DNA of 64,000 bases from an uncultured Candidatus Saccharibacteria bacterium (GTDB lineage: Bacteria; Patescibacteriota; Saccharimonadia; Saccharimonadales; Saccharimonadaceae), in NCBI GenBank assembly GCA_947166125.1, contig CAMVCW010000003.1, positions 62,001 through 126,000 of the forward strand, given 5' to 3'. Positions 1 to 64,000 of the stretch are shown here, in pieces (position 1 is the stretch's first letter; every line of letters starts with the position of its first letter). The notes beneath the pieces were generated by a model, which saw nothing but the letters and a program-made list of their open reading frames with translations, did not search any database and was not told where the DNA came from. A program made the translations under genes and the position numbers.

Positions 1-530
1 ACAATCACGCAGCCATCTTCGCCATGTGCTTCTTCACAAGCTTCTTTACTATCAAAAGTTTCTGGTTCGGTTTTAGTCTCAGAAACAAGCACGGCTTCCC
101 CGGTAGTTTCTGCACCGTTTGTTGCCTCTTCACCAGCAAAGACGGTCTCACTCTCCACCGCGCGATTACTCATCTCATCACTAGGCACTTCGCCATCTTG
201 CACCATCCTGGGTGCCGGCGTATTTTCACCGGTCACTTCATCGCCCACCGCAGGCTCAAAACTTTCACCTTCCGGCAAAGCCGTCTCGTTCGGCTTAGCT
301 GGCGCCTCGCCATTTAGCTCTGCTGGACCACCAGCCGGCATTTCACCTTCCCACTCGCCTGGCCCAACTTCTACACTAGCCGCATCCTCTTCTGAAGGTG
401 CCGCCATGTACTTGGCTTTTGGCAACACATGTGACAAAATACCAAGCAAAATGATTAAAATCATAATAATCGAATATGCTGACAGCATTGCACGACTGCG
501 TTTTTTGCTCCGATTTTTCTTTCTAAACAT
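1..530 (-). CDS. YfcC/ArcD-like permease, N-terminal part (runs off the window)
   Basis: Partial gene, cut by the window edge; 176 codons are visible from the ATG at 528-530. The protein opens with a basic stretch and a hydrophobic helix (SAYSIIMILIILLGILSHVLP) that matches the first helix of the YfcC-type family, which includes arginine/ornithine antiporters. After about residue 40 comes a 130-residue low-complexity acidic segment rich in Glu, Pro and Gly, ending in a Cys-containing stretch. I know of no such insert in ordinary family members. SD AAGGA precedes the ATG. It lies 60 bp downstream of arcA on the same strand, so arginine uptake coupled to ornithine export is the likely job. The rest of the transporter lies outside the window, so the family call is an inference. 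Confidence 0.6.
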   Translation of the reverse strand, partial: MFRKKNRSKKRSRAMLSAYSIIMILIILLGILSHVLPKAKYMAAPSEEDAASVEVGPGEWEGEMPAGGPAELNGEAPAKPNETALPEGESFEPAVGDEVTGENTPAPRMVQDGEVPSDEMSNRAVESETVFAGEEATNGAETTGEAVLVSETKTEPETFDSKEACEEAHGEDGCVI

Positions 531-590
531 TTTCGTTCCTTATTAAGTTAATATTATTCCCACCAAAATAGCCTATTATTAATTTCCTCG

Positions 591-1820
591 CTAATCCTCC
601 TCTCTGACGAGTGCCATCGCCATACAATGCGAGCCACCACGCCCGCGCGATAATTCTGAACTCGGAATTTCAATTACTTTTACGCCATGTTTTTTCAAAG
701 TTTGGTTCGTCACATAGTTTCTATCATATGCAATTACCACGCCCGGTCGCACACAAAGTAAGTTCACACCATCGCTCCATTGCTCGCGTTCTGCATCGAT
801 TCGCTTACCATTGCCACATTTAATTAATTCCACTTTGTTCAAGTGTAGATACTTCTCTAATACCTTTTGCAAACTTTGATGAATTTCTACAATCTCAATC
901 TCGCCACCCCGCCCAGCACTAATTTCATAAATTGTAGAAATATCCATGATCGCATCTTGTACCGCAAACTTATCTACGTCTACTTGTGTCATCACGGTAT
1001 CTAGATGCATGAAAGAACGCTCATCTGGAATATCTATTGCTAACACATATTTAAATTCATTTTTCTTGTCTTTAAATAATCTACGCGCAAAGTCCGCAAT
1101 CGCATCTGGTTCGGTGCGTTGCGAAATACCAATTGCCACTACCTCTTTAGATAGTACCTGAATATCGCCACCTTCAATACAATACGGCTCTTCGCGATCA
1201 TAATATAATTTAGTATCTTCATAAAATGGGTGATATTGATATACGTATTCCATAAAGATAGATTCACGCGTCCTAGTCACCGACCACATTTTGTGCAGTG
1301 TCGCACCATATCCCACTGTAGCCATTGGGTCACGTTGGAAATATAAATTCGGAATTGGATCAATAATCATCCTACCAGTATCGCGCGTTGCATAAAACCC
1401 AGATACTTTGCCTAGTTTCTTCAATTCTGAAATATCAATTCCGGCAATACATTTGCGAATCATCTCTTTGGTATCTTTGATCGCATTTAAAAAGTCAAAA
1501 CAATGTTTTGCTACTTTTGGCGAAGTTACGCCAGCCTCGGCAATAAACTGCTCCAAAAACTTTTTCCGCACTGTGCGGCCACCCGCTTCCAAAGCTTCAG
1601 CTGCGAGATCCACCAAATACACCACTTCTACACCTTCCGCACGCAAAGCATTGGCATAAGCATCATGTTCTTGCTGCGCAATTTTTAAGTATGGGATATC
1701 GTCAAACAACAATCTTTCCAAGGTATTCGGAGTCAAATTCAAAAACTCCTCGCCTGGCCTATGCATCAACACTTTTTTCAAAGGTTTGATTTCGCTAAAA
1801 TTAGCAATTGAACTTTTCAC
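591..1820 (-). CDS. arcA: arginine deiminase
   Basis: 409 aa, normal family length. Hydrolyses L-arginine to citrulline and ammonia in the cytoplasm, the first step of the arginine deiminase pathway. Visible family motifs: FQRDPM around residue 162, EGGDI around 216, MHLDTVMT around 271 and the C-terminal GRGGSHCMAMALVRE, whose Cys (about 399) is the catalytic nucleophile. The start is GTG at 1820, directly after the argF stop codon, with GGAGGAAAAA as ribosome site. It is therefore translated from the argF-arcA-permease mRNA. Nothing looks truncated or degraded. Confidence 0.97.
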   Translation of the reverse strand: MKSSIANFSEIKPLKKVLMHRPGEEFLNLTPNTLERLLFDDIPYLKIAQQEHDAYANALRAEGVEVVYLVDLAAEALEAGGRTVRKKFLEQFIAEAGVTSPKVAKHCFDFLNAIKDTKEMIRKCIAGIDISELKKLGKVSGFYATRDTGRMIIDPIPNLYFQRDPMATVGYGATLHKMWSVTRTRESIFMEYVYQYHPFYEDTKLYYDREEPYCIEGGDIQVLSKEVVAIGISQRTEPDAIADFARRLFKDKKNEFKYVLAIDIPDERSFMHLDTVMTQVDVDKFAVQDAIMDISTIYEISAGRGGEIEIVEIHQSLQKVLEKYLHLNKVELIKCGNGKRIDAEREQWSDGVNLLCVRPGVVIAYDRNYVTNQTLKKHGVKVIEIPSSELSRGRGGSHCMAMALVREED

Positions 1821-2822
1821 TTATTTTTCCTCCTTTTTATATAGCGTTAAGAACATTACTGCTTTAATTGTATGCATACGATTTTCTGCTTCGTCAAATA
1901 CTATCGATCTTTCCGATTCAAATACTTCGTTAGTTACTTCCATTTCTGTCAAACCAAATTTCTCGTTCATTTCCTTACCCACTTTAGTATTTAAATCATG
2001 AAAAGATGGCAAACAGTGTAAAAACACCGTAGTCGGTTTAGCCCGATTCATCATTTCCATATTCACCTGGTACGGCCGTAATAAATTAATCCTCTCGCCC
2101 CATTTTTCTTTATCTTCGCCCATAGATACCCATACATCTGTATAGATAGCATCTGCCTTACCGTCTAGTTCGGCAATATTATTGGTCACCGTAATCGTGC
2201 AGCCATTTTTCTCAGCTATTGGTAGGCACTCCGCCAACACCCCATCAGACGGCTTCAAGCTTTCTGGCCCACAAGCGATAAAATTCACTCCCATCTTAGC
2301 GCTCATTGCCATCAATGAATTCGCCACATTATTATGCGTGTCTCCCACAAATGCCAAAGTTAATCCTTTTAGTCTACCAAAATGTTCTTCCAAAGTCATA
2401 AAATCTGCCAAAGCTTGCGTTGGGTGCCACTCGGTAGTAAGTCCGTTCCATACCGGCACATCTGCATATTTTGCCAAATCATTGACAATATCTTGCCCGA
2501 ACCCACGGTATTCTATTCCATCATACAACCGCGCCAATACCCGCGCCGTATCCGCAATAGATTCTTTATGTCCCATTTGCGAACCAGTTGGATCCAAATA
2601 TGTTACCCCCATTCCCAAGTCATATCCTGCAACTTCAAACGAACACCTAGTCCGCGTGGAAGTTTTTTCAAAAACTATCGCAATATTTTTATTTGGAAAA
2701 ATTTTGTGTGCCCGCCCCGCTCTTTTTAGTTCTTTAAATTTTTTTGCTGTAGCTAGCATATAACGAAGTTCATCTTCGCTAAAGTCTAGAATTCTTAAGA
2801 AATCTCTCCCAAAAAAATCCAT
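1821..2822 (-). CDS. argF: ornithine carbamoyltransferase (catabolic)
   Basis: 333 aa, usual length. In this context it phosphorolyses citrulline to ornithine and carbamoyl phosphate, step two of arginine fermentation (also called arcB). Motifs: carbamoyl-phosphate loop STRTR near residue 57, HPTQALAD near 134 and HCLPSFHD near 271. It is the first gene of the minus-strand operon; its stop abuts the arcA GTG. The leader carries a TATAAT-like box and AGGGTGA before the ATG, so this operon is led rather than leaderless. No anabolic arginine genes are nearby, which favours the catabolic role. Confidence 0.95.
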   Translation of the reverse strand: MDFFGRDFLRILDFSEDELRYMLATAKKFKELKRAGRAHKIFPNKNIAIVFEKTSTRTRCSFEVAGYDLGMGVTYLDPTGSQMGHKESIADTARVLARLYDGIEYRGFGQDIVNDLAKYADVPVWNGLTTEWHPTQALADFMTLEEHFGRLKGLTLAFVGDTHNNVANSLMAMSAKMGVNFIACGPESLKPSDGVLAECLPIAEKNGCTITVTNNIAELDGKADAIYTDVWVSMGEDKEKWGERINLLRPYQVNMEMMNRAKPTTVFLHCLPSFHDLNTKVGKEMNEKFGLTEMEVTNEVFESERSIVFDEAENRMHTIKAVMFLTLYKKEEK

Positions 2823-2886
2823 TTTTTCACCCTTTTTACTTACTATATATTATATATTAAGTTTATTTTAAGCACAAGCAATAAAA

Positions 2887-2895
2887 TGCTATAAT
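2887..2895 (+). promoter_or_regulatory. leaderless promoter of arcC
   Basis: Extended -10 element TGC-TATAAT; the hexamer ends six bases before the arcC ATG. Confidence 0.75.
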
Positions 2896-2901
2896 AACTA
2901 T

Positions 2902-3843
2902 ATGAAAAAACGTATTGTCTTAGCACTTGGCGGCAACGCCCTCCAAAAAAATGGCGAAGCTACTGCCGAAGCTCAAAAAAAAGTCGCCATCGAAGTTGGT
3001 GAAGTTGTCGCAAAATTAGCTAGCAAATATGAAATTATCGTTGCTCACGGCAATGGCCCACAAGTTGGCAATATCTTAATCCACGAAGAACAAGCTTCTA
3101 CCGAAAAAGCTCCGGCCATGCCACTAGAAACTGCTGTAGCCATGAGTCAAGGCCAAATTGGTTATTGGCTTACCCAAGCCATCAATAATGCTTTTGCCAA
3201 AAATGGCAAAAAAGCCAAAGTCGCCACCATTATTTCCCAAATAGTAGTAGACCGCGACGATCCGGCTTTCAAAAATCCTACCAAGCCCATCGGTCAATTC
3301 TACAATGAAAAACAGGCTAAAGCCTTGGCCAAAGTTACCGGTTGGACAGTCAAAGAAGATGCTGGCCGTGGCTGGCGTCGCGTAGTAGCTAGTCCTAAAC
3401 CTATCGATATCGTAGAAAAACGCACGATCCTAGAACTCGTCAAAGACGGCATTATTGTAATCGCCGCTGGCGGCGGTGGTATTCCAGTTACTCGCACTAA
3501 AGTCCTCAAGAGATTAAAAGGCGTAGACGCTGTCATAGACAAAGATTACGCCGCCGAAAAGCTTGCCGAAGAGACTAGAGCCGACATCTTTGTTTCCGTC
3601 ACCGCCGTACCTAATGTTTTTATTAATTACGGCACACCGGGGCAAACCGCTCTCCACAAAGTCACCATCAAAGAATTAGAAAATTACCGCAGACACAATC
3701 AATTTAAAGCCGGCTCTATGCTCCCCAAAGTAGAAGCCGCCATGAAATTTGCTAGCAAAAAAGATCGCACCGGCATCATCACCGACATAGAACACCTAAG
3801 CGAAGCTTTGCAAGGCAAAGCCGGCACAATAGTTAAAAAATAA
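2902..3843 (+). CDS. arcC: carbamate kinase
   Basis: 313 aa. Transfers phosphate from carbamoyl phosphate to ADP, making the ATP of the arginine deiminase pathway. Motifs: ALGGNALQ at residues 8-15, HGNGPQVGN near 49-57 and AAGGGGIPV near 190. It is divergent from argF with a 79-bp gap. TGC-TATAAT lies at 2887-2895 with six bases before the ATG, so transcription probably starts at the A of the start codon. No Shine-Dalgarno site is present. It is separated from the argF-arcA mRNA, so its expression can be set independently. Confidence 0.97.
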   Translation: MKKRIVLALGGNALQKNGEATAEAQKKVAIEVGEVVAKLASKYEIIVAHGNGPQVGNILIHEEQASTEKAPAMPLETAVAMSQGQIGYWLTQAINNAFAKNGKKAKVATIISQIVVDRDDPAFKNPTKPIGQFYNEKQAKALAKVTGWTVKEDAGRGWRRVVASPKPIDIVEKRTILELVKDGIIVIAAGGGGIPVTRTKVLKRLKGVDAVIDKDYAAEKLAEETRADIFVSVTAVPNVFINYGTPGQTALHKVTIKELENYRRHNQFKAGSMLPKVEAAMKFASKKDRTGIITDIEHLSEALQGKAGTIVKK

Positions 3844-3847
3844 TTTA

Positions 3848-4035
3848 GAATTAATTATTGAAATCTATTTTTTAGAATTATTGAACAAGCCTGAGAAATT
3901 TTTTCTAAATTTTAGAAAAATCGACGCGCGAGACCCCCATCCGGCGTGAGACGCGCGATTTTTCGTGTAGAAATTTAGGAAAAATCTTCCCAGCGCGACG
4001 TGAAACCAATTCTAAACAAATAGATTCAAAATTAC
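3848..4035. repeat. 188-bp imperfect palindrome between arcC and pgi
   Basis: The whole convergent gap reads as one long inverted repeat. The outer arms at about 3848-3876 and 4006-4035 share TAATT..ATCTATTT..TTAGAATT read from either end. The inner arms at 3890-3930 and 3951-3985 share AAAAATCG..CGCG. The arms run up to both stop codons. It can act as a bidirectional terminator, but it is far longer than needed for one. No second copy was seen in the window. Confidence 0.7.
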
Positions 4036-5162
4036 TTTTCCAATAATTTACGCAACTCTAGCTTATATTTCTCCACTCCTGGCTGGTCAAACGGATTCAC
4101 ACCAATCAACTTCGCACTCACCGCACAGGTTAATTCAAAGAAATAAACCAATTCCCCGAACCCTTTCTCATCAAACGAAGGCACACTAATATTTAGTACT
4201 GGTATTCCACCTTCTGTATGCGCTATCCTTACCGCCGCCACAATCTTCGCATTCAAATCATCCGTCGGATAATCGATAATTGTTTCAAACAAATTTCTTC
4301 GCCCATCTTGAATATATTGCCCCAAAGAATGCAAATCCGTAGAATAAATCAGCGAATCCGGCAAAATTCCCCGTTTTTCCTTCCCTTCACTTTCGCCAAA
4401 CAATTGTTTTAGCCATTCATTAAAATATACCGTAGCTGGCTCAAAACTAGCAAACATCTCCGTATCATAGCCCTTGCTATCCAAAGTATAACGCATATAG
4501 GCGTAGTTCAAGGCTGGCTCTACTGCTGTTTCCACGGCCTCCGCCGCACCTTCCAGTAGCTTAGAAATATCCACCCCCGCCACCGCCATAGGTAACAGCC
4601 CCACTGCAGTCAGTACCGAATATCTCCCCCCGATATTATCCGGTACCACAAATCTTGTATAGCCATTTTCTACCGCTTCATCGTGCAGTGCTCCCTGCTT
4701 CGCATCCGTCGTAGCATATATCCGCGTCATCGCTTCTTCCGCGCCATATTTTTCAATTAATTTCTTTTTAAACGCCTCAAACGCTATTGCCGGCTCCAAA
4801 GTTGTACCAGATTTCGAAATCACATTAATAGAAAAATCATGGTCCCCTACTTTTTCTAGCGCCCATTCTAGCTCGCGTTTACTTAGCGAATTACCTGCGT
4901 AAATAATCTTGGTTTCAGATTTTGGCCTAAGCGCCTCTATCACCGCCCTGTGCCCCAGATACGATCCACCAATTCCAATACATACCAAATATTCACTTTC
5001 TTCATTAATCTTTGCCGCCGCCTCTTTTATCCTGGCAAACTCCCCCATATCATATTTTTTTGGAAGCTCCATCCATCCGCCCATCGCATCTTTCTTAATT
5101 TCCGCCAAAATCCTCTGCGCCTGCGCCTTGTCTACTTCTGCGTTGAAATTAACTTTTATCAT
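4032..5162 (-). CDS. pgi: glucose-6-phosphate isomerase, short form
   Basis: 376 aa against roughly 450-550 in most bacteria. Interconverts glucose 6-phosphate and fructose 6-phosphate in glycolysis. Signature stretches: IGIGGSYLGHRA near residue 63, SKSGTTLEP near 116 and DNIGGRYSVLTAVGLLP near 174. The shortening is spread along the protein, so it looks like a compact ortholog, not a broken gene. The promoter TGA-TATAAT is at 5185-5193 and a ribosome site GGAGGTAGA lies right before the ATG, so this gene has a short leader of about 17 nt. Confidence 0.93.
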   Translation of the reverse strand: MIKVNFNAEVDKAQAQRILAEIKKDAMGGWMELPKKYDMGEFARIKEAAAKINEESEYLVCIGIGGSYLGHRAVIEALRPKSETKIIYAGNSLSKRELEWALEKVGDHDFSINVISKSGTTLEPAIAFEAFKKKLIEKYGAEEAMTRIYATTDAKQGALHDEAVENGYTRFVVPDNIGGRYSVLTAVGLLPMAVAGVDISKLLEGAAEAVETAVEPALNYAYMRYTLDSKGYDTEMFASFEPATVYFNEWLKQLFGESEGKEKRGILPDSLIYSTDLHSLGQYIQDGRRNLFETIIDYPTDDLNAKIVAAVRIAHTEGGIPVLNISVPSFDEKGFGELVYFFELTCAVSAKLIGVNPFDQPGVEKYKLELRKLLEK

Positions 5163-5184
5163 TCTACCTCCAATTTATACCGAA

Positions 5185-5193
5185 ATTATATCA
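5185..5193 (-). promoter_or_regulatory. pgi promoter (-10)
   Basis: Extended -10 TGA-TATAAT followed by a short leader containing GGAGGTAGA immediately upstream of the pgi ATG. Confidence 0.7.
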
Positions 5194-5271
5194 CGCCTTG
5201 CACCACTTACAAAAATATGGTAATATATTCTCACTAAATACTGCTAGTACATTTATAAAGGAGGGGTAGAA

Positions 5272-5535
5272 ATGCATTACAGCGCATCCGTCAAATTAAA
5301 ACCAGGTAGCCAGCCTTTGCGCGCTTTCTTGCGCCAAAACAAGTTTACTATCTATCGTATAAACTTCGCCGGCATATCTGCAGACGACAATGTAGACGAC
5401 CCAAACAATATCCCGCATCATTATAAGGGATTTTACAACGGCGACGAGCCGTTATCGCAAGCAGTAGTCGAGAGGCTGAACGAAGAATTCGCCAAAGGGT
5501 TAGTGTTAAAATACCAAATCACCAAAACCCAATAA
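5272..5535 (+). CDS. small protein of unknown function, strong ribosome site
   Basis: 87 aa, not recognised. No signal peptide or membrane segment is visible; it looks like a small soluble protein with charged and aromatic residues throughout. It has one of the best Shine-Dalgarno sites in the window (AAAGGAGGGG, 5257-5266) and a -10 like TGG-TAATAT (5218-5226), followed by a clear terminator at 5564. The unit is therefore a complete single-gene transcript. Base use is a little more GC-rich than in the neighbours. The combination of a strong ribosome site and single-gene unit is shared with the gene at 25367. Confidence 0.75.
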   Translation: MHYSASVKLKPGSQPLRAFLRQNKFTIYRINFAGISADDNVDDPNNIPHHYKGFYNGDEPLSQAVVERLNEEFAKGLVLKYQITKTQ

Positions 5536-5563
5536 TGTTCTAAGCCTTCGCCCACCTCGCCCG

Positions 5564-5592
5564 CCCCGAGCATTTCGCTCGGGGCACTTTTA
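5564..5592 (+). terminator. intrinsic terminator
   Basis: CCCCGAGC / GCTCGGGG stem with loop ATTTC, followed by CACTTTTA; closes the 5272 transcript. Confidence 0.85.
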
Positions 5593-5601
5593 TGTTATAA
5601 T
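5593..5601 (+). promoter_or_regulatory. tRNA-Leu promoter
   Basis: Extended -10 TGT-TATAAT ending eight bases before the mature 5' end of tRNA-Leu, so little or no 5' trimming may be needed. Most other tRNAs here are arranged the same way. Confidence 0.7.
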
Positions 5602-5609
5602 CACTCTAG

Positions 5610-5696
5610 GCCCGCGTGGCGAAATTGGTAGACGCGCTAGCTTCAGGTGCTAGTGCCTTCACCGGTGTAAGAGTTCGAGTCTCTTCGCGGGCACCA
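5610..5696 (+). tRNA. tRNA-Leu (CAG)
   Basis: Class II tRNA with acceptor GCCCGCG/CGCGGGC, anticodon loop TTCAGGT (CAG), long variable arm, T-loop GTTCGAG, and an encoded CCA end. Confidence 0.96.
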
Positions 5697-5714
5697 TAGA
5701 ATATTGTAAGATAG

Positions 5715-5743
5715 TTGACAAATTAACATAAGTATGATACAAT
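5715..5743 (+). promoter_or_regulatory. promoter of mini RNA 1
   Basis: TTGACA at 5715-5720, 17-bp spacer ending in TGA, then TACAAT at 5738-5743. The spacer (AATTAACATAAGTATGA) closely matches the spacers at 32885 and 38456. Confidence 0.75.
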
Positions 5744-5749
5744 AGCAGT

Positions 5750-5796
5750 ATAGCCTAGTTATGCTAGGAATTAGCGGTTTTGCCGCTCTTTTTTTA
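5750..5796 (+). ncRNA. mini RNA 1 (about 47 nt)
   Basis: Predicted transcript with a small hairpin CCTAG/CTAGG followed by a terminator hairpin AGCGG-TTTTG-CCGCT and a T tract. No ORF. A near copy with the same layout lies at 32920. Its T tract runs into the -35 of the following leader promoter, so the two promoters are in tandem. Function unknown. Confidence 0.6.
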
Positions 5797-5826
5797 TTGT
5801 CAATAAAATTATTTTTATGCTACAAT
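5797..5826 (+). promoter_or_regulatory. promoter of FISUMP leader A
   Basis: TTGTCA at 5797-5802 and TGC-TACAAT at 5818-5826. The same element, with a nearly identical spacer, precedes leader B. Confidence 0.75.
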
Positions 5827-5830
5827 AAAG

Positions 5831-6016
5831 GTGCAACAGTTTAACGTTTAATATATACCAACGTATTTTATTTACTTGGTAAAGCAAAGGTAAGATTGGC
5901 ACCGTAAGGTAGTCAAGTGCCTTTGTGTATCAAGTTGGTATCAAAGCGTTAGACTGTTGCACCCCTTGCGGTGCCATTTTTGTTAATCCCCATTAATATA
6001 GTGGCACCACATGGGG
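5831..6016 (+). ncRNA. structured leader RNA, copy A
   Basis: Long stem P1 pairs 5831-5846 with 5947-5962 (16 positions, one wobble). Inner stems pair 5855-5862 with 5934-5941 and 5885-5890 with 5920-5925. The apical loop holds GGCACCGTAAGG (5898-5909), complementary to CCTTGCGGTGCC (5964-5975) just beyond P1: a predicted pseudoknot followed by ATTTTT. A further hairpin CCCCAT/ATGGGG (5988-5993/6011-6016) exposes a second GGCACC at 6003 that could compete for the same partner. Copies B and C keep this architecture with different stem sequences. No known riboswitch class was recognised. Confidence 0.75.
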
Positions 6017-6051
6017 AAGTAGTAATCATATATATAAGTGAGGTAAAGAAG

Positions 6052-7563
6052 ATGGGCCACAAAGTAAAACAATCTTTAATAAATAGTAGAATAGATTTCT
6101 CCTACTATGCTTTCCGTAATGTATTATTGGTTTCTATCCCTCTTCTTGTAGTTTGTACTCTTATTCTTGGTCTTAGTGTTTCTCGCTCATCTGCACGTGT
6201 ATCATCTAGTGATAGTTTAGCTATTTCTGTTCCTTCTTCTTGTACTTTATCTAGTTCTGTAGATGAAACTCATAGTGCTAGTATTATCAATGGTACTTAT
6301 AGATCTAATATAGGAACCACTACACTATCTACCTTCTGTAATGATAAGAATGGTTATAGTGTCTATGCTATTGGTGATAGTTTAAATAGTGAAGGTAATA
6401 ATACATTGGTTGGTAGTAATGGTAGTAATATAAGTAGTGGCACGGCTACTTCAGGTGATACATCTAACTGGGCTATGAAATTATCCCTAAAAGCAGGCGA
6501 TACTTCTACTACTCCACCTAGTATTATAGATCCATTTACTAATTATTCCACAGTCCCTACGTATTGGACTAGAGTAGCTACTATACCAGCTAGTACTACT
6601 GATATGGAGAAAGGTTCTAGCTTTACTACTACTTATGCTACATACATCTCTCCTACTCAAGCAGCAGGCACATATTTAGGACAAGTAAAGTATTTATTAA
6701 CACATCCTTCAGCAGCCACACCTGCCAGTGCTTATATTATGCAGGAAGTAGCAGAGTGGGAAGATGTTTTACCTAATCCCGGTGATAGTGTACAGGCTAT
6801 AGATATTAGAGATGGTAAACAATATTGGGTTACCAAGTTGGCAGACGGACATATTTGGATGACGCAGAACTTGGATTTTGATATAGAAGCTAATACTGTG
6901 CTTAATTCCCAAACTACAGACCTAAATGTAGCTTACGACTCTGATACTGGAAATTATCGTGAATATCTAGATGGATATACAAAAAGTAATGGAATAATAT
7001 ATTGGAAGCCAGCTAGTAGTGCTACTACCATAGATTTTACCGGTATCACCGTTTCTGGTTGGCAGAATAGCAATACTACACCATATACTGCCAATAAAAC
7101 AGATAGTACAGAAACAGGCCATAATTCACTAGGTAATTACTATAACTGGACTGCAGCTATAGCTTCTAATAACTCTTCTTCATTAACACAAAATACATTA
7201 AGTGATATATCTAAGAATCCTAAGAACTCTATCTGTCCTAAAGGATGGAGACTTCCTACTGTATCTAACCAATCTGAAGCATTACCCGGTTCTACTAATG
7301 AGTTTGCTAGATTAAACTATTTATATAATAATAATTCATCTACCGATGGTCTAAAATTAATGTCTGCACCAATTCATTTTACCCTTCCTGGATACACATG
7401 GAATGACGGTTATCACACTAACAGAAGTGGATACTATCAATCCAGCACTACTCAAAATGCCGAAAGAGCTTATCGCCTAAGAATATCAACTACGTCCGTA
7501 GACAATTTGCTTAATGACCACGCTAACGGTTTTTCTATCCGCTGTATTGCAAGACAATTTTGA
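6052..7563 (+). CDS. FISUMP-domain surface protein 1
   Basis: 503 aa from the ATG at 6052; an upstream in-frame ATG (5971) lies inside the structured leader and is not credible. GAGG at 6041 and the shared N-terminus (AFRNVLLVSIP, compare AFRNALFMSIP in the 33225 gene) support this start. It has an N-terminal signal/anchor helix, a Ser/Thr-rich middle, then a Fibrobacter-succinogenes-major-paralogous (FISUMP) domain: WMTQNLDF, YYNWTAAIASNN, ICPKGWRLP and the final GFSIRCIARQF. This C-type-lectin-like fold suggests ligand binding at the cell surface. Codons are rich in AGT, ACT and AAT, unlike the neighbours. Confidence 0.88.
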   Translation: MGHKVKQSLINSRIDFSYYAFRNVLLVSIPLLVVCTLILGLSVSRSSARVSSSDSLAISVPSSCTLSSSVDETHSASIINGTYRSNIGTTTLSTFCNDKNGYSVYAIGDSLNSEGNNTLVGSNGSNISSGTATSGDTSNWAMKLSLKAGDTSTTPPSIIDPFTNYSTVPTYWTRVATIPASTTDMEKGSSFTTTYATYISPTQAAGTYLGQVKYLLTHPSAATPASAYIMQEVAEWEDVLPNPGDSVQAIDIRDGKQYWVTKLADGHIWMTQNLDFDIEANTVLNSQTTDLNVAYDSDTGNYREYLDGYTKSNGIIYWKPASSATTIDFTGITVSGWQNSNTTPYTANKTDSTETGHNSLGNYYNWTAAIASNNSSSLTQNTLSDISKNPKNSICPKGWRLPTVSNQSEALPGSTNEFARLNYLYNNNSSTDGLKLMSAPIHFTLPGYTWNDGYHTNRSGYYQSSTTQNAERAYRLRISTTSVDNLLNDHANGFSIRCIARQF

Positions 7564-7565
7564 TA

Positions 7566-7579
7566 GGTGGCCGGCCACC
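7566..7579. repeat. perfect 14-bp GC palindrome after the FISUMP 1 stop
   Basis: GGTGGCCGGCCACC begins two bases after the stop codon, with no loop and no T tract. It could form a cruciform or be a protein-binding site; it is not a standard terminator. Confidence 0.6.
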
Positions 7580-7590
7580 CAAGTTTACTA

Positions 7591-7755
7591 AACTTCAAAC
7601 CGTTCTTCTCCCGAAACATATAAAATTACCCATATAAAAATCACAACATTACAATTTTCGCGAGCAGAGCTTGTCTTCGCGAGCGAAAATCTGCCTAATG
7701 TTGTGATTTTTATCTTGGCGTAATTTTATCGTTAAGGAAAAGAGAGTTTTGAAGT
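7591..7755. repeat. 165-bp imperfect palindrome
   Basis: Nested arms: AACTTCAAAAC-like ends (7591-7600/7746-7755), TAAAATTAC/GTAATTTTA, ATAAAAATCACAACATTA/TAATGTTGTGATTTTTAT and a core ATTTTCGCGA/TCGCGAGCGAAAAT. It fills the gap between FISUMP 1 and the next gene. Same style as the palindrome at 3848 but no shared sequence. Confidence 0.75.
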
Positions 7756-7782
7756 TCCTGTTGACTTGTATACCGCCAAACC

Positions 7783-7791
7783 TGCTATAAT
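7783..7791 (+). promoter_or_regulatory. leaderless promoter of the 7798 gene
   Basis: TGC-TATAAT with six bases to the ATG; TTGACT at 7761 may be the -35 (19-bp spacing). Confidence 0.75.
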
Positions 7792-7797
7792 AAACTT

Positions 7798-8439
7798 ATG
7801 CAAACCTACCGTAAACTATTCCACAATTATTTAGAAGACAAACTAAAACTCCAAAACTACCAAAAACTCGGCATTATTTTCTTGCTCGTAGTCATCTCTG
7901 GGGTTTTCGGCTGGGTATATGAGTTTATCTTTTATTATTTCAATGGCGGCATGCAAGAATGGTATATGCAAGGCGGCAATTTCCTCCCCTGGATTAATAT
8001 CTACGCCATCGGCGGTTTACTAATTCTATTTACCACCTACAAATTCAAAAAGCACCCACTAGCAGTATTCCTCATCGCCTTTTTCGCTACCGGCATTTTA
8101 GAACTTGTCGCTGGCTGGCTAGTCTACACTCTAGGTCACGGCACCAGATACTGGGATTACAATACCGAAATCCTCAATTTCGGCAACATTGGTGGTTTTG
8201 TTTGTCTTAGAAGCGTTCTGTTTTTTGGTATCTCTGCACTATTCTTGATGTATGCCATCGTGCCATTTTGTATTTTTCTATCACAAAAACTCAGCCGCCG
8301 CGCCTTCCTCATTCTTGCCATCACATTGTTTAGCCTAGTTATGTTAGATGAGTTCGGCAATCTCGCCGCCAAAATCTTCGGCCTCCCCACCGCCATGGAT
8401 TTCTACCGCTCCCTAGGCCTACATTATATGAGCTCTTAG
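7798..8439 (+). CDS. CmpB-like (putative ABC-transporter type IV) membrane protein
   Basis: 213 aa with five hydrophobic helices. The GWVYEFIFY helix, the INIYAIGGLLIL stretch and the ELVAGW helix resemble the family PF06541, annotated as a putative ABC-transporter type IV membrane protein; the true role of that family is unclear. No ATPase gene is adjacent. Leaderless start: the -10 box ends six bases before the ATG. It ends convergently, overlapping the next gene's stop by four bases. Confidence 0.65.
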   Translation: MQTYRKLFHNYLEDKLKLQNYQKLGIIFLLVVISGVFGWVYEFIFYYFNGGMQEWYMQGGNFLPWINIYAIGGLLILFTTYKFKKHPLAVFLIAFFATGILELVAGWLVYTLGHGTRYWDYNTEILNFGNIGGFVCLRSVLFFGISALFLMYAIVPFCIFLSQKLSRRAFLILAITLFSLVMLDEFGNLAAKIFGLPTAMDFYRSLGLHYMSS

Positions 8440-9344
8440 GAATTCAGTGTTGTAATTTTCTTAAAATCTACTGCTTCTACCGCCTTGCGCAAAGCCGCTT
8501 CGTTACCATAATGCGTCTGCTGTCCTGGCGCATCGCTAAGCATGTGCTGTGCAAACGGAAAACATGCCACGCGCTCCAACACCGCCCCAAATTTACCCGT
8601 AGTAGCCGTCGCCGCCTCCGCCACCGCTACATCCGCCAAAGGCACTTCTAGTGCTTGCTTCATTTCTTCTGGGAAGAAAGTTAAAGAAAACAAATCGCCA
8701 TCTGCTTCCCCCGCTAACCGCCCATAGGCAATAGAAGTATTACCTTCTATCCATAATCTCTGGTTTAGCGGTTTCATTTTCGCTTTCATTAGGTTTGCTT
8801 GGCATTTTACTTTTTTCTTACCATCCAAGCTTTTCATATCACATACAAAATCACCCTCACACGTAGTGGTCATTACGGCGGCTTTCACATCTGGCGATTT
8901 CAACCCATGCTTTTCATCATAAGAAATGCTATCGCTAATATAATCCATCATTACCCAACTTAGTAGTCCAGTTGCAGTGTTTTCTGCCACCAAGTAATAC
9001 TCTGCCCTAGCGCCCCAAAACACACTAGTATGTATTCTAAACATACTCACTATTCCGTAATATTTTTCTGGACCACCTTCAAATACTGCAGACTTTGCCG
9101 GCACAAATCCATCCGGCATAAATTTTTGCACTTTTGTAGGATCAGGTATTTCGTAGAACAAGAAAGAACAATACGGCTCCACCACGAACGGCATTTTATT
9201 TGCCTTTTTTGTGGCACTCGTCACAATTTTTCTTTGTAACCATACCGGCAACTTCTTCAGCCTAGTTTGCATATAATGCGATGTCCCCACCGCCATTGGA
9301 TCTACTAGTTTTTCCACCCCTTTTGCATATTCTAATACGTTCAT
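8436..9344 (-). CDS. hypothetical protein, possibly acetoacetate-decarboxylase-like fold
   Basis: 302 aa, no signal peptide or clear membrane helix. The stretch from about residue 50 to 150 (PYCSFLFYEIPDPTKVQKFMPDGF, then a beta-rich region) loosely resembles the acetoacetate decarboxylase-like superfamily, but no catalytic motif can be named and this is a weak guess. The gene follows pepN by two bases yet has its own -10 box (TGC-TATAAT) inside the last pepN codons, six bases before its ATG. It may therefore be made both from the pepN mRNA and as a leaderless transcript. Confidence 0.55.
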   Translation of the reverse strand: MNVLEYAKGVEKLVDPMAVGTSHYMQTRLKKLPVWLQRKIVTSATKKANKMPFVVEPYCSFLFYEIPDPTKVQKFMPDGFVPAKSAVFEGGPEKYYGIVSMFRIHTSVFWGARAEYYLVAENTATGLLSWVMMDYISDSISYDEKHGLKSPDVKAAVMTTTCEGDFVCDMKSLDGKKKVKCQANLMKAKMKPLNQRLWIEGNTSIAYGRLAGEADGDLFSLTFFPEEMKQALEVPLADVAVAEAATATTGKFGAVLERVACFPFAQHMLSDAPGQQTHYGNEAALRKAVEAVDFKKITTLNS

Positions 9345-9346
9345 GC

Positions 9347-11716
9347 TTATATTATAGCATCTAGTTCCGTGTGCACCGCTTTTTTATCTGATTTGATCAA
9401 TTCCATTCTCGCTGCAATTTCTTTCTTGCCGATTGTAATCGCTCGCGCCAGCGCAGGATCATCTTTCATTTTGTCAAAGAAATCTTTGTATTTCGCAAAA
9501 TCTTCTTCCGTCTTTACGCTACTTGCAATGTAGCGTGGATAATTATCAAGCGATTTATCTCCCGCCATATTTTTTACATAATCCCAATTCTGCGTTAACC
9601 ATGTAAACACTTTTTCTTTACTCCGTGGATTACGATATAAATATAAGAATAGATAAAACTGGTCTTGCGGCTTTACTACTTCTGGCTGATTTAATAGTGC
9701 TATCATTTTATCTAGTGCTACCATATCTTTTGCTAAAGTTCCGGCCATCATCAAATCAAACTTTATTTCCGGATCTGCCATATTTTTATATTTTTCTATA
9801 TAGTTATCAACAACTTCTGGGTCCATGTATACTTTTGCATCCAAAATATCTTCCCGAATTTCTGCATCTAGCTTACCATAATTCTCGTTATACATTGCAG
9901 CCAACTTTTGCAAGTTTTCTTCCGTTTCCGCATAAAAATCCAATCCCAAAAGTATCGCCCTTAGTCTAATAATATTTTCATCATCTTCTTTTCGTGTGGT
10001 TAGGCCAATTTCTTTAAGTTTTGGCGCCACCAGTTCCCCTACATACTTTTTAAACTTCTTTTCTTCCGCCGAACCAAACTCAAAGAAAATCTTCAAATTA
10101 GAAATAATTGCCAAAATAATATTCCATACCGCAGCCGCATTTTCATTTTTAAACTTCTGTACTAGCGGTAATAGTGATGCACTATCCGCAAGTTTCGTTC
10201 TCGTCACTAGGTCGCGGTCTATTAGTAGTCTTAGTTTCTCTTCCAAATCTAGCTTATCAAACCGCGTCAATCTCTCTTCAAATTCCGCTTCCGACAAATT
10301 CAAAATATAATGCCCAGACATATCCTCATTAATTTCTGGTAGCGGCCAACTCTCATCTTTTAGTGGCCCATCCAGCAAAAACCTCTGCTGCTTATCACCC
10401 GTCACCACCGGATATCCAGGCTTATCTATAAATGCATGCATTAATTTCTTCGGGTCAAAGTTTGCGTAAGGTTTCAAACTTTCCCACAAATCATCCCCCA
10501 CCGTATTCTGATATTTAAATTTCTCAAAGTAATCCCGTATACCTTTACAAAAATCTTCCCAGCCCATTGCACGTATCAGCATCAGCATCAATCTAGCACC
10601 CTTCGCATAGACAATCGCCGGGTCAAAAAGCGTTGCAATTTCTTCTGGATTATTTACATCTTGGTGCACAGATTGCACATCGGTATACGCGTCTCGCCTT
10701 AGCGCCGCTAAAGCATCTCCAGTGAAAAATCCTTCAAAAATCTTATATTCTGGGTGGATATAATCTACCGCGTAATATTCCATCACGCTCGCAAAAGATT
10801 CGTTCAGCCACAAATCATCCCACCATTTCATTGTCACGAGATCCCCAAACCATTGATGAGATAATTCATGTGCCACGGTAAGTGCTATACTCTTTTTTGT
10901 GCCAAGCGTCGCATTTTTACCGGCTAGAAGCATGCTCTCACGATAAGTCACTAGCCCCCAGTTTTCCATTGCCCCTGCTTCAAAATCCGGTAATGCTACC
11001 TGATCCAATTTCTTTAAAGGATACGGCACGCCAAAATTATCGTCATAAAATTCCAACGACTTCGCCGCTATTTCATTAGCAAAATCTACTGTATCTATAT
11101 TTTGATTGAGTGCCGCATAAGTTGTAATTTCCACTCCATGCGCATTTTTGATAGTTTTTCCATGAAACTTGCCAATCGCCCAAGCCAAAAGATACGTACT
11201 CATCCGCGGTGTCGGTTCAAAAATAGTTTTATTACCACTCTTTTCTAATGCCGGCGTATTTGCAATTACCATATCATCCGAACCTTCCGAAGCAGAAATA
11301 GAAAGTTTAAACACCGCCTTGGCCTCTGGTTCATCTATACACGGAAACGCCTCTCTAGCATAGTGACTCTCAAATTGTGTCGCCACTATTACCTCTGTTT
11401 TACCATCATACTCATAGGTAGAAAGGTACGCTCCCTGCATATTTTCGTTCAAATGGCCGTGATATCCTATTTCTACCGTCAAATCGCTCCTAGGTACCTT
11501 AAATACCGTCAAAACGCCATCTGCTACTTCAAATTTAGCATTTTTTCCATTTATCACCACCGAATCAACAGATAAGCCCACCGCATGAAATTTGATATTT
11601 TCCGCTTTTGCGCTCCCCTCCACCATTACTATCCCACCAATAGTTTTAGCAAATTTATCTATCTCAAGATCCAGAATATATTTTTCTGGCACAAAATAAT
11701 CAATTAGTCGCTCCAT
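9347..11716 (-). CDS. pepN: M1 family aminopeptidase
   Basis: 789 aa. Zinc metallo-aminopeptidase that trims N-terminal residues from peptides, probably in the cytoplasm since no signal peptide is seen. Shows the exopeptidase motif GAMENWG near residue 251 and the zinc site HELSHQWFGD with the downstream Glu in WLNESFA (near 308). For an amino-acid auxotroph it would free amino acids from imported peptides, and its closeness to the arginine pathway fits. GGAGGTAAA precedes the ATG. Intact. Confidence 0.93.
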   Translation of the reverse strand: MERLIDYFVPEKYILDLEIDKFAKTIGGIVMVEGSAKAENIKFHAVGLSVDSVVINGKNAKFEVADGVLTVFKVPRSDLTVEIGYHGHLNENMQGAYLSTYEYDGKTEVIVATQFESHYAREAFPCIDEPEAKAVFKLSISASEGSDDMVIANTPALEKSGNKTIFEPTPRMSTYLLAWAIGKFHGKTIKNAHGVEITTYAALNQNIDTVDFANEIAAKSLEFYDDNFGVPYPLKKLDQVALPDFEAGAMENWGLVTYRESMLLAGKNATLGTKKSIALTVAHELSHQWFGDLVTMKWWDDLWLNESFASVMEYYAVDYIHPEYKIFEGFFTGDALAALRRDAYTDVQSVHQDVNNPEEIATLFDPAIVYAKGARLMLMLIRAMGWEDFCKGIRDYFEKFKYQNTVGDDLWESLKPYANFDPKKLMHAFIDKPGYPVVTGDKQQRFLLDGPLKDESWPLPEINEDMSGHYILNLSEAEFEERLTRFDKLDLEEKLRLLIDRDLVTRTKLADSASLLPLVQKFKNENAAAVWNIILAIISNLKIFFEFGSAEEKKFKKYVGELVAPKLKEIGLTTRKEDDENIIRLRAILLGLDFYAETEENLQKLAAMYNENYGKLDAEIREDILDAKVYMDPEVVDNYIEKYKNMADPEIKFDLMMAGTLAKDMVALDKMIALLNQPEVVKPQDQFYLFLYLYRNPRSKEKVFTWLTQNWDYVKNMAGDKSLDNYPRYIASSVKTEEDFAKYKDFFDKMKDDPALARAITIGKKEIAARMELIKSDKKAVHTELDAII
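9351..9359 (-). promoter_or_regulatory. leaderless promoter inside the end of pepN
   Basis: TGC-TATAAT on the minus strand formed by the last sense codons of pepN; six bases to the ATG of the 8436-9344 gene. Confidence 0.7.
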
Positions 11717-11740
11717 TTTACCTCCACACTTTTTAACGTA

Positions 11741-13669
11741 TTATTTATGTAGTTTTACAATCTCAGGGATTTTTGCATCCTTCAAAATCGGCTCTAGCTC
11801 TGTTTCTTCCAAAGTTTCATGCGCCAATAGTTCTTCTGCTAATTTATCTAGCACCGGCTTATTCGCTTTTAGCACCTCTTCCGCCCGTTTTGCAGCTTCG
11901 TCAGATAGTTTCTTGATTTCCGCGTCAATCAATTCTGCTGTTTTTTCAGAATATGGCTTCCCGGTAGAAATCGTATAATATCCCGTAGCTTCGCTTGGAA
12001 ACACCAAGTTTCGCGTGCCATCACCCATACCCTCTTCCACAATCATAGATTTTGCTAGCTCCGCCACATTTTTAAGGTCTGATGAGGCTCCGGTTGTTAC
12101 CGCATCTTTTCCAAAAATCAACTTCTCCGCCACACGACCACCCATTGCTCGTGCCAAAATATCTTTTAACTCATAGATACTCTTATAGCTTCTATCTTCC
12201 GGCGGCAAGAACCAAGTCACACCACCAGTTTGTCCACGCGGAATAATCGTCACCTTGTGCACTGGGTCACTATCTGGCAACACATGCCCTACCACAGCAT
12301 GTCCCGCTTCATGATAAGCCGTAATTTTGCGCTCTTTATCGTTCATTACTTTGCTCTTGCGCTCTGGCCCTATCGCCACCCGTTCAAATGCCTCGGTTAA
12401 ATCTTTATTAGAAATCGCCTTATGCCCTTCACGTGCTGCTGTAATTGCCGCTTCATTAGCAATATTGGCTAGATCCGCACCAGACGACCCCGCTGTTTTT
12501 TTCGCGAGTGCCTCTAGATCTACATTTTCTTCTACTGGCTTACCCTTAAAATGTACTTTCAAAATCTCTAACCGATCTTTTCTTTCCGGCAATGCCACAT
12601 TTACATGCCGGTCAAACCGCCCTGGGCGAAGAAGTGCCTTATCCAGCATATCTACCCGGTTAGTCGCCGCCATTACTATTACTCCACTGTCATTATCAAA
12701 CCCATCCATCTCCACCAAGATTTGGTTTAAAGTTTGCTCGTCTTCACGTCCTGCACCACCACGCGCATCACGCTTGTGCGCCACTGCATCAATCTCATCT
12801 ATAAAGATAATGGACGGCGCATTTTTCTTGGCCTTAGAGAATAAGTCTCGCACCCGGCTAGCACCCACACCTACAAACATTTCCGCAAATTCTGAACCAG
12901 AAATCGAGAAAAACGGCACATCAGCTTCGCCCGCCACCGCACGCGCCATCAATGTCTTACCTGTACCAGGTTCCCCTGCGAGCAGCACGCCGCGCGGTAT
13001 CTTTGCGCCCAATTTTTCATATTTTTTCGGGCTTTTCAAGAAATCTACAATCTCCGTCAAGTCTTGCTTGGCGGATTCATTTCCCGCTACATCCTTAAAA
13101 GTCACCTTCTTTTTGTCTGGCCCGTACAATCTAGCCCGCGCCTTACCAAAACTCATAGATTGATTATTGGCCGCATTCGCCTGTCGCATCATCCAGCTAA
13201 GGAATATCACAATCGCAATAATCGGCAGTACCGTCAGCGCTACATCCAAGATAATTCCCCAAGTATTTATATTTTCCTTATATTCAATTACCGGATAAGT
13301 CTCTTGGCATTTTGCTAGCTCATCTCCAGCCAAGCCGTCACAATAATTAATCAACCCCTGATCATACAAAGTCCCGGCACCATCTTTTCGTGAAGTTTCT
13401 GTAGGTTTATCATTATCCTTCAATGTAATGTCTAAAGTTTCACCCGTCACTGTAATCTTTGCAATATTCCCCTCCGGATCATTTGCTCGCTGAATTACCT
13501 CAGAAATCGGCACCTCAGCCTTTTGCATGTTGCCATAATTTAAGCTTGTAACCAAATACACCCCAAGACATATCAAAATAAAAGTAAACAACACACTCCG
13601 AATCGCGTTAGAGCGATTATTATTAGCATTAGTTCTTCCAGTCGGTTTTTTAGTCATTTTTTCCGCCAC
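11741..13669 (-). CDS. ftsH: ATP-dependent zinc metalloprotease FtsH
   Basis: 642 aa. Membrane-bound AAA+ protease that degrades misfolded membrane proteins and some cytosolic regulators. Order: helix at 25-42, extracytoplasmic domain to about 135, second helix 138-160, AAA domain with Walker A GEPGTGKT (232-239), Walker B FIDEID, SRH region near 340-355, and zinc site HEAGH at 453-457. The Walker A has Glu where most FtsH proteins have Pro. Two Cys lie in the extracytoplasmic part. Start GTG at 13669 with AAGGAGA upstream. Confidence 0.96.
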
Positions 13670-13750
13670 TATTTTTTCTCCTTATCTTACAATTTTATCA
13701 CAGTTGGCTATAGTTTATTATCTATTTTTATTTTATATTTTACGGTAAAT

Positions 13751-13759
13751 GTGATATAA
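13751..13759 (+). promoter_or_regulatory. tRNA-Pro (TGG) promoter
   Basis: Extended -10 TGATATAAT upstream of tRNA-Pro, about a dozen bases before the mature 5' end. Confidence 0.65.
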
Positions 13760-13770
13760 TAAATACACGA

Positions 13771-13846
13771 CTGGGTGTAGCACAGTTGGTAGCGCGCGAC
13801 TTTTGGGAAGTCGAGGTCGCAGGTTCAAGTCCTGTCACCCAGACCA
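13771..13846 (+). tRNA. tRNA-Pro (TGG)
   Basis: Acceptor CTGGGTG/CACCCAG, anticodon loop TTTGGGA (TGG), T-loop GGTTCAAGTCC, CCA encoded. Confidence 0.96.
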
Positions 13847-13858
13847 CAAGAATAAAAA

Positions 13859-13880
13859 GAAGGCCTTTGGGCCTTATTTT
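13859..13880 (+). terminator. terminator after tRNA-Pro (TGG)
   Basis: AAGGCC-TTTG-GGCCTT stem followed by ATTTTTG. Confidence 0.8.
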
Positions 13881-13956
13881 TGTGCTTTATTTGACGCCAT
13901 GTCATCACCGTACCATTTAGGTATTTCTCATTTTATGTTATAATCATCTCATAAGC

Positions 13957-14032
13957 CAGGGTGTGGCGCAGTTGGTAGCGCGCAGCGTTCGGGACGCTGA
14001 GGCCGTCGGTTCAAGTCCGATCACCCTGACCA
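13957..14032 (+). tRNA. tRNA-Pro (CGG)
   Basis: Acceptor CAGGGTG/CACCCTG, anticodon loop TTCGGGA (CGG), CCA encoded. Own promoter TGT-TATAAT at about 13936-13944. Confidence 0.95.
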
Positions 14033-14058
14033 TATATTATATATGGTCATTTTTATAT

Positions 14059-14133
14059 CGGGGGTTGGCGCAGAGGTAGCGCGCACGTCTGGGGGGCGTG
14101 AGGTCGCCAGTTCGATCCTGGTACCCCCGACCA
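14059..14133 (+). tRNA. tRNA-Pro (GGG)
   Basis: Acceptor CGGGGGT/ACCCCCG, anticodon loop CTGGGGG (GGG), CCA encoded. Lies 26 bases after the CGG tRNA, probably in the same transcript. Confidence 0.94.
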
Positions 14134-14177
14134 CATAAAATTCTATATAGACAAAACTTTTAACTCCTAATCAAATA

Positions 14178-14262
14178 TGATACAATAGAAACATAAAAGA
14201 GAAGCCCTCTAGGAAGACTTCTCTGTAGGTTGGTAGGTTAGGCTTTACGGCCTAACTTTTTT
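14178..14262 (+). ncRNA. candidate antisense RNA of toxin-like locus 1
   Basis: -10 TGA-TACAAT at 14178-14186; predicted RNA about 14193-14262. Hairpin AGAGAAG/CTTCTCT (14198-14204/14218-14224) with CTCTAGGAA in the loop, then terminator GTTAGGC-TTTAC-GGCCTAAC and six T. The terminator covers the 3' end and stop codon of the minus-strand 24-codon ORF, so the two RNAs overlap tail to tail. The first hairpin read on the other strand also ends in T-rich sequence and may terminate the mRNA. Confidence 0.6.
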
Positions 14263-14319
14263 ACTTCGGCGTTTCCGATTTGGAAAGATGATACATAACA
14301 GATTGATCTGTATGGTCAT
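14245..14319 (-). CDS. 24-aa peptide, candidate type I toxin 1
   Basis: Starts MTIQINLLCIIF and ends in a strongly basic tail (NRKRRSKKVRP). Ribosome site AAGGAG (14328-14333) is eight bases before the ATG. The leader is long (about 127 nt from the predicted start near 14446). The stop codon lies in the loop of the convergent RNA's terminator. The locus at 56584 has an ORF of exactly the same length and position, starting MSIKFNL. A hydrophobic start and basic tail suit a membrane-active peptide. Toxicity is inferred from layout only; a regulatory peptide is the main alternative. Confidence 0.5.
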   Translation of the reverse strand: MTIQINLLCIIFPNRKRRSKKVRP

Positions 14320-14440
14320 TTAATTATCTCCTTCCTAGGATCCTAGTCTGCCTAGAATAGCCGTTTAATGGACCCTCACACAACCGCAAACCTAAATACA
14401 TTTTTAAGCTTGTGAACTCTAACTCATTAAACTCCGAAGC

Positions 14441-14526
14441 CAACCCGCCTATAGTATATGCACACTCTATTTATAATTTCAACCCCTAGCGAGAAATTCA
14501 TTTTCTATCTATTCCGCCTAGGCTTA
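14441..14526 (-). promoter_or_regulatory. conserved promoter block of toxin-like locus 1
   Basis: Minus-strand TTGAAA (14477-14482), 18-bp spacer, TATACT (14453-14458). About 86 bp around it is nearly identical to 56827-56912, including about 40 bp upstream of the -35. That points to a shared regulator or upstream element. Leaders beyond the start point are not conserved. Confidence 0.7.
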
Positions 14527-14558
14527 TTTTTCTACCGCGCCAAACAACAATTCAAATC

Positions 14559-15287
14559 TTACAACTCAGTATTCTGCACATATACATACTGATAATCATC
14601 AAAATTAAATCCGCCCGCCGTAAACTTTTCGCGTATCTCACTCAAAGCTTCAGTCGGTAATTCCCTGGATCTTCCGCTTATCACCAAACATAATTCATCA
14701 TTACATTTCTTAGAATACTTATATTCCACTTTAATTGCATTACATGTCATCCTGGTAGCCACATCACCACAAAGCGATACGTTCACTGGCAATATAGATT
14801 TTACTTTATATCTTTCTGCTAATTTCTTGGCTGCATCTTTTTCTTGGATTACCTGCACTGGCGGCCACCACGCATCACCATCACTGCTGTAATTATTTAG
14901 CCGAAGTAGCGCTTCTAACGAGGCCTGATTTTTAGCTTGCTCATAATAATCCCAATTCCCCTCACTAGGCTCCAAATATAAGTATAGTCCAGCTGTTTTA
15001 TCCTTTTCCAAATCAAACTCAGCCGTCACTGGTTTAAATCCATCTTTGGTAATAGTAGCCGTATAATGTCCCGGCTCCATTTCGTATACAGCATTTCTAT
15101 ATTCTTCACCATTTATCGTCACCATCGCATCCACCGGCGCCACCAATACATCCAAAAATGCCAGCCTTCCTGCATCTTTTATTGCTGGAATTATCACTAG
15201 GAATATCGCCAACACCAAAGTAATGATTGCAGCAAAAAACACTACCGCACTTACATATACTTTTTTCAAATAATTATCGTGCATCAT
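14559..15287 (-). CDS. membrane-anchored PEGA-domain protein
   Basis: 242 aa. One helix near residues 10-33, then a PEGA-like beta domain (APVDAMVTINGEEYRN .. GHYTATITKDGFKP, about residues 47-85), then a domain of unknown type with paired Cys. Probably exposed outside the membrane; PEGA domains are usually found in surface proteins. Last gene of a three-gene operon behind the 802-aa peptidoglycan hydrolase; it starts on the stop of the preceding gene (one-base overlap), so translation is probably coupled. Confidence 0.65.
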   Translation of the reverse strand: MMHDNYLKKVYVSAVVFFAAIITLVLAIFLVIIPAIKDAGRLAFLDVLVAPVDAMVTINGEEYRNAVYEMEPGHYTATITKDGFKPVTAEFDLEKDKTAGLYLYLEPSEGNWDYYEQAKNQASLEALLRLNNYSSDGDAWWPPVQVIQEKDAAKKLAERYKVKSILPVNVSLCGDVATRMTCNAIKVEYKYSKKCNDELCLVISGRSRELPTEALSEIREKFTAGGFNFDDYQYVYVQNTEL

Positions 15288-15982
15288 TAGTTGGCTCCTC
15301 CATCACAGAATTCTGGCACTTTAATTTCGTAACCACTCGGCTCTTGGCCTTGCGTCTTAATCCAATTCTCCACTTCCGTGCGAGCCGCATCAATTATCTC
15401 ATTGTTTCCGCAAGAGCTCACTCTTACTTCTAGATATTCTTGCCCGTCAGCGGCATATTTAGATGTCACAGTCACAAATTGTCCGCTTGTCATCCTAAAA
15501 TAATATGGCAATTCCAGCTCAAATACAGAACTGCTAAAAGCCTCAGTCCTCTGCCCAGAGCAATTTGTTTCTGGATATTTAATTTGCGCGGGTAATGGAC
15601 ATTTTACTGTAGGTGGCTCATAAAATCCCTTATCACCAAACAACCCAAAAGATACTTCGTAAGTATCTTTAAATTCATCTATGTCTATCAAAAATCTATA
15701 CAACGCCACGCCATCCTGTTCTTTACGTTCAAAAGAAGCCGGCCGCACTAATACCTTAACACCATTTTTATCTTTATATTTAGAATTAGCACTCAAACTC
15801 TCACCAATATATTTTTCCAAATCATTAATTTCTCCGTCAGTCATGCCTGTATTAATTTGGTCAATATTATATAAATCTACTGGTTTTTTGAAAGTTAATT
15901 CCCTAATCGCCGCAATCACTACGATCAATGCAAAAACCGACAATACTGTAATAACTATAGTTTTAATATTTTTATTTTTCAT
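15287..15982 (-). CDS. membrane-anchored protein of unknown function
   Basis: 231 aa from the ATG at 15982, chosen because GGAGTGGGTG sits right before it; an ATG at 15994 overlapping the upstream stop would add four residues. One hydrophobic helix (about residues 6-24), then an extracellular domain with four Cys in the second half (CPLP, NCSG, SSCG, EFCDG). Not recognised. It sits between the four-domain peptidoglycan hydrolase and the PEGA protein in one operon, so a role at the same surface site is a fair guess. Confidence 0.6.
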   Translation of the reverse strand: MKNKNIKTIVITVLSVFALIVVIAAIRELTFKKPVDLYNIDQINTGMTDGEINDLEKYIGESLSANSKYKDKNGVKVLVRPASFERKEQDGVALYRFLIDIDEFKDTYEVSFGLFGDKGFYEPPTVKCPLPAQIKYPETNCSGQRTEAFSSSVFELELPYYFRMTSGQFVTVTSKYAADGQEYLEVRVSSCGNNEIIDAARTEVENWIKTQGQEPSGYEIKVPEFCDGGAN

Positions 15983-15993
15983 CACCCACTCCA

Positions 15994-18402
15994 TTATTTT
16001 TTAAACCTATATGCTCTAAATGTACCACTATTATCATAAAAATCACCAATTTCACCAGTTCTATCACAGTTAGAAGCCGAAGCAATATATGGCTCACCTT
16101 TTATTTCTACATACATTTCTACGTGCCCATCACTAATTCTGATATCACCAGGCTGCAATACGCCCAATTTATTTTCCACTTCTACATATTTTTCTGGATG
16201 CGCCAACATATAATTTTCCAAAGTACTCACCACACAGCATTCATAATCTTTATCCACACCAGAATAACGCATCACCGTAGTCACAAACACGTCACAGCTG
16301 GTACCAGTTTCCACACATCTATCACCCCAAGAACCAAATCCTACGTCAGACAAAGCTTTCGCGTATGCCGGTGTTGGGTTAAATGGCCCGTGTCCATGTT
16401 CTGGCCACGCCAATTCTATAGCCGTGGCATTTAAATCTCCGTTGCCACCACCGGTAGCACAGAAACTACTGCCACCTTGCCTTTTCACGGCTACATCCAC
16501 ATATTTCCAAATATCACCAGGGTCAGTATGATCATTATCCGGCACGTGCATATGCCCAAGTACGCCCTTATATTCCACAAATTCCTGATCACTCAATCTC
16601 TTAGTGCCATCCGCCCAACTCACCGAAGAGGTCAAGGGGATATCTGTTTCCTCAGAGATCGCCTGCAAAATTTTCGCCAAATAATCCCAATCTTCATCGG
16701 AAAAATTCTGCAAATATGCGTCTTCAGAAAATCCAGCACTGCTTGGCGTACTAAATCCTACAATCTCTATCTGAATTGGACCAGACTTATCATGATCCGC
16801 AATCGCTAGCGATGGTTGATAAATTGAAAAATGTTGCGACACAGTCTTTTTTCTTGGATCCAATGTGAAATGCGCCGGATATTTATTATCGCCATATGCC
16901 GCAAATCCACTCGTAGTACCTTCTGTGCTATGCAATAATATCTTGTTTGGCTTGCCATCACTTGTAATGTAACTCCCTACCGGATTTACTGGCTCTCTCA
17001 AATCATCCCTGCCAGTCACGTCTTCCCGAACCAATCCAGGAATTGAACCTTCCGCTATCCAACCATCTTCCCATTTCACACCCGTACCAGTAGGATCACA
17101 ACAAATACTAGCGCTACCATGATAATTACCAAATTTCGTTACAATCGCCTGGCCCTCCGCGGAATCTATATACTTTTGCAAAGCATCCACGGATTTTTTC
17201 ATAGACTCAATTGTGCTATACCCGGCGCCGTTTGGATCACCCTGCACCCATAGCGGGCCAATTTTTTCCAAGTATTCCTTCGGATCCGTAATTCCATGCA
17301 CCGGACTATACCAATCACTAGACAACGTTTCACCGTATTGCGCAAAACCTTCACCTAAATTCTTACCCTGAATAGTGGAACCACCTCTGTATGCATGACT
17401 AGAATCACAACCATTACCCCAAAAGTTATTCGTACCACATACTGAGTTCGGATCTTCGTATCGCATTTGTACCAAAATCGCCACCCACGGCGCACCCACC
17501 GCTTCACCAAGCTGATATGCCAAATCGCCATAATTTTCCAGTAATTTTTTCATGTTTTCTTCATCACCATCTGCCCACATCGCCGACCACTGCGAATAAT
17601 CCTCCACATCAAATACGTTCTCATTTGCATTTTTTGCTGCATAAACTGCAGAATAATCCGCGCTGCCAGCACTACCAGACGACACGCTCACGCGCATACT
17701 TGTAACTTCATTTACTGCTTCGCGTACTATCTCGGCAAGTTTTTCTGATCCAGCCGCTGTAGGGTGAATATTGTCAGACTCCATATACTTTGCAGGGTCC
17801 GCCGAAGCCGCCGCATACCAATCCATATACGAAATATTGTCATAATCCTCCGCAGCTTTTTTCACTACTTCGTTTGAGCTATTCATTTGTTTTTCCGCAA
17901 ACCCATTCGCGTAATAAATCGTCGTCAAAATAATTTTCAAATCTTTATCTTTCGTGGCATCAAGCAATTTATTTATGTCGTCATTAGTAATTCCGCCGTT
18001 ACTTCCTAATGCAAAAACCAAAATATTCTGATTTCCTATTTCCTTAATACGATCCACGCCACTCACCAACCCTGGCTGGTTTTCTGCAAACCAAATGCTA
18101 GATTGCGCATTTATAGTAATATTCGGCAACTCCTCCTTAATATAAGATTCACTCAGTACCGTGTCAGAATCACCTATCATATATACATCACTACCATCCG
18201 AATTACCATTGCCAGTAGATTCCACACAATTACCCGCTTCTGGATCATAAAAATATGAGTGGTCCAGGCTCGCCGCACGTAAATTCTCCTGCTTCAAAGC
18301 CGTCACTGGCGCCACCAAGGTAGCTAAAGAGTAAAATATAGCAGTTATTAAACACCAAAAAACTACCACCTTTTTTCTATTTTTCCGCAAAATAGAATCC
18401 AT
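15994..18402 (-). CDS. four-domain cell-wall hydrolase (SGNH esterase, glucosaminidase-like, amidase, NlpC/P60-like)
   Basis: 802 aa with an N-terminal signal/anchor helix (residues 11-33). About 70-235: SGNH domain with GDS (Ser79) and D210/H213 in SDNIHPT, as in O-acetyl-peptidoglycan esterases. About 275-425: lysozyme/glucosaminidase-like region with VQMRYED and NNFWG. About 470-640: amidase 2 fold with H491 and DHTDPGD near 624-630. About 680-802: CHAP/NlpC-like domain with C703 and H760. Together they could deacetylate glycan, cut glycan strands and cut stem peptides. Leaderless promoter; first gene of an operon. Acting on a host wall is inferred; domain order is seen. Confidence 0.8.
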   Translation of the reverse strand: MDSILRKNRKKVVVFWCLITAIFYSLATLVAPVTALKQENLRAASLDHSYFYDPEAGNCVESTGNGNSDGSDVYMIGDSDTVLSESYIKEELPNITINAQSSIWFAENQPGLVSGVDRIKEIGNQNILVFALGSNGGITNDDINKLLDATKDKDLKIILTTIYYANGFAEKQMNSSNEVVKKAAEDYDNISYMDWYAAASADPAKYMESDNIHPTAAGSEKLAEIVREAVNEVTSMRVSVSSGSAGSADYSAVYAAKNANENVFDVEDYSQWSAMWADGDEENMKKLLENYGDLAYQLGEAVGAPWVAILVQMRYEDPNSVCGTNNFWGNGCDSSHAYRGGSTIQGKNLGEGFAQYGETLSSDWYSPVHGITDPKEYLEKIGPLWVQGDPNGAGYSTIESMKKSVDALQKYIDSAEGQAIVTKFGNYHGSASICCDPTGTGVKWEDGWIAEGSIPGLVREDVTGRDDLREPVNPVGSYITSDGKPNKILLHSTEGTTSGFAAYGDNKYPAHFTLDPRKKTVSQHFSIYQPSLAIADHDKSGPIQIEIVGFSTPSSAGFSEDAYLQNFSDEDWDYLAKILQAISEETDIPLTSSVSWADGTKRLSDQEFVEYKGVLGHMHVPDNDHTDPGDIWKYVDVAVKRQGGSSFCATGGGNGDLNATAIELAWPEHGHGPFNPTPAYAKALSDVGFGSWGDRCVETGTSCDVFVTTVMRYSGVDKDYECCVVSTLENYMLAHPEKYVEVENKLGVLQPGDIRISDGHVEMYVEIKGEPYIASASNCDRTGEIGDFYDNSGTFRAYRFKK

Positions 18403-18408
18403 ACCCTA

Positions 18409-18417
18409 ATTATAGCA
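18409..18417 (-). promoter_or_regulatory. leaderless promoter of the wall-hydrolase operon
   Basis: TGC-TATAAT on the minus strand with six bases to the ATG at 18402. Confidence 0.75.
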
Positions 18418-18459
18418 CATTTTGCCTATTTTTTCAAGGTTTTACCCCAGAAATCTACA

Positions 18460-20484
18460 TTATTCAAACACCGGCAAGTCATCCGGAAACGGATCAAAAT
18501 CCCCACCAGAAAAATCATCAAAATCATCTTCGGAAAAATCCTTAAATCCATCCCCATCTTCGTCTTTATATCCCGCCGAACCATACGGGTTATATCCTAG
18601 TTCCGTCAAAAACCTTGACGGCATATTATAATTCCGACTTCCATATGAATATCTACTTGCCGCATAGGTCAAAAACAATTTTCGCATCGCCCGCGTCATT
18701 CCCACATAGGCCAGGCGTCGTTCTTCTTCTAGCCCTGCCTCATCTTCACTGGCTCGACCACTCGGAAATAAGCCTTCTTCCATTCCCACCATAAATACTA
18801 CCGGAAATTCTAGCCCCTTTGCCGCATGCAAAGTCATTAAAGTCACCGAATTTTTTACCACACTTTCATCCGCACTAGACATCAGGCTTGCATCCGCCAA
18901 AAAATCTTCCAGCTTATCATAAGCCGCCGCGTTACTTACTAAGACTTCCAAGTTCGCCATTCGCTCTTCACCGCTTGGCGTGCCGTCATCCGTCAAAGTT
19001 TTAAAATCAAAATATTCAATCACCTTTTTTACAATTTCACCCGGATTATCATCTAGTGAAATCTTTTTCACAAAATTCACTAATTTTCCAAATCCATTCT
19101 TTGCTTTTGCTGCGCTTAAAACTTCTAGAATATCCGGATTTTTCAAAGGTTCATCATCTGGTAGTGCATCAATCGCCATCAAAATTTTACCTAACGACAC
19201 TTCGCCCACTCCAGAAATCACATTTTTTACCACGCGCTCCAAACTCACTTTGTCGCGCCCACTAATTAATAATTTCAAAATCGCCAGTACATCTTTTACT
19301 TCCTTACGATCATAAAATCTCACACCACCCACAATCTTATACGGAATATGCATATTGATAAACGCTTTTTCAAAAGTATACGATTGTGCGTTCGTCCGAT
19401 ATAGCACCGCAAAATCACTATAATCCGGATACTGCCTCTGCATATTCATAATTTTAAGCGCTACATAATTTGCTTCTTCCGCCTCATCGCGCAAAGATTC
19501 AATCTCTACTGGCTCACCATTCCCAATTTCCGTAAACAAAGTTTTATCCGTCCGCGTTTTATTTTTATTAATTATTTTTTGCGATGCAGCCAGTATGCAG
19601 CCAGTAGAACGATAGTTCTGCTCTAATTTAATAACTTTTGCGCCCGGATAATCACGCTCAAAATTCAAAATATTTGTGAAATCCGCTCCTCGCCACGAAT
19701 AAATAGACTGCCAATCGTCCCCCACCACACAAATATTCTTCCGTTCATTTACCAAAAGTTTCACAATATTATATTGCACCACGTTAGTGTCCTGATATTC
19801 GTCTATCAAAATATGCTTAAACTTTTCTTGCCACTTTTTTCGTACACTTGGATTTTTTTGCAAAAGTTCCAATTCTCTCAAAAGCAGATCATCAAAATCT
19901 AGTGCCCCAACTTTAGTTTTTTCTTCTTCATATCGTCGAAAAACTTTCGCAATGTTATGCTGATTCGGATATAACGCCCCCGCCGCATATTCGTCTGGCC
20001 CATTACCTTGATTTTTCTCGCTTGAAATAATTGCCTGAATAGATTTCGGTTTCAAATTTTTATTGTCTGTTAATTTTAGATCTTTTAAAATGCGCTTAAT
20101 CAAAGAAACCTGATCATCCGCATCATATATTACAAAGTTTCTGTCCAATCCAGCCGCATCTGCTTCAATCCGCAAAATTCGCACCGCAATTCCATGAAAA
20201 GTTCCCATATACGGCATAAATGAGCGCGGCGGATCAATTTCTCCATCAGTATCCGGTTCTAATATCCCCCACAATCTTACTCGCATCTCGTTTGCGGCCT
20301 TATTAGTAAACGTCACCGCCAAAATATTACTAGGCATCACACCATGAGCTATCAAATTCGCAATCCGGTGTGTCAAGGTTTTCGTTTTACCAGATCCCGC
20401 ACCAGCAAGTATCAAAAGCGGCCCTTCCAAAGTCTCTACCGCTTCTTTTTGCGCCGGATTTAAACCTCCTAGAATCGTATCCAT
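18460..20484 (-). CDS. pcrA: UvrD/PcrA-type DNA helicase
   Basis: 674 aa. ATP-driven 3'-5' helicase of superfamily 1, used in repair and in removing proteins from DNA. Motifs in order: LNPAQKEAV (Q motif), GAGSGKTKTLTHR (Walker A, about 27-39), TFHGIA, DEYQDTN (about 230), WQSIYSWRGAD, LEQNYRS, VTLMTLHAAKGLEFPVVF and EERRLAYVGMTRA. The C-terminal 40 residues are Asp/Gly-rich (DEDGDGFKDFSEDDF), replacing the usual polymerase-binding tail. Leaderless promoter TGA-TATAAT six bases before the ATG. Confidence 0.93.
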   Translation of the reverse strand: MDTILGGLNPAQKEAVETLEGPLLILAGAGSGKTKTLTHRIANLIAHGVMPSNILAVTFTNKAANEMRVRLWGILEPDTDGEIDPPRSFMPYMGTFHGIAVRILRIEADAAGLDRNFVIYDADDQVSLIKRILKDLKLTDNKNLKPKSIQAIISSEKNQGNGPDEYAAGALYPNQHNIAKVFRRYEEEKTKVGALDFDDLLLRELELLQKNPSVRKKWQEKFKHILIDEYQDTNVVQYNIVKLLVNERKNICVVGDDWQSIYSWRGADFTNILNFERDYPGAKVIKLEQNYRSTGCILAASQKIINKNKTRTDKTLFTEIGNGEPVEIESLRDEAEEANYVALKIMNMQRQYPDYSDFAVLYRTNAQSYTFEKAFINMHIPYKIVGGVRFYDRKEVKDVLAILKLLISGRDKVSLERVVKNVISGVGEVSLGKILMAIDALPDDEPLKNPDILEVLSAAKAKNGFGKLVNFVKKISLDDNPGEIVKKVIEYFDFKTLTDDGTPSGEERMANLEVLVSNAAAYDKLEDFLADASLMSSADESVVKNSVTLMTLHAAKGLEFPVVFMVGMEEGLFPSGRASEDEAGLEEERRLAYVGMTRAMRKLFLTYAASRYSYGSRNYNMPSRFLTELGYNPYGSAGYKDEDGDGFKDFSEDDFDDFSGGDFDPFPDDLPVFE

Positions 20485-20490
20485 CCTACG

Positions 20491-20499
20491 ATTATATCA
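20491..20499 (-). promoter_or_regulatory. leaderless promoter of pcrA
   Basis: TGA-TATAAT on the minus strand, six bases before the ATG. Confidence 0.75.
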
Positions 20500-20528
20500 T
20501 ATTCTAGCTTTTCAAAATATTCATCCTG

Positions 20529-20537
20529 TGATATAAT
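20529..20537 (+). promoter_or_regulatory. leaderless promoter of HTH-murA
   Basis: TGA-TATAAT with seven bases to the ATG at 20545. Confidence 0.75.
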
Positions 20538-20544
20538 TATTCTC

Positions 20545-22095
20545 ATGAAAAAGCCTAAGACTTATCAACAAGTTATCGGTGAAACCGTAGAACACATGCG
20601 TATCAAAAAAGGTTGGACTCAAGACGAGCTTGCCAAAGCCGTCGGCTCTTCTCAATCCGCCATTCATCGCATCGAAAAAGGCGGCCAAAACATTTCCTTA
20701 GAAATGATCAAAAAACTCTCCGAAGCCTTAGGCAACCAAATCCTCTCTATCAACGATTCCGTTTCTCAAAGTTTTCGCATCCGTGGCGGCAAAGAACTCT
20801 CTGGTGAAATCACCGTCAACACATCAAAAAATGCCGCCGTTGGTCTGCTTTGCGCAGCTTTGCTTAACGAAGGTCGCACAGTACTCCACCGTGTAGCTCG
20901 CATCGAAGAAGTCTTTCGCATTATTGAAGTTTTAGAATCTATCGGCGTTAAATGCCATTGGCAAAATCGCCATCGCGATCTAGAAATTATATCACCTCGC
21001 GAATTAAAACTAGACAAAATGGATATCGAAGCCGCTCGTCGCACTCGTTCCATCATTATGTTTTTGGGGCCGCTTTTGCACCGTTTCGCAAAATTCCAGC
21101 TCCCCTACGCTGGTGGCTGCTCTCTAGGTACGCGCACCGTAGAACCTCATCTTAAGGCTTTAGAAACTTTCGGTCTTAAAGTGGACGCCGAAAGCAATAG
21201 TGGTTTTTACGAAGTAGAAGTAGATCAACGCATCCTACACGACAAAGAAGATCGTTACATTGTCCTTACCGAACGCGGCGACACCGTCACAGAAAATGTC
21301 TTAATGGCCGCCGCTCTTTTCCCAGGCAAAACTACCATCATTGGCGCCTCGCCAAATTATATGGTACAAGATGTTTGTTTCTTCTTAGAAAAACTTGGTG
21401 TTAAAATCACCGGCATCGGTACCACCACACTTACTATTTATGGTCGCCCTCGCATCAATGTAGATATCGATTATCATCTTTCCGAAGATCCTATCGAAGC
21501 CATGTCTTTCATTGCTGCAGCCCTCGTCACCAATTCAGAAATCACCCTACTTCGTGCGCCAATCGAATTTCTAGAAATTGAACTAGAAGTCCTAAAAAAC
21601 ATGCACGCCAAATTTGAAAAATCCCCTGAATATACTTCCATGAACGGTCGTACACGTCTAGTAGATCTTACCATCAAAAAATCCCAGCTCGTAGCCCCCG
21701 TAGACAAAATCCACCCTATGCCTTTCCCTGGTCTAAACATAGATAATTTGCCATTCTTTTCCGTAATCGCCGCCGTAGCCGAAGGTCGCACCCTCATCCA
21801 TGATTGGGTTTTTGAAAATCGCGCCGTCTATACTACTGAACTCGCTAATCTCAACGTCAAAGTGGAGCTTCTAGATGCCCACCGTGTTTACATTGAAGGC
21901 CCCACCAATTGGCGCTCAGCTGAACTTGTCGCTCCGCAAGCTCTCCGTCCGGCGGTCGTTATCCTAATTGGCATGCTTGCCGCACCAGGCACTTCAATCT
22001 TACGCAATATTTATCCCATCAATCGCGGCTATCAAGATTTCGCCGCCCGCCTTCGCCACCTTGGTGCCGATATCGTACCGCTTACTGGTATTTAA
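20545..22095 (+). CDS. murA: MurA with an N-terminal Xre-type HTH domain
   Basis: 516 aa. Residues 7-70 form a Cro/C1-type helix-turn-helix (GWTQDELAKAVGSSQSAIHRIEKG). From about 76 on is UDP-N-acetylglucosamine enolpyruvyl transferase: GGKELSGEITVNTSKNAA (catalytic K95, N96) and AGGCSLGTRTVEPHL with Cys192 at the place of the fosfomycin-reactive Cys of E. coli MurA. The enzyme starts peptidoglycan precursor synthesis. Fusion to a DNA-binding domain suggests an enzyme that also regulates transcription, or an enzyme-derived regulator that senses UDP-GlcNAc. The join is continuous, with no frameshift. Convergent with pgk, stops overlapping by four bases. Confidence 0.9.
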   Translation: MKKPKTYQQVIGETVEHMRIKKGWTQDELAKAVGSSQSAIHRIEKGGQNISLEMIKKLSEALGNQILSINDSVSQSFRIRGGKELSGEITVNTSKNAAVGLLCAALLNEGRTVLHRVARIEEVFRIIEVLESIGVKCHWQNRHRDLEIISPRELKLDKMDIEAARRTRSIIMFLGPLLHRFAKFQLPYAGGCSLGTRTVEPHLKALETFGLKVDAESNSGFYEVEVDQRILHDKEDRYIVLTERGDTVTENVLMAAALFPGKTTIIGASPNYMVQDVCFFLEKLGVKITGIGTTTLTIYGRPRINVDIDYHLSEDPIEAMSFIAAALVTNSEITLLRAPIEFLEIELEVLKNMHAKFEKSPEYTSMNGRTRLVDLTIKKSQLVAPVDKIHPMPFPGLNIDNLPFFSVIAAVAEGRTLIHDWVFENRAVYTTELANLNVKVELLDAHRVYIEGPTNWRSAELVAPQALRPAVVILIGMLAAPGTSILRNIYPINRGYQDFAARLRHLGADIVPLTGI

Positions 22096-23150
22096 TTCTT
22101 CTTGACCACTTCTAATCCCGGCAATTTCTTACCAGCCAAAAACTCTAGTGCTGCTCCACCACCAGTAGATACTAGCGAATATTTCAAATTCGGATGATCC
22201 TTCATCAAATTTTCTACAAACCCAGTCGTATCACCACCGCATATCACCGTTTCGGCATCTTCCTTTTCACCAATCATTTCTGCTACTATCGTAGAAGCCG
22301 TAGCATAAGCCGGGTCCTCCGCCTTGCCAAGTAATCCGTTCCAAATAATCGTTTTGGCATCAGCAATAAATCCTGTGATTTTTACTGTAGCAAATGGCCC
22401 TATATCCAACTTTGCACCATTTGTATCCTCGTCAAAATCTTCCGCCACATATATATTATTACCACCCACATATCCATCCGCCGCAATCTTGCCACCCACT
22501 GCAATTTGCCCAGCTTTATTGGCAAATTTTTCAATCAGTGGTTTTTTGTCATCTACTTTTGCCCCGCCAATTATCAAAAGTACTGGTTTTTCTGGGTTCT
22601 TTGCTACTTTTTCCAAATTTATCACTTCTTTTTCTAGCAATAATCCCATATACACCGGCAAAAACTTCGCCACCGCATCTGTAGATGCATGCGCTCTGTG
22701 TGCTACCGCAAACCCATCCTGCACATACACCTCTGCGTCTACCGCATCAATAATATTCTTAATAAAATCCGCAGAATTTCCTTCTTCACCAGCATCAAAT
22801 CGCAAATTTTCTAAAAGCACAATTTTAGCATCATCAACCTCGCCTATTTTTTCGCCTTTTTCCGGCAGTAAGCAAAAACTAATCTTCTGTCCAGGCAGTA
22901 GCTTACGTAATTCTTCTGCCACAGGTGCCAAAGTAAGCTCTGGATTATTTTTTCCTTCCGGCCGCCCAAGATGCGAAATCAAAATAATTTTCTTTGTCCC
23001 AGCTTCCAAGAGATAGCTCAAAGTCGGCAAACTCGCCCGAATTCTTAAATCGTCCGTGATTTTACCATCTTTCATCGGCACGTTATAATCTACTCGTACC
23101 AATACCACTTTATCTTTTACGTCCGCATCGCGAACCGTTAAATAACCCAT
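22092..23150 (-). CDS. pgk: phosphoglycerate kinase, short form
   Basis: 352 aa, about 40 shorter than usual. Makes ATP from 1,3-bisphosphoglycerate. Motifs: VLVRVDYNVPM near residue 16, SHLGRPEGK near 59, GGAKVDDK near 191 and the C-terminal GGGAALEFL. Second gene after pyk; ribosome site AGGAGGAAT in the nine-base gap. The two ATP-making glycolytic steps are therefore made from one mRNA. Confidence 0.95.
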   Translation of the reverse strand: MGYLTVRDADVKDKVVLVRVDYNVPMKDGKITDDLRIRASLPTLSYLLEAGTKKIILISHLGRPEGKNNPELTLAPVAEELRKLLPGQKISFCLLPEKGEKIGEVDDAKIVLLENLRFDAGEEGNSADFIKNIIDAVDAEVYVQDGFAVAHRAHASTDAVAKFLPVYMGLLLEKEVINLEKVAKNPEKPVLLIIGGAKVDDKKPLIEKFANKAGQIAVGGKIAADGYVGGNNIYVAEDFDEDTNGAKLDIGPFATVKITGFIADAKTIIWNGLLGKAEDPAYATASTIVAEMIGEKEDAETVICGGDTTGFVENLMKDHPNLKYSLVSTGGGAALEFLAGKKLPGLEVVKKN

Positions 23151-23158
23151 TATTCCTC

Positions 23159-24592
23159 CTATACGTAGCGCACTTTTATCGTATCTGTACCAATTTTATC
23201 TTTATCACCAGACACAATTACTGCCAAAAGCTCTTCTTCATCATCTTTGGTATGCAAATATTCCGAATCTTTCAATTCTTTAGCCAAATCAAATCCAAAA
23301 TCTGGAGAATATGGCCGCACAAATGCCGAATTTGCATATATTAATGCCAACTGATTTGCCGCACGAGTATTTTCGGTCACCGTAATAATTGGTACATTTG
23401 GCCGCTGCGCCGCCATCGTCATAGCCGTAAGCCCAGATGCCGTCTGACACACTATCGTATCTGCATCAATATTTTCTGCCAATCGTGCCGCAGCATTAGA
23501 AATCGCATCATAAATCCGCTCTTTCGTTACTGGTGGTCGTGAAATCGGCGCCAAACGTGAGTGATTCTGTGTATACAAAATCACCTTTTTCATCGCTTTC
23601 ACGGTTTCCAAAGGATATTTTCCGTTTGCGGTCTCATCAGAAAGCATCACCGTATCCGCGCCCTGCACTACCGCTGTTGCCACGTCCGATACTTCCGCCC
23701 GAGTCGGTTCTGGCGAATCCACCATCGAACTTAGCATTTGCGTCGCCACAATACAAAGCTTGGCATTAGCACGACACATCGCAATTAATTTACGTTGGAT
23801 AATTGGCACCACCTCAGCACCGGCTTCCACTGCCATATCACCACGCGCCACCATGATGCCGTCCGCTGCTTTTACAATTTCCTCCAAATGTTCTTCGCTT
23901 TCTATCGCTTTTTTGGTCTCAATTTTCGCTACTACTTTAGCCGTAGAACCAAGCGATTTCAAAAGCTCCTTTAATTTCACAATATCACTCGCCGACTGCA
24001 CAAAAGAAAGCGATACATAGTCATAGTCACATTTTGCACCGTATTCAATATCCGACAAATCTTTTGGCGTCAAAATATCACCGCCAAAATCCGTATCCGG
24101 CAAATTTAATCCTTTTTTAGACATAATAAAACCATCATTTAACACCTTCACTTTAATGGCTGTGTCAGACACGATATCTATTACTTCGCTTTTCACTTTA
24201 CCATCAAACATAGATAGCGGTTCACCCACCTTTACCTTTTCCGCCAAATTATATTGCACCGGCACCGTCATCCCGCCGTCATGTTCAAATCCTTCTGCTG
24301 CTTCTAGTATTAATTCATCGCCAACTTTCAAATCCAGATGATTATCTTTGATAAACCCCAAGCGGATTTTTGGCCCCTGCAAATCTTGCAAAATCGCCAC
24401 GCTGCGGCCTTTTTTCGCCGCCGCTTCACGAATCCACTGTATTTGCTGGTCGCGCTCCTCATTAGACCCATGCGAACAATTCAATCTACAACCATTCACA
24501 CCAGCCATTATTACTTCTTCAATTTTTTCAGCCGAATTCGTCGCCGGCCCAATTGTTGCCAAAATTTTTGTTCGTTTAAAAAGTTTACTCAT
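23159..24592 (-). CDS. pyk: pyruvate kinase
   Basis: 477 aa. Converts phosphoenolpyruvate and ADP to pyruvate and ATP. Motifs: TIGPAT near the start, LNCSHG, LQDLQGPKIR, the active-site stretch KIETKKAIE..IMVARGDMAVE, and ATQMLSSM. Carries a C-terminal domain of usual length. First gene of pyk-pgk; TGG-TAAACT ends seven bases before the ATG, another likely leaderless start. Confidence 0.95.
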   Translation of the reverse strand: MSKLFKRTKILATIGPATNSAEKIEEVIMAGVNGCRLNCSHGSNEERDQQIQWIREAAAKKGRSVAILQDLQGPKIRLGFIKDNHLDLKVGDELILEAAEGFEHDGGMTVPVQYNLAEKVKVGEPLSMFDGKVKSEVIDIVSDTAIKVKVLNDGFIMSKKGLNLPDTDFGGDILTPKDLSDIEYGAKCDYDYVSLSFVQSASDIVKLKELLKSLGSTAKVVAKIETKKAIESEEHLEEIVKAADGIMVARGDMAVEAGAEVVPIIQRKLIAMCRANAKLCIVATQMLSSMVDSPEPTRAEVSDVATAVVQGADTVMLSDETANGKYPLETVKAMKKVILYTQNHSRLAPISRPPVTKERIYDAISNAAARLAENIDADTIVCQTASGLTAMTMAAQRPNVPIITVTENTRAANQLALIYANSAFVRPYSPDFGFDLAKELKDSEYLHTKDDEEELLAVIVSGDKDKIGTDTIKVRYV

Positions 24593-24599
24593 ATATACT

Positions 24600-24608
24600 A
24601 GTTTACCA
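24600..24608 (-). promoter_or_regulatory. probable leaderless promoter of pyk-pgk
   Basis: TGG-TAAACT on the minus strand, seven bases before the pyk ATG; a weaker hexamer than most here. Confidence 0.55.
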
Positions 24609-24622
24609 TATCTTTAGTTTTA

Positions 24623-24631
24623 TGATAAGAT
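24623..24631 (+). promoter_or_regulatory. leaderless promoter of the 24638 gene
   Basis: TGA-TAAGAT with six bases to the ATG. Confidence 0.65.
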
Positions 24632-24637
24632 ATAGAT

Positions 24638-25093
24638 ATGGCTTATGCTAAAAATCACAGCCGCAAACTTCACGCCTCAAAGGCTCGTTTTTTAGCGTCT
24701 CGCACACCGAATCCTGCGTGCAAAATCATCCTCACAGTAATCATCTCGACCATCGCAATAGTCGCTATCGTTCTATTTTGTGTTCCATTTTTCAGTCGCG
24801 AGCATCTTACCAAATCTCAAATTTCTATCCTCGCCACCGATTATTACGAAAACTATTTTTATCCAAACGTTTTTTCCGGCGGCAAAGATATGTCCGAAGT
24901 TTTAGGCCGTTACGCAGACTCTGGCCTTGCCAAAGTTTCCTTGCGCCAATTAATTTTATCTAGCAACGATTCATCCGCCGCCAATTTACGTCAATACTGC
25001 GACGAAAATTCTACCTTTGTCCAATTTTATCCAGAAGATCCGTTTAACAAAACCTCTTACCGCACCGAATTCACCTACTCTTGCAATTTCTAA
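24638..25093 (+). CDS. single-helix membrane protein of unknown function
   Basis: 151 aa. Basic N-terminus (residues 1-29), one hydrophobic helix (30-52), then an extracellular domain of about 95 residues ending TEFTYSCNF with two Cys (YCDEN and SCNF) that could form a disulfide. Not recognised. A similar plan, with a basic N-tail, one helix and a short outer domain, recurs in several genes of the window. Leaderless start. Confidence 0.65.
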   Translation: MAYAKNHSRKLHASKARFLASRTPNPACKIILTVIISTIAIVAIVLFCVPFFSREHLTKSQISILATDYYENYFYPNVFSGGKDMSEVLGRYADSGLAKVSLRQLILSSNDSSAANLRQYCDENSTFVQFYPEDPFNKTSYRTEFTYSCNF

Positions 25094-25100
25094 CATTTCT

Positions 25101-25109
25101 TGCTATAAT
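25101..25109 (+). promoter_or_regulatory. promoter upstream of the tRNA-Glu remnant
   Basis: TGC-TATAAT about 15 bases before the remnant and 94 bases before the intact tRNA-Glu; no nearer promoter for the intact tRNA was seen. Confidence 0.6.
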
Positions 25110-25120
25110 AAAACCACTGG

Positions 25121-25187
25121 CTGGTCTCGTAGTACGGTTAGTGCAACGCAGGTTCGCACCGAGCGCAGCGAGGTTCCCTCTCCCGCC
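25121..25187 (+). pseudogene. tRNA-Glu remnant
   Basis: CTGGTCTCGTAGTA at 25121 repeats exactly at 25201. The D arm (CGGTTAGTGCA) is still readable, but the anticodon arm is replaced by an unrelated hairpin, and the end reads GGTTCCCTCTCCCGCC, like a damaged T arm. No acceptor 3' strand or CCA. Looks like a decayed tandem duplicate of tRNA-Glu. Confidence 0.7.
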
Positions 25188-25202
25188 AAAAATTAACAAT
25201 CT

Positions 25203-25277
25203 GGTCTCGTAGTATAACGGTTAGTACATCGGGTTTTCATCCCGACAACGCGGGTTCGACTCCCGCCGAGATCACCA
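25203..25277 (+). tRNA. tRNA-Glu (TTC)
   Basis: Acceptor GGTCTCG/CGAGATC, anticodon stem TCGGG/CCCGA with loop TTTTCAT (TTC), T arm CGGGTTCGACTCCCG, CCA encoded. Confidence 0.95.
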
Positions 25278-25289
25278 ATTACAAAAAAC

Positions 25290-25313
25290 AAGCCCTCCAG
25301 GCTTATTTTTTAT
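25290..25313 (+). terminator. terminator after tRNA-Glu
   Basis: AAGCC-CTCCA-GGCTT followed by ATTTTTTA. Confidence 0.8.
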
Positions 25314-25323
25314 TTCATAGCAA

Positions 25324-25350
25324 AACCCCCGAAGCCGTAGCCCGGGGATT
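25324..25350 (-). terminator. terminator of the 25367 gene
   Basis: On the minus strand a CCCCG/CGGGG stem around GGCTACGGCTT, followed by GTTTTG. Confidence 0.65.
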
Positions 25351-25366
25351 AAAGACCTAATAACAG

Positions 25367-25774
25367 TTAGCTTAATGTCCCCCTCTTGATATGACAGGGG
25401 ACTGTCCTCTTAACAGCAGCGTCGAGACCATCAAGAATGTAGTCCGGACAGTCATCGTCATAGCCATCAATGCGTATACATACGCAAATCCAACCAATAG
25501 CTTTGCTGCTGTTACACACAACATCATACGCTCTGACCTCGGGAATAATCTCCGCATACATAGGAAAAATCAACGGGTCCAACGGGAATTCCCGCGACAT
25601 CACCTCATCTGGCAGCAAATCACCAAAACAAGGATCGTTACTATCCGTATTCTGATAGAGCACAGCGAATACACCATTGGTCAGCCCATGCCTCACAGCA
25701 TTTCTACGGATTGCAGAAACGATATTGTCAGTCAAGAGATTAGTGTTATTAATCAATGCAACTCTTCTTTCCAT
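25367..25774 (-). CDS. soluble protein of unknown function, strong ribosome site
   Basis: 135 aa, not recognised. No membrane helix; seven Cys spread through the chain (DPCFGD, VVCNSS, WICVC, DDCPDY, VPCH). The ATG is preceded by AGGAGGTATTACG, a near-perfect Shine-Dalgarno site, and the gene has its own terminator. It is a stand-alone transcript between tRNA-Glu and ligA. Like the 5272 gene it departs from the leaderless pattern of its neighbours. Cys-rich pairs such as WICVCI and DDCPDY could bind a metal, but no known motif is complete. Confidence 0.65.
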   Translation of the reverse strand: MERRVALINNTNLLTDNIVSAIRRNAVRHGLTNGVFAVLYQNTDSNDPCFGDLLPDEVMSREFPLDPLIFPMYAEIIPEVRAYDVVCNSSKAIGWICVCIRIDGYDDDCPDYILDGLDAAVKRTVPCHIKRGTLS

Positions 25775-25875
25775 CGTAATACCTCCTATTACTAAATTCT
25801 AGGATGGCGAGAGTCTAACCACCATGCCTTAATTATAGCACACTTCTCCAAAAAAGTCAATACCTACCCCTTATT

Positions 25876-27876
<2,001 letters not shown>

Positions 27877-27880
27877 CTAT

Positions 27881-27889
27881 ATTTTATCA
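27881..27889 (-). promoter_or_regulatory. leaderless promoter of ligA
   Basis: TGA-TAAAAT on the minus strand with seven bases to the ATG. Confidence 0.65.
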
Positions 27890-27894
27890 TAATC

Positions 27895-27970
27895 AAAAAG
27901 AAAAAATCAGAATTCACTTCTGTTTTTCTTTTTATACTAATTTCTTTTGCAAGCCTTTTCTTTTCAAAGA
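27895..27970. terminator. double hairpin between ligA and the 27977 gene
   Basis: First hairpin AAAAAGAAAAA/TTTTTCTTTTT with loop TCAGAATTCACTTCTG; second hairpin TTTTCTTTTC/AAAGAAAA. The same two-hairpin module with nearly the same first loop occurs at 42391-42471. Confidence 0.6.
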
Positions 27971-27976
27971 AAAATT

Positions 27977-29089
27977 TTAGCTCTCGTCATAGTTTAACAT
28001 CCACCGGTAATACAAATACAAATATGCCGCCACATAAACCGCCGTAAAACACGTCATTACATTTAGACAAATCGGCACAAATGGTATGCCCGCCGTCCAC
28101 TCAAATGTTTTCATCCAAAGATCAAACAAAATCAACGGCAACATCACTATTACCCACACTATCGCCAATGCCAATACTCCAGCCACCAAACGCAGAATAA
28201 ACTTTACTCTCCGCCCCGCCATCAAATCCGATGCTGCGCTTAAGGCCTTCAAGGGATAAAGTCCTGGTGCAGATACTGCTACCAATGCAATCAAAGAGCT
28301 AGACAAAAGATACCCAGATAGTATTACCATTAGCGCCGCAAACACAAAGAACAAAAATGCATAAAACGGCGTAGCCAAAAAATCCGTCTGCACTGCCGCA
28401 GAATATACGATTATCAACAAGAAAATCGGAATACACTGTATCACCGCAACCGCAAATACTACAAATGTAGAAATTAATGGCGTCATTGCATTATATAAAC
28501 CATCGCGCAGCTTCACTTTGTGTCCCGCCAAACGATGCCTCAGCAAAAATATCGTCACTAACCATATAATCAAAAATATTATTACGCCAAACACCGTAGC
28601 CGCTTCCGAAGATTCACCAGACAACCCACCAGTAGTCACCGTAGAAATTAGCAAAAGCCCAGCTTTCGCCATGTTGCCGATATCTCCGCCCGCCACCTGC
28701 ATACTTGTTTGGTCTAATATATCCTGAAATTGCGTATACGTAGATTCACTCATTATTCCCACCAATACCGAATTCAAAACTACTACAATAATTAATAGCG
28801 GCAAAAACAATTTCCAGTTCTTGAAAATTATTTTAAAAGTCGCAAAGATATGATACATCATACCTGGCACTTCTAAATCGCGCTGATAATCTTCACGATA
28901 AGACCTATGGAAAGATTTGTGTAATCGTACCCTACCAGCTCTTTTTTCTTTAATTTTTCCTTTAGTTTCCAGAAATCTTACTTTTAAACCTTTTTTTTCA
29001 TGCCGCACCCGCACCGATTTTTTCTCTTCCGCCAAAAGTTTCTCTATCGTCTTATCTTTAACTCTATTTTTAGAACGTGTTTTTACCAT
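27977..29089 (-). CDS. polytopic membrane protein of unknown function
   Basis: 370 aa. A basic, soluble N-terminus of about 85 residues (many Lys/Arg) is followed by six or seven hydrophobic helices between about 95 and 360. No transporter or enzyme motif could be recognised. It overlaps the end of htpX by 20 bases in another frame and follows lemA-htpX, so it is probably made on the same mRNA. That makes membrane quality control or stress a plausible setting. Confidence 0.65.
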   Translation of the reverse strand: MVKTRSKNRVKDKTIEKLLAEEKKSVRVRHEKKGLKVRFLETKGKIKEKRAGRVRLHKSFHRSYREDYQRDLEVPGMMYHIFATFKIIFKNWKLFLPLLIIVVVLNSVLVGIMSESTYTQFQDILDQTSMQVAGGDIGNMAKAGLLLISTVTTGGLSGESSEAATVFGVIIFLIIWLVTIFLLRHRLAGHKVKLRDGLYNAMTPLISTFVVFAVAVIQCIPIFLLIIVYSAAVQTDFLATPFYAFLFFVFAALMVILSGYLLSSSLIALVAVSAPGLYPLKALSAASDLMAGRRVKFILRLVAGVLALAIVWVIVMLPLILFDLWMKTFEWTAGIPFVPICLNVMTCFTAVYVAAYLYLYYRWMLNYDES

Positions 29090-29948
29090 GTTCTAGCCTT
29101 TCAATACGTTTTTCTATCGGCGGATGCGAGCTAAACAAATTACTGAAAAAACCTTTTCTTAGCGGATTATTAATATACATTGCTTCCGTGGCAATATTTT
29201 GACTATGCATCGGCTGCGCATGCGATTGTAATTTCTTCAATGCGTCTATCATTCCCTCTGGATATCGCGTAATATTTACCGCCGAAGCATCTGCCAAAAA
29301 TTCCCGTTGCCTAGATACTGCCATTTGTGCAATTCCAGCAAATATCGGCGCCAATACTGCTACTATCAATATTAATACGTATCCCACCGGACTACCCTCA
29401 TTTTCGCGTCGTCGATTACCATAATACATAAATCTAAATCCAAAATCAGAAATCAACCCAATCACACACACCAATCCAAATACTATCATACTCACCCTAA
29501 TATCATAATTTTTCACGTGCGACATTTCGTGCGCCATCACCGCCGTTAGTTCTTTATCATTCATAATATCCATAAGCCCAGTAGTCGCCGCCACCGCCGC
29601 ATGTTTAGGGTCACGCCCCGTTGCGAACGCATTAGGCGCTTTGTCGTCTATAACATATACTTTTGGCATCGGCAAACCAGTCGTAATAGATAAATTCTCC
29701 ACTATATTATATAGTCTAGGATTTTCCTTTTTAGTGATTTCTTTTGCACCAGTCATCGCCATGGCAATATTGCCCGCACAATAATACTGTATTAAGGCGT
29801 AAATCAATGCCGCCACTACCGTCCACACCGCAATCCACGGATCTCGGTAGCACCAAGCGAACAACGCCGCAATCACACCAATCATCAACACAAAACCCAT
29901 AATAATAAACACGGTTCTACGTTTATTTTCGGCAATTTGCTTGTACAT
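29070..29948 (-). CDS. htpX: HtpX-like membrane zinc protease
   Basis: 292 aa. Membrane metalloprotease that takes part in membrane protein quality control. Helices near residues 14-55 and 150-210, zinc site HEMSH at about 140-144, and the third ligand region in REFLADASAV near 214. Follows lemA with a 23-base gap; the lemA-htpX pair is common in bacteria. The ATG at 29948 follows an A/T-rich gap without a clear ribosome site. Confidence 0.93.
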   Translation of the reverse strand: MYKQIAENKRRTVFIIMGFVLMIGVIAALFAWCYRDPWIAVWTVVAALIYALIQYYCAGNIAMAMTGAKEITKKENPRLYNIVENLSITTGLPMPKVYVIDDKAPNAFATGRDPKHAAVAATTGLMDIMNDKELTAVMAHEMSHVKNYDIRVSMIVFGLVCVIGLISDFGFRFMYYGNRRRENEGSPVGYVLILIVAVLAPIFAGIAQMAVSRQREFLADASAVNITRYPEGMIDALKKLQSHAQPMHSQNIATEAMYINNPLRKGFFSNLFSSHPPIEKRIERLEHGKNTF

Positions 29949-29971
29949 TATTTACGCCTAAAACAATATTA

Positions 29972-30550
29972 TTAAAACTTTACGTCTGGAGCTTTTTCGA
30001 TTTTTGCTTTTTCGGATTCTTCTACTTCAAAGTAATCGCGCTTCTTAAAATGCCCCACCATGTTGTTAATCAAATTCGTTGGGAAGGTCAAAATCTTAGT
30101 ATTAAGCTCTTTTGCACCAGCATTATAAAATCTACGTGCTGCCTGAATCTTATCTTCTACATCTTGCAATTGTTCTTGCAACTTCACGAAATTAGTATTA
30201 GCTTTAAGCTCTGGGTAAGCCTCAGCAATCGCAAAAATCCGCCCCAGCGCACCCTGCATTTCTTTTTCCGCCTCAGCAGCTTGCTTTACGGTTTTCGCAC
30301 CCATCACCGCGCTACGCGCTTCCGTCACCATTTGGAAAGTTTCTTTTTCGTGCTTAGCATAGCCTTTTACTGTTTCCACTACGTTCGGTATCAAATCCGC
30401 GCGATATTTTAACTGCACAGTAATATCAGACCAAGCCTCATTTACCCGTTCATTTAGTTTAACTAAACCATTATAAGCACCTATCACAGTTGCAATTATA
30501 ATAATTACTACCGCAACCACCACAATCGCTATTATTCCACCTATTGGCAT
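29972..30550 (-). CDS. lemA: LemA family protein
   Basis: 192 aa. One N-terminal helix (residues 5-23) then a long helical domain with the family signature NERVNEAWSDITVQLKYRADLIPNVVETVKGYA. LemA proteins are membrane-anchored and of uncertain function, often found with HtpX. GGAGAAAAT precedes the ATG. First gene of lemA-htpX-27977. Confidence 0.92.
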   Translation of the reverse strand: MPIGGIIAIVVVAVVIIIIATVIGAYNGLVKLNERVNEAWSDITVQLKYRADLIPNVVETVKGYAKHEKETFQMVTEARSAVMGAKTVKQAAEAEKEMQGALGRIFAIAEAYPELKANTNFVKLQEQLQDVEDKIQAARRFYNAGAKELNTKILTFPTNLINNMVGHFKKRDYFEVEESEKAKIEKAPDVKF

Positions 30551-30648
30551 ATTTTCTCCTTTATTTTATATAACCATTATAGCATACAATTTTTTAACAA
30601 AAATATATGCAAGTCGCAAAATATATGATATAATTAATACATCAATGT

Positions 30649-30725
30649 GCGAATGTAGCTCAGTTGTTTAGAGCGCTTCCTTGCCAAGGAAGAGGTCGAG
30701 AGTTAGAGTCTCTTCATTCGCACCA
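30649..30725 (+). tRNA. tRNA-Gly (GCC) with altered elbow
   Basis: Acceptor GCGAATG/CATTCGC, anticodon loop TTGCCAA (GCC), CCA encoded, promoter TGA-TATAAT about 20 bases upstream. The D-loop reads AGTTGTTTA (one G where GG is expected) and the T-loop TTAGAGT (A where C56 is expected). Read as positions 19 and 56, the conserved G19-C56 elbow pair has become U19-A56. Confidence 0.93.
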
Positions 30726-30790
30726 TTTTTTATTGTTTTTACGAAGTTTTATGTTACTATATATAATATAAACATAATCAAAACAAACAT

Positions 30791-31765
30791 ATGGAAATAA
30801 TTTTACAAGTCGCATTACTCATCATTGGCTTTATTATTTTAATCAAAGGCGCCGATTGGCTAGTAGATGGCGCATCATCCATTGCTACCAATTTCAAAGT
30901 CAGCAAAACTTTAATCGGCCTCACCATCGTCGCCTTTGGCACCAGCGCACCAGAACTTGCCGTCTCCATTAGTTCTCTCGCTTCCGGCTCTACCGATATG
31001 CTGCTCGGTAACGTTATCGGTAGCAATATTATCAATGTACTACTACTCATTGGTGTCGGCGCGCTCATTTGTCCCATCAAAGTAAATAAAGATACAGTTA
31101 GAAAAGAACTTCCCATATTGCTCCTTATTTCTACCGCACTCATCGTACTTTTCCTAGACATCCCTCTGGTGGGCGATGCCGTAGACGCCATCTCGCGCAG
31201 CGATGCCATCATTTGCTTGCTATTTTTCTGTATTTTTCTTTATTACCTTATCGTCATGGCCAAACGTAATCGCGAAATTACATCTCAAAAAGCCGAAAAA
31301 CCAAAATACAAACTCGGCAAATCCTTCCTATTCGCCACCCTCGGCTTGGCCGGCCTAGTTGCAGGTAGCCAACTCGTAGTCAATAGCGCTACCGAAATCG
31401 CCCATGTCATTGGTGTGTCAGATCGCATCATTGCGCTTACCATCATTGCGCTCGGCACCTCTCTTCCAGAACTTGTCACCACCATTGTCGCCGCCCGTCG
31501 CAAAGAAACTGATCTAGTCGTTGGCAATATCATCGGTAGCAACATTTTCAATATCTGTGTCGTTATGGGTATCCCAGTAGCCATTTTTGGCACCATTACT
31601 CCAGAAAGTTTTCAAATGATAGATCTTTTCATGCTCATTTTCTCCGCAGTTTTACTTTTTATCCTCACTCGCCACGATCATCAAATTTCTCGTCTTGACG
31701 GCATGCTGATGCTCTTTATTTTCGCGCTTTATTATGGTTACATAGTTTACGGAGCTTTCGCATGA
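30791..31765 (+). CDS. calcium/sodium antiporter family protein (YrbG-like)
   Basis: 324 aa with about ten helices in two homologous halves. Each half carries a CaCA-family alpha repeat: GTSAPELAVSISS near residue 50 and GTSLPELVTTIVAARR near 218, each followed by GN(V/I)IGSNI. Exchanges calcium for sodium or protons across the membrane. Followed by an EamA protein with a four-base overlap, so co-translated. -10 TATAAT at 30762-30767 gives a short leader without a good ribosome site. Confidence 0.92.
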   Translation: MEIILQVALLIIGFIILIKGADWLVDGASSIATNFKVSKTLIGLTIVAFGTSAPELAVSISSLASGSTDMLLGNVIGSNIINVLLLIGVGALICPIKVNKDTVRKELPILLLISTALIVLFLDIPLVGDAVDAISRSDAIICLLFFCIFLYYLIVMAKRNREITSQKAEKPKYKLGKSFLFATLGLAGLVAGSQLVVNSATEIAHVIGVSDRIIALTIIALGTSLPELVTTIVAARRKETDLVVGNIIGSNIFNICVVMGIPVAIFGTITPESFQMIDLFMLIFSAVLLFILTRHDHQISRLDGMLMLFIFALYYGYIVYGAFA

Positions 31766-32685
31766 GTTGGCTCGCCATCCTAGCCATTGCCGTTATCTCC
31801 GATGCACTTCGTATTTTTATAGACAATTACGCATCTGACTATTATTTCAAAGAAAAAGGTGCCGTCTCTCAAAAAATCGCCTCAGGCTTAATTCTTCCTA
31901 TTATCGGCATTATCGTCTTAATCGTTAATGGTTTTAATCCATCCGCCGTGGATCCTATTGCCATTATTTTACTCCTACTTTCTGGCTTACTTGGTAGCCT
32001 AGCCGGCATCCCTTACTATAGAGCACTAGAATTAGACGATTCCACCAACATTGGCCTCTTTTTTCAATTCTCACCTATATTATATCTATTGCTCAACTGG
32101 CTGTTCTTTGGGCAATCCTTCTCCATTATGCAACTCATTGGCTCTATTGTTATCCTTGGCGCTCCACTCATGGTTGTCCTCACCGCAAAAAAACGCAGTC
32201 GCAAAATCCGCATTATGGCCGCCACTTATGCCTTTATTTCTATCCTCCTTTATGTAGCCAGCGGTGTACTTTTCGTTCAAACAAACACCGCAGAACTGGG
32301 CCTATTTAATGAGATTAGTCTAGCACTTATCGCCCGAGGCCTATCCGATCTTATCATCATTGGCAGTCGCAAACATTGGCGCAGGCGTCTTGCCAAAGTC
32401 GTCAAATCTAGCCGCCGCAAGGTATTAATTCCAATTGGCGCCAGCCTTCTCATGCGCATCATCCAGGAATTCTCTTATCGCATCGGCTTAATTATTGCTC
32501 CAACCGTCGCCATTGCCTCTGCCGCCTCAGATTCAGTGGAACCCATCATTATCTTCTTTATGGGGCTTTTACTTACTCTTATCTGGCCCAAATTCGGCCG
32601 CGAAAAATTACAAAAGAAAGTCATTTTGGTGCATTTTATCGCCACAATCTTAGTAGTTATCGGCATTGTTTTAATGCAACTCTAA
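31762..32685 (+). CDS. EamA/DMT-family transporter
   Basis: 307 aa, about ten helices in two EamA-like halves (N-half ends near residue 140 after LIGSIVILGAPLMVVL; C-half ends LVVIGIVLMQL). Family members move metabolites or drugs; the substrate cannot be told from sequence. ATG overlaps the end of the CaCA gene (ATGA type). Confidence 0.8.
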   Translation: MSWLAILAIAVISDALRIFIDNYASDYYFKEKGAVSQKIASGLILPIIGIIVLIVNGFNPSAVDPIAIILLLLSGLLGSLAGIPYYRALELDDSTNIGLFFQFSPILYLLLNWLFFGQSFSIMQLIGSIVILGAPLMVVLTAKKRSRKIRIMAATYAFISILLYVASGVLFVQTNTAELGLFNEISLALIARGLSDLIIIGSRKHWRRRLAKVVKSSRRKVLIPIGASLLMRIIQEFSYRIGLIIAPTVAIASAASDSVEPIIIFFMGLLLTLIWPKFGREKLQKKVILVHFIATILVVIGIVLMQL

Positions 32686-32709
32686 ATCTGTGTTATAATT
32701 TAGTCAGGT

Positions 32710-32783
32710 GGTGCTTTGGCGGAGTGGTTACGCAGCGGTCTGCAAAACCGCGTACACCGGTTCAATTCCGGTAGGCACCTCCA
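32710..32783 (+). tRNA. tRNA-Cys (GCA)
   Basis: Acceptor GGTGCTT/AGGCACC, U73 discriminator typical of Cys, anticodon loop CTGCAAA (GCA), CCA encoded. Promoter TGT-TATAAT just upstream. Confidence 0.95.
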
Positions 32784-32879
32784 AAATTGAAATTTTGGAG
32801 GACCTTCCATCGGGCGGCGGCTCAGAAAAGAAAACAAGTTTTCTTTTCACTCGCCTTCTACGATGATATGGCACCTCCA
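32784..32879 (+). repeat. palindromic mini-element bounded by the tRNA-Cys 3' end
   Basis: GGCACCTCCA, the last ten bases of tRNA-Cys (32774-32783), recurs at 32870-32879. Between lie palindromes CCAAAATTGAAATTTTGG and GAAAAGAAAACAAGTTTTCTTTTC, with partly complementary flanks. The layout resembles the element after tRNA-Leu at 46193. No ORF. Confidence 0.6.
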
Positions 32880-32884
32880 TTTTC

Positions 32885-32913
32885 TTGACATTTTAACATA
32901 AGTGTGATATAAT
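32885..32913 (+). promoter_or_regulatory. promoter of mini RNA 2
   Basis: TTGACA, 17-bp spacer ending TGA, TATAAT. The spacer TTTTAACATAAGTGTGA is identical to that of the minus-strand promoter at 38456-38484. Confidence 0.8.
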
Positions 32914-32919
32914 GAAAGT

Positions 32920-32967
32920 ATAGCCCAGTTACACTAGGTAGTGGCGGTTTTACCGCTCTTTTTTTAT
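32920..32967 (+). ncRNA. mini RNA 2 (about 48 nt)
   Basis: Close relative of the RNA at 5750: hairpin CCCAG/CTAGG, then terminator GGCGG-TTTTA-CCGCT with T tract. It too sits between a tRNA and a structured FISUMP leader. Confidence 0.6.
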
Positions 32968-33000
32968 TGTCAATTAAATTATTTTTATGCTACAATTAAA

Positions 33001-33220
33001 ATGCTATATTTAATCAATTGAGTAAAACACTAGAACATTTTTATATAAACACTACTCGTGAGAAATATAAATGGCACCGTAAGGCATCCATTCGTTTCTC
33101 ACGGCTAGTGCTAGTGTAGAATTGATTAGATATAGCACCCCTTGCGGTGCCATTTTTGTATTACTACCCCGTTTACACAAAATGGCACCGCAAAGATTAG
33201 GAAATTAAACAGGGTAATAC
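33001..33220 (+). ncRNA. structured leader RNA, copy B
   Basis: Promoter TTGTCA..TGC-TACAAT ends near 32996. P1 pairs 33002-33019 with 33120-33137. Inner stems pair 33027-33033 with 33111-33117, 33050-33054 with 33106-33110, and 33057-33065 with 33095-33103. Loop GGCACCGTAAGG (33073-33084) is complementary to CCTTGCGGTGCC (33140-33151). A second hairpin (33158-33175/33206-33220) displays another GGCACCGCAAAG at 33184 and covers AGGG near the ATG. Stem sequences are unrelated to copy A, yet every helix is kept. Confidence 0.78.
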
Positions 33221-33224
33221 ATAT

Positions 33225-34829
33225 ATGAACCACAGCAATAAAACTAATAACTATACGAATTTCTTCTACCGCGCTTTTCGCAACGCCCTCTTCATGTCTA
33301 TTCCCCCAGTTGTTGTTTCTGCCATAACATTAAGCCTCCCCCATTCTGCCACTCATACTTCCGCCATAGACAACTCCAACCTAGATAATCTCACTGTCTC
33401 CATCCCAGTCTCTTGTACTATGAATGTCACTGGCGGAGATACTCATATCACTTCTATAGTGTCTGGTACCCATAAAGAGAATATTGGTACTACTACCATG
33501 AAAACATTATGTAATGATCCTAATGGCTATGTTATCTATGCTATAGGCGCTTCTGGTGATAATAGTGATTTAGGCAATTCCACAGAAGGTAACACTGATC
33601 TAGTTAGTAACTTAGGTTCTGCTCATAATATTCATACTGGAGTCTATAATCCAGCTGGTAGTTCTAGCTGGGGTATGAAAATCACTGCTGTAAATGGTAC
33701 TTATAAACCTACTCTTGGCTCTTACTATTCTTCTGGCAGTTATGTAGCTGTACCAGATGAATGGGAAAAGGTAGCCTATTGGGAGAATGGTATTATTAAT
33801 GCTTCTGTAGGTTCTTCTATCCAAACTACCTATGATGTCTATGCGGAAGGTGCTCAACCAGCTGGTATCTATAAGGGTATGGTTAAATACGTCCTCCTTC
33901 ACCCATCCAGCCTCATCCAACCTACTACCCTAGAAGAAGTCTTTGATAATGTAGTAGGAAAAAACAACAAAGTAGAAGTAGATGGTAGTAAATACTACAA
34001 AATGCAAGATATGACACCAAGTATCTGTAATGCTGCTACTATCCTAGGTGAAGCTTCACAAATGGAACTAGTAGATATTAGAGATAATAATATCTACTAC
34101 GTCACTAAACTTATAGACGGTAATTGCTGGATGACACAGAATCTAGCTCTTAACTTAGACAAGACCGTAGCCCTTACTTCAGAAAACACAGACTTAAACC
34201 ACATTAATAACCCTAGTGCTAATGATTATCCAGAATATGGTGATACTGGTTATGTTAATGATAATGGCACCATTAAATGGACTCCCTCTATTAGTACCGT
34301 AAATAGTGCTGCTAATTGGAAAAATGATAATAACTATCCTAGGTCCTTAAATAGTGGTGGTGGCTACACAGACCAAACTAAAGGAAAACATGGTTTAACT
34401 GGCAACTACTATAACTGGTCTGCTGCCATTGCTTCTAATAACTCCCAGAGTATTAGCGCTGATAATATTGCTGGTGAAAATAGAGAGGCCACTAACTCTG
34501 TCTGTCCTAAAGGTTGGAGACTACCACAGATTAGAAACTATGTTACCTACAATACAGGAGACAACGACTTTAATAACCTTAATCTCTACTACAATGGTGG
34601 TAAAACCAACACTGGCGCAGGTTTACTAGCAGCCCCTCTTTACTTTATGCGGTCCGGCAGCGTGAGCAATACTTCTATTAACGATTTCGGTGGCACCGGC
34701 CGCTACTGGTCCAGTACGGTTGATAGTACCACTACTGCCTACTACCTGGGCTTCGGTTCCGGCGGCGTTGGTCCCGCCTACAGCTACAATAGGAGCGACG
34801 GTTTCTCAGTACGCTGTATAGCTCGTTAA
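33225..34829 (+). CDS. FISUMP-domain surface protein 2
   Basis: 534 aa. N-terminal anchor helix (FFYRAFRNALFMSIPPVVVSAI), a beta-rich middle and a FISUMP domain from about residue 280: VTKLIDGNCWMTQNLALNL, YYNWSAAIASNN, SVCPKGWRLP and YWSST..GFSVRCIAR. The last 180 bases are visibly more GC-rich than the rest, with runs of codons ending in C or T (GGC TTC GGT TCC GGC GGC). That is the look of a diversity-generating retroelement target, and the fold is one such elements use. No reverse transcriptase or template repeat is in the window. Translation probably depends on structured leader B. Confidence 0.88.
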   Translation: MNHSNKTNNYTNFFYRAFRNALFMSIPPVVVSAITLSLPHSATHTSAIDNSNLDNLTVSIPVSCTMNVTGGDTHITSIVSGTHKENIGTTTMKTLCNDPNGYVIYAIGASGDNSDLGNSTEGNTDLVSNLGSAHNIHTGVYNPAGSSSWGMKITAVNGTYKPTLGSYYSSGSYVAVPDEWEKVAYWENGIINASVGSSIQTTYDVYAEGAQPAGIYKGMVKYVLLHPSSLIQPTTLEEVFDNVVGKNNKVEVDGSKYYKMQDMTPSICNAATILGEASQMELVDIRDNNIYYVTKLIDGNCWMTQNLALNLDKTVALTSENTDLNHINNPSANDYPEYGDTGYVNDNGTIKWTPSISTVNSAANWKNDNNYPRSLNSGGGYTDQTKGKHGLTGNYYNWSAAIASNNSQSISADNIAGENREATNSVCPKGWRLPQIRNYVTYNTGDNDFNNLNLYYNGGKTNTGAGLLAAPLYFMRSGSVSNTSINDFGGTGRYWSSTVDSTTTAYYLGFGSGGVGPAYSYNRSDGFSVRCIAR

Positions 34830-34839
34830 TTCAACCGTT

Positions 34840-35361
34840 CTAGACGACAATCTCTTCAATTCTCTCCACCACTTCCCCCAAAATCTCCGGTAACTTTTCC
34901 TTCTCTTCTGGTGTGAATTTAGAAAGCACAAAATCCATATCCCCCATTTTACGCCTTAGTTCATCATTCCCAGTACCTAAGCGCAACCTCGCAAACTCAT
35001 CCGTACCTAGTGTAGAAATTATAGATTTCAGCCCATTATTCCCCCCAGCCGAACCCTGCGCCCTATAACGAATTTTCCCAAATTCCAAATTAAAATCATC
35101 GCACACCACTAAAACATCATCTAACGAAATCTTATAAAACCGCATAAATTCCTGCACTGCTCGCCCACTTTCATTGTAATAATCCTGTGGTTTAATAAAA
35201 ATCGTATCCCCCTCACGCCCCCACACTGCCCCAAATTTTGGCTTATCCTTCCACTCTATTCCGCGCACTTTAAAGTAACAATCTAACGCAAGAAACCCAA
35301 AATTATGCCGCGTAAAATTATACCGACTACCAGGGTTTCCCAAACCTACTACTAATTTCAT
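34840..35361 (-). CDS. pth: peptidyl-tRNA hydrolase
   Basis: 173 aa. Frees tRNAs from prematurely released peptidyl-tRNA. Motifs: VGLGNPGSRYNFTRHNFGF (His20 region), NESGRAVQEF, CDDFNLEFGKIRYR and GSAGGNNGLKSI. Leaderless: TGT-TATAAT with six bases to the ATG, whose upstream T run also serves the phoH terminator. Confidence 0.96.
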   Translation of the reverse strand: MKLVVGLGNPGSRYNFTRHNFGFLALDCYFKVRGIEWKDKPKFGAVWGREGDTIFIKPQDYYNESGRAVQEFMRFYKISLDDVLVVCDDFNLEFGKIRYRAQGSAGGNNGLKSIISTLGTDEFARLRLGTGNDELRRKMGDMDFVLSKFTPEEKEKLPEILGEVVERIEEIVV

Positions 35362-35367
35362 ATCTGT

Positions 35368-35376
35368 ATTATAACA
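35368..35376 (-). promoter_or_regulatory. leaderless promoter of pth
   Basis: TGT-TATAAT on the minus strand, six bases before the ATG, directly downstream of the phoH terminator T run. Confidence 0.75.
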
Positions 35377-35380
35377 AAAA

Positions 35381-35408
35381 ATAGCCCCGCCTTCAAAGCG
35401 GAGCTATT
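35381..35408 (-). terminator. phoH terminator
   Basis: AATAGCTCCGC/GCGGGGCTATT stem on the minus strand followed by TTTTT; adjacent to the pth -10 box. Confidence 0.8.
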
Positions 35409-35430
35409 GTCTGTGTTTTTGTCTAGTTGT

Positions 35431-36909
35431 TTAAGTGTTGATAAACTTATGGCTAGCCAAACGTTCAGCAATATGCCGAGCCGCCGCAGAACGCACTATT
35501 TCCCTACTCTGATCAAAAGAAACTACTGCAGTCAACGGATCTCCAGCCAGCTTACTCGCCGAATAGCTTAAACCATTACTAGTACGGTTCAAATGCGGAT
35601 TGGTAGTTTGGTTCGGATCACCTAGTATCACGATTTTACTATCATTGCCAACCCTAGAGAGCAAAGCCTTAGCTTGTCCGCGTTCCATATCTTGGAATTC
35701 ATCGTAAATCATAAACGATCCACTGATCGAACGGCCACCCATATAGATAATCGGCTCAAACTCAAAGTACCTCTCGCGATATTGTTCTACAAGAGCCTTA
35801 ATTGACAAATTAGACTGGTCACAACCTCCTTTGCGCCTATTTTTGCCACAATCAGAATCCGCAACATCCCGCTTAACGTCCATCAAGCTTATCACAGCCT
35901 CCAGATTATCCAAAATCGGTGCAGCCTGAGGCAAAATCTTATCGATTTTATCGCCCTTCAAGAAACCAATTTCGCGCCCCAATACACCATCTCGTGGACA
36001 AACAAAAATTTCTTTGTATTGCTCGTCCATTACCTGGGCCAGGCCAGTAGCCACCGCGCAAAACGACTTACCAGTGCCAAAAGTACCCGAAGCCACCACG
36101 ATGGGTATCTCCTCCACCGGCGCCAGTAACGCATCAAAGAGCATTGCCTGCCCCGGAGTCTTAGGACGAATACGCTTAAACGCCGGGTTCTTGATTTTCG
36201 TAAAACGCAAAGGCACTATTGCTTCTCCGTTAAATCGGCCAATACTTTGGTAGTTAGAATCCACCTGACCACAAGGATTGAAAACCAATTCAACATACTG
36301 GTTAACTACCAACGGAGTATCTGGGAAAAGTTCATCCCATACATGCTTCGGAATCAAGTGATTCGTCCACCAAAGACTAGCGTAATCCTCCGGAAATAAT
36401 ACCTTTACTCTGCCCGTATATACATCCGGATTAACTCTCGCCACATCGATACGGTTAAACAAAGCTGGAGTCGCCAGCTGATCACTGCCGGTCATAATAG
36501 CGACGTTTTCTTTTCCGAATGTCTCCTGTGCCGCCTTAGCTATAGCAATCGCATGGAACCTAGAGCTACTGTATTTGTCGTGCGAACTCCACTGCATACC
36601 ATGAAAATCCGAGCCTTCGGGCAAATCCTTAAATTTCAAGCGCATGCCATTTTTAAACACAAAGGTATCGCTATCGTTTAAATTCATGGCGCCAGAAATT
36701 TCACCGAAAATATCGGTTAGCTCGCGCGCCGATTCTCCGCGGTTACTTTGCTCATTGTAAAAATCCAAAACCCGATAAAGGTAAAAAGACGGAACATAAA
36801 GCACCCTCGCCTTCGGCTTCGTATTTTTGTCTGGAACAAGAAACTCCGGATCGCTGATCAATACGTCTAGCCCTGGCACGATAAAATCGTGGAAACTACT
36901 AGAATTCAT
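35431..36909 (-). CDS. phoH: PhoH-family ATPase with a PIN-like N-terminus
   Basis: 492 aa from the ATG at 36909, which follows a strong ribosome site (ATAGGAGGTG); an ATG at 36939 would overlap that site. Residues 1-60 resemble a PIN nuclease start (LDVLISDPEFLVP) but the acidic pocket is not clearly complete. The PhoH ATPase follows: GTFGTGKSF (Walker A, about residue 262), MIYDEFQDMERGQ and LGDPNQT. PIN-PhoH proteins are linked to RNA handling and are found paired with toxin-antitoxin genes elsewhere. Single-gene transcript with own terminator. Confidence 0.85.
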   Translation of the reverse strand: MNSSSFHDFIVPGLDVLISDPEFLVPDKNTKPKARVLYVPSFYLYRVLDFYNEQSNRGESARELTDIFGEISGAMNLNDSDTFVFKNGMRLKFKDLPEGSDFHGMQWSSHDKYSSSRFHAIAIAKAAQETFGKENVAIMTGSDQLATPALFNRIDVARVNPDVYTGRVKVLFPEDYASLWWTNHLIPKHVWDELFPDTPLVVNQYVELVFNPCGQVDSNYQSIGRFNGEAIVPLRFTKIKNPAFKRIRPKTPGQAMLFDALLAPVEEIPIVVASGTFGTGKSFCAVATGLAQVMDEQYKEIFVCPRDGVLGREIGFLKGDKIDKILPQAAPILDNLEAVISLMDVKRDVADSDCGKNRRKGGCDQSNLSIKALVEQYRERYFEFEPIIYMGGRSISGSFMIYDEFQDMERGQAKALLSRVGNDSKIVILGDPNQTTNPHLNRTSNGLSYSASKLAGDPLTAVVSFDQSREIVRSAAARHIAERLASHKFINT

Positions 36910-36989
36910 AAAAACACCTCCTATAAAAGTACACTTCAACCAAAAATGGGCATACGCCCACCAGTATCAGATACCCATATTATATCACA

Positions 36990-38321
36990 TTACTTATCGC
37001 TACGGTATGAAAACATTATCGGTGTCCCCATAAACGGATATTTTTCCCGAATTTTCCGCTCCAAAAATCTCTTCCAAGACCAATGCAAAAGCCCTAAGTC
37101 ATGTCCATGCACCACAAACCACGGCGGGCAAGTATCTGTCTGCACGATATACTTCGGTTTTGGCCGTGTGTTTTTTAACCCTGCGGGCGGATGAGCCACT
37201 ATCGCTTCGTTCAAAATTTTATTAAGATCTGAGGTCCTGATTTCCAAGTGTCTATTCGCGTCAATTTCTAGCGCTAATTCAAAAAGTTGCGTCACATTTT
37301 CACCTGTTTCAGAACTAGTGATTAGTACAGGCGCATACGGCAAAAAGTCAAAATCTTTTTCCAAACTATCTATCAAGAAATCCGCCGCCGTGCGATTCCC
37401 TACATTTTCTTCACCAAAATAATTTGTCGGCGTAGATTCATCCAAAAGATCCGACTTTGTCACCACCATAATAATACCCTTACCGGCCTCCACGATCTGC
37501 CCCGCCAAAGATTGGTCTAACTTACTATGTGGCTCCGTAGAATCCACCAACAAAGCACAAATATCCGCTTCTTCTATCGCCGCAAGCGTCCGAATCGCCG
37601 AGAATTTCTCAATCCCCACCTCACGCTTACCAGGCTTTCTCAGCCCCGCCGTATCCAAAATTTCCAATTCCCGCCCCTTATATTTTACCGTCACCCGATT
37701 GATATCCCGCGTTGTCCCCTGCCGACTAGACACTATCGCTTGTTGTTTTTTACCAAGCGTATTAAATAGCGAAGATTTCCCCACATTTGGCCGCCCAATC
37801 AAGGCAATTTTCAAAACATCATCATTTTGCGAAACTTTACCCTTTGGCAATACACTTTTTAATTTATTAATCCCCTGCCCAGTAGTAGCAGATACATAAT
37901 AAATATTTTCCGGCGCAATTCCTAGAGCCCGAAATTCCGTCACCGGCAAAGATTCACCCAAATCGCACTTATTTAGCACCAAATACACCGGCTTACCAGA
38001 GCTTAGCGCATCCTTTGCAATCCTCGCATCACGATGATCAAAATACTTCGCCGAATCCAGCGTCACCAATATCACATCCGCCGCATCAATCGCATCGGCA
38101 ATTTGATCTTGAATTGATGCCTCAAAATCATCATTTGGGTCTTTCAACCCAGCCGTATCTATCAAGATAAAAGAATCATCAATCGTTGCCATCACGTTAT
38201 CACGCGTAGTACCTTCTTCGCGCGCCACAATCGCGATATTTTTGTGCGCCATACGATTAAGAATGCTAGATTTCCCAGCATTTGTTTGTCCGATCAACGC
38301 TACAATTGGCAACTTTTTCAT
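36990..38321 (-). CDS. der: ribosome-assembly GTPase Der (EngA)
   Basis: 443 aa. Tandem GTPase domains needed for 50S subunit maturation: first G domain GQTNAGKSS, DTAGL and NKCD; second GRPNVGKSS, DTAGL and TKSD; then a C-terminal KH-like domain. The first P-loop has Gln-Thr where Arg-Pro is usual. Leaderless promoter TGC-TATAAT, six bases upstream. Confidence 0.96.
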   Translation of the reverse strand: MKKLPIVALIGQTNAGKSSILNRMAHKNIAIVAREEGTTRDNVMATIDDSFILIDTAGLKDPNDDFEASIQDQIADAIDAADVILVTLDSAKYFDHRDARIAKDALSSGKPVYLVLNKCDLGESLPVTEFRALGIAPENIYYVSATTGQGINKLKSVLPKGKVSQNDDVLKIALIGRPNVGKSSLFNTLGKKQQAIVSSRQGTTRDINRVTVKYKGRELEILDTAGLRKPGKREVGIEKFSAIRTLAAIEEADICALLVDSTEPHSKLDQSLAGQIVEAGKGIIMVVTKSDLLDESTPTNYFGEENVGNRTAADFLIDSLEKDFDFLPYAPVLITSSETGENVTQLFELALEIDANRHLEIRTSDLNKILNEAIVAHPPAGLKNTRPKPKYIVQTDTCPPWFVVHGHDLGLLHWSWKRFLERKIREKYPFMGTPIMFSYRSDK

Positions 38322-38327
38322 ATCTAA

Positions 38328-38336
38328 ATTATAGCA
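38328..38336 (-). promoter_or_regulatory. leaderless promoter of der
   Basis: TGC-TATAAT on the minus strand, six bases before the ATG. Confidence 0.75.
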
Positions 38337-38424
38337 GATTTTAGCATAAAAAGCAAGGCTACCGGCCCTCTATGCTTATCTATAAAAATATGTTATAATT
38401 ACATTTCTTGTTTATTTTTTCACA

Positions 38425-38484
38425 CAAAAAATCCCCAACCGGGAACCATAACTTCATTATATCACACTTATGTTAAAATGTCAA
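38425..38484 (-). ncRNA. promoter and mini RNA 3 downstream of tRNA-Glu
   Basis: Minus strand: TTGACA (38479-38484) begins two bases after the tRNA-Glu CCA, with a spacer identical to that at 32885, then TGA-TATAAT (38456-38464). The predicted RNA (about 38449-38425) is only some 25 nt, containing TTCCCGGTTGGGGA and a T tract. It may be a mini RNA or simply a promoter duplicate. Confidence 0.5.
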
Positions 38485-38486
38485 GG

Positions 38487-38563
38487 TGGTGACTCCTGCG
38501 GGAGTCGAACCCGCGATTTTCTGGATGAGAACCAGACGTCCTGGACCACTAGACGAAGGAGCC
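38487..38563 (-). tRNA. tRNA-Glu (CTC)
   Basis: Acceptor GGCTCCT/AGGAGTC, anticodon stem TCTGG/CCAGA with loop TTCTCAT (CTC), T arm GCGGGTTCGACTCCCGC, CCA encoded. The promoter (TGT-TAAAAT near 38625) lies about 55 bases upstream, with a hairpin and a stray copy of GGCTCCT (38604-38610) in the leader. Confidence 0.95.
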
Positions 38564-38637
38564 GAATGTAGTTCCGCAAGAAGTTTGCTTAGCAAATTTC
38601 TTCAGGAGCCACTACCACTATTTTAACACAAATTTAT

Positions 38638-39903
38638 CTAATATTCAATACCCCCATACGCTGGTACCGCCGAGACAATTGTCTGCCCAGGCGCCAAAGC
38701 AATTTCCGCACCACCCTCGCCAAAGAATTTTATTTGTTGATCTTTAGCGCCTTTAGCCCAAGATCCTTTAATAGCAGTGCCATTTTGAAAAATATATGCA
38801 TCACCAGTCCCTATAGTAGTAATACTTTCATGGTAATTATCCGCCGCTTTGCTTTCCTGTACTACCATTGCCACCACTACTGCCGGTGACATTTGCGTCA
38901 ACCTACATACATCCTCCGGATTTTTCTCGCCCAAATCCACCGCGTCACACTCGTACACATCATGAGCCACTCCAGAACCGTAACTTCGATTATAAGTATT
39001 AGTCTCCGCATTGTAATCATAATGTACATTAAAGTTTGCCCATCCACCAAAATTTAAATTAATGCTCGTAACATCTGCCACGGTTTCGGAGGTATCACCC
39101 GCAGCCATCTTAACGATATTTAACTTTTCTTTTACTCCTGCATCTACCCTAGATTTACCAGATTCATCTGGCGTCATCCGTGCAAATCCCTGAATATTAG
39201 AAGTATCGTAACCATAATCTGCACTAAATTGTTTCAAATACGTAGCCGTAGTAAACAAATTATTCCATAACCTAGTACCATAAGTTCCGCGATACATATA
39301 GGTATAATCTTCGGATAAATCTTTATAGCCACCAGACTGCACCGCCACCAAGGCATCATGCGCACCACCAGCATGCACAATCGTGCAATCAAACGGAGTA
39401 TCCCACTCTAAATAATACATCCGAAGTGATCTAATCGGCCCAATCACTGCAGATGTTGGATTCTGATATATTGCCGCAAACCGCGTAATACCGGCCTCTG
39501 CAATGGCCTCGAATATCACACCAGCCTGCGTTAATCCCGCCTGTGGCCGCGCACCGTCCGTACCGTTTGGTGTCTGGATACAATATGCCGGAGCCGTTTT
39601 TAATGATGCATCCGCCAAAGGCTCACCAGTCAAATCGCTATAAACTGCATTATCTTTTTCCTCATTGCCAATTTGTGGAAATTTTAATTCACCAGCAACT
39701 TTGCCCCCACCAAAAATACCTACTACCAAACAAACTACACCACCAATTATCCCCACAATACCGCTCACAAGAAACGCAATACTCTTTTTACCCCAATCAG
39801 ATTTTTTTCTAGTCTTTTCATCACCGCCAAACGCTTCAGCCAAATCCATCTCTATATGTTCCCCGTTTTTAGCTACTTTTATTGGTTGTTTTTCCACCGT
39901 CAT
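38638..39903 (-). CDS. DUF3048 (YerB-like) membrane-anchored protein
   Basis: 421 aa. Basic/acidic cytosolic N-terminus, one helix at about 46-68, then a DUF3048 domain in two parts: IFEAIAEAGITRFAAIYQ, GPIRSLRMYYLEW and HAGGAHDAL. YerB of Bacillus is the best-known member; the activity is not established. Located outside the membrane. GGAG lies ten bases before the ATG, and TGT-TAAAAT further up gives a leader of about 20 nt. Confidence 0.8.
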   Translation of the reverse strand: MTVEKQPIKVAKNGEHIEMDLAEAFGGDEKTRKKSDWGKKSIAFLVSGIVGIIGGVVCLVVGIFGGGKVAGELKFPQIGNEEKDNAVYSDLTGEPLADASLKTAPAYCIQTPNGTDGARPQAGLTQAGVIFEAIAEAGITRFAAIYQNPTSAVIGPIRSLRMYYLEWDTPFDCTIVHAGGAHDALVAVQSGGYKDLSEDYTYMYRGTYGTRLWNNLFTTATYLKQFSADYGYDTSNIQGFARMTPDESGKSRVDAGVKEKLNIVKMAAGDTSETVADVTSINLNFGGWANFNVHYDYNAETNTYNRSYGSGVAHDVYECDAVDLGEKNPEDVCRLTQMSPAVVVAMVVQESKAADNYHESITTIGTGDAYIFQNGTAIKGSWAKGAKDQQIKFFGEGGAEIALAPGQTIVSAVPAYGGIEY

Positions 39904-39953
39904 ATGAGCTCCAAATTACTTATATTTATTTTAACACAAATCCATTATGGTTG

Positions 39954-39962
39954 TGCTATAAT
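39954..39962 (+). promoter_or_regulatory. leaderless promoter of the 39969 gene
   Basis: TGC-TATAAT with six bases to the ATG; this fixes the start of the gene. Confidence 0.75.
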
Positions 39963-39968
39963 AAATAT

Positions 39969-40928
39969 ATGCTTAAAAGGATTGCTAGAGCTGCGACGGT
40001 GCTAGTGCTTATGGGTACTCTATTTTTCCTCTTCCCGTCAAAATCCGCCATCGTTCATGCGGAAAATCCTGCCAATGTTACTTTCCAAGTCAACGTACAA
40101 GAAGTATTATCTGTATCTATTACCACACCCACCAACTGGGCCAAGGGCAATATTAACAATTTTTTGCGCAACGAAGTCACTCTAGCTGTCACGTCTAACC
40201 ATATCGATGGTTTCACTGCTTCTATGATCTCCAGCGATACTAATGCCGAGCTCCATCACTCATCCAAAGCCAACACTGTTATTCCTACCTTCGATGATAA
40301 CGAATCTCATACTTGCACCGACAATACTACCTGTCCTGAATTCCCCGCAAATAAATGGGGCTTTGCAATTAACGCTGGCGCAAACACCGACGACGTATAT
40401 AATCAAATACCCAAAGCCAGTGGCGCACCAACCACGCTCATTAGCAATGCTCAAAGCACCGGCCAAACCCCTATCACCTCTCGTGATATTTACTTTGGCT
40501 CCAAATCCGACATCACTCAAGCTTCCGGCACCTATTCTGGTACCGTTATATTTTATGTAGTTTCTGGCATTATTGACAATACCAATAACACCAATCCAAA
40601 CCCACCCGTCAACCCAACCACCGATGGTTCTAGCACTCCTACTTATGCTAATGGTCAGACTGTGCAAACCGCCACCACAGAAAATCGCAACAGTAATAGC
40701 CAAGTCGTTTCTACTACCACTACTACTACCATCAACGAAGGCGACGCTACCAGCTCTTACCAGGAGCCTGCCGGTATCACTGATAGTACCAGTTCCAATA
40801 TTTACGACGGCTCCATGCTTAACACCGTCCTCGCCACTACAGCTTCCGTAGCTGCCGCTTCAGGCCTCATCTTCTTCATCCTTGCCAAACGCAAGAAAGA
40901 CGATGACGATGAAGAAGAAACCACATAA
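39969..40928 (+). CDS. secreted surface protein with C-terminal anchor
   Basis: 319 aa from the ATG at 39969; an in-frame start 87 bases upstream is rejected because the -10 box lies between. Signal peptide (residues 1-32, ending VHAEN), a beta-rich domain beginning VTFQVNVQEVLSVSITTP, a Pro/Thr linker (PNPPVNPTTDGSSTPT) and a C-terminal helix (LNTVLATTASVAAASGLIFFILA) with a tail KRKKDDDDEEETT. No LPXTG motif is seen, so the helix itself may hold it. The fold is not recognised; WxL-like or pilin-like surface proteins are possibilities. Confidence 0.7.
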   Translation: MLKRIARAATVLVLMGTLFFLFPSKSAIVHAENPANVTFQVNVQEVLSVSITTPTNWAKGNINNFLRNEVTLAVTSNHIDGFTASMISSDTNAELHHSSKANTVIPTFDDNESHTCTDNTTCPEFPANKWGFAINAGANTDDVYNQIPKASGAPTTLISNAQSTGQTPITSRDIYFGSKSDITQASGTYSGTVIFYVVSGIIDNTNNTNPNPPVNPTTDGSSTPTYANGQTVQTATTENRNSNSQVVSTTTTTTINEGDATSSYQEPAGITDSTSSNIYDGSMLNTVLATTASVAAASGLIFFILAKRKKDDDDEEETT

Positions 40929-40931
40929 ATA

Positions 40932-40940
40932 TGTTATAAT
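40932..40940 (+). promoter_or_regulatory. leaderless promoter of gltX
   Basis: TGT-TATAAT with seven bases to the ATG at 40948. Confidence 0.75.
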
Positions 40941-40947
40941 ATAATAT

Positions 40948-42387
40948 ATGGAAATTATTACTAGGTTTGCCCCTAGTCCTACGGGGTATATTCATATCGG
41001 CAACGTCCGTTCTGCCATCTATCCTTATCTTCTCGCCAAACAAAATAAAGGCAAGATGATTTTGCGCATCGAAGATACCGACCGTGCTCGCTATGTAGAA
41101 GGTGCCACAAAATTAATAGAAGACACTCTGGAATGGCTCGGTCTCAATTGGGATGAAGGTCCCATTGTGGGTGGCCCACACGGCCCTTATTTTCAAAGCG
41201 AGCGTATGGAAATTTATCACAAATGGGCTCGCAAATTAATTGAATCTGGCCGTGCTTATGCCGACCCTACTCCACCAGAACAAATTGCTCAGCATCGCGA
41301 AAAATGCAATCAAGAAAAAATTCCGTTTCTTTATCGCAACTTCCGTCCAGAAAACACTCCGGAATGGAAGCCGGGCATTCCTCTGCGCTTCAAAGCCGAG
41401 CCAAAATCCTATACTTGGCACGACGAAGTCATGGGGGATATGCACGCTGGTCCAGAGGTCTTAGACGACATCATACTTATTAAAAAAGATGGTTACCCTA
41501 CTTATAACTTCGCCCACATTGTAGACGATGCTGAAATGGGCGTCACACATGTCATGCGTGGCGTAGAATATTTATCCAGCACGCCAAATTATTTGGCACT
41601 GTACGAAGCACTACATCTCGCACAACCTAAACTTGTTTCCCTTCCGCACATTTTAGCGCCACAAGGCAATAAAAAACTCGGCAAACGCGATGGCGCTAAA
41701 TCCGTCACCGAATATCGCGACGATGGCGTTTTAGCTGAAGCCATGCTAAATTATCTTGCCTGCCTTGGCTGGAACGACGGTACCGAGCAAGAAATCTACA
41801 CCAAAGATGAACTCATCAAAAATTTCTCGTTAGAGCGCATTCAGAATTCTGGCGCCCGTTACGACGAAACAAAATTACTCTGGCTAAACGGCCAATGGAT
41901 TCGCCGTATTTTTACCGAACAAGGCGCCGAAGCTCTTTATACTCGCACCACTAATTTCTGGCCAGAAATCGCCAATGATTTTTCTGACGAATACAAAATC
42001 AAAGTTCTATCCATTATTTACGATCGCCTTAAAACTCTTTCCGATCTTCGCGAAATGACCACTTATTTCTTTGAAGATCCCCGCATAGATATAGATACGT
42101 TAATCAACAATAAATTTATTAAAAAACTTTCCGAAGCCGAAATAGAAGAGCTACTTAAACTAACTATTGCCAAACTCACCGATCTCAAAGAGTGGAACGC
42201 CGACAATATCCAAACAATACTAAACGAGCTACTAACGAAAACTGGCAAAAAACCAGCTGAACTCTTTAGCCTCATCCGTATCGCTATTAGTTTTGCGCCA
42301 TTTAGTCCAGCGCTAAATCTCACCATGGATGTTTTGGGACGCGATATCACCCTCGCCCGTCTCAATGCCGTCGCTCGCAGCATTTAA
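40948..42387 (+). CDS. gltX: glutamyl-tRNA synthetase
   Basis: 479 aa. Charges tRNA-Glu and, if a GatCAB amidotransferase is present elsewhere, also tRNA-Gln. Class I motifs: FAPSPTGYIHIGNVRSA (HIGH-type, about residues 6-22) and KKLGKRDGAKSV (KMSKS-type, about 243). C-terminal anticodon-binding domain present. Leaderless promoter. Confidence 0.96.
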   Translation: MEIITRFAPSPTGYIHIGNVRSAIYPYLLAKQNKGKMILRIEDTDRARYVEGATKLIEDTLEWLGLNWDEGPIVGGPHGPYFQSERMEIYHKWARKLIESGRAYADPTPPEQIAQHREKCNQEKIPFLYRNFRPENTPEWKPGIPLRFKAEPKSYTWHDEVMGDMHAGPEVLDDIILIKKDGYPTYNFAHIVDDAEMGVTHVMRGVEYLSSTPNYLALYEALHLAQPKLVSLPHILAPQGNKKLGKRDGAKSVTEYRDDGVLAEAMLNYLACLGWNDGTEQEIYTKDELIKNFSLERIQNSGARYDETKLLWLNGQWIRRIFTEQGAEALYTRTTNFWPEIANDFSDEYKIKVLSIIYDRLKTLSDLREMTTYFFEDPRIDIDTLINNKFIKKLSEAEIEELLKLTIAKLTDLKEWNADNIQTILNELLTKTGKKPAELFSLIRIAISFAPFSPALNLTMDVLGRDITLARLNAVARSI

Positions 42388-42390
42388 ACC

Positions 42391-42471
42391 AAAACAGAAA
42401 CAGAATTCACTTCCGTTTCTGTTTTTAACCTAGTTTTCCTTGCTAAACTTTCTTTTTCCGAAAAGAAAGTT
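42391..42471. terminator. double hairpin between gltX and the 42477 gene
   Basis: AAAACAGAAAC/GTTTCTGTTTT with loop AGAATTCACTTCC, then AACTTTCTTTTT/AAAGAAAGTT. Convergent terminator; the same module occurs at 27895. Confidence 0.75.
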
Positions 42472-42476
42472 CAAGG

Positions 42477-43328
42477 TTATAAAGATGTCGCAATTGTATT
42501 GATTTGTTTCTTGGTTAACGATCCTGCAGTCGTATCAATTTTATACACCACACCACCATTCACCCAGGCCGCATCACTGCCACTTATATATATAGTAAGC
42601 CCTTGTTCGCGCACTGTAGAATAATTTTCACCATATTCGTCTTTCACGAAATTAGTCAAAAGAGCATTGGAATCCCACGATGATTGTTCTTCAATCAAAG
42701 AAAACGCATCACCCGTACCAGAATTCTTAAAATTCAAGGTTATTTTTCCATCTTCGGAAGTAATATCCGATAAGCTAAAATCACGTGGCACATAGCCAGG
42801 ATATTTTGCATCTATACCAGTTTGCATTGCCGCTACCCGCATAGAGATATCCGGCATGTTCAAATTCACAAAATACACAATTGCAAACACCGCCGCTGCC
42901 GCACAAGAAAGTGCCAGTACTACACGCCCCAACCCAAAATGTACCTTTGGTGCTTTTTGTTTCTTTGTCTTTTTGGCTTCACTTTCAGAAGTTTTAGCTG
43001 CATTCGCCAACGCTTTCTTGATAGCTTGGTCTTTCAATTCTTTAGCTGTCATCTTACTCACCACAGGCGCCGCAGTGCGTTCCTGCATTTTATTAATTGC
43101 CGATACTTGCATTGGATGCGCCACTACTGGAGCCACCGGCTGAGTATCCTGCATTTTCTTCACATCTATCGCAGAATTAAAATGTTTTACTTTAGAACTT
43201 CGCTTCACAGAAACCATCACATCCGCACTTTTCACTGGTCTTTTTACGTACCTACGATTGAGTGTAGTAGAAGCCTGCACCTTACGATGCGTAGCCGTCG
43301 CTGAATGTGTAGTATCTGATTTTTGCAT
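42477..43328 (-). CDS. single-helix membrane protein of unknown function
   Basis: 283 aa from the ATG at 43328, chosen because GAGGTGAAA lies just before it; an upstream ATG (43382) has no site. A long basic, disordered N-terminus (about 130 residues with many Lys, Ala, Thr, Val) precedes one helix (VVLALSCAAAAVFAIVYFV) and a compact outer domain (MRVAAMQTGIDAKYPGYVPRDF..). The outer domain recalls DUF4367-type sequences only vaguely. The -10 TGATTAATAT-like box at about 43345 would give a short leader. Confidence 0.6.
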   Translation of the reverse strand: MQKSDTTHSATATHRKVQASTTLNRRYVKRPVKSADVMVSVKRSSKVKHFNSAIDVKKMQDTQPVAPVVAHPMQVSAINKMQERTAAPVVSKMTAKELKDQAIKKALANAAKTSESEAKKTKKQKAPKVHFGLGRVVLALSCAAAAVFAIVYFVNLNMPDISMRVAAMQTGIDAKYPGYVPRDFSLSDITSEDGKITLNFKNSGTGDAFSLIEEQSSWDSNALLTNFVKDEYGENYSTVREQGLTIYISGSDAAWVNGGVVYKIDTTAGSLTKKQINTIATSL

Positions 43329-43403
43329 TTTCACCTCGCTTATTCTTATATTAATCATACTCTTTCCCAACACAAAACGCAAGAGCTAATTTTATGAAAA
43401 ATA

Positions 43404-43412
43404 TGTTATAAT
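43404..43412 (+). promoter_or_regulatory. leaderless promoter of the 43421 gene
   Basis: TGT-TATAAT with eight bases to the ATG. Confidence 0.65.
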
Positions 43413-43420
43413 ATTGTCAT

Positions 43421-44824
43421 ATGGATCCAGAACGAGCTAAACGCCGCCAAAGCGCAAAAATTATTATATCTGAAACCATTATGGTACTCGCCGTAGTAAT
43501 TACGGTTACTATGCTGGCTTTTATCGTTTCCGGATATTGGCTTAATTCAGATTTCAAGGTAGAACGTAACGGCCTTTTGCAAATTTCTTCCGTGCCCACC
43601 GGCGCAGATATATATATAGATGGCGATTCGTCCTGGCTCCAACGCACCAATACTTCCAAAGTACTTTCATCTGGCGAACACAGCGTAAAACTCACCAAAG
43701 ACGGTTATGATTCTTGGCAAAAAACCATCAATATTTCCGAAGGCTTACTTTATCGCATTCATTACCCGCGCCTTTTCCTTCAAAACAGAACCCCAGAAAG
43801 CCTGCTAGACGTTACCGGCACCACACTCGCCACCACTTCTCCAGACCATAATTCCCTTATTCTCATCAATAGCACCACTGAGTGGAGTTTTATCAATCTA
43901 GATTCCGATGAAATCAAGCCAGAGCCAATAGATATCTCCCAAATTTTCTCTAGCGTTAGCCTTGCACCAGATGCCACCACCGGTCTTTTTACCGGCACAA
44001 TTCAAGACATTAAGTGGGATTACGATGGCACACATGCACTTTTCAAAATCAGTAACACCGACGCCACCGAATGGGTACTTCTAGATGTTAGAAATCCCGC
44101 CAAAAGCATCAATCTTACCAGAGAATTTGGCGCCAATTTTAACGAAATTCAGATCCTAGATAATTCATCCAATAATCTTCTAGCTATCAGAAACGGCAAT
44201 CTCCACAAAATAGATGTCTCCGGCAAATCTATCTCCGCCGTACTCGCAGAAAATGTCACCAATTTCGACCATTATAATAACGAAATTGTATTTTCTGCCA
44301 CCACCACATCAGAAGCTCCAGTCAATTATATAGGCCTCCTCAAACTTGGTGATGACAAAATCACCACTCTAGAAGAGACCAATTCCCCAGTTTTAGTTAC
44401 TCTTAGTAGATTTTACGACGACAAATACATTACCGTACTTTCAGATCGTCTAGTTTCTCTTTACAAAAAAGAAGATTTCACCAAGATCAAAGATTTTGAG
44501 CTCACGTTCCAGCCCACTTCTATCAAAGTCGGCCACAACGGTGAATTTATCACTATGTCCCTAGGCAACCAAATCGCCACTCTAGATATGGAAGCTATGT
44601 CTGTTACGGAATGGCAGCCGTCCGGCACACGTTTTGGTTGGATAGACAACGACATGGTCTACGCCGTCGCAGATAATTCCCTTATTGTCTATGATTTCGA
44701 CGGCTACAATCAACGCACCATCGCTAGTAACGTATCCGAACATTTCCCGGCTGCCATCACCAATAATAAATGGCTATATTATTTCAGCGACAACACTCTA
44801 ATTCGTGAGAAAATCACCGATTAG
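43421..44824 (+). CDS. membrane-anchored PEGA-domain beta-propeller-like protein
   Basis: 467 aa. One helix at about 16-42, then a PEGA domain (ISSVPTGADIYIDGDSS .. GEHSVKLTKDGYDSW, about 55-105), then roughly 350 residues of repeated beta units (for example SPDHNSLILINS, WDYDGTHALFKI), which suggests a beta-propeller facing outward. Such proteins are usually surface or wall associated. Single gene, convergent with the sortase gene. Confidence 0.7.
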   Translation: MDPERAKRRQSAKIIISETIMVLAVVITVTMLAFIVSGYWLNSDFKVERNGLLQISSVPTGADIYIDGDSSWLQRTNTSKVLSSGEHSVKLTKDGYDSWQKTINISEGLLYRIHYPRLFLQNRTPESLLDVTGTTLATTSPDHNSLILINSTTEWSFINLDSDEIKPEPIDISQIFSSVSLAPDATTGLFTGTIQDIKWDYDGTHALFKISNTDATEWVLLDVRNPAKSINLTREFGANFNEIQILDNSSNNLLAIRNGNLHKIDVSGKSISAVLAENVTNFDHYNNEIVFSATTTSEAPVNYIGLLKLGDDKITTLEETNSPVLVTLSRFYDDKYITVLSDRLVSLYKKEDFTKIKDFELTFQPTSIKVGHNGEFITMSLGNQIATLDMEAMSVTEWQPSGTRFGWIDNDMVYAVADNSLIVYDFDGYNQRTIASNVSEHFPAAITNNKWLYYFSDNTLIREKITD

Positions 44825-44843
44825 CCACACTAATAACAACTAA

Positions 44844-46058
44844 TTAATTTCCCGTCAACCAATTCCAAATTCCTTCAAAGAAGGATGGCTCATTAGACGG
44901 AAACGCATCGCTCGTATTCTGGTCTACCGTAGGCAAATCTTCTGAAGTCTCCGCTCCGTCATAGCTTGGCGAAATTTGTTCCGCCGTCACCAACAAACGA
45001 TACCTAGAAGTCCCCAGCGGCGTACAAGTTACCAACGTAAGTAATGGCTTGTCCGTATCCACCACTAGCGCCGCCACGTTGCTCGGTTCTACTACTTCTT
45101 TCTTCACCACACGATAAGTATACCGCACCGAATTATAGTTTACATATATTAAATCTCCATCGTCTAACCGCTCTAGCCCAGAGAAAATATATTTATACGG
45201 ATTAGAACTATATACATCCCCCGCCGAATGTCCCGTAATCACCAAATTCCCAATTTCTCCAGGATACGCACTCGCACCCGCTATCCTGTAATGCGCCACT
45301 CCATTATTCATTGCGCTCATCACTTCATTTAGCGAAATCCCAAAATGTATCGGCACATCTATATTCAATTTCGGGATAATCAACCGCGGCTCCGCCGACA
45401 CTGTCTGCGTAATCGTCGGATCTATCGCTTCTATCTGCGAAGCTGGTGCATTTCCTGGCGATACATATGCCATAATTGGCGCAAAAATCAACCGATTATA
45501 TTGTAAAAACAATATTAATAACACTACCGACACTCCAGCAAGTACCGGTATCCAATGTCGTCGCCGGCGCGATTTTTTCGCATTCTCTGTTGCTTTTTTA
45601 CGAATTGTTCTTCTTAATCTACTCTTAATATCGTCATCGTTTTCGGAAGAAACGGACGCGTTCCCTTCAGTATCTCCTCCTGCTAACGAAAGCCCTGCCT
45701 TTTTATCACTCTTCATGCTATTGCGCGTCAGCGTTCCTAATATTTCTTCTTCTTCCGCCCTGTTTCTGGCGTCTTTCAAACGCTCTTTTTCTATATAAGT
45801 CCGCGCCGCCTTAGAATAATAATCACTATAATACTTTTGATAATAATCTTGCCACGCCGAATGATACTTCTTCCAAGATTCCGAATTAATTTTCGGTGTT
45901 ACCGGTTCATTTTTTAAGTGAGAATCGTTATTTTCTGGATTTTTCGCTGCTTTTTTTGCCGCATCAGTATAAGCCGCTAGTACCTTTTTCCTAGCGATTT
46001 GTGCGGCCGTCTGCCTCTGTACGTCTCTAGAAGATAGCCCACCTTTTTCTGAATCCAT
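44844..46058 (-). CDS. sortase
   Basis: 404 aa. Transpeptidase that cuts sorting signals and attaches proteins to the wall or to each other. A long charged N-terminal part (about 165 residues) faces the cytoplasm, one helix follows (WIPVLAGVSVVLLILFLQY), then the sortase fold: LIIPKLNIDVPI, His277 in VITGHS, Cys345 in TLVTCTP and Arg in SRYRLLV. TLVTCTP with a downstream TSRYR resembles class D/E enzymes. The cytosolic extension is unusually long. A candidate substrate signal lies in the 59894 protein. Leaderless promoter. Confidence 0.9.
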   Translation of the reverse strand: MDSEKGGLSSRDVQRQTAAQIARKKVLAAYTDAAKKAAKNPENNDSHLKNEPVTPKINSESWKKYHSAWQDYYQKYYSDYYSKAARTYIEKERLKDARNRAEEEEILGTLTRNSMKSDKKAGLSLAGGDTEGNASVSSENDDDIKSRLRRTIRKKATENAKKSRRRRHWIPVLAGVSVVLLILFLQYNRLIFAPIMAYVSPGNAPASQIEAIDPTITQTVSAEPRLIIPKLNIDVPIHFGISLNEVMSAMNNGVAHYRIAGASAYPGEIGNLVITGHSAGDVYSSNPYKYIFSGLERLDDGDLIYVNYNSVRYTYRVVKKEVVEPSNVAALVVDTDKPLLTLVTCTPLGTSRYRLLVTAEQISPSYDGAETSEDLPTVDQNTSDAFPSNEPSFFEGIWNWLTGN

Positions 46059-46064
46059 AATAAA

Positions 46065-46073
46065 ATTATAGCA
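46065..46073 (-). promoter_or_regulatory. leaderless promoter of the sortase gene
   Basis: TGC-TATAAT on the minus strand, six bases before the ATG. Confidence 0.75.
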
Positions 46074-46105
46074 TAATTAGGGAAAATATGTTAAAATAAA
46101 GATAT

Positions 46106-46192
46106 GGGCGAGTGGCGGAACTGGTAGACGCGCTAGACTCAAAATCTTGTGATCGCAAGGTCGTGAGGGTTCAAGTCCCTCCTCGCCCACCA
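46106..46192 (+). tRNA. tRNA-Leu (CAA)
   Basis: Acceptor GGGCGAG/CTCGCCC, anticodon loop CTCAAAA (CAA), long variable arm, T arm GAGGGTTCAAGTCCCTC, CCA encoded. The anticodon stem CTAGA/TCTTG has a T-T mismatch. Promoter TGT-TAAAAT just upstream. Confidence 0.93.
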
Positions 46193-46374
46193 TAGAAAAT
46201 ACAGAGTTTCATGCTCTGTATTTTCTATGATAGACACGAGAAGAGACTTGGGCCCGTAGGGTTCAGACGCCGTAGGAGATGAGTAAAATCCAGAATTAAT
46301 TCTAGATTTTACGAAGCGACGCCCGGCGTAGTGGTTTTGCAAAGCAAAACCACGGTCTCCCTTCTCGCCCACCA
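46193..46374 (+). repeat. palindromic mini-element bounded by the tRNA-Leu 3' end
   Basis: CTCGCCCACCA, the last eleven bases of tRNA-Leu (46182-46192), recurs at 46364-46374 and again at 46450-46460. Inside lie a perfect 14-bp hairpin (TAGAAAATACAGAG and its complement), TAAAATCCAGAATTAATTCTAGATTTTA, and TGGTTTTGCAAAGCAAAACCA. An outer pair CGAGAAG/CTTCTCG encloses the last two. Part of the element (46237-46260) reads as an inverted copy of the tRNA T arm and acceptor end. Confidence 0.65.
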
Positions 46375-46412
46375 TGTTAAGACTACATCTTGGAGGTCAA
46401 GGTATAGTGAAG

Positions 46413-46442
46413 AAAACCCCTGATTTGTCGGGGGCTTTCTTT
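46413..46442 (+). terminator. intrinsic terminator in the tRNA-Leu island
   Basis: ACCCC-TGATTTGTC-GGGGG stem followed by CTTTCTTTT; lies between the second and third copies of the tRNA end. No gene was found upstream of it within the island. Confidence 0.7.
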
Positions 46443-46604
46443 TGCTATTCTCGCCCACCACGCAGAACAAGTCCCAAAGTGGCTTCTTTTAGTTTTAGAT
46501 AATCCTACACTTTTACCAACCCTATTTTTCTTATATAATATATAACAATAAGTTTAATATGCTACGATTTTAGCAAAATTTGAACATCGAAGGAGAATTA
46601 AAGT

Positions 46605-47090
46605 ATGCAATCAGATATTGAAAAACATTTTGCCGTAAGTGGTTTTGTTATGAACCAAGAAAAGACGAAACTATTAATGGTGTATCACAAAAAATTGAAT
46701 ACCTGGGTCATCCCTGGGGGTCATTTAGAGGCTGACGAATATCCAGCAGATGGAGCTATTAGAGAAATTTTTGAAGAAACAAGAGTTAATGCTACAGTAA
46801 TTGATTCCAGCGAATTTGCATTTAAAGGCAATAAAAAGGAATCATCTATTGCTACACCTTACGCCATGCTGAGCGAATTCATACCAGAAAAAGGCGATAA
46901 ACCTGCGCATATCCATATGGATTTTATATTTGTATGTACAGCCGACGAAGAGATTCCTAGAAAACGAGAAACTGAAGTTGCTGATGTGAAATGGATGACT
47001 TGGGAAGAAGTTTTAGAATCAGACATATTTGAATCTATTAAGGAGTTCGCGAGAAAGATGGTAGACGAAAAAAGCAAAAATGTGACGTAA
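46605..47090 (+). CDS. Nudix hydrolase
   Basis: 161 aa. Nudix box at about residues 38-60 (GGHLEADEYPADGAIREIFEE), the metal and diphosphate site of the family; hydrolyses a nucleoside diphosphate linked to X, substrate unknown. Ribosome site GAAGGAGAATTAAAGT and a leader make it unlike the leaderless neighbours; codon use also differs (more AAA, GAA, GAT). It lies just past three repeats of the tRNA-Leu 3' end, so recent acquisition with a tRNA-site element is likely. Confidence 0.88.
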   Translation: MQSDIEKHFAVSGFVMNQEKTKLLMVYHKKLNTWVIPGGHLEADEYPADGAIREIFEETRVNATVIDSSEFAFKGNKKESSIATPYAMLSEFIPEKGDKPAHIHMDFIFVCTADEEIPRKRETEVADVKWMTWEEVLESDIFESIKEFARKMVDEKSKNVT

Positions 47091-47120
47091 CAGAAACATA
47101 TAACCATTTTAGGCCTTTTT

Positions 47121-49100
47121 TTAATTACTACGCATACACCGCACGGAGAACCCGTAGTTCTTACTGCCGTTGTCGCGACCGGCGCTGGCACCATAGAAGC
47201 GCAGGTCGTACGCGTCGCCATTACTGAACCGAGTACTAGACCACCAGTTGCCGTAGCTGCCGACATTGTACTGAGAGCCGGAGCCGAAGTACCCGGTAGT
47301 AGCTAGCATCCCAGGGTTATTCCCGCTATCCCATAGCGTAGCCGCCGTAATATCGTTATATGTAGGTAAAGTCCAGTTTGCTGGGCAGATAGAGCCAAGT
47401 GAAGCATTATCTCGTGTCGTATTAGCGCAAGATGATGAATTGGATACGCCGGTCGTTGGGTTTGCCTTTGCCGCATACCAGTTATAATAATATTCATTAC
47501 CTATATAGCGCATCCTAGCTTCACAATAGCGGTTTTGCGAGCTACTTGTCCAAGTAGTTTGATCTGGCAAGGTAAAAGCACCTTTAACATTAGAAGTAGA
47601 CGAATCCAGAGCTGTACCACCTTCTAGTCTCAGGTTACTCAACATATAACAATAGCTACCAAACTTTGCTACTGTATACGATTTACCATCTCTTTCATCG
47701 GTCACATTCACACCGCCAGGCGTATTTATGTCATTATATACAGGGCAATTAGCTACCGTCAAATCCTTCATCTTCGTATAAGAAGCGGTGCTAGAACTAC
47801 CGTTAGCCGTTAGGGTTTCACTACCGTTTCCTACCGTATATGTAGTAGTAAGCAGTGTAGTGCTTGCCAAAGTCCCCTTAGAAGTATCTCTCGTCCATGG
47901 GGTAGTAGCGTCCAATGTATGGTTAGCTGCTGGCACTACGGTGACAATATATTTAGTTCCCACCACGGCATTCTCAAATTTAGCTTCACCAGTACTGCCA
48001 ACTGCATATTGTGGTGCATACTTATTACTACCATCTGCTACTATTACGGCATCTATATTATTCCCCGCTTTAAAAATGATAGTAGGTATCTCTGCCCACA
48101 TCGCATAAAGCACTAAATCATTCTCACCAGAAATTTGGTCTATCGTATAACTACCACCAGCTGCGTACTGGGTATTAGGACTATCACAGGTACCGCCATC
48201 TGCTACTGCGGTAGTACACCAACCCACAAAATTATAACCACTTCTAGATGGGGCGCTACCTACTGTTACACTAGTATTTACAGTAGTAGTATTTACATTG
48301 CTAGGCATATTGGCTACGGTGTCTTCTGTATTCTTATTGTAAGTTATAGTGTATGGTATCGGATTAGCTACTACTTGTACCACAAATGTGTTTGCGTAGC
48401 TTCCTTTGGGTATTTCTGCATCTACCCTAGCACCTATAGCTATATTGTAGTTATTAGCCGTGTTGGCATTGGCTGCGTCAGTTGTATCCATACTTATGGA
48501 TGTAGTATTGGTAGGAGCCGGGAGATAATTGGTGCTAGTAGTGGTATTTAGATTAGTTACTTTGTATCCCCAAGTATTGTTGTATTGGGTATTATTAGCA
48601 TTGGAGAATTCTTGTTCAGTAATACCGGCACCAGTTACACCTGTTACTGTGCCGATGGAAGATATTCTACCTACGACTGTTTGTTCATTGCCTTCTCCTA
48701 CTGTTTGTATTAGATTAGCTGCGTCTGCACCAGTGCTACTAGCTGCAATGCCTAGTGTATATCCAGCAAAGTAGTTAGTCATCACGCCTACCGTATTAGT
48801 AGTAGTATCAGACTTAGCAAAGGTACCAGTAGGAGAGATTGGTTTAAGATCTAGAGAAATACTATTTGCTATGGATACATTGAGACATGGAGTAGTAGAA
48901 TCTAGGCAGGGGTCTAGAGCAAAAGTAAAATTACTATACATTATCAAATTAATTATTGCGCCAATAACTAAGCCAACCAAACAAAATAAGCGAGGTCGTA
49001 GTGCCAACGGAAGAAGTGAAAAGCCGTTGGCACTAAAACATCGCCTATTACTATAGGATACCGCACCTTTTACTTTGTTTTTTAGTGAAGTAAATTTCAC
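47121..49100 (-). CDS. FISUMP-domain surface protein 3 with a B-repeat-like module
   Basis: 659 aa, GTG start with AAAGGTAGG upstream. Anchor helix near residues 38-60, an N-terminal beta domain (YTLGIAASSTGADAANL..), a Listeria-Bacteroides-type repeat (ITYNKNTEDT .. RSGYNFVGWCTT, about 250-330), then a FISUMP domain (NEYYYNWYAAK, SLGSICPANWTLP, WWSSTRFSN, GFSVRCMRSN). The last 180 bases are GC-richer, with many codons ending in C or T, as in the 33225 gene: a candidate diversified region. Expressed behind structured leader C. Confidence 0.87.
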   Translation of the reverse strand: MKFTSLKNKVKGAVSYSNRRCFSANGFSLLPLALRPRLFCLVGLVIGAIINLIMYSNFTFALDPCLDSTTPCLNVSIANSISLDLKPISPTGTFAKSDTTTNTVGVMTNYFAGYTLGIAASSTGADAANLIQTVGEGNEQTVVGRISSIGTVTGVTGAGITEQEFSNANNTQYNNTWGYKVTNLNTTTSTNYLPAPTNTTSISMDTTDAANANTANNYNIAIGARVDAEIPKGSYANTFVVQVVANPIPYTITYNKNTEDTVANMPSNVNTTTVNTSVTVGSAPSRSGYNFVGWCTTAVADGGTCDSPNTQYAAGGSYTIDQISGENDLVLYAMWAEIPTIIFKAGNNIDAVIVADGSNKYAPQYAVGSTGEAKFENAVVGTKYIVTVVPAANHTLDATTPWTRDTSKGTLASTTLLTTTYTVGNGSETLTANGSSSTASYTKMKDLTVANCPVYNDINTPGGVNVTDERDGKSYTVAKFGSYCYMLSNLRLEGGTALDSSTSNVKGAFTLPDQTTWTSSSQNRYCEARMRYIGNEYYYNWYAAKANPTTGVSNSSSCANTTRDNASLGSICPANWTLPTYNDITAATLWDSGNNPGMLATTGYFGSGSQYNVGSYGNWWSSTRFSNGDAYDLRFYGASAGRDNGSKNYGFSVRCMRSN

Positions 49101-49126
49101 TAGCCTACCTTTCTGTTTTATTTTTC

Positions 49127-49285
49127 CGGTGCCTACCTCCTACAAAAATGGCACCGCAAGGGGTGCTGTATCACAATCACTATTCAAAGTTTAAACTCAC
49201 CTAATGACCTGATGCCTTACGGCGCCATTACCTATCACTAAATGAATCTATTAAAAAACTTTGAATTTAAATTGTAATACAGCAC
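49127..49285 (-). ncRNA. structured leader RNA, copy C
   Basis: Minus-strand -10 TATAAT at 49290-49295. P1 pairs 49256-49285 with 49163-49192 (30 positions, few mismatches). An inner 14-position hairpin (CATTTAGTG with CATTAGGTG, fully paired if wobbles are counted) carries loop GGCGCCGTAAGG (49215-49226). The partner CCTTGCGGTGCC is at 49150-49161, followed by ATTTTT. In the loop the fourth base is G where copies A and B have A; it still pairs by wobble with T. A second GGCACCG lies at 49127-49133, before the ribosome site. Confidence 0.78.
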
Positions 49286-49289
49286 TTCC

Positions 49290-49295
49290 ATTATA
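49290..49295 (-). promoter_or_regulatory. promoter of leader C (-10)
   Basis: TATAAT preceded by GGT; a weak TTGCGG lies 17 bases further up. Differs from the shared TTGTCA..TACAAT promoter of leaders A and B. Confidence 0.65.
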
Positions 49296-49382
49296 ACCTG
49301 CTTATCCCCTCCCCGCAACCCTTGACATTCTCCCAAAACATTACAAAAAAACACCACGCTAAAAACGTAGCATTCTACACTT

Positions 49383-49490
49383 AATTTACCAGAAAAAATC
49401 GCCTAGATGTACATTTTCTCTTTGCGAAGTACTATTATACATAGAGCGAGCAAAGAAAAATGTGCAGATAGGCGATTTTAGCGGTAAATT
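49383..49490. repeat. 108-bp near-perfect inverted repeat downstream of metK
   Basis: Arms AATTTACC/GGTAAATT, AAAATCGCCTA/TAGGCGATTTT and ACATTTTCTCTTTGC/GCAAAGAAAAATGT flank a loop of about 24 bases (49426-49449). The outer arm overlaps the metK stop. It can end transcription from both sides, but the stem of more than 30 bp is much longer than a normal terminator. Confidence 0.8.
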
Positions 49491-50451
49491 ACCTGTCCCA
49501 ATCAAATCCTTCGCCGTAATGCCCCCACCGCGCAGTTTTCTCATAAATTGGCCGCTTCAAATCCAAATATTTTATAATTCCATTCGGCGTAAGATCATAT
49601 CCTTCTATTTCCTCCGCCTTGCCGTCTACTATTACTGTTTTTTCCAAAGGCTCGGCATAACCAATTGCATAAGCTAACCGCACGAGCACTTCATGCGCCT
49701 TGCGTTTTCTTAAATAATCCACCGCAATTCGCCGTGCCATATACGCTGCACTCCTATCCACCTTGGATGGATCTTTGCCGGAATAGCACCCCCCACCTAT
49801 CGCCACCCGCGGCCCATAGTTATCCACTATTAGTTTTCGTCCAGTTAGACCAGTGTCTGCATCAAATCCGCCCTGCTGCCAATCCCCAGCCGGATTAATA
49901 TGTAGTTCTAACTTCCCAGCCAACTTTTCCTTTTCTATAAATTCTCGCACTAATTTCTCTAATTCTTCACGTGGTGCATTTTGAAAACTCGCCACAATAG
50001 AATCAATACTCCCATCTGGCGCTATTGTAATTTGTGTTTTACCATCAAATGGATACTTTTCGTAAATATACTGGTTTAGCCTTCTCGCCAACACTACTTC
50101 GCGCGGTAACATTTCTGGCGTTTCATCACACGCATAACCTATCATTATACCCTGATCACCAGCTCCACCAGTATCCACACCTTGCGCAATTTCTGGCGAT
50201 TGCTTCACAATTTTGGTATGCACCTCTATGTCATCTCCGGCAATTCGTTTTACAATAGCCGGAATATCTACATCCGCCGTAGATGTGATCTCACCAGTTA
50301 CAAACACTACACCGTGCCCACCACAAGCCTCTGCCGCTACGCGCGCATTTGGATCTTTTTCAAAATACGCATCCAGTATCGCATCACTTATTTGGTCACA
50401 TAATTTATCTGGGTGTTTCGGAGAAACGCTCTCCGCAGTTCTATAGAACAT
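49489..50451 (-). CDS. metK: S-adenosylmethionine synthetase, short form
   Basis: 320 aa against 380-400 in most bacteria. Makes SAM from methionine and ATP. Motifs: ESVSPKHPDKLCDQISDA (HPDK), GAGDQGIMIGYA and GGGCYSGKDPSKVDRSAAY. The shortening affects the middle and C-terminal thirds. A SAM riboswitch fills the leader and runs up to the ribosome site (AAAGGAAAG), so translation is likely controlled by SAM. Confidence 0.95.
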   Translation of the reverse strand: MFYRTAESVSPKHPDKLCDQISDAILDAYFEKDPNARVAAEACGGHGVVFVTGEITSTADVDIPAIVKRIAGDDIEVHTKIVKQSPEIAQGVDTGGAGDQGIMIGYACDETPEMLPREVVLARRLNQYIYEKYPFDGKTQITIAPDGSIDSIVASFQNAPREELEKLVREFIEKEKLAGKLELHINPAGDWQQGGFDADTGLTGRKLIVDNYGPRVAIGGGCYSGKDPSKVDRSAAYMARRIAVDYLRKRKAHEVLVRLAYAIGYAEPLEKTVIVDGKAEEIEGYDLTPNGIIKYLDLKRPIYEKTARWGHYGEGFDWDR

Positions 50452-50540
50452 ATCTTTCCTTTCTGGTCGGATTTACCACCTTGGTCTAGCTAGGTTGGTA
50501 GGGGGTCACCAGGCCGTTCCCTCGCCCCTTCTTGATATTA
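50452..50540 (-). promoter_or_regulatory. SAM-I-type (S-box) riboswitch
   Basis: The leader reads, in order: ATCAAGAAGGGG, GAGGGAACGGCC, GGTGACCCCC, CCAACC, AAGGTGGTAAATCCGACCAG. This follows the S-box pattern ATCAAGAG..GAGGGA.TGGCCC..GAAACCC.GGCAACC..GGTGC.AATCC.CAG. The possible closing pair ATATC/GATAT reaches the AT of the start codon, and there is no room for a terminator, so control is probably translational. Promoter TGT-TATAAT at 50557-50565. Confidence 0.85.
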
Positions 50541-50572
50541 AATTGTTAATGTTACGATTATAACACGCTACA

Positions 50573-50581
50573 TGTTAAAAT
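50573..50581 (+). promoter_or_regulatory. leaderless promoter of the 50588 gene
   Basis: TGT-TAAAAT with six bases to the ATG; divergent from the metK promoter. Confidence 0.7.
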
Positions 50582-50587
50582 AAAAAT

Positions 50588-51820
50588 ATGAAAATTGCGA
50601 TTTTTTCAGATTGCTACTTAGACCTCACCGGTGGCATCACTTCTTCCATCAATGCTCAAAAAACTGCTTTAGAAAAAAACGGCCACACCGTCTATATTTT
50701 CAGCACCAGTTATCCCAAAACCCTAGAAGAACGGCAAAAACTTGCCAAGAGTTCAATTTTCCCCGTACCTTCTTGCCGCTGGCTCATTCGTGGCGTCACA
50801 CCCATCTCTCGCCGCCCCAAAATCATTGAAAAATGGCTTCTTCGCGAGCATCCAGAAATCAAAAATTTTGATATATATTATATACATTACGAATCCGGTT
50901 GCTCTATCGCCGGACTCAATCTTGGCAAAAAACTCCACATCCCTACCGTTCAAGTAATGCATGGCCGCGAAGATATGGGAGTTACCAATATTATTCCTTT
51001 TGGATTTCGCACTATTGTAGCCGCACTCCTCAATTGGTTCCACTCTTGGTACATTCCTCATCCCATCAAAATCCACCGCGATGATTACTTAGCCGACACC
51101 ACCGCCAAAGCCAAAATGTGGACCATGATGGTAAACCACGCCAATTATGCCGACTACGTCATTACCCCCTCTCACCATTTCGCCAAAAAACTTACTCATT
51201 ACGGCGTCAAACACAAAATCCAAATCTTTCCCAACGGCTATCCGGATCAAAATTTCCCAACCAACCCTACCGTTAAAAGCCTAAATCCCAGCGAGCCACT
51301 CAAAATCATTTGGCATTCTCGCCTTTCTGGTGAAAAACGCATTATACCGTTTCTGCAAGCCTTAAGCCAAGTTAATGGCAAATACCATTTAGACGTTTAC
51401 GGCGGTGGCGCCGACCTAAAAAGAGCCAAACACTATGTCGCCAAGCATAATTTAAACGTCACCTTCCATGGCAACGCCGAATTTACCACCGTCCAAAATG
51501 CTATTCTAAAATCCCATCTAGACGTATTGGCCTCCTACAATTTCGACAATTACCCCATGATCTTAGTAGAAGCCGAAGCCACCGGCGTACCAGCCTTTAT
51601 TTGCGATCCGGATATGCAAGAAATTGTTCCTAAAGACAGCTATATTTTAAGCGCTGGCCCCACTCCCATCCAAATGGCAAAAGCTTTAAACAATTTACTC
51701 CAGCATCCAGAAATAATCCAACAGATGAGCAAAATTATGTTAAAAAATCGCAACGAAGTGTTAATTTCCAATCGTATTAAAATCTTAGAAAAATACTTTA
51801 GTGATATAATAAACTTATGA
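50588..51820 (+). CDS. GT4-type glycosyltransferase
   Basis: 410 aa, GT-B fold of glycosyltransferase family 4. Start MKIAIFSDCYLDLTGGITSSI is the acceptor-side Gly loop; the C-half shows HSRLSGEKRI, VTFHGNAEF and the donor-binding DNYPMILVEAEATGVPAF. It resembles glycolipid mannosyl- or glucosyltransferases. The following CDP-alcohol phosphatidyltransferase gene overlaps by four bases, suggesting a shared glycophospholipid pathway. Confidence 0.9.
   Translation: MKIAIFSDCYLDLTGGITSSINAQKTALEKNGHTVYIFSTSYPKTLEERQKLAKSSIFPVPSCRWLIRGVTPISRRPKIIEKWLLREHPEIKNFDIYYIHYESGCSIAGLNLGKKLHIPTVQVMHGREDMGVTNIIPFGFRTIVAALLNWFHSWYIPHPIKIHRDDYLADTTAKAKMWTMMVNHANYADYVITPSHHFAKKLTHYGVKHKIQIFPNGYPDQNFPTNPTVKSLNPSEPLKIIWHSRLSGEKRIIPFLQALSQVNGKYHLDVYGGGADLKRAKHYVAKHNLNVTFHGNAEFTTVQNAILKSHLDVLASYNFDNYPMILVEAEATGVPAFICDPDMQEIVPKDSYILSAGPTPIQMAKALNNLLQHPEIIQQMSKIMLKNRNEVLISNRIKILEKYFSDIINL
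51802..51810 (+). promoter_or_regulatory. leaderless promoter inside the end of the GT4 gene
   Basis: TGA-TATAAT formed by the last sense codons of the GT4 gene; six bases to the ATG at 51817. Confidence 0.7.
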
Positions 51821-52467
51821 AATACTTAGCAGATTTACTTACACTATCAAGATTTATTTTAGCACTTGTCATTTTTTATTGCTGTTTTACAAATAGCGGT
51901 TCAGCCGAAGCGGTCTTTCTAATGTTTTTTGCAGCAGTCCTCACCGATGCTTTTGATGGTACTTGCGCCAAGAAATGGCCATTTCCCAAAAATAAAACTC
52001 CGAAATATCGCAAATATGCCGCACTTTACGATATGGTTTCTGATGTTCTCCTTGCCGCCGCTCAGGTTCTCTTTGTCACCCTCAGAATCAATTGGATCGT
52101 TGGCCTCATCGCCATTATTTACTACGTCGTTATTTGCGGTAGCATCGAACTCATCGTTTATGGCAAATTCTTCGGCCATCCAGATAATTGCACCGCTAAT
52201 TCCCTCACCAAAAAGAACTTTCCGCTTGCCAAAAAAATCGTCTTGGCCCGCCGCTACGGCTATACTATATGTCTCGGCATCCTAAATGCCGTTACTCTTT
52301 TTGCCACCAATTGGCCAACTCCAGTTAAATATATCGGTTTCACCGCCGGCTGTTTGACATTTGTTTTCACCTGGTTCTTCCTCCGTCAACGCCGTAAAAA
52401 TATTTCTCGCGACGCCGTAGACATCGAAAAAGAATTAACCGCAAAATCCCAAAAAACCAAAAAATAA
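51817..52467 (+). CDS. CDP-alcohol phosphatidyltransferase family protein
   Basis: 216 aa with about five helices. The family signature is DG-x2-AR-x8-G-x3-D-x3-D. Here DAFDGTCAKKWPFPKNK is followed after a longer stretch by YAALYDMVSDV, so Lys replaces Arg and the spacing is stretched by several residues. Family members join a CDP-linked lipid to an alcohol such as glycerol phosphate or inositol. Either a diverged enzyme with altered substrate or an inactive relative. It can be made both from the GT4 mRNA and from its own leaderless promoter. Confidence 0.75.
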   Translation: MKYLADLLTLSRFILALVIFYCCFTNSGSAEAVFLMFFAAVLTDAFDGTCAKKWPFPKNKTPKYRKYAALYDMVSDVLLAAAQVLFVTLRINWIVGLIAIIYYVVICGSIELIVYGKFFGHPDNCTANSLTKKNFPLAKKIVLARRYGYTICLGILNAVTLFATNWPTPVKYIGFTAGCLTFVFTWFFLRQRRKNISRDAVDIEKELTAKSQKTKK

Positions 52468-52469
52468 TC

Positions 52470-52497
52470 AAAAAACGGGACTTAGTCCCGTCTTTTT
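52470..52497 (+). terminator. intrinsic terminator
   Basis: CGGGAC-TTA-GTCCCG stem flanked by A and T runs; bidirectional between 51817 and the DUF2207 gene. Confidence 0.85.
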
Positions 52498-52513
52498 CTA
52501 GGCTGCGCCTATT

Positions 52514-54487
52514 TTACCAACCTCCCCCTCCGCCTCCGCCGCCCCCTCCGCCGGAGAATCCACTACCACTACTAGACGATCCGCCACCTCCACCGCTACT
52601 AGAAGAAGACCGACTACCGCCACTGCCACTTATGCTTATCGGTTCATGATAATTCGTAGAGGACATTATCGCCCTACTAATATCGTGCGAAATATCAGAC
52701 AGCATCATACCATGCAGTATGTCAGAATCCACCGCCTCATTTATACTTTCAATTTCATAGTATTTTTCTAATTCCTTCATCCAACTTTCTTCCGCACCAA
52801 ACAAACTCGCCCACGGCAACAATTTTTCATATAATTTTACAATCCCCTCATTCGAAGTATCCGCCCCTTCCACCGATTGCAAGAATTTCAATCTATCTGC
52901 CTCTGCCATATTAATATATAATTCTAATCCTTCTAAATATTTCACTAGTCTAATGCCTTTTTCGGTATATCGTTTATATTTATTAGTTTGCCTTTTCAAT
53001 ATCCAAGACAGTACACAAAAACCGATAAATATTATAAGCATCACCAATAATACCTTTTTGCCACCTACGATAATTGCGTTTTGACTCGGTATTAATAAGT
53101 CGCCTAAATTTTTTACAATGAACGGAAAACCCGCCGTTACAAAGAAATACGGCAAACCCGCCGTTATAAAGAAATAAAAAAACATAAACGCCCACACCAA
53201 GCCCACTATAGTAAGGCCACTTCTAATTTTATTTTCGTCTTTAACCAAATATCCATGTCTCTCTAATTTTCTTATTGCATCCTTCTTATAATCTTCTGCA
53301 CATGTCGCTAAATATCTCGATGCCTTATGTTTTTGTATTGGATATTCGTCACCTTTAGCCAGCCCGCCATTTCCAGCTATTATATTCATCATTTCTTTTT
53401 GCGAACTACTTAATTCACCAGGTTCTACATTTAGTATCACTACCCAATTATATTCTTTTTCATTTTCGATTTTTTTAATCGTCACAGCCTTACTTACCGC
53501 TAGCTCTAACAATGTCGCCACATACGACGATTCAGTCTTTTTCAAGTATATCTGTTCACCATCCGCTACATATATATTATTTTCCGGCGGTTGATATTGT
53601 GGTGCATCAAACAATGATTTATACAAATCATATTGTGGCTTAGCCAACTTCCGCCATTTCAGATATTTTCGTGTCAAGAAAATCGCAACTAACACTATCT
53701 CGCCCACTAACAATATCACCAATATATAACTTTTCTCTATCACCACCTTAAAAGTATCTGGCTTAAATTCTGCTACAAAAGTCAAATTTTCCCCTGCTGC
53801 CAAACCACCCGTTTCAAAGCTAAATCCGTCTTCCGTAGGCGTAATTACACACCTGTCTTCGCCTTTTTCGCCATAGCTCCCCACATAGCACCATGCCCTT
53901 TCAAACATATTTTCATACACTCCCTCTGGCACGTGCAGTCTCGCAATTAGTTTGCCAAACCCTTGTTTCCAGCCTGTACCATTGGCATCCCAATACAATT
54001 CTTGAAAAGCCTTTTTTGCGCCATCAATCCCACTTACATTTTCACCATCTGCCGTAAATTCCGTAATCACATCCGTATAGTCATATTCCAAAGTATAAAC
54101 CTGCTCACCATTTACATATTCACTCGCACTACCTATGTACACTGTAAAATATCCGTCATTCTCTACAATCTTATTTATATTTTCCGGTTTACCATTTCTA
54201 AGCACCGTTAGATTCAAAGCATTTTTATTTGCCACTGTCCGGTTCGCTCCGCCCTGATTCGTATACGGTATCGTCCTAGTAATCCCATGGTTCTGATTCA
54301 TCCCAGGAAATACTGCCGTTAGCACTTCCTTCACATGCAAATTGCTCGTTCCATCTTCCAATTTAGTTAAATAATAATCTGCCGTAAAATCTTCAAAATA
54401 AAAATCCTGCGCATCCGCAAAAGTATTATTAATCGGCATTAAAATCAGCGCAAACACCGCGCCTAAAAATAAGCGTTTCAATTTCAT
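52514..54487 (-). CDS. DUF2207 membrane protein with Gly-rich tail
   Basis: 657 aa. Signal peptide (residues 1-24), outer DUF2207 domain (YYLTKLEDGTSNLHVKEVLTAVFPG .. to about 235), a helix at about 255-273, cytosolic part, two helices near 425-500, and a C-terminal tail of Ser/Gly ending in eleven Gly and Trp. This layout is typical of DUF2207 proteins, whose function is unknown. Leaderless promoter TGA-TATGAT. Confidence 0.85.
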   Translation of the reverse strand: MKLKRLFLGAVFALILMPINNTFADAQDFYFEDFTADYYLTKLEDGTSNLHVKEVLTAVFPGMNQNHGITRTIPYTNQGGANRTVANKNALNLTVLRNGKPENINKIVENDGYFTVYIGSASEYVNGEQVYTLEYDYTDVITEFTADGENVSGIDGAKKAFQELYWDANGTGWKQGFGKLIARLHVPEGVYENMFERAWCYVGSYGEKGEDRCVITPTEDGFSFETGGLAAGENLTFVAEFKPDTFKVVIEKSYILVILLVGEIVLVAIFLTRKYLKWRKLAKPQYDLYKSLFDAPQYQPPENNIYVADGEQIYLKKTESSYVATLLELAVSKAVTIKKIENEKEYNWVVILNVEPGELSSSQKEMMNIIAGNGGLAKGDEYPIQKHKASRYLATCAEDYKKDAIRKLERHGYLVKDENKIRSGLTIVGLVWAFMFFYFFITAGLPYFFVTAGFPFIVKNLGDLLIPSQNAIIVGGKKVLLVMLIIFIGFCVLSWILKRQTNKYKRYTEKGIRLVKYLEGLELYINMAEADRLKFLQSVEGADTSNEGIVKLYEKLLPWASLFGAEESWMKELEKYYEIESINEAVDSDILHGMMLSDISHDISRAIMSSTNYHEPISISGSGGSRSSSSSGGGGGSSSSGSGFSGGGGGGGGGGGW

Positions 54488-54493
54488 ACTTTT

Positions 54494-54502
54494 ATCATAT
54501 CA
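54494..54502 (-). promoter_or_regulatory. leaderless promoter of the DUF2207 gene
   Basis: TGA-TATGAT on the minus strand with six bases to the ATG at 54487. Confidence 0.6.
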
Positions 54503-54505
54503 CAT

Positions 54506-55288
54506 TCAAGAAAATATCGCGGCCATCGTCGCCCGCACAAAATCACCAGGATTATATAAATTTAGCGCCACAATCTTAGCCGCCAATTCTCCACTCCACA
54601 ACATTATCGGCGAATATCCAGATTTCTCCATCGGCACAGCTTTCACCATGCCATCCTTCGCTATCAATATCTGCCCATTATGTAAAGTCACTATACCTAC
54701 CGGGTAACTCAAAGTAAATTTATGCAATACTTCCGTCACCTGTACCAAAGATTGCGACAAAAGCAACATCTTCGGGTAATACACTGCTCTTAGTAGCTTT
54801 TGCATTTGCGCTAGCGAGCCAAATATCGCCAACTTTTCATTTAACAGCACTTCTTCCGGATTATTATCCGCAACCAAATCTACTGCATCACGCGTTAGTA
54901 GTATTGGTTTTTCGGAAGAAGCACAGGCACTCACTATGACCTTGCCAGTGATTGCATTTTTAGACAAATCCCCAATTAATAAATTATGCTCACCATTATT
55001 TATATTAACTACTAGTTCCGTACTATCTGCAAAAGATCCAGTTTCAGTAGATTCTAAAAACTTAAAATTCGGCATCGGCGGCAATTTACTTTTCAAAGCA
55101 TCCGGCAAAATCAAATTCACCGTTTCCACCGGGTACTTTTCCGTCAAATATTCCGCCACTCTCACCGGCGTCCGGAAATTCTGACTATTCCCGCCGATTA
55201 CATTCACCACGCCCTGTTTGCGCTCTGGTATATTCCATAGCAAATCCTTCGCTATATTTTCTTCTACCTTCTCAAAATATTCCATCAA
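54506..55288 (-). CDS. hypothetical protein, possibly NnrD/ribokinase-like
   Basis: 260 aa, soluble. The stretch GVVNVIGGNSQNFRTPVRVAEYLTEKYP near residue 25 and later ILLTRDAVDLVADN recall the ADP-dependent NAD(P)HX dehydratase fold, but the usual GxGD catalytic motif is not evident, so activity is doubtful. It is last in the smpB-xth operon, overlapping xth by four bases. Confidence 0.5.
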   Translation of the reverse strand: MMEYFEKVEENIAKDLLWNIPERKQGVVNVIGGNSQNFRTPVRVAEYLTEKYPVETVNLILPDALKSKLPPMPNFKFLESTETGSFADSTELVVNINNGEHNLLIGDLSKNAITGKVIVSACASSEKPILLTRDAVDLVADNNPEEVLLNEKLAIFGSLAQMQKLLRAVYYPKMLLLSQSLVQVTEVLHKFTLSYPVGIVTLHNGQILIAKDGMVKAVPMEKSGYSPIMLWSGELAAKIVALNLYNPGDFVRATMAAIFS

Positions 55289-56067
55289 AACTCCAAATCT
55301 ATAGAAATCGGACAGTGGTCAGAACCCATATAATTTTCATATATTTCTGCGTCTTTCAAATTTTTGCGCAAACTACCAGAAATAAAGAAATAGTCTATCC
55401 GCCACCCCACATTATTTTCCCGCGCATGCCCCCAGTGGCTCCACCAAGTATATCGCTGTACTTCTGGATGCAGCACGCGGAAAGTATCCACCAGCCCAGC
55501 ATCTAGTAAATTACTCACTCCTTGCCGTTCCTCATCCGTAAAGCCAGCATTATGGTGATTTGCCTTTGGCCGCGCTAAATCTATCTCGGTATGCGCCGCA
55601 TTAAAATCTCCGCACACCACCACCGGCTTATGCTTCTCTAGTCCCTTCAAATAATTTCGTACCGCCGGATCCCACTTTTTTTCCCGTAGACCCAATCTCT
55701 CCAATCCTCGTTTAGAATTTGGCGTATAAATATTCACTAAATAAAATTTTTCAAACTCCGCCGTTTGTACCCGCCCTTCGTTTAGCGGATCACCAAATTG
55801 GTCTGCAAAATCTTCTTCCACCGGCAATACATTTTTTACGCTTAGCGGCTTAATCTTTGTAAATATTGCCGTGCCACTATACCCCGCCCGCTCTGCCGAA
55901 TTCCATAGTTCCTCATATTCTGGAAAATCCACTTCCGCTTGTCCAGGTTTGGCTTTAGTCTCCTGCATGCACAAAATATCTGGCTGCTCCTTAGCGATAA
56001 ACTCTTGTAATGCACCTTTATTTAGTACAGCCCTTAGCCCATTCACATTCCACGAAAATATTCTCAC
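55285..56067 (-). CDS. xth: exodeoxyribonuclease III family AP endonuclease
   Basis: 260 aa. Cuts DNA at abasic sites for base-excision repair. Motifs: SWNVNGLRA at the start, QETKA (metal Glu), NIYTPNSKRGLERL, CGDFNAAHTEIDL and the terminal MGSDHCPISIDLEF. Overlaps smpB by four bases at its start and the 54506 gene at its end. Confidence 0.95.
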   Translation of the reverse strand: MRIFSWNVNGLRAVLNKGALQEFIAKEQPDILCMQETKAKPGQAEVDFPEYEELWNSAERAGYSGTAIFTKIKPLSVKNVLPVEEDFADQFGDPLNEGRVQTAEFEKFYLVNIYTPNSKRGLERLGLREKKWDPAVRNYLKGLEKHKPVVVCGDFNAAHTEIDLARPKANHHNAGFTDEERQGVSNLLDAGLVDTFRVLHPEVQRYTWWSHWGHARENNVGWRIDYFFISGSLRKNLKDAEIYENYMGSDHCPISIDLEF

Positions 56068-56480
56068 GCGTATCTCCCACGTTCTATATCACGCTTTTTG
56101 ATAGTTTCACGCTTATCGTACTTTTTCTTACCTTTACCTACCGCTATCACTAATTTTATATGGCGCCCACCACCCAGTAACTTTACCGGCACAATAGTAG
56201 ATCCAGCTACCTTTTCACGTTCTAGTGCCGCAATTTGTTTTTTAGTGGCCAGCAGTTTAATATTCCGCGCCGTTTCTGCACCAAGTGTCAAATTATTCAA
56301 CCACAGTTCACCATTTCTTATCGTCACAAAAGATCCTTTAAGCTGCACATGATGGTCGCGTATCGCTCGCACTTCTGGCCCAGCTAGGCTCATCCCCACA
56401 GTCAGCTCATCACCTAAAGCATAGTCGTATCGTGCTTTGCGATTTACCGTCACCATATCCTGAATCTTTTTCTTCTTCAT
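56064..56480 (-). CDS. smpB: SsrA-binding protein SmpB
   Basis: 138 aa. Brings tmRNA to stalled ribosomes. Conserved stretches: NRKARYDYALGDELTVGMSLAGPEVRAIR, GSFVTIRNGELWLNN and KKYDKRETIKKRDIER. The tmRNA gene itself was not found in the window. First gene of smpB-xth-54506; leaderless promoter. Confidence 0.95.
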   Translation of the reverse strand: MKKKKIQDMVTVNRKARYDYALGDELTVGMSLAGPEVRAIRDHHVQLKGSFVTIRNGELWLNNLTLGAETARNIKLLATKKQIAALEREKVAGSTIVPVKLLGGGRHIKLVIAVGKGKKKYDKRETIKKRDIERGRYA

Positions 56481-56486
56481 TTCTCT

Positions 56487-56495
56487 ATTATATCA
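56487..56495 (-). promoter_or_regulatory. leaderless promoter of smpB
   Basis: TGA-TATAAT on the minus strand with six bases to the ATG at 56480. Confidence 0.75.
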
Positions 56496-56508
56496 CTAGC
56501 ATACAATC

Positions 56509-56612
56509 TTGACATCTCTTACAGTTTTACTTATACTTATATCAAGAGGCAAGCTCTAGAAACTTGCCGGGTTTGGAGAAGAATTACCACTCTATACGGA
56601 TGGTAATTTTTC
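56509..56612 (+). ncRNA. candidate antisense RNA of toxin-like locus 2
   Basis: TTGACA (56509-56514), 17-bp spacer, TATACT (56532-56537); predicted RNA about 56544-56612. Hairpin GGCAAG/CTTGCC with CTCTAGAAA in the loop, then terminator AATTACCA/TGGTAATT and a T tract. Same two-hairpin plan and similar first loop as the RNA at 14193. The terminator covers the end of the minus-strand 24-codon ORF. Confidence 0.6.
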
Positions 56613-56658
56613 TTGTTTTGGAACCGAATCTGAATACAAGATTAAACTTTATAGACAT
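56584..56658 (-). CDS. 24-aa peptide, candidate type I toxin 2
   Basis: MSIKFNLVFRFGSKTRKITI then RIEW: an aromatic/hydrophobic start with alternating basic residues. AAGGAG is seven bases before the ATG. The leader is about 174 nt, with a strong hairpin GAGCGGACTA/TAGTCCGCTC. The stop codon lies in the convergent RNA's terminator stem, as in locus 1. Same length (24 aa) and shared start pattern M-[TS]-I-[QK]-[IF]-N-L with the 14245 peptide. A toxin role is inferred. Confidence 0.5.
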   Translation of the reverse strand: MSIKFNLVFRFGSKTRKITIRIEW

Positions 56659-56826
56659 CTTCGTTCTCCTTTCATTTTTGTTTTTATTAGAAACTAAAAT
56701 TGGGGAGATAAATCCAGGCTATCTAGAATCACCACGTATAAATCCCCCCTCTCGGAGCGGACTATATTATGTTTAGTCCGCTCGTCTCACTGGGAATCTA
56801 TATTATTCGTAAACTAAAACATGCTC

Positions 56827-56912
56827 CAACCCGCCTATAGTATATGCATACTCTATTTATAATTTCAACCCCCAGCGAGAAATTAATTTTTCATCTATTC
56901 CGTCTAGGCTTA
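56827..56912 (-). promoter_or_regulatory. conserved promoter block of toxin-like locus 2
   Basis: Minus-strand TTGAAA (56863-56868), 18-bp spacer, TATACT (56839-56844). Nearly identical to 14441-14526 over about 86 bp. Confidence 0.7.
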
Positions 56913-56967
56913 ATTTAAGCACCAACTTAATGTCCAAAATTTTAATTCCCCACAAATAATTTAAGTA

Positions 56968-57145
56968 TGCTACAATTAAAGTGCAATTATCAATAACAAA
57001 ATATAACATCCGAATTATTTTAATATAATTCGGATGTTGCTAAAAATGGTGCCGCAAGGAACCTAGCTGCGTTCGAATTCGGATCAGTTATTGGTAAATA
57101 TAGTCCCAAATTATTTGAACTACCTCGACGACCGAAGCATCGGTT
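56968..57145 (+). ncRNA. orphan structured RNA, copy D
   Basis: Promoter TGC-TACAAT (56968-56976) followed by AATTAAAGTGC, as for leaders A and B. Outer stem TATCAATAAC/GTTATTGGTA (56988-56997/57087-57096). ACATCCGAATT (57006-57016) can pair with AATTCGGATGT (57027-57037) or with AATTCGGAT (57076-57084), but not both. Loop motif GGTGCCGCAAGG (57048-57059). The downstream partner strand is missing and no FISUMP gene follows. A weak hairpin CCGA-AGCA-TCGG with TTTT ends it near 57145. Confidence 0.55.
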
Positions 57146-57179
57146 TTCCCCTTTGCTGTCTCGCCAGATAAACTAACTA

Positions 57180-58157
57180 TTATTTCCCTTCGTACTTTAT
57201 CACCGGCTCTTTAACTTTAGCCAATTTGGCTGCCTTTTTGATCAACGCATCAATCTTGGCATGATCTGCTTTCTGTTTTTCCGCATCAAATGTCTCTTGC
57301 TGGCGCTTTAAATCACCATAAAACCCAGTACCCCTAGCTGCGTTCCAAAAAATCTTCTCTTGCGGCACATTTTTATAATGCCACGGCTTATTAAACAAAT
57401 TAAAGTGCACCAATTTTGCATCTTTCGGCAATTCTTCTACTGGCTCCATATTCCACCGCTGGTCCAAATGTTTTATTTTGCCCCGCAAAATCACATTCAT
57501 ATAATCTTGGTCTGGCGCCACTAGGTCCGCATCATATTTATTAATCGTATCCACCAATGCCGTCAGATATTTCATTTTACGAAGCCCCTTCATATTCATC
57601 ACGAGTACTCCAGAATTACAATAATCATGATACGGCACGCCCACCGCCTTATCCACATATGCCCGGAATTCTGGTATGACCTCCACCTTCGGATCTACCA
57701 TCGCCGCCATCAAATTATCTTCCAAATCCGTGTCAAACAATTCCCCTACATCCCCACGCAAAATCGTATCACTATCTATGTATACACACTTATCATACGT
57801 TGGAAAAAGCCGCGGAATAAAAAACCTATAATAATATACTGCACTAGAAAAGAAATCCCCCGCGCCCTTGCGCCGCGAACAATATTTAATAATCGCCTTT
57901 AGATACAAGCTATTACTAATTTTCTTAAACTGTATTGCCACATTATCCGTCACCAAACTACGCAGCCTTATCCTGTTCGCCCAATTCAGCCCATCATGCA
58001 AAATAATCACCCGGTAGTACCGTTTTTTATTTACGCGCTGCGTAAGCGAATGTATCGCTGCCGCCGCATACGGCGCATACCCACTATTAATCGTCAGAAA
58101 AACTGGAACAACTTTATTATTTTTTAGCGGATTTAGGCCTGTACTGAAAATACTCAT
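57180..58157 (-). CDS. GT8-family glycosyltransferase
   Basis: 325 aa. Retaining GT-A fold transferase using a nucleotide sugar. Motifs: VPVFLTINSGYAPYAAAAIHSL at the start, YIDSDTILRGDVGELF (metal-binding DSD, about 125), NSGVLVMNMKG, APDQDYMN and the C-terminal VHFNLFNKPWHYK. Ends in a basic, Lys-rich tail. Its start lies 41 bases inside plsC, so the two are translated from one mRNA; the exact start is uncertain. Confidence 0.88.
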   Translation of the reverse strand: MSIFSTGLNPLKNNKVVPVFLTINSGYAPYAAAAIHSLTQRVNKKRYYRVIILHDGLNWANRIRLRSLVTDNVAIQFKKISNSLYLKAIIKYCSRRKGAGDFFSSAVYYYRFFIPRLFPTYDKCVYIDSDTILRGDVGELFDTDLEDNLMAAMVDPKVEVIPEFRAYVDKAVGVPYHDYCNSGVLVMNMKGLRKMKYLTALVDTINKYDADLVAPDQDYMNVILRGKIKHLDQRWNMEPVEELPKDAKLVHFNLFNKPWHYKNVPQEKIFWNAARGTGFYGDLKRQQETFDAEKQKADHAKIDALIKKAAKLAKVKEPVIKYEGK

Positions 58158-58950
58158 AACTACTCTTCTTACTATATTTTACCATAGAATCATAAGCCTC
58201 TTTAGCCAATTTTGCCCGATTTTCTTCCTCGCTAAGTTTCGCGTCCGGCCAAAACGGCCCATCCACGTACACATCCATCCTTGGCAAATCTCCACGTTTT
58301 TTGTCTTTGCGTTTATGATACGTAGTGGTCATCGTAAAAATCGGCAAATTATTCCGCACCGCATATTTAAAAGATCTATCGCCCGCCGGAAATTTACGTA
58401 TCTTTGTAGCATATGGCCACACATGCGCTTCCGGATATATCACCAATACCTTCTTTTGCTTCAATCTTTCATCTACCGCATCATTAAACGCCTGTTTCTC
58501 TTCTTTAGTTTTACCAAGTGGCAATCCGCCAATATACGGCAACACTTTACCAATCCCAGGTATTTTCAAATTCACCGGGCTAATGATCGTGAATATCCGC
58601 CGATCCGCCACTAGCGCCGGCCCAAATACATCATGAAATGGATTGGTGTGGTTAGCATATATCACATAACCCTTGCCACGCGCCTTTTTCAATTTTTCCC
58701 GCCCATAAAATTTTGCCTGCCAATAGCCCCGTTCATAATACTGCCCAAAAAGTTTAAAAATCCGAAACAGCATCGCCGAATACAATTTCACAAATGGATT
58801 TTTCGGGATAAATTCGTAACCTTCTGGCAATCCTACTTCTACCTTCTTTTCTTGCTCATCAGTCTTAATTGGGTCATCCTCTTCCGAAGCATAATAAAAC
58901 ACCCGTTCTTCTGCCGGAATATCTTTCTGAAACAATTCTGCTTTTGCCAT
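58117..58950 (-). CDS. plsC: 1-acyl-glycerol-3-phosphate acyltransferase-like protein
   Basis: 277 aa. Moves an acyl chain to a glycerophospholipid-type acceptor at the membrane. Motifs: VIYANHTNPFHDVFGP (catalytic His-Asp), IGGLPLGKTKEEKQAF and YPEAHVWPYATKIRKFPAG in place of FPEGTRS. The His-Asp gap is one residue longer than in the standard NHX4D motif if the first His is used. The charged N-terminal 45 residues are extra. It sits between two GT8 genes, which suggests that an acylated glycolipid is made here. Confidence 0.8.
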   Translation of the reverse strand: MAKAELFQKDIPAEERVFYYASEEDDPIKTDEQEKKVEVGLPEGYEFIPKNPFVKLYSAMLFRIFKLFGQYYERGYWQAKFYGREKLKKARGKGYVIYANHTNPFHDVFGPALVADRRIFTIISPVNLKIPGIGKVLPYIGGLPLGKTKEEKQAFNDAVDERLKQKKVLVIYPEAHVWPYATKIRKFPAGDRSFKYAVRNNLPIFTMTTTYHKRKDKKRGDLPRMDVYVDGPFWPDAKLSEEENRAKLAKEAYDSMVKYSKKSSYEYFQYRPKSAKK

Positions 58951-59771
58951 TATAAATTATCCTTTAGTTTCTCGTATTCTTTTAATATATCATCATATTC
59001 TGTAATTTTTAATACGTTATGAATTTTCTCCACCTCAAAAGGTTTTACTTTTTGTACCCTAAAGTATGGTAGGAATTTAAAATTATTAGAAAAATGATGC
59101 AACACCGTATCTTCACGTGGCCGTTCACCTTGTTCATTGTATTTACGCGGCATTAGTCTTCGGCGCGTAATAGATTTATTTAGCGCCGCCTGGTCCGCCA
59201 ACATCATCCATCTCTGCATGCATAATTTCACCGCTTTCTCAAACATCCCAGTTTTAATACACTCTGGCATATTAAATAGCATCACGCCAGAATTCATATA
59301 GTCAAAATTAAATATTCCATGATAATGATAAAAATTCTTTCCATAAATATCTAGCACCCCTGCCGCCTCAATTCCATCTAAGTTCGTATTGTAAAATTCA
59401 CTAATATCTTTCCGACACACTACGTCATAATCCAAATACAATATTATATCTAGCTTTGCCAACTCCGACACCTTATCCGCATAGAGCCGAAGCATTGAAC
59501 AAGGCGTAAAATAAGATCCCATATTTTTACTCGGCAAATTTTTTACAAACACTTCCGTCGCATCAATTAATTTCACAAAACTCTTTGCATTTTTTTCTTT
59601 CACCAACTTATCCAAAAACTTCGCCGACTTTTTCGTAAATGCTGCCGTATCTTCGTAATTTATCGTCATTATATATATGTATAGTGGCTCGGAATTATTT
59701 TTAATCAGCGACAAAATAGACACTAACACCCCCTGCGCAATCCCCTTATCACCACAATACAATATATTCAT
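58950..59771 (-). CDS. GT8-family glycosyltransferase
   Basis: 273 aa from the ATG at 59771 (MNILYCGDKGIAQGVLVSIL). An upstream ATG (59828) would add 19 residues but lies above the -10 box. TATAAT at 59778-59783 ends six bases before this ATG, so the leaderless rule decides the start. Motifs: YLDYDVVCRKDISEFY (DYD), MNSGVMLFNM and ADQAALN. First gene of GT8-plsC-GT8. Confidence 0.88.
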   Translation of the reverse strand: MNILYCGDKGIAQGVLVSILSLIKNNSEPLYIYIMTINYEDTAAFTKKSAKFLDKLVKEKNAKSFVKLIDATEVFVKNLPSKNMGSYFTPCSMLRLYADKVSELAKLDIILYLDYDVVCRKDISEFYNTNLDGIEAAGVLDIYGKNFYHYHGIFNFDYMNSGVMLFNMPECIKTGMFEKAVKLCMQRWMMLADQAALNKSITRRRLMPRKYNEQGERPREDTVLHHFSNNFKFLPYFRVQKVKPFEVEKIHNVLKITEYDDILKEYEKLKDNL

Positions 59772-59777
59772 ACATCC

Positions 59778-59783
59778 ATTATA
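59778..59783 (-). promoter_or_regulatory. leaderless promoter of the GT8-plsC-GT8 operon
   Basis: TATAAT on the minus strand (no TG extension) with six bases to the ATG at 59771. Confidence 0.65.
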
Positions 59784-59893
59784 ATAAACTCTATTGCCAA
59801 AAATCAACCTATATATTACAATAAACATAAGTGGAGTAATCCTGCAAATACAAAAACGGCAGAATCAAAATTGGCTAGATAGTAATAACTCAA

Positions 59894-62800
59894 TTGCTAT
59901 GCGAGGTAGAGCAAAGGAAGGCTCATACATCTAAAGTGAAATCTTTAAACATCTTAGCAAAACGACACTTTTTAGTCGCAGGGAGTATTTTGCTAACGAC
60001 CCTTTTATTCTGCTTCTCTGCCTTCGCCCTAAGCATCAATAGAAGCCCGTTATCGTTTTACGAAAAAAGCGATGGCGTAATCGTAGATGATTCAGAATCT
60101 CTCGAAAAAAACAATACTATCTTGCCGAATATCAAATTTTCACAACCAGGTGATTTTATTACATACAAACTAACGCTCAATAATAGCGACGATTCAGAAT
60201 ACAAAATAACCAACATCTCAGACAATAATACAAACGAGAATATTACGGTTTCATATTCTTACAATAACACAATAGATGCTTCCGACAAAGATATTTACAT
60301 CACCTTAACCTACACACAGGAATCAACCAACGATTTAAGCCTTACGGATTTCGAAGTCACCATAAACTATGAGGAGACCGCCGAAGCAGAATCAACAGAA
60401 GAGACAAACGACGAAGAAGACTTGCCTGTACCCAATACAGGTAGCGCAAACGCGCCAAATACAGGGAACCAAACCTTTTCACAAACTTTCAACGCAAAGA
60501 GTTCAAACCGCATCTTCCAAAATATACTACTCAGTGCTTTAATTTGCATCTTAGTAAGCATGTTCTATTTATTATTCCGAAGGTCGCGCAAAAACAAAGA
60601 ATTCAATCTTGAAAAAATATCTCGTTCGCGCAAAATTTCCCATAATCTTGTTGGATTAATTATTGCTGGACTAATTATAACTGGCGGAGCAATCAGTATC
60701 ACCTACGCTGCAAATAATAGTAGTATAAAACTCCGCTTCGACTTATCAAAAGTTGAATTAAACGTCAATTCAATCTCCCAACACACAATCAACTTTATAA
60801 ATAATGCCCCAAATGTTGTCACCAACATTCAAGAAACCACGAAAACCTGCGATCTTGAGCCAAACGAAAGTTCTTGCGAAATCATACTCCCAAGCTTCAC
60901 GACAAAACAAAACCACGAAGTTTTAGGCTGGAGTACGAACAAAAACGCAACCGAAGCCTCGTATCAACCAGGCGAAATCGTATCTTTTTCTGACGATACC
61001 ACACTTTACACGATTACGCGCGGTAAATTCTCGGCTTCATTCGTCAACCAGCACAAAACTCATTTCAATCTTTCTCACGAATCCGATTCTTGCTATGTGT
61101 ACAACAGCACTTCAAATTGTCGAGTCGCCACCCCAACCGCCAGCAAACAGTCCGCCAATGACGAATCTGAATTTTTAGGATGGAGCACAGATTCCACTTC
61201 TGCAGCACCAGAAATAGCAGCCGGAGGTTCAGCTAGTATCTCAGAAAACACTGCATTCTACTCAATCGCTTCCATACCACCAACTATAATTTACGTCCAA
61301 TTCGTCAACCAAGACCCAAATGGAATTTCCATCTCTCAAGAATCAACGACCTGCACTATACCAGAAAATGAAACCGAATGTAGCATTACTCTACCAACGA
61401 TCACCGCAAATCCTGGATATAACGCTCTCGGCTGGAGCAAATACTCCAGTCTCACCACTGCCGCCTACTCTGCAGAACAAGCTGTCACAGTTTCAGGTAG
61501 CACAACCTTCTATACCATATCCTACAAAACCCTTACCGCTACATTTAATAACTTACATACAGACTATTTCAGCGCTTCTTCATCATCAGCAACATGCCAA
61601 ATATACAACGGCGCAGTTGGCGGCTGCACTATAACCACGCCAACAATTGCTAAACTCACGGATGACGAACACACCACATTCTTAGGCTGGAACACCAATC
61701 CAAACACCAATGTCGGCACAGAAACTGGAGCATCCCTGCTAATCTACGACAATAACACTTATTACTCTATAGCAAAGATACCCACAGACACCATATACTC
61801 ATTAAAGTTCTCCAATGATATATGGGACACATCAACACTTAGCCCGTTAAGTTACTTCTCTTCGACCGAAGACTGCACACGATCTTCAGAAGAATATTGT
61901 ATCGAAGTAAGAAAGAGCTGTACAATCTATACCTGGGAATCCTCTTGCACTATCACGGCCCCAGAGTTTGATACTATATCCAAATGGAGAGCCTATGGCT
62001 ATGACACAATACACCCCCTAGTATTCAGCAACCCATTAGACAAAACCGATAATTTTGCCGAAATAGGTCAAAATATTATCATCACGGCCGACAATAACGA
62101 CCAAAGATATTACAATATGATTATAAAACAAACCCCAGTCACAGCCTCATTCATCAATCAACACACTGACTATCTTGCATCTTCTTCCAATAGTCAATCA
62201 TGCTACGCCCTCAATAATAATAAATCTTGTATAATCACAACCCCAGATCTAACTCCAAAGCAAACCAATAACGATATCACGAAAGTTGCTTGGTCTAGAA
62301 GCCAAAACACCTATCAAAGCCAAGTAAACCCTGGCGAAATAATAAACATCTCAAAGGACACGACCTTTTACTCAGCCGCAACTGGTATCGCATACACTAT
62401 TACCTTTGATAAAAATGTCAATTTTGAAGGATCAGATCCAACTGGATGCCGAACAAAACCCCAACTAGGCGGATGCGACGATAAGCAAAACAATCTCGCC
62501 GCCGACTCATTAAGCTTCTATTCCACAAAATGCGTGGTAAAAGCTTCTGGGTGTTATCTAGCCAATTTGCCACGAATTTATTCAACTAGCAATACACCAC
62601 TTGGCTTTAGTCTATCACAATATGGAGATGCCAATATTACATCACTGTTAGAATATAATTTCATCGCGGACACCACAGTCTATGCTCGTGTCATAGATAG
62701 AGCCAACGTCACCACAGATGCAGACGACCCAGTTCACTTTAACGAAACAGCCAAAATCTATGAACCAGGTAGTAGCACCGAATATTATCAAGTAGATTTT

Positions 62801-63418
62801 GACGAAGACTTAAACGACGAACTCGTAGAGTATTATGGTCCTTATATAGAGCGTGTATTCCAAAACGCACCACAATTATTCGTCATGCATGGCAAGATGA
62901 GATTCTTTAGCAGAGAGCATTACAAAAATTATTTTGGCAGTTCACTCGCACACGTAGCCACTACTATCAAATTATATTCTCCAGTTGAATTCAGCCCCAA
63001 CAACAGCAACGCCGTAGATGAATATTCCAAAACATCTATCGTGCACGAGTTTGGTCACGCAGTAGACGCAGCCTGGGGTGAATTATACGGCACCAACGGT
63101 TCTGGCCTTTACGGTCTCTCTTCTCAACCCGACATCAGGGCAATTCACGATTATTATAAAGAAAAGAAAGACAATGGCGAACAAGTACCTTTGCGCACTT
63201 ACGGCAACTATGCAGAATTCTTCGGCGATGCTTTCGCCGTATGGTACAGAAAGAAGAGCGGCATGACGCAAGACTCTGCACACGGATACATTACAGAAGA
63301 TATAGAAGCAATACTAGATAGCTACTTATGCAACCCAGCATACGACAAAATCCCATACATTTCGTCATCCCCAGTCTGTGGCAATGGAACAATAGTCCAA
63401 GATGTTGTGTATAATTAA
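59894..63418 (+). CDS. giant surface metalloprotease with internal sorting-signal-like segment
   Basis: Up to 1174 aa. The start is TTG at 59894 or GTG at 59936; GGAAGG (59916-59921) favours GTG. Signal helix (about 27-47), a domain with an acidic linker, LPVPNTG and APNTG (about 177-191), a helix (207-228) and RRSRKNK: the layout of a wall-sorting signal, but internal. A second signal-like helix follows (251-272). Then about seven Listeria-Bacteroides-like repeats (EVLGWSTNKN .. TTLYTI type) up to about residue 900. The C-terminus is a zinc protease: HEFGHA at 1051-1056 and NYAEFFGDAF near 1106-1115. It looks like two secreted proteins fused. Confidence 0.8.
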   Translation: MLCEVEQRKAHTSKVKSLNILAKRHFLVAGSILLTTLLFCFSAFALSINRSPLSFYEKSDGVIVDDSESLEKNNTILPNIKFSQPGDFITYKLTLNNSDDSEYKITNISDNNTNENITVSYSYNNTIDASDKDIYITLTYTQESTNDLSLTDFEVTINYEETAEAESTEETNDEEDLPVPNTGSANAPNTGNQTFSQTFNAKSSNRIFQNILLSALICILVSMFYLLFRRSRKNKEFNLEKISRSRKISHNLVGLIIAGLIITGGAISITYAANNSSIKLRFDLSKVELNVNSISQHTINFINNAPNVVTNIQETTKTCDLEPNESSCEIILPSFTTKQNHEVLGWSTNKNATEASYQPGEIVSFSDDTTLYTITRGKFSASFVNQHKTHFNLSHESDSCYVYNSTSNCRVATPTASKQSANDESEFLGWSTDSTSAAPEIAAGGSASISENTAFYSIASIPPTIIYVQFVNQDPNGISISQESTTCTIPENETECSITLPTITANPGYNALGWSKYSSLTTAAYSAEQAVTVSGSTTFYTISYKTLTATFNNLHTDYFSASSSSATCQIYNGAVGGCTITTPTIAKLTDDEHTTFLGWNTNPNTNVGTETGASLLIYDNNTYYSIAKIPTDTIYSLKFSNDIWDTSTLSPLSYFSSTEDCTRSSEEYCIEVRKSCTIYTWESSCTITAPEFDTISKWRAYGYDTIHPLVFSNPLDKTDNFAEIGQNIIITADNNDQRYYNMIIKQTPVTASFINQHTDYLASSSNSQSCYALNNNKSCIITTPDLTPKQTNNDITKVAWSRSQNTYQSQVNPGEIINISKDTTFYSAATGIAYTITFDKNVNFEGSDPTGCRTKPQLGGCDDKQNNLAADSLSFYSTKCVVKASGCYLANLPRIYSTSNTPLGFSLSQYGDANITSLLEYNFIADTTVYARVIDRANVTTDADDPVHFNETAKIYEPGSSTEYYQVDFDEDLNDELVEYYGPYIERVFQNAPQLFVMHGKMRFFSREHYKNYFGSSLAHVATTIKLYSPVEFSPNNSNAVDEYSKTSIVHEFGHAVDAAWGELYGTNGSGLYGLSSQPDIRAIHDYYKEKKDNGEQVPLRTYGNYAEFFGDAFAVWYRKKSGMTQDSAHGYITEDIEAILDSYLCNPAYDKIPYISSSPVCGNGTIVQDVVYN
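63410..63415 (+). promoter_or_regulatory. leaderless promoter of the 63422 gene
   Basis: TATAAT, preceded by TGTG, formed by the last sense codons of the protease gene; six bases to the ATG. Confidence 0.65.
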
Positions 63419-63421
63419 AAT

Positions 63422-63817
63422 ATGCATCTAGAAACTACTAGAAAGAGAATCCTCATTATCGCTATACTAGGAATAATTCCATTATTGGGTATTTCCATTT
63501 TAATCATTCTACTAAACCAAACCAAGCCTCTATTACCAGAAGTTGGGCTGCTATATATTGACGATTACATGCTCACGGTGCATCCATCCGAACATTATCA
63601 AGAACGATCTAGTAATAATGAACAATTAGTTTATTGCCTCAATGCAGAAGCAAATCCTAGTACTTGTAGTTGGCAAGATTCAGGCAAATTCCAAATTGAG
63701 TATAATTATACTTATTACGTATATATTAAATCACTGGATACCAACTTAATCTCTGAGCCCGAAGCAATCAATTACTCTATTCCAGACTATTCAGATTACG
63801 CAAACGATTACGAATAA
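63422..63817 (+). CDS. small membrane-anchored protein of unknown function
   Basis: 131 aa. One long hydrophobic helix (about residues 9-32), then an outer domain of about 95 residues with two Cys (VYCLN, STCSW) and a tail rich in Tyr and acidic residues (YSIPDYSDYANDYE). Not recognised. It follows the protease by three bases but has its own -10 box, so it may be made on both transcripts. An accessory of the surface protease is possible. Confidence 0.65.
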   Translation: MHLETTRKRILIIAILGIIPLLGISILIILLNQTKPLLPEVGLLYIDDYMLTVHPSEHYQERSSNNEQLVYCLNAEANPSTCSWQDSGKFQIEYNYTYYVYIKSLDTNLISEPEAINYSIPDYSDYANDYE

Positions 63818-63824
63818 TAATATA

Positions 63825-63850
63825 AAAATCGCCCAAATGGGCGATTTTAG
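63825..63850. terminator. bidirectional terminator
   Basis: AAAATCGCCC-AAAT-GGGCGATTTT perfect stem between the 63422 gene and the minus-strand tRNA-Leu. Confidence 0.85.
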
Positions 63851-63859
63851 CAACAAATT

Positions 63860-63944
63860 TGGTGCCCGAGATGGGACTTGAACCCATATGGTTTTCACCA
63901 TTCGATTTTAAGTCGAACGCGTATACCAATTCCGCCACTCGGGC
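63860..63944 (-). tRNA. tRNA-Leu (TAA)
   Basis: Minus strand: acceptor GCCCGAG/CTCGGGC, anticodon loop CTTAAAA (TAA), long variable arm, T arm ATGGGTTCAAGTCCCAT, CCA encoded. Confidence 0.95.
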
Positions 63945-64000
63945 TTAAAATATATTATACCATAAGATAGCCTTATCGTGTAATCAAATACTGCACAATA

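Follow-up and report, generated by a model that had tools for sequence, protein, structure and literature searches.

Extended -10 promoters at a fixed short distance from ATG predict leaderless mRNAs for a large minority of genes in an uncultured Saccharibacteria genome

A large minority of the genes in this genome very probably give rise to leaderless mRNAs: an extended -10 promoter would set the transcription start (+1) at the A of the ATG, and translation would be independent of a Shine-Dalgarno (SD) sequence. The promoters have the form TRTGnTATAAT, and are presumably read by the only sigma factor that we detect in the genome. With the box placed in this way, RNA polymerase would begin at the A of the ATG and make a leader-free mRNA whose 5' terminus is the AUG itself; that AUG would be recognised for translation independently of any SD. 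Other genes would carry an identical -10 about 15-35 nt upstream, which leaves a short leader with just enough room for an SD. In other bacteria, leaderless AUGs are handled by 70S or fMet-tRNA-loaded ribosomes and IF2. We infer where the mRNAs begin, and how ribosomes bind to them, from features read directly in the genomes, namely the motif, its spacing, a start-site signature, the restriction to AUG, the absence of SD, and the conservation and distribution of the arrangement.

The window is the whole 64,000-nt stretch of DNA under analysis. An earlier note on it had listed 21 starts at which a -10 box lies 6-8 bases 5' of an ATG without an SD. We inspected each of them directly, with 45 bases upstream, and found the box at all 21, mostly in its extended form (Table 1). 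The first one, before arcC, occupies exactly the positions that the note had given, 2887-2904 (TGC TATAAT AACTAT ATG). An exact TGn-TATAAT at 6-8 nt from the ATG is present at 14 of the 21 starts, three others keep the TGn and have one mismatch (ligA at 27873, 50588, and DUF2207 at 54487), and two have TATAAT without the TGn, both at spacing 6 (59771 and 63422). The weakest two, pyk (24592) and 24638, have two mismatches.

Table 1. Predicted leaderless starts in the window, and one SD-led start for contrast. Spacings (N) are counted from the box to the ATG.
Gene	Gene coordinates	Arrangement	Site coordinates	Strand	Predicted start	Remarks
arcC (carbamate kinase)	2902-3843	TGC-TATAAT-N6-ATG	2887..2904	+	leaderless	
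7798	7798-8439	TGC-TATAAT-N6-ATG	7783..7800	+	leaderless	PF06541 match, putative ABC-transporter type IV
9344	8436-9344	TGC-TATAAT-N6-ATG	9342..9359	-	leaderless	starts 2 nt after preceding same-strand gene 9347-11716
18402	15994-18402	TGC-TATAAT-N6-ATG	18400..18417	-	leaderless	weak GDSL-lipase match
pcrA/UvrD-type helicase	start 20484	TGA-TATAAT-N6-ATG	20482..20499	-	leaderless	divergent from 20545
HTH + EPSP-synthase-fold (MurA-like)	20545-22095	TGA-TATAAT-N7-ATG	20529..20547	+	leaderless	
pyk	23159-24592	TGG-TAAACT-N7-ATG	24590..24608	-	weak candidate	
24638	24638-25093	TGA-TAAGAT-N6-ATG	24623..24640	+	weak candidate	Pfam search without match
ligA	25876-27873	TGA-TAAAAT-N7-ATG	27871..27889	-	leaderless	
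pth	34840-35361	TGT-TATAAT-N6-ATG	35359..35376	-	leaderless	
der	36990-38321	TGC-TATAAT-N6-ATG	38319..38336	-	leaderless	
39969	39969-40928	TGC-TATAAT-N6-ATG	39954..39971	+	leaderless	
gltX	40948-42387	TGT-TATAAT-N7-ATG	40932..40950	+	leaderless	19 nt behind preceding same-strand gene
PEGA domain (43421)	43421-44824	TGT-TATAAT-N8-ATG	43404..43423	+	leaderless or near-leaderless	
sortase	44844-46058	TGC-TATAAT-N6-ATG	46056..46073	-	leaderless	
glycosyltransferase	50588-51820	TGT-TAAAAT-N6-ATG	50573..50590	+	leaderless	
CDP-alcohol phosphatidyltransferase	51817-52467	TGA-TATAAT-N6-ATG	51802..51819	+	leaderless	starts 4 nt inside upstream same-strand gene
DUF2207	52514-54487	TGA-TATGAT-N6-ATG	54485..54502	-	leaderless	18 nt behind upstream gene
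smpB	56064-56480	TGA-TATAAT-N6-ATG	56478..56495	-	leaderless	
glycosyltransferase family 8	58950-59771	TATAAT-N6-ATG	59769..59783	-	box without TGn	
63422	63422-63817	TATAAT-N6-ATG	63410..63424	+	box without TGn	starts 3 nt after gene 59894-63418
4032 (contrast)	4032-5162	TGA-TATAAT 22 nt 5' of ATG, GGAGG between	5160..5193	-	SD-led (compact-leader class)	

Could the spacing simply arise from A+T-rich DNA 5' of the genes and from the many candidate starts that are read? TATAAT is indeed frequent in the source genome (1472 occurrences on both strands), which we analysed whole (816,580 bp in eight contigs, 41.7% G+C), and in the window the broad pattern TATAAT-N3-12-ATG is only modestly above shuffled sequence (27 vs. 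16.8). The excess, however, belongs to particular spacings. The window contains 15 copies of TATAATN6ATG, whereas 100 dinucleotide shuffles give a mean of 1.66 and a maximum of 5. The genome-wide count of TATAAT-to-ATG distances against a control, which the earlier note had proposed, gives a sharp excess confined to 6 and 7: there are 116 cases at spacing 6 and 56 at spacing 7, with about 25 at other spacings and 24 for the reversed pattern of TATAATN6ATG. When only the most upstream ATG of each called gene is used, an exact TATAAT is found 59 times at spacing 6, 17 times at spacing 7, and 0-5 times at spacings 0-5. ATGs internal to genes show genome-wide no peak at 6 or 7 beyond the codon-phase rhythm, and a 50-kb piece of the E. 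coli K-12 genome yields 0 matches to the arrangement. This spacing-specific excess, together with the conservation in orthologs that we describe now, refutes the explanation by A+T content and chance, to which we give next to no probability.

The ortholog comparison includes 80 relatives, and the -10 was scored at 5-9 nt 5' of the aligned start. The closest named relative, as judged by Der, is Candidatus Nanosyncoccus alces (92%), and the other near relatives are mostly ruminant-gut Saccharibacteria MAGs. The box is found at 5-9 nt in 48/50 sortase orthologs (at a spacing of exactly 6 in 46 of them), 64/65 for gltX, 64/79 for der, 57/77 for pth, and 27/33 for 39969. For 43421 it is present in 47/58 orthologs at spacings of 6-9, and for ligA it is kept at spacing 7 in 2/4. 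As an SD-led control, gene 43328 has its SD in 35/37 orthologs, and in 28 its -10 is at least 18 nt away. The spacing is kept among orthologs while the bases between box and ATG diverge. Box columns have about 1.5-2 bits, most discriminator columns have less than 0.6, and a T or C nearly always precedes the ATG; the rows behind these bit values were chosen for having the box, and the values are hence biased, so that the ortholog fractions (such as 48/50) are the unbiased figures.

The motif learned from the genome is TRTGnTATAAT, with the TG present at 85-88% even among sites picked solely for TATAAT. The promoter type is an extended -10 in which a T and an R precede the TG. We detect one sigma factor (a single Sigma70_r2 match in the genome), a protein of 324 aa with regions 1.2, 2, 3, and 4. 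Matches resembling a -35 accompany 46/101 leadered promoters; on leaderless promoters there are 49/198, little above the 21-31 at control positions. The distance from the -10 to the start is bimodal, 5-9 in genes without SD and mostly 15-35 in genes with SD, with 10-14 nearly empty, as expected if genes must have either no leader or one with room for an SD.

Where does transcription start? Independent evidence comes from 95 leadered promoters without a nearby ATG, where the 7th base past the -10 is an A in 75%, vs. 29-54% around it. At spacing 6 the A of the ATG is that 7th base, the same place as the leadered +1. The base preceding the ATG tells a similar story. In leaderless-type genes it is T in 82% and a pyrimidine in 94%, vs. 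T in 35% and A in 42% of SD genes, the pattern expected at a transcription start site. The T stands at 82% in spacing-6 genes and at 71% in spacing-7 genes; for spacings of 7 to 9 the start could be off by 1-3 nt. A 5-base SD match is absent in 197/198 leaderless-type starts genome-wide.

The same data bear on the proposal that these genes are transcribed from an unseen promoter farther upstream, as leadered mRNAs without SD that are translated via S1 or an unstructured site. The genome does encode a protein with four S1 domains, and some of the leaderless-type genes are within operons, where read-through from upstream is expected. Yet a -10 together with a T/A start signature tuned precisely to the ATG is hard to reconcile with it, as is the +1 offset shared with the leadered promoters of the genome. 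Read-through may contribute, but it leaves the conserved promoter unexplained, and we consider this proposal very unlikely.

A leaderless mRNA starting at the ATG also fits the codon usage at that position. Following TGnTATAATN6-7, we find ATG 114 times, GTG 6 times, and TTG 6 times, and other codons average 4-5 per spacing: GTG and TTG are near background, and ATG is almost exclusive. At least 101 of the 114 ATG sites are the start of a called gene, and among the rest several begin small ORFs. The preference for ATG over other codons speaks against a different possibility, that the -10 is genuine but translation bypasses the ATG at +1 and proceeds from a downstream in-frame start. An in-frame SD-led start does exist within 50 codons in 18/198 leaderless-type genes, but the rate is equal among SD genes (39/433). 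Moreover, the conserved N-terminal motifs of der, gltX, arcC, and pth begin at most a few residues from the ATG. Residue 1 of arcC aligns to residue 1 of the solved carbamate kinase 1b7b (M1 to M1), residue 1 of pth to residue 1 of several solved chains, and the alignments of gltX and der to solved homologs begin at residues 3-5 with the N-terminal motifs intact. We give the downstream-start alternative only a slight probability.

How many genes would be leaderless? Allowing any candidate ATG, 190/747 genes have a box at 5-9 nt, vs. 17-24 in shifted windows; these calls come from a home-made gene caller whose choice of starts is biased to signals, and the shifted windows put the ATG false positives at about 20 of the 190. 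With the most upstream start only, the box is present in 136 genes vs. 6-16 in shifted windows. Our net estimate is about 120-170 leaderless-type genes, or 17-23% (up to 25% uncorrected).

The earlier note had taken leaderless transcription to be the default for first genes. Leaderless remains the best reading of the starts concerned, but it is not the default: the 465 non-internal genes include about 153 (33%) of leaderless type and 252 (54%) of SD type, and where such genes have a recognisable extended -10 no more than 120 nt away, about half are leaderless. The companion claim, that operon-internal genes are SD-led instead, does not hold either. The leaderless arrangement is found in 45/269 genes directly behind a same-strand gene, and in the window the -10 lies within the preceding gene for 51817, and within the end of the preceding gene for 9344 and 63422.

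We also considered a loss of SD-dependent initiation and rejected it, since the 3' end of the 16S (GGATTACCTCCTTTC) keeps the anti-SD (CCTCC), and most genes keep SD sites. With the anti-SD retained, and with the S1-type protein and a weak match to S21 also encoded, the ribosome is not obviously specialised and SD initiation is fully in use.

The arrangement is not restricted to this genome. The number of TGnTATAATN6-7ATG sites per genome has a median of 114.5 in the source genus (78-142; 16 genomes), 19 in other genera of the family (40 genomes), 11 in other families of the order (29 genomes), and 12 in other orders of the class (32 genomes). Summed over 262 Patescibacteria genomes from other classes, the sites number 2676 at N6-7 vs. 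574 at spacing 12-13, a 4.7-fold excess; N6-7 is above spacing 12-13 in 235 of these genomes and below in 7. The promoter motif TRTGnTATAAT itself occurs 148-235 times per genome in the genus; the median is 25.5 elsewhere in the family and 9 in the order, and the motif in reverse, taken as a control, is similarly rare in the source genus and in the others. From these counts by group, the arrangement is phylum-wide at a low level, and amplified in the genus together with the strict promoter. The amplification is roughly ten-fold, although a looser -10 is undercounted by the strict pattern, and the contrast may thus partly reflect promoter strictness and not leaderless fraction.

For the genus around Nanosyncoccus, a tentative reading that we would not quite call probable is a genome-wide takeover of promoter architecture. 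A near-strict TRTGnTATAAT would have risen about 7- to 20-fold vs. other genera of the family or order, with more than 100 copies at the exact leaderless position, almost AUG-only, and with two hard-wired gene classes, one without a leader and one with a minimal SD leader. High counts are also seen outside the genus, with 106 TGnTATAATN6-7ATG sites in a genome from another genus of the same family (G403), and 43, 41, 33, and 32 in four others (G201, G315, G080, G161). These suggest repeated amplification.

Actinobacteria and Deinococcus-Thermus are already known to have leaderless genes in which the -10 lies next to the start (PMC3160421, PMC12340547, PMC4633059). In the leaderless genes that Zheng et al. 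2011 described in bacteria, a 'TA-like' -10 precedes the start by about 12 bp, and such genes make up more than 20% of the total in the richest groups (PMC3160421). Our sites are alike in that the first T of the -10 is 12 nt 5' of the A of the ATG at spacing 6, and the SD is absent; a TG peak 5' of the box, like the one here, was seen in some low-G+C genomes, e.g., Lactococcus (PMC3160421). On the other hand, the promoter here is a near-strict TRTGnTATAAT amplified within one genus, and TM7 (Saccharibacteria) is not mentioned in the text of that paper. In Deinococcus-Thermus, a -10 at a fixed distance of a few bases from the ORF directs leaderless expression in reporters, and about 30% of ORFs are concerned (PMC12340547). 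The fixed short distance of the -10 before the ORF is shared, as seen here in sequence, but the motif there is TANNNT with an optional -35, whereas here it is an extended TATAAT, and matches resembling a -35 are mostly on leadered promoters. In mycobacteria, RTG is enriched exactly at the +1 of leaderless transcripts (Shell et al. 2015, PMC4633059). A 5'-terminal start codon (predicted here) and the absence of SD are common to both, but mycobacteria use ATG or GTG at +1, while here ATG is almost exclusive and GTG near background.

In the literature that we searched, mostly without subscription papers, we found no report of leaderless genes in Saccharibacteria or Patescibacteria other than in references or in passing. 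PMC12641178 mentions leaderless mRNA solely for the ATPase YchF, and two papers on genetic work in cultured Saccharibacteria make no mention of such starts. What is new is the occurrence across Patescibacteria and the amplification in the genus; the mechanism itself is already known. Leaderless expression would thereby extend to a large and mostly uncultured share of bacterial diversity, at a frequency that differs several-fold between genera of one family. That variation makes it possible to test, on sister genera, whether leaderless initiation is an old remnant or evolved repeatedly. On the practical side, a motif of 15-18 bases can be used to predict where genes start in these episymbionts, as well as their promoters and expression cassettes, and start-calling software that looks for an SD will put some starts wrongly.

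Some boxes in the window precede very small ORFs or tRNA genes. At 25823-25840 (- strand), TGC-TATAAT-N6-ATG opens an ORF of 8 codons and a stop (MVVRLSPS), after which come a GGAGG and the start codon (ATG) of 25367-25774. The ORF is possibly a leaderless leader peptide; the gene behind it is an orphan, present in 1/30 genomes of the genus. At 38447-38464 (- strand), between tRNA-Glu and der, a second TGA-TATAAT-N6-ATG opens only a 9-codon ORF. That box is kept in very near relatives (L046-L048) and mostly absent in others, and a small RNA or leader peptide may be expressed from it. Genome-wide, 32/46 tRNA genes have an extended -10, mostly 8-10 nt upstream of the mature 5' end. The leaders of precursor tRNAs would hence be very short, and short leaders would be general. 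Finally, in the sortase promoter region (46058-46106), a second and opposed extended -10-like box, ATGTTAAAAT (+ strand), faces tRNA-Leu at 46106, and the pair of boxes looks conserved in relatives.
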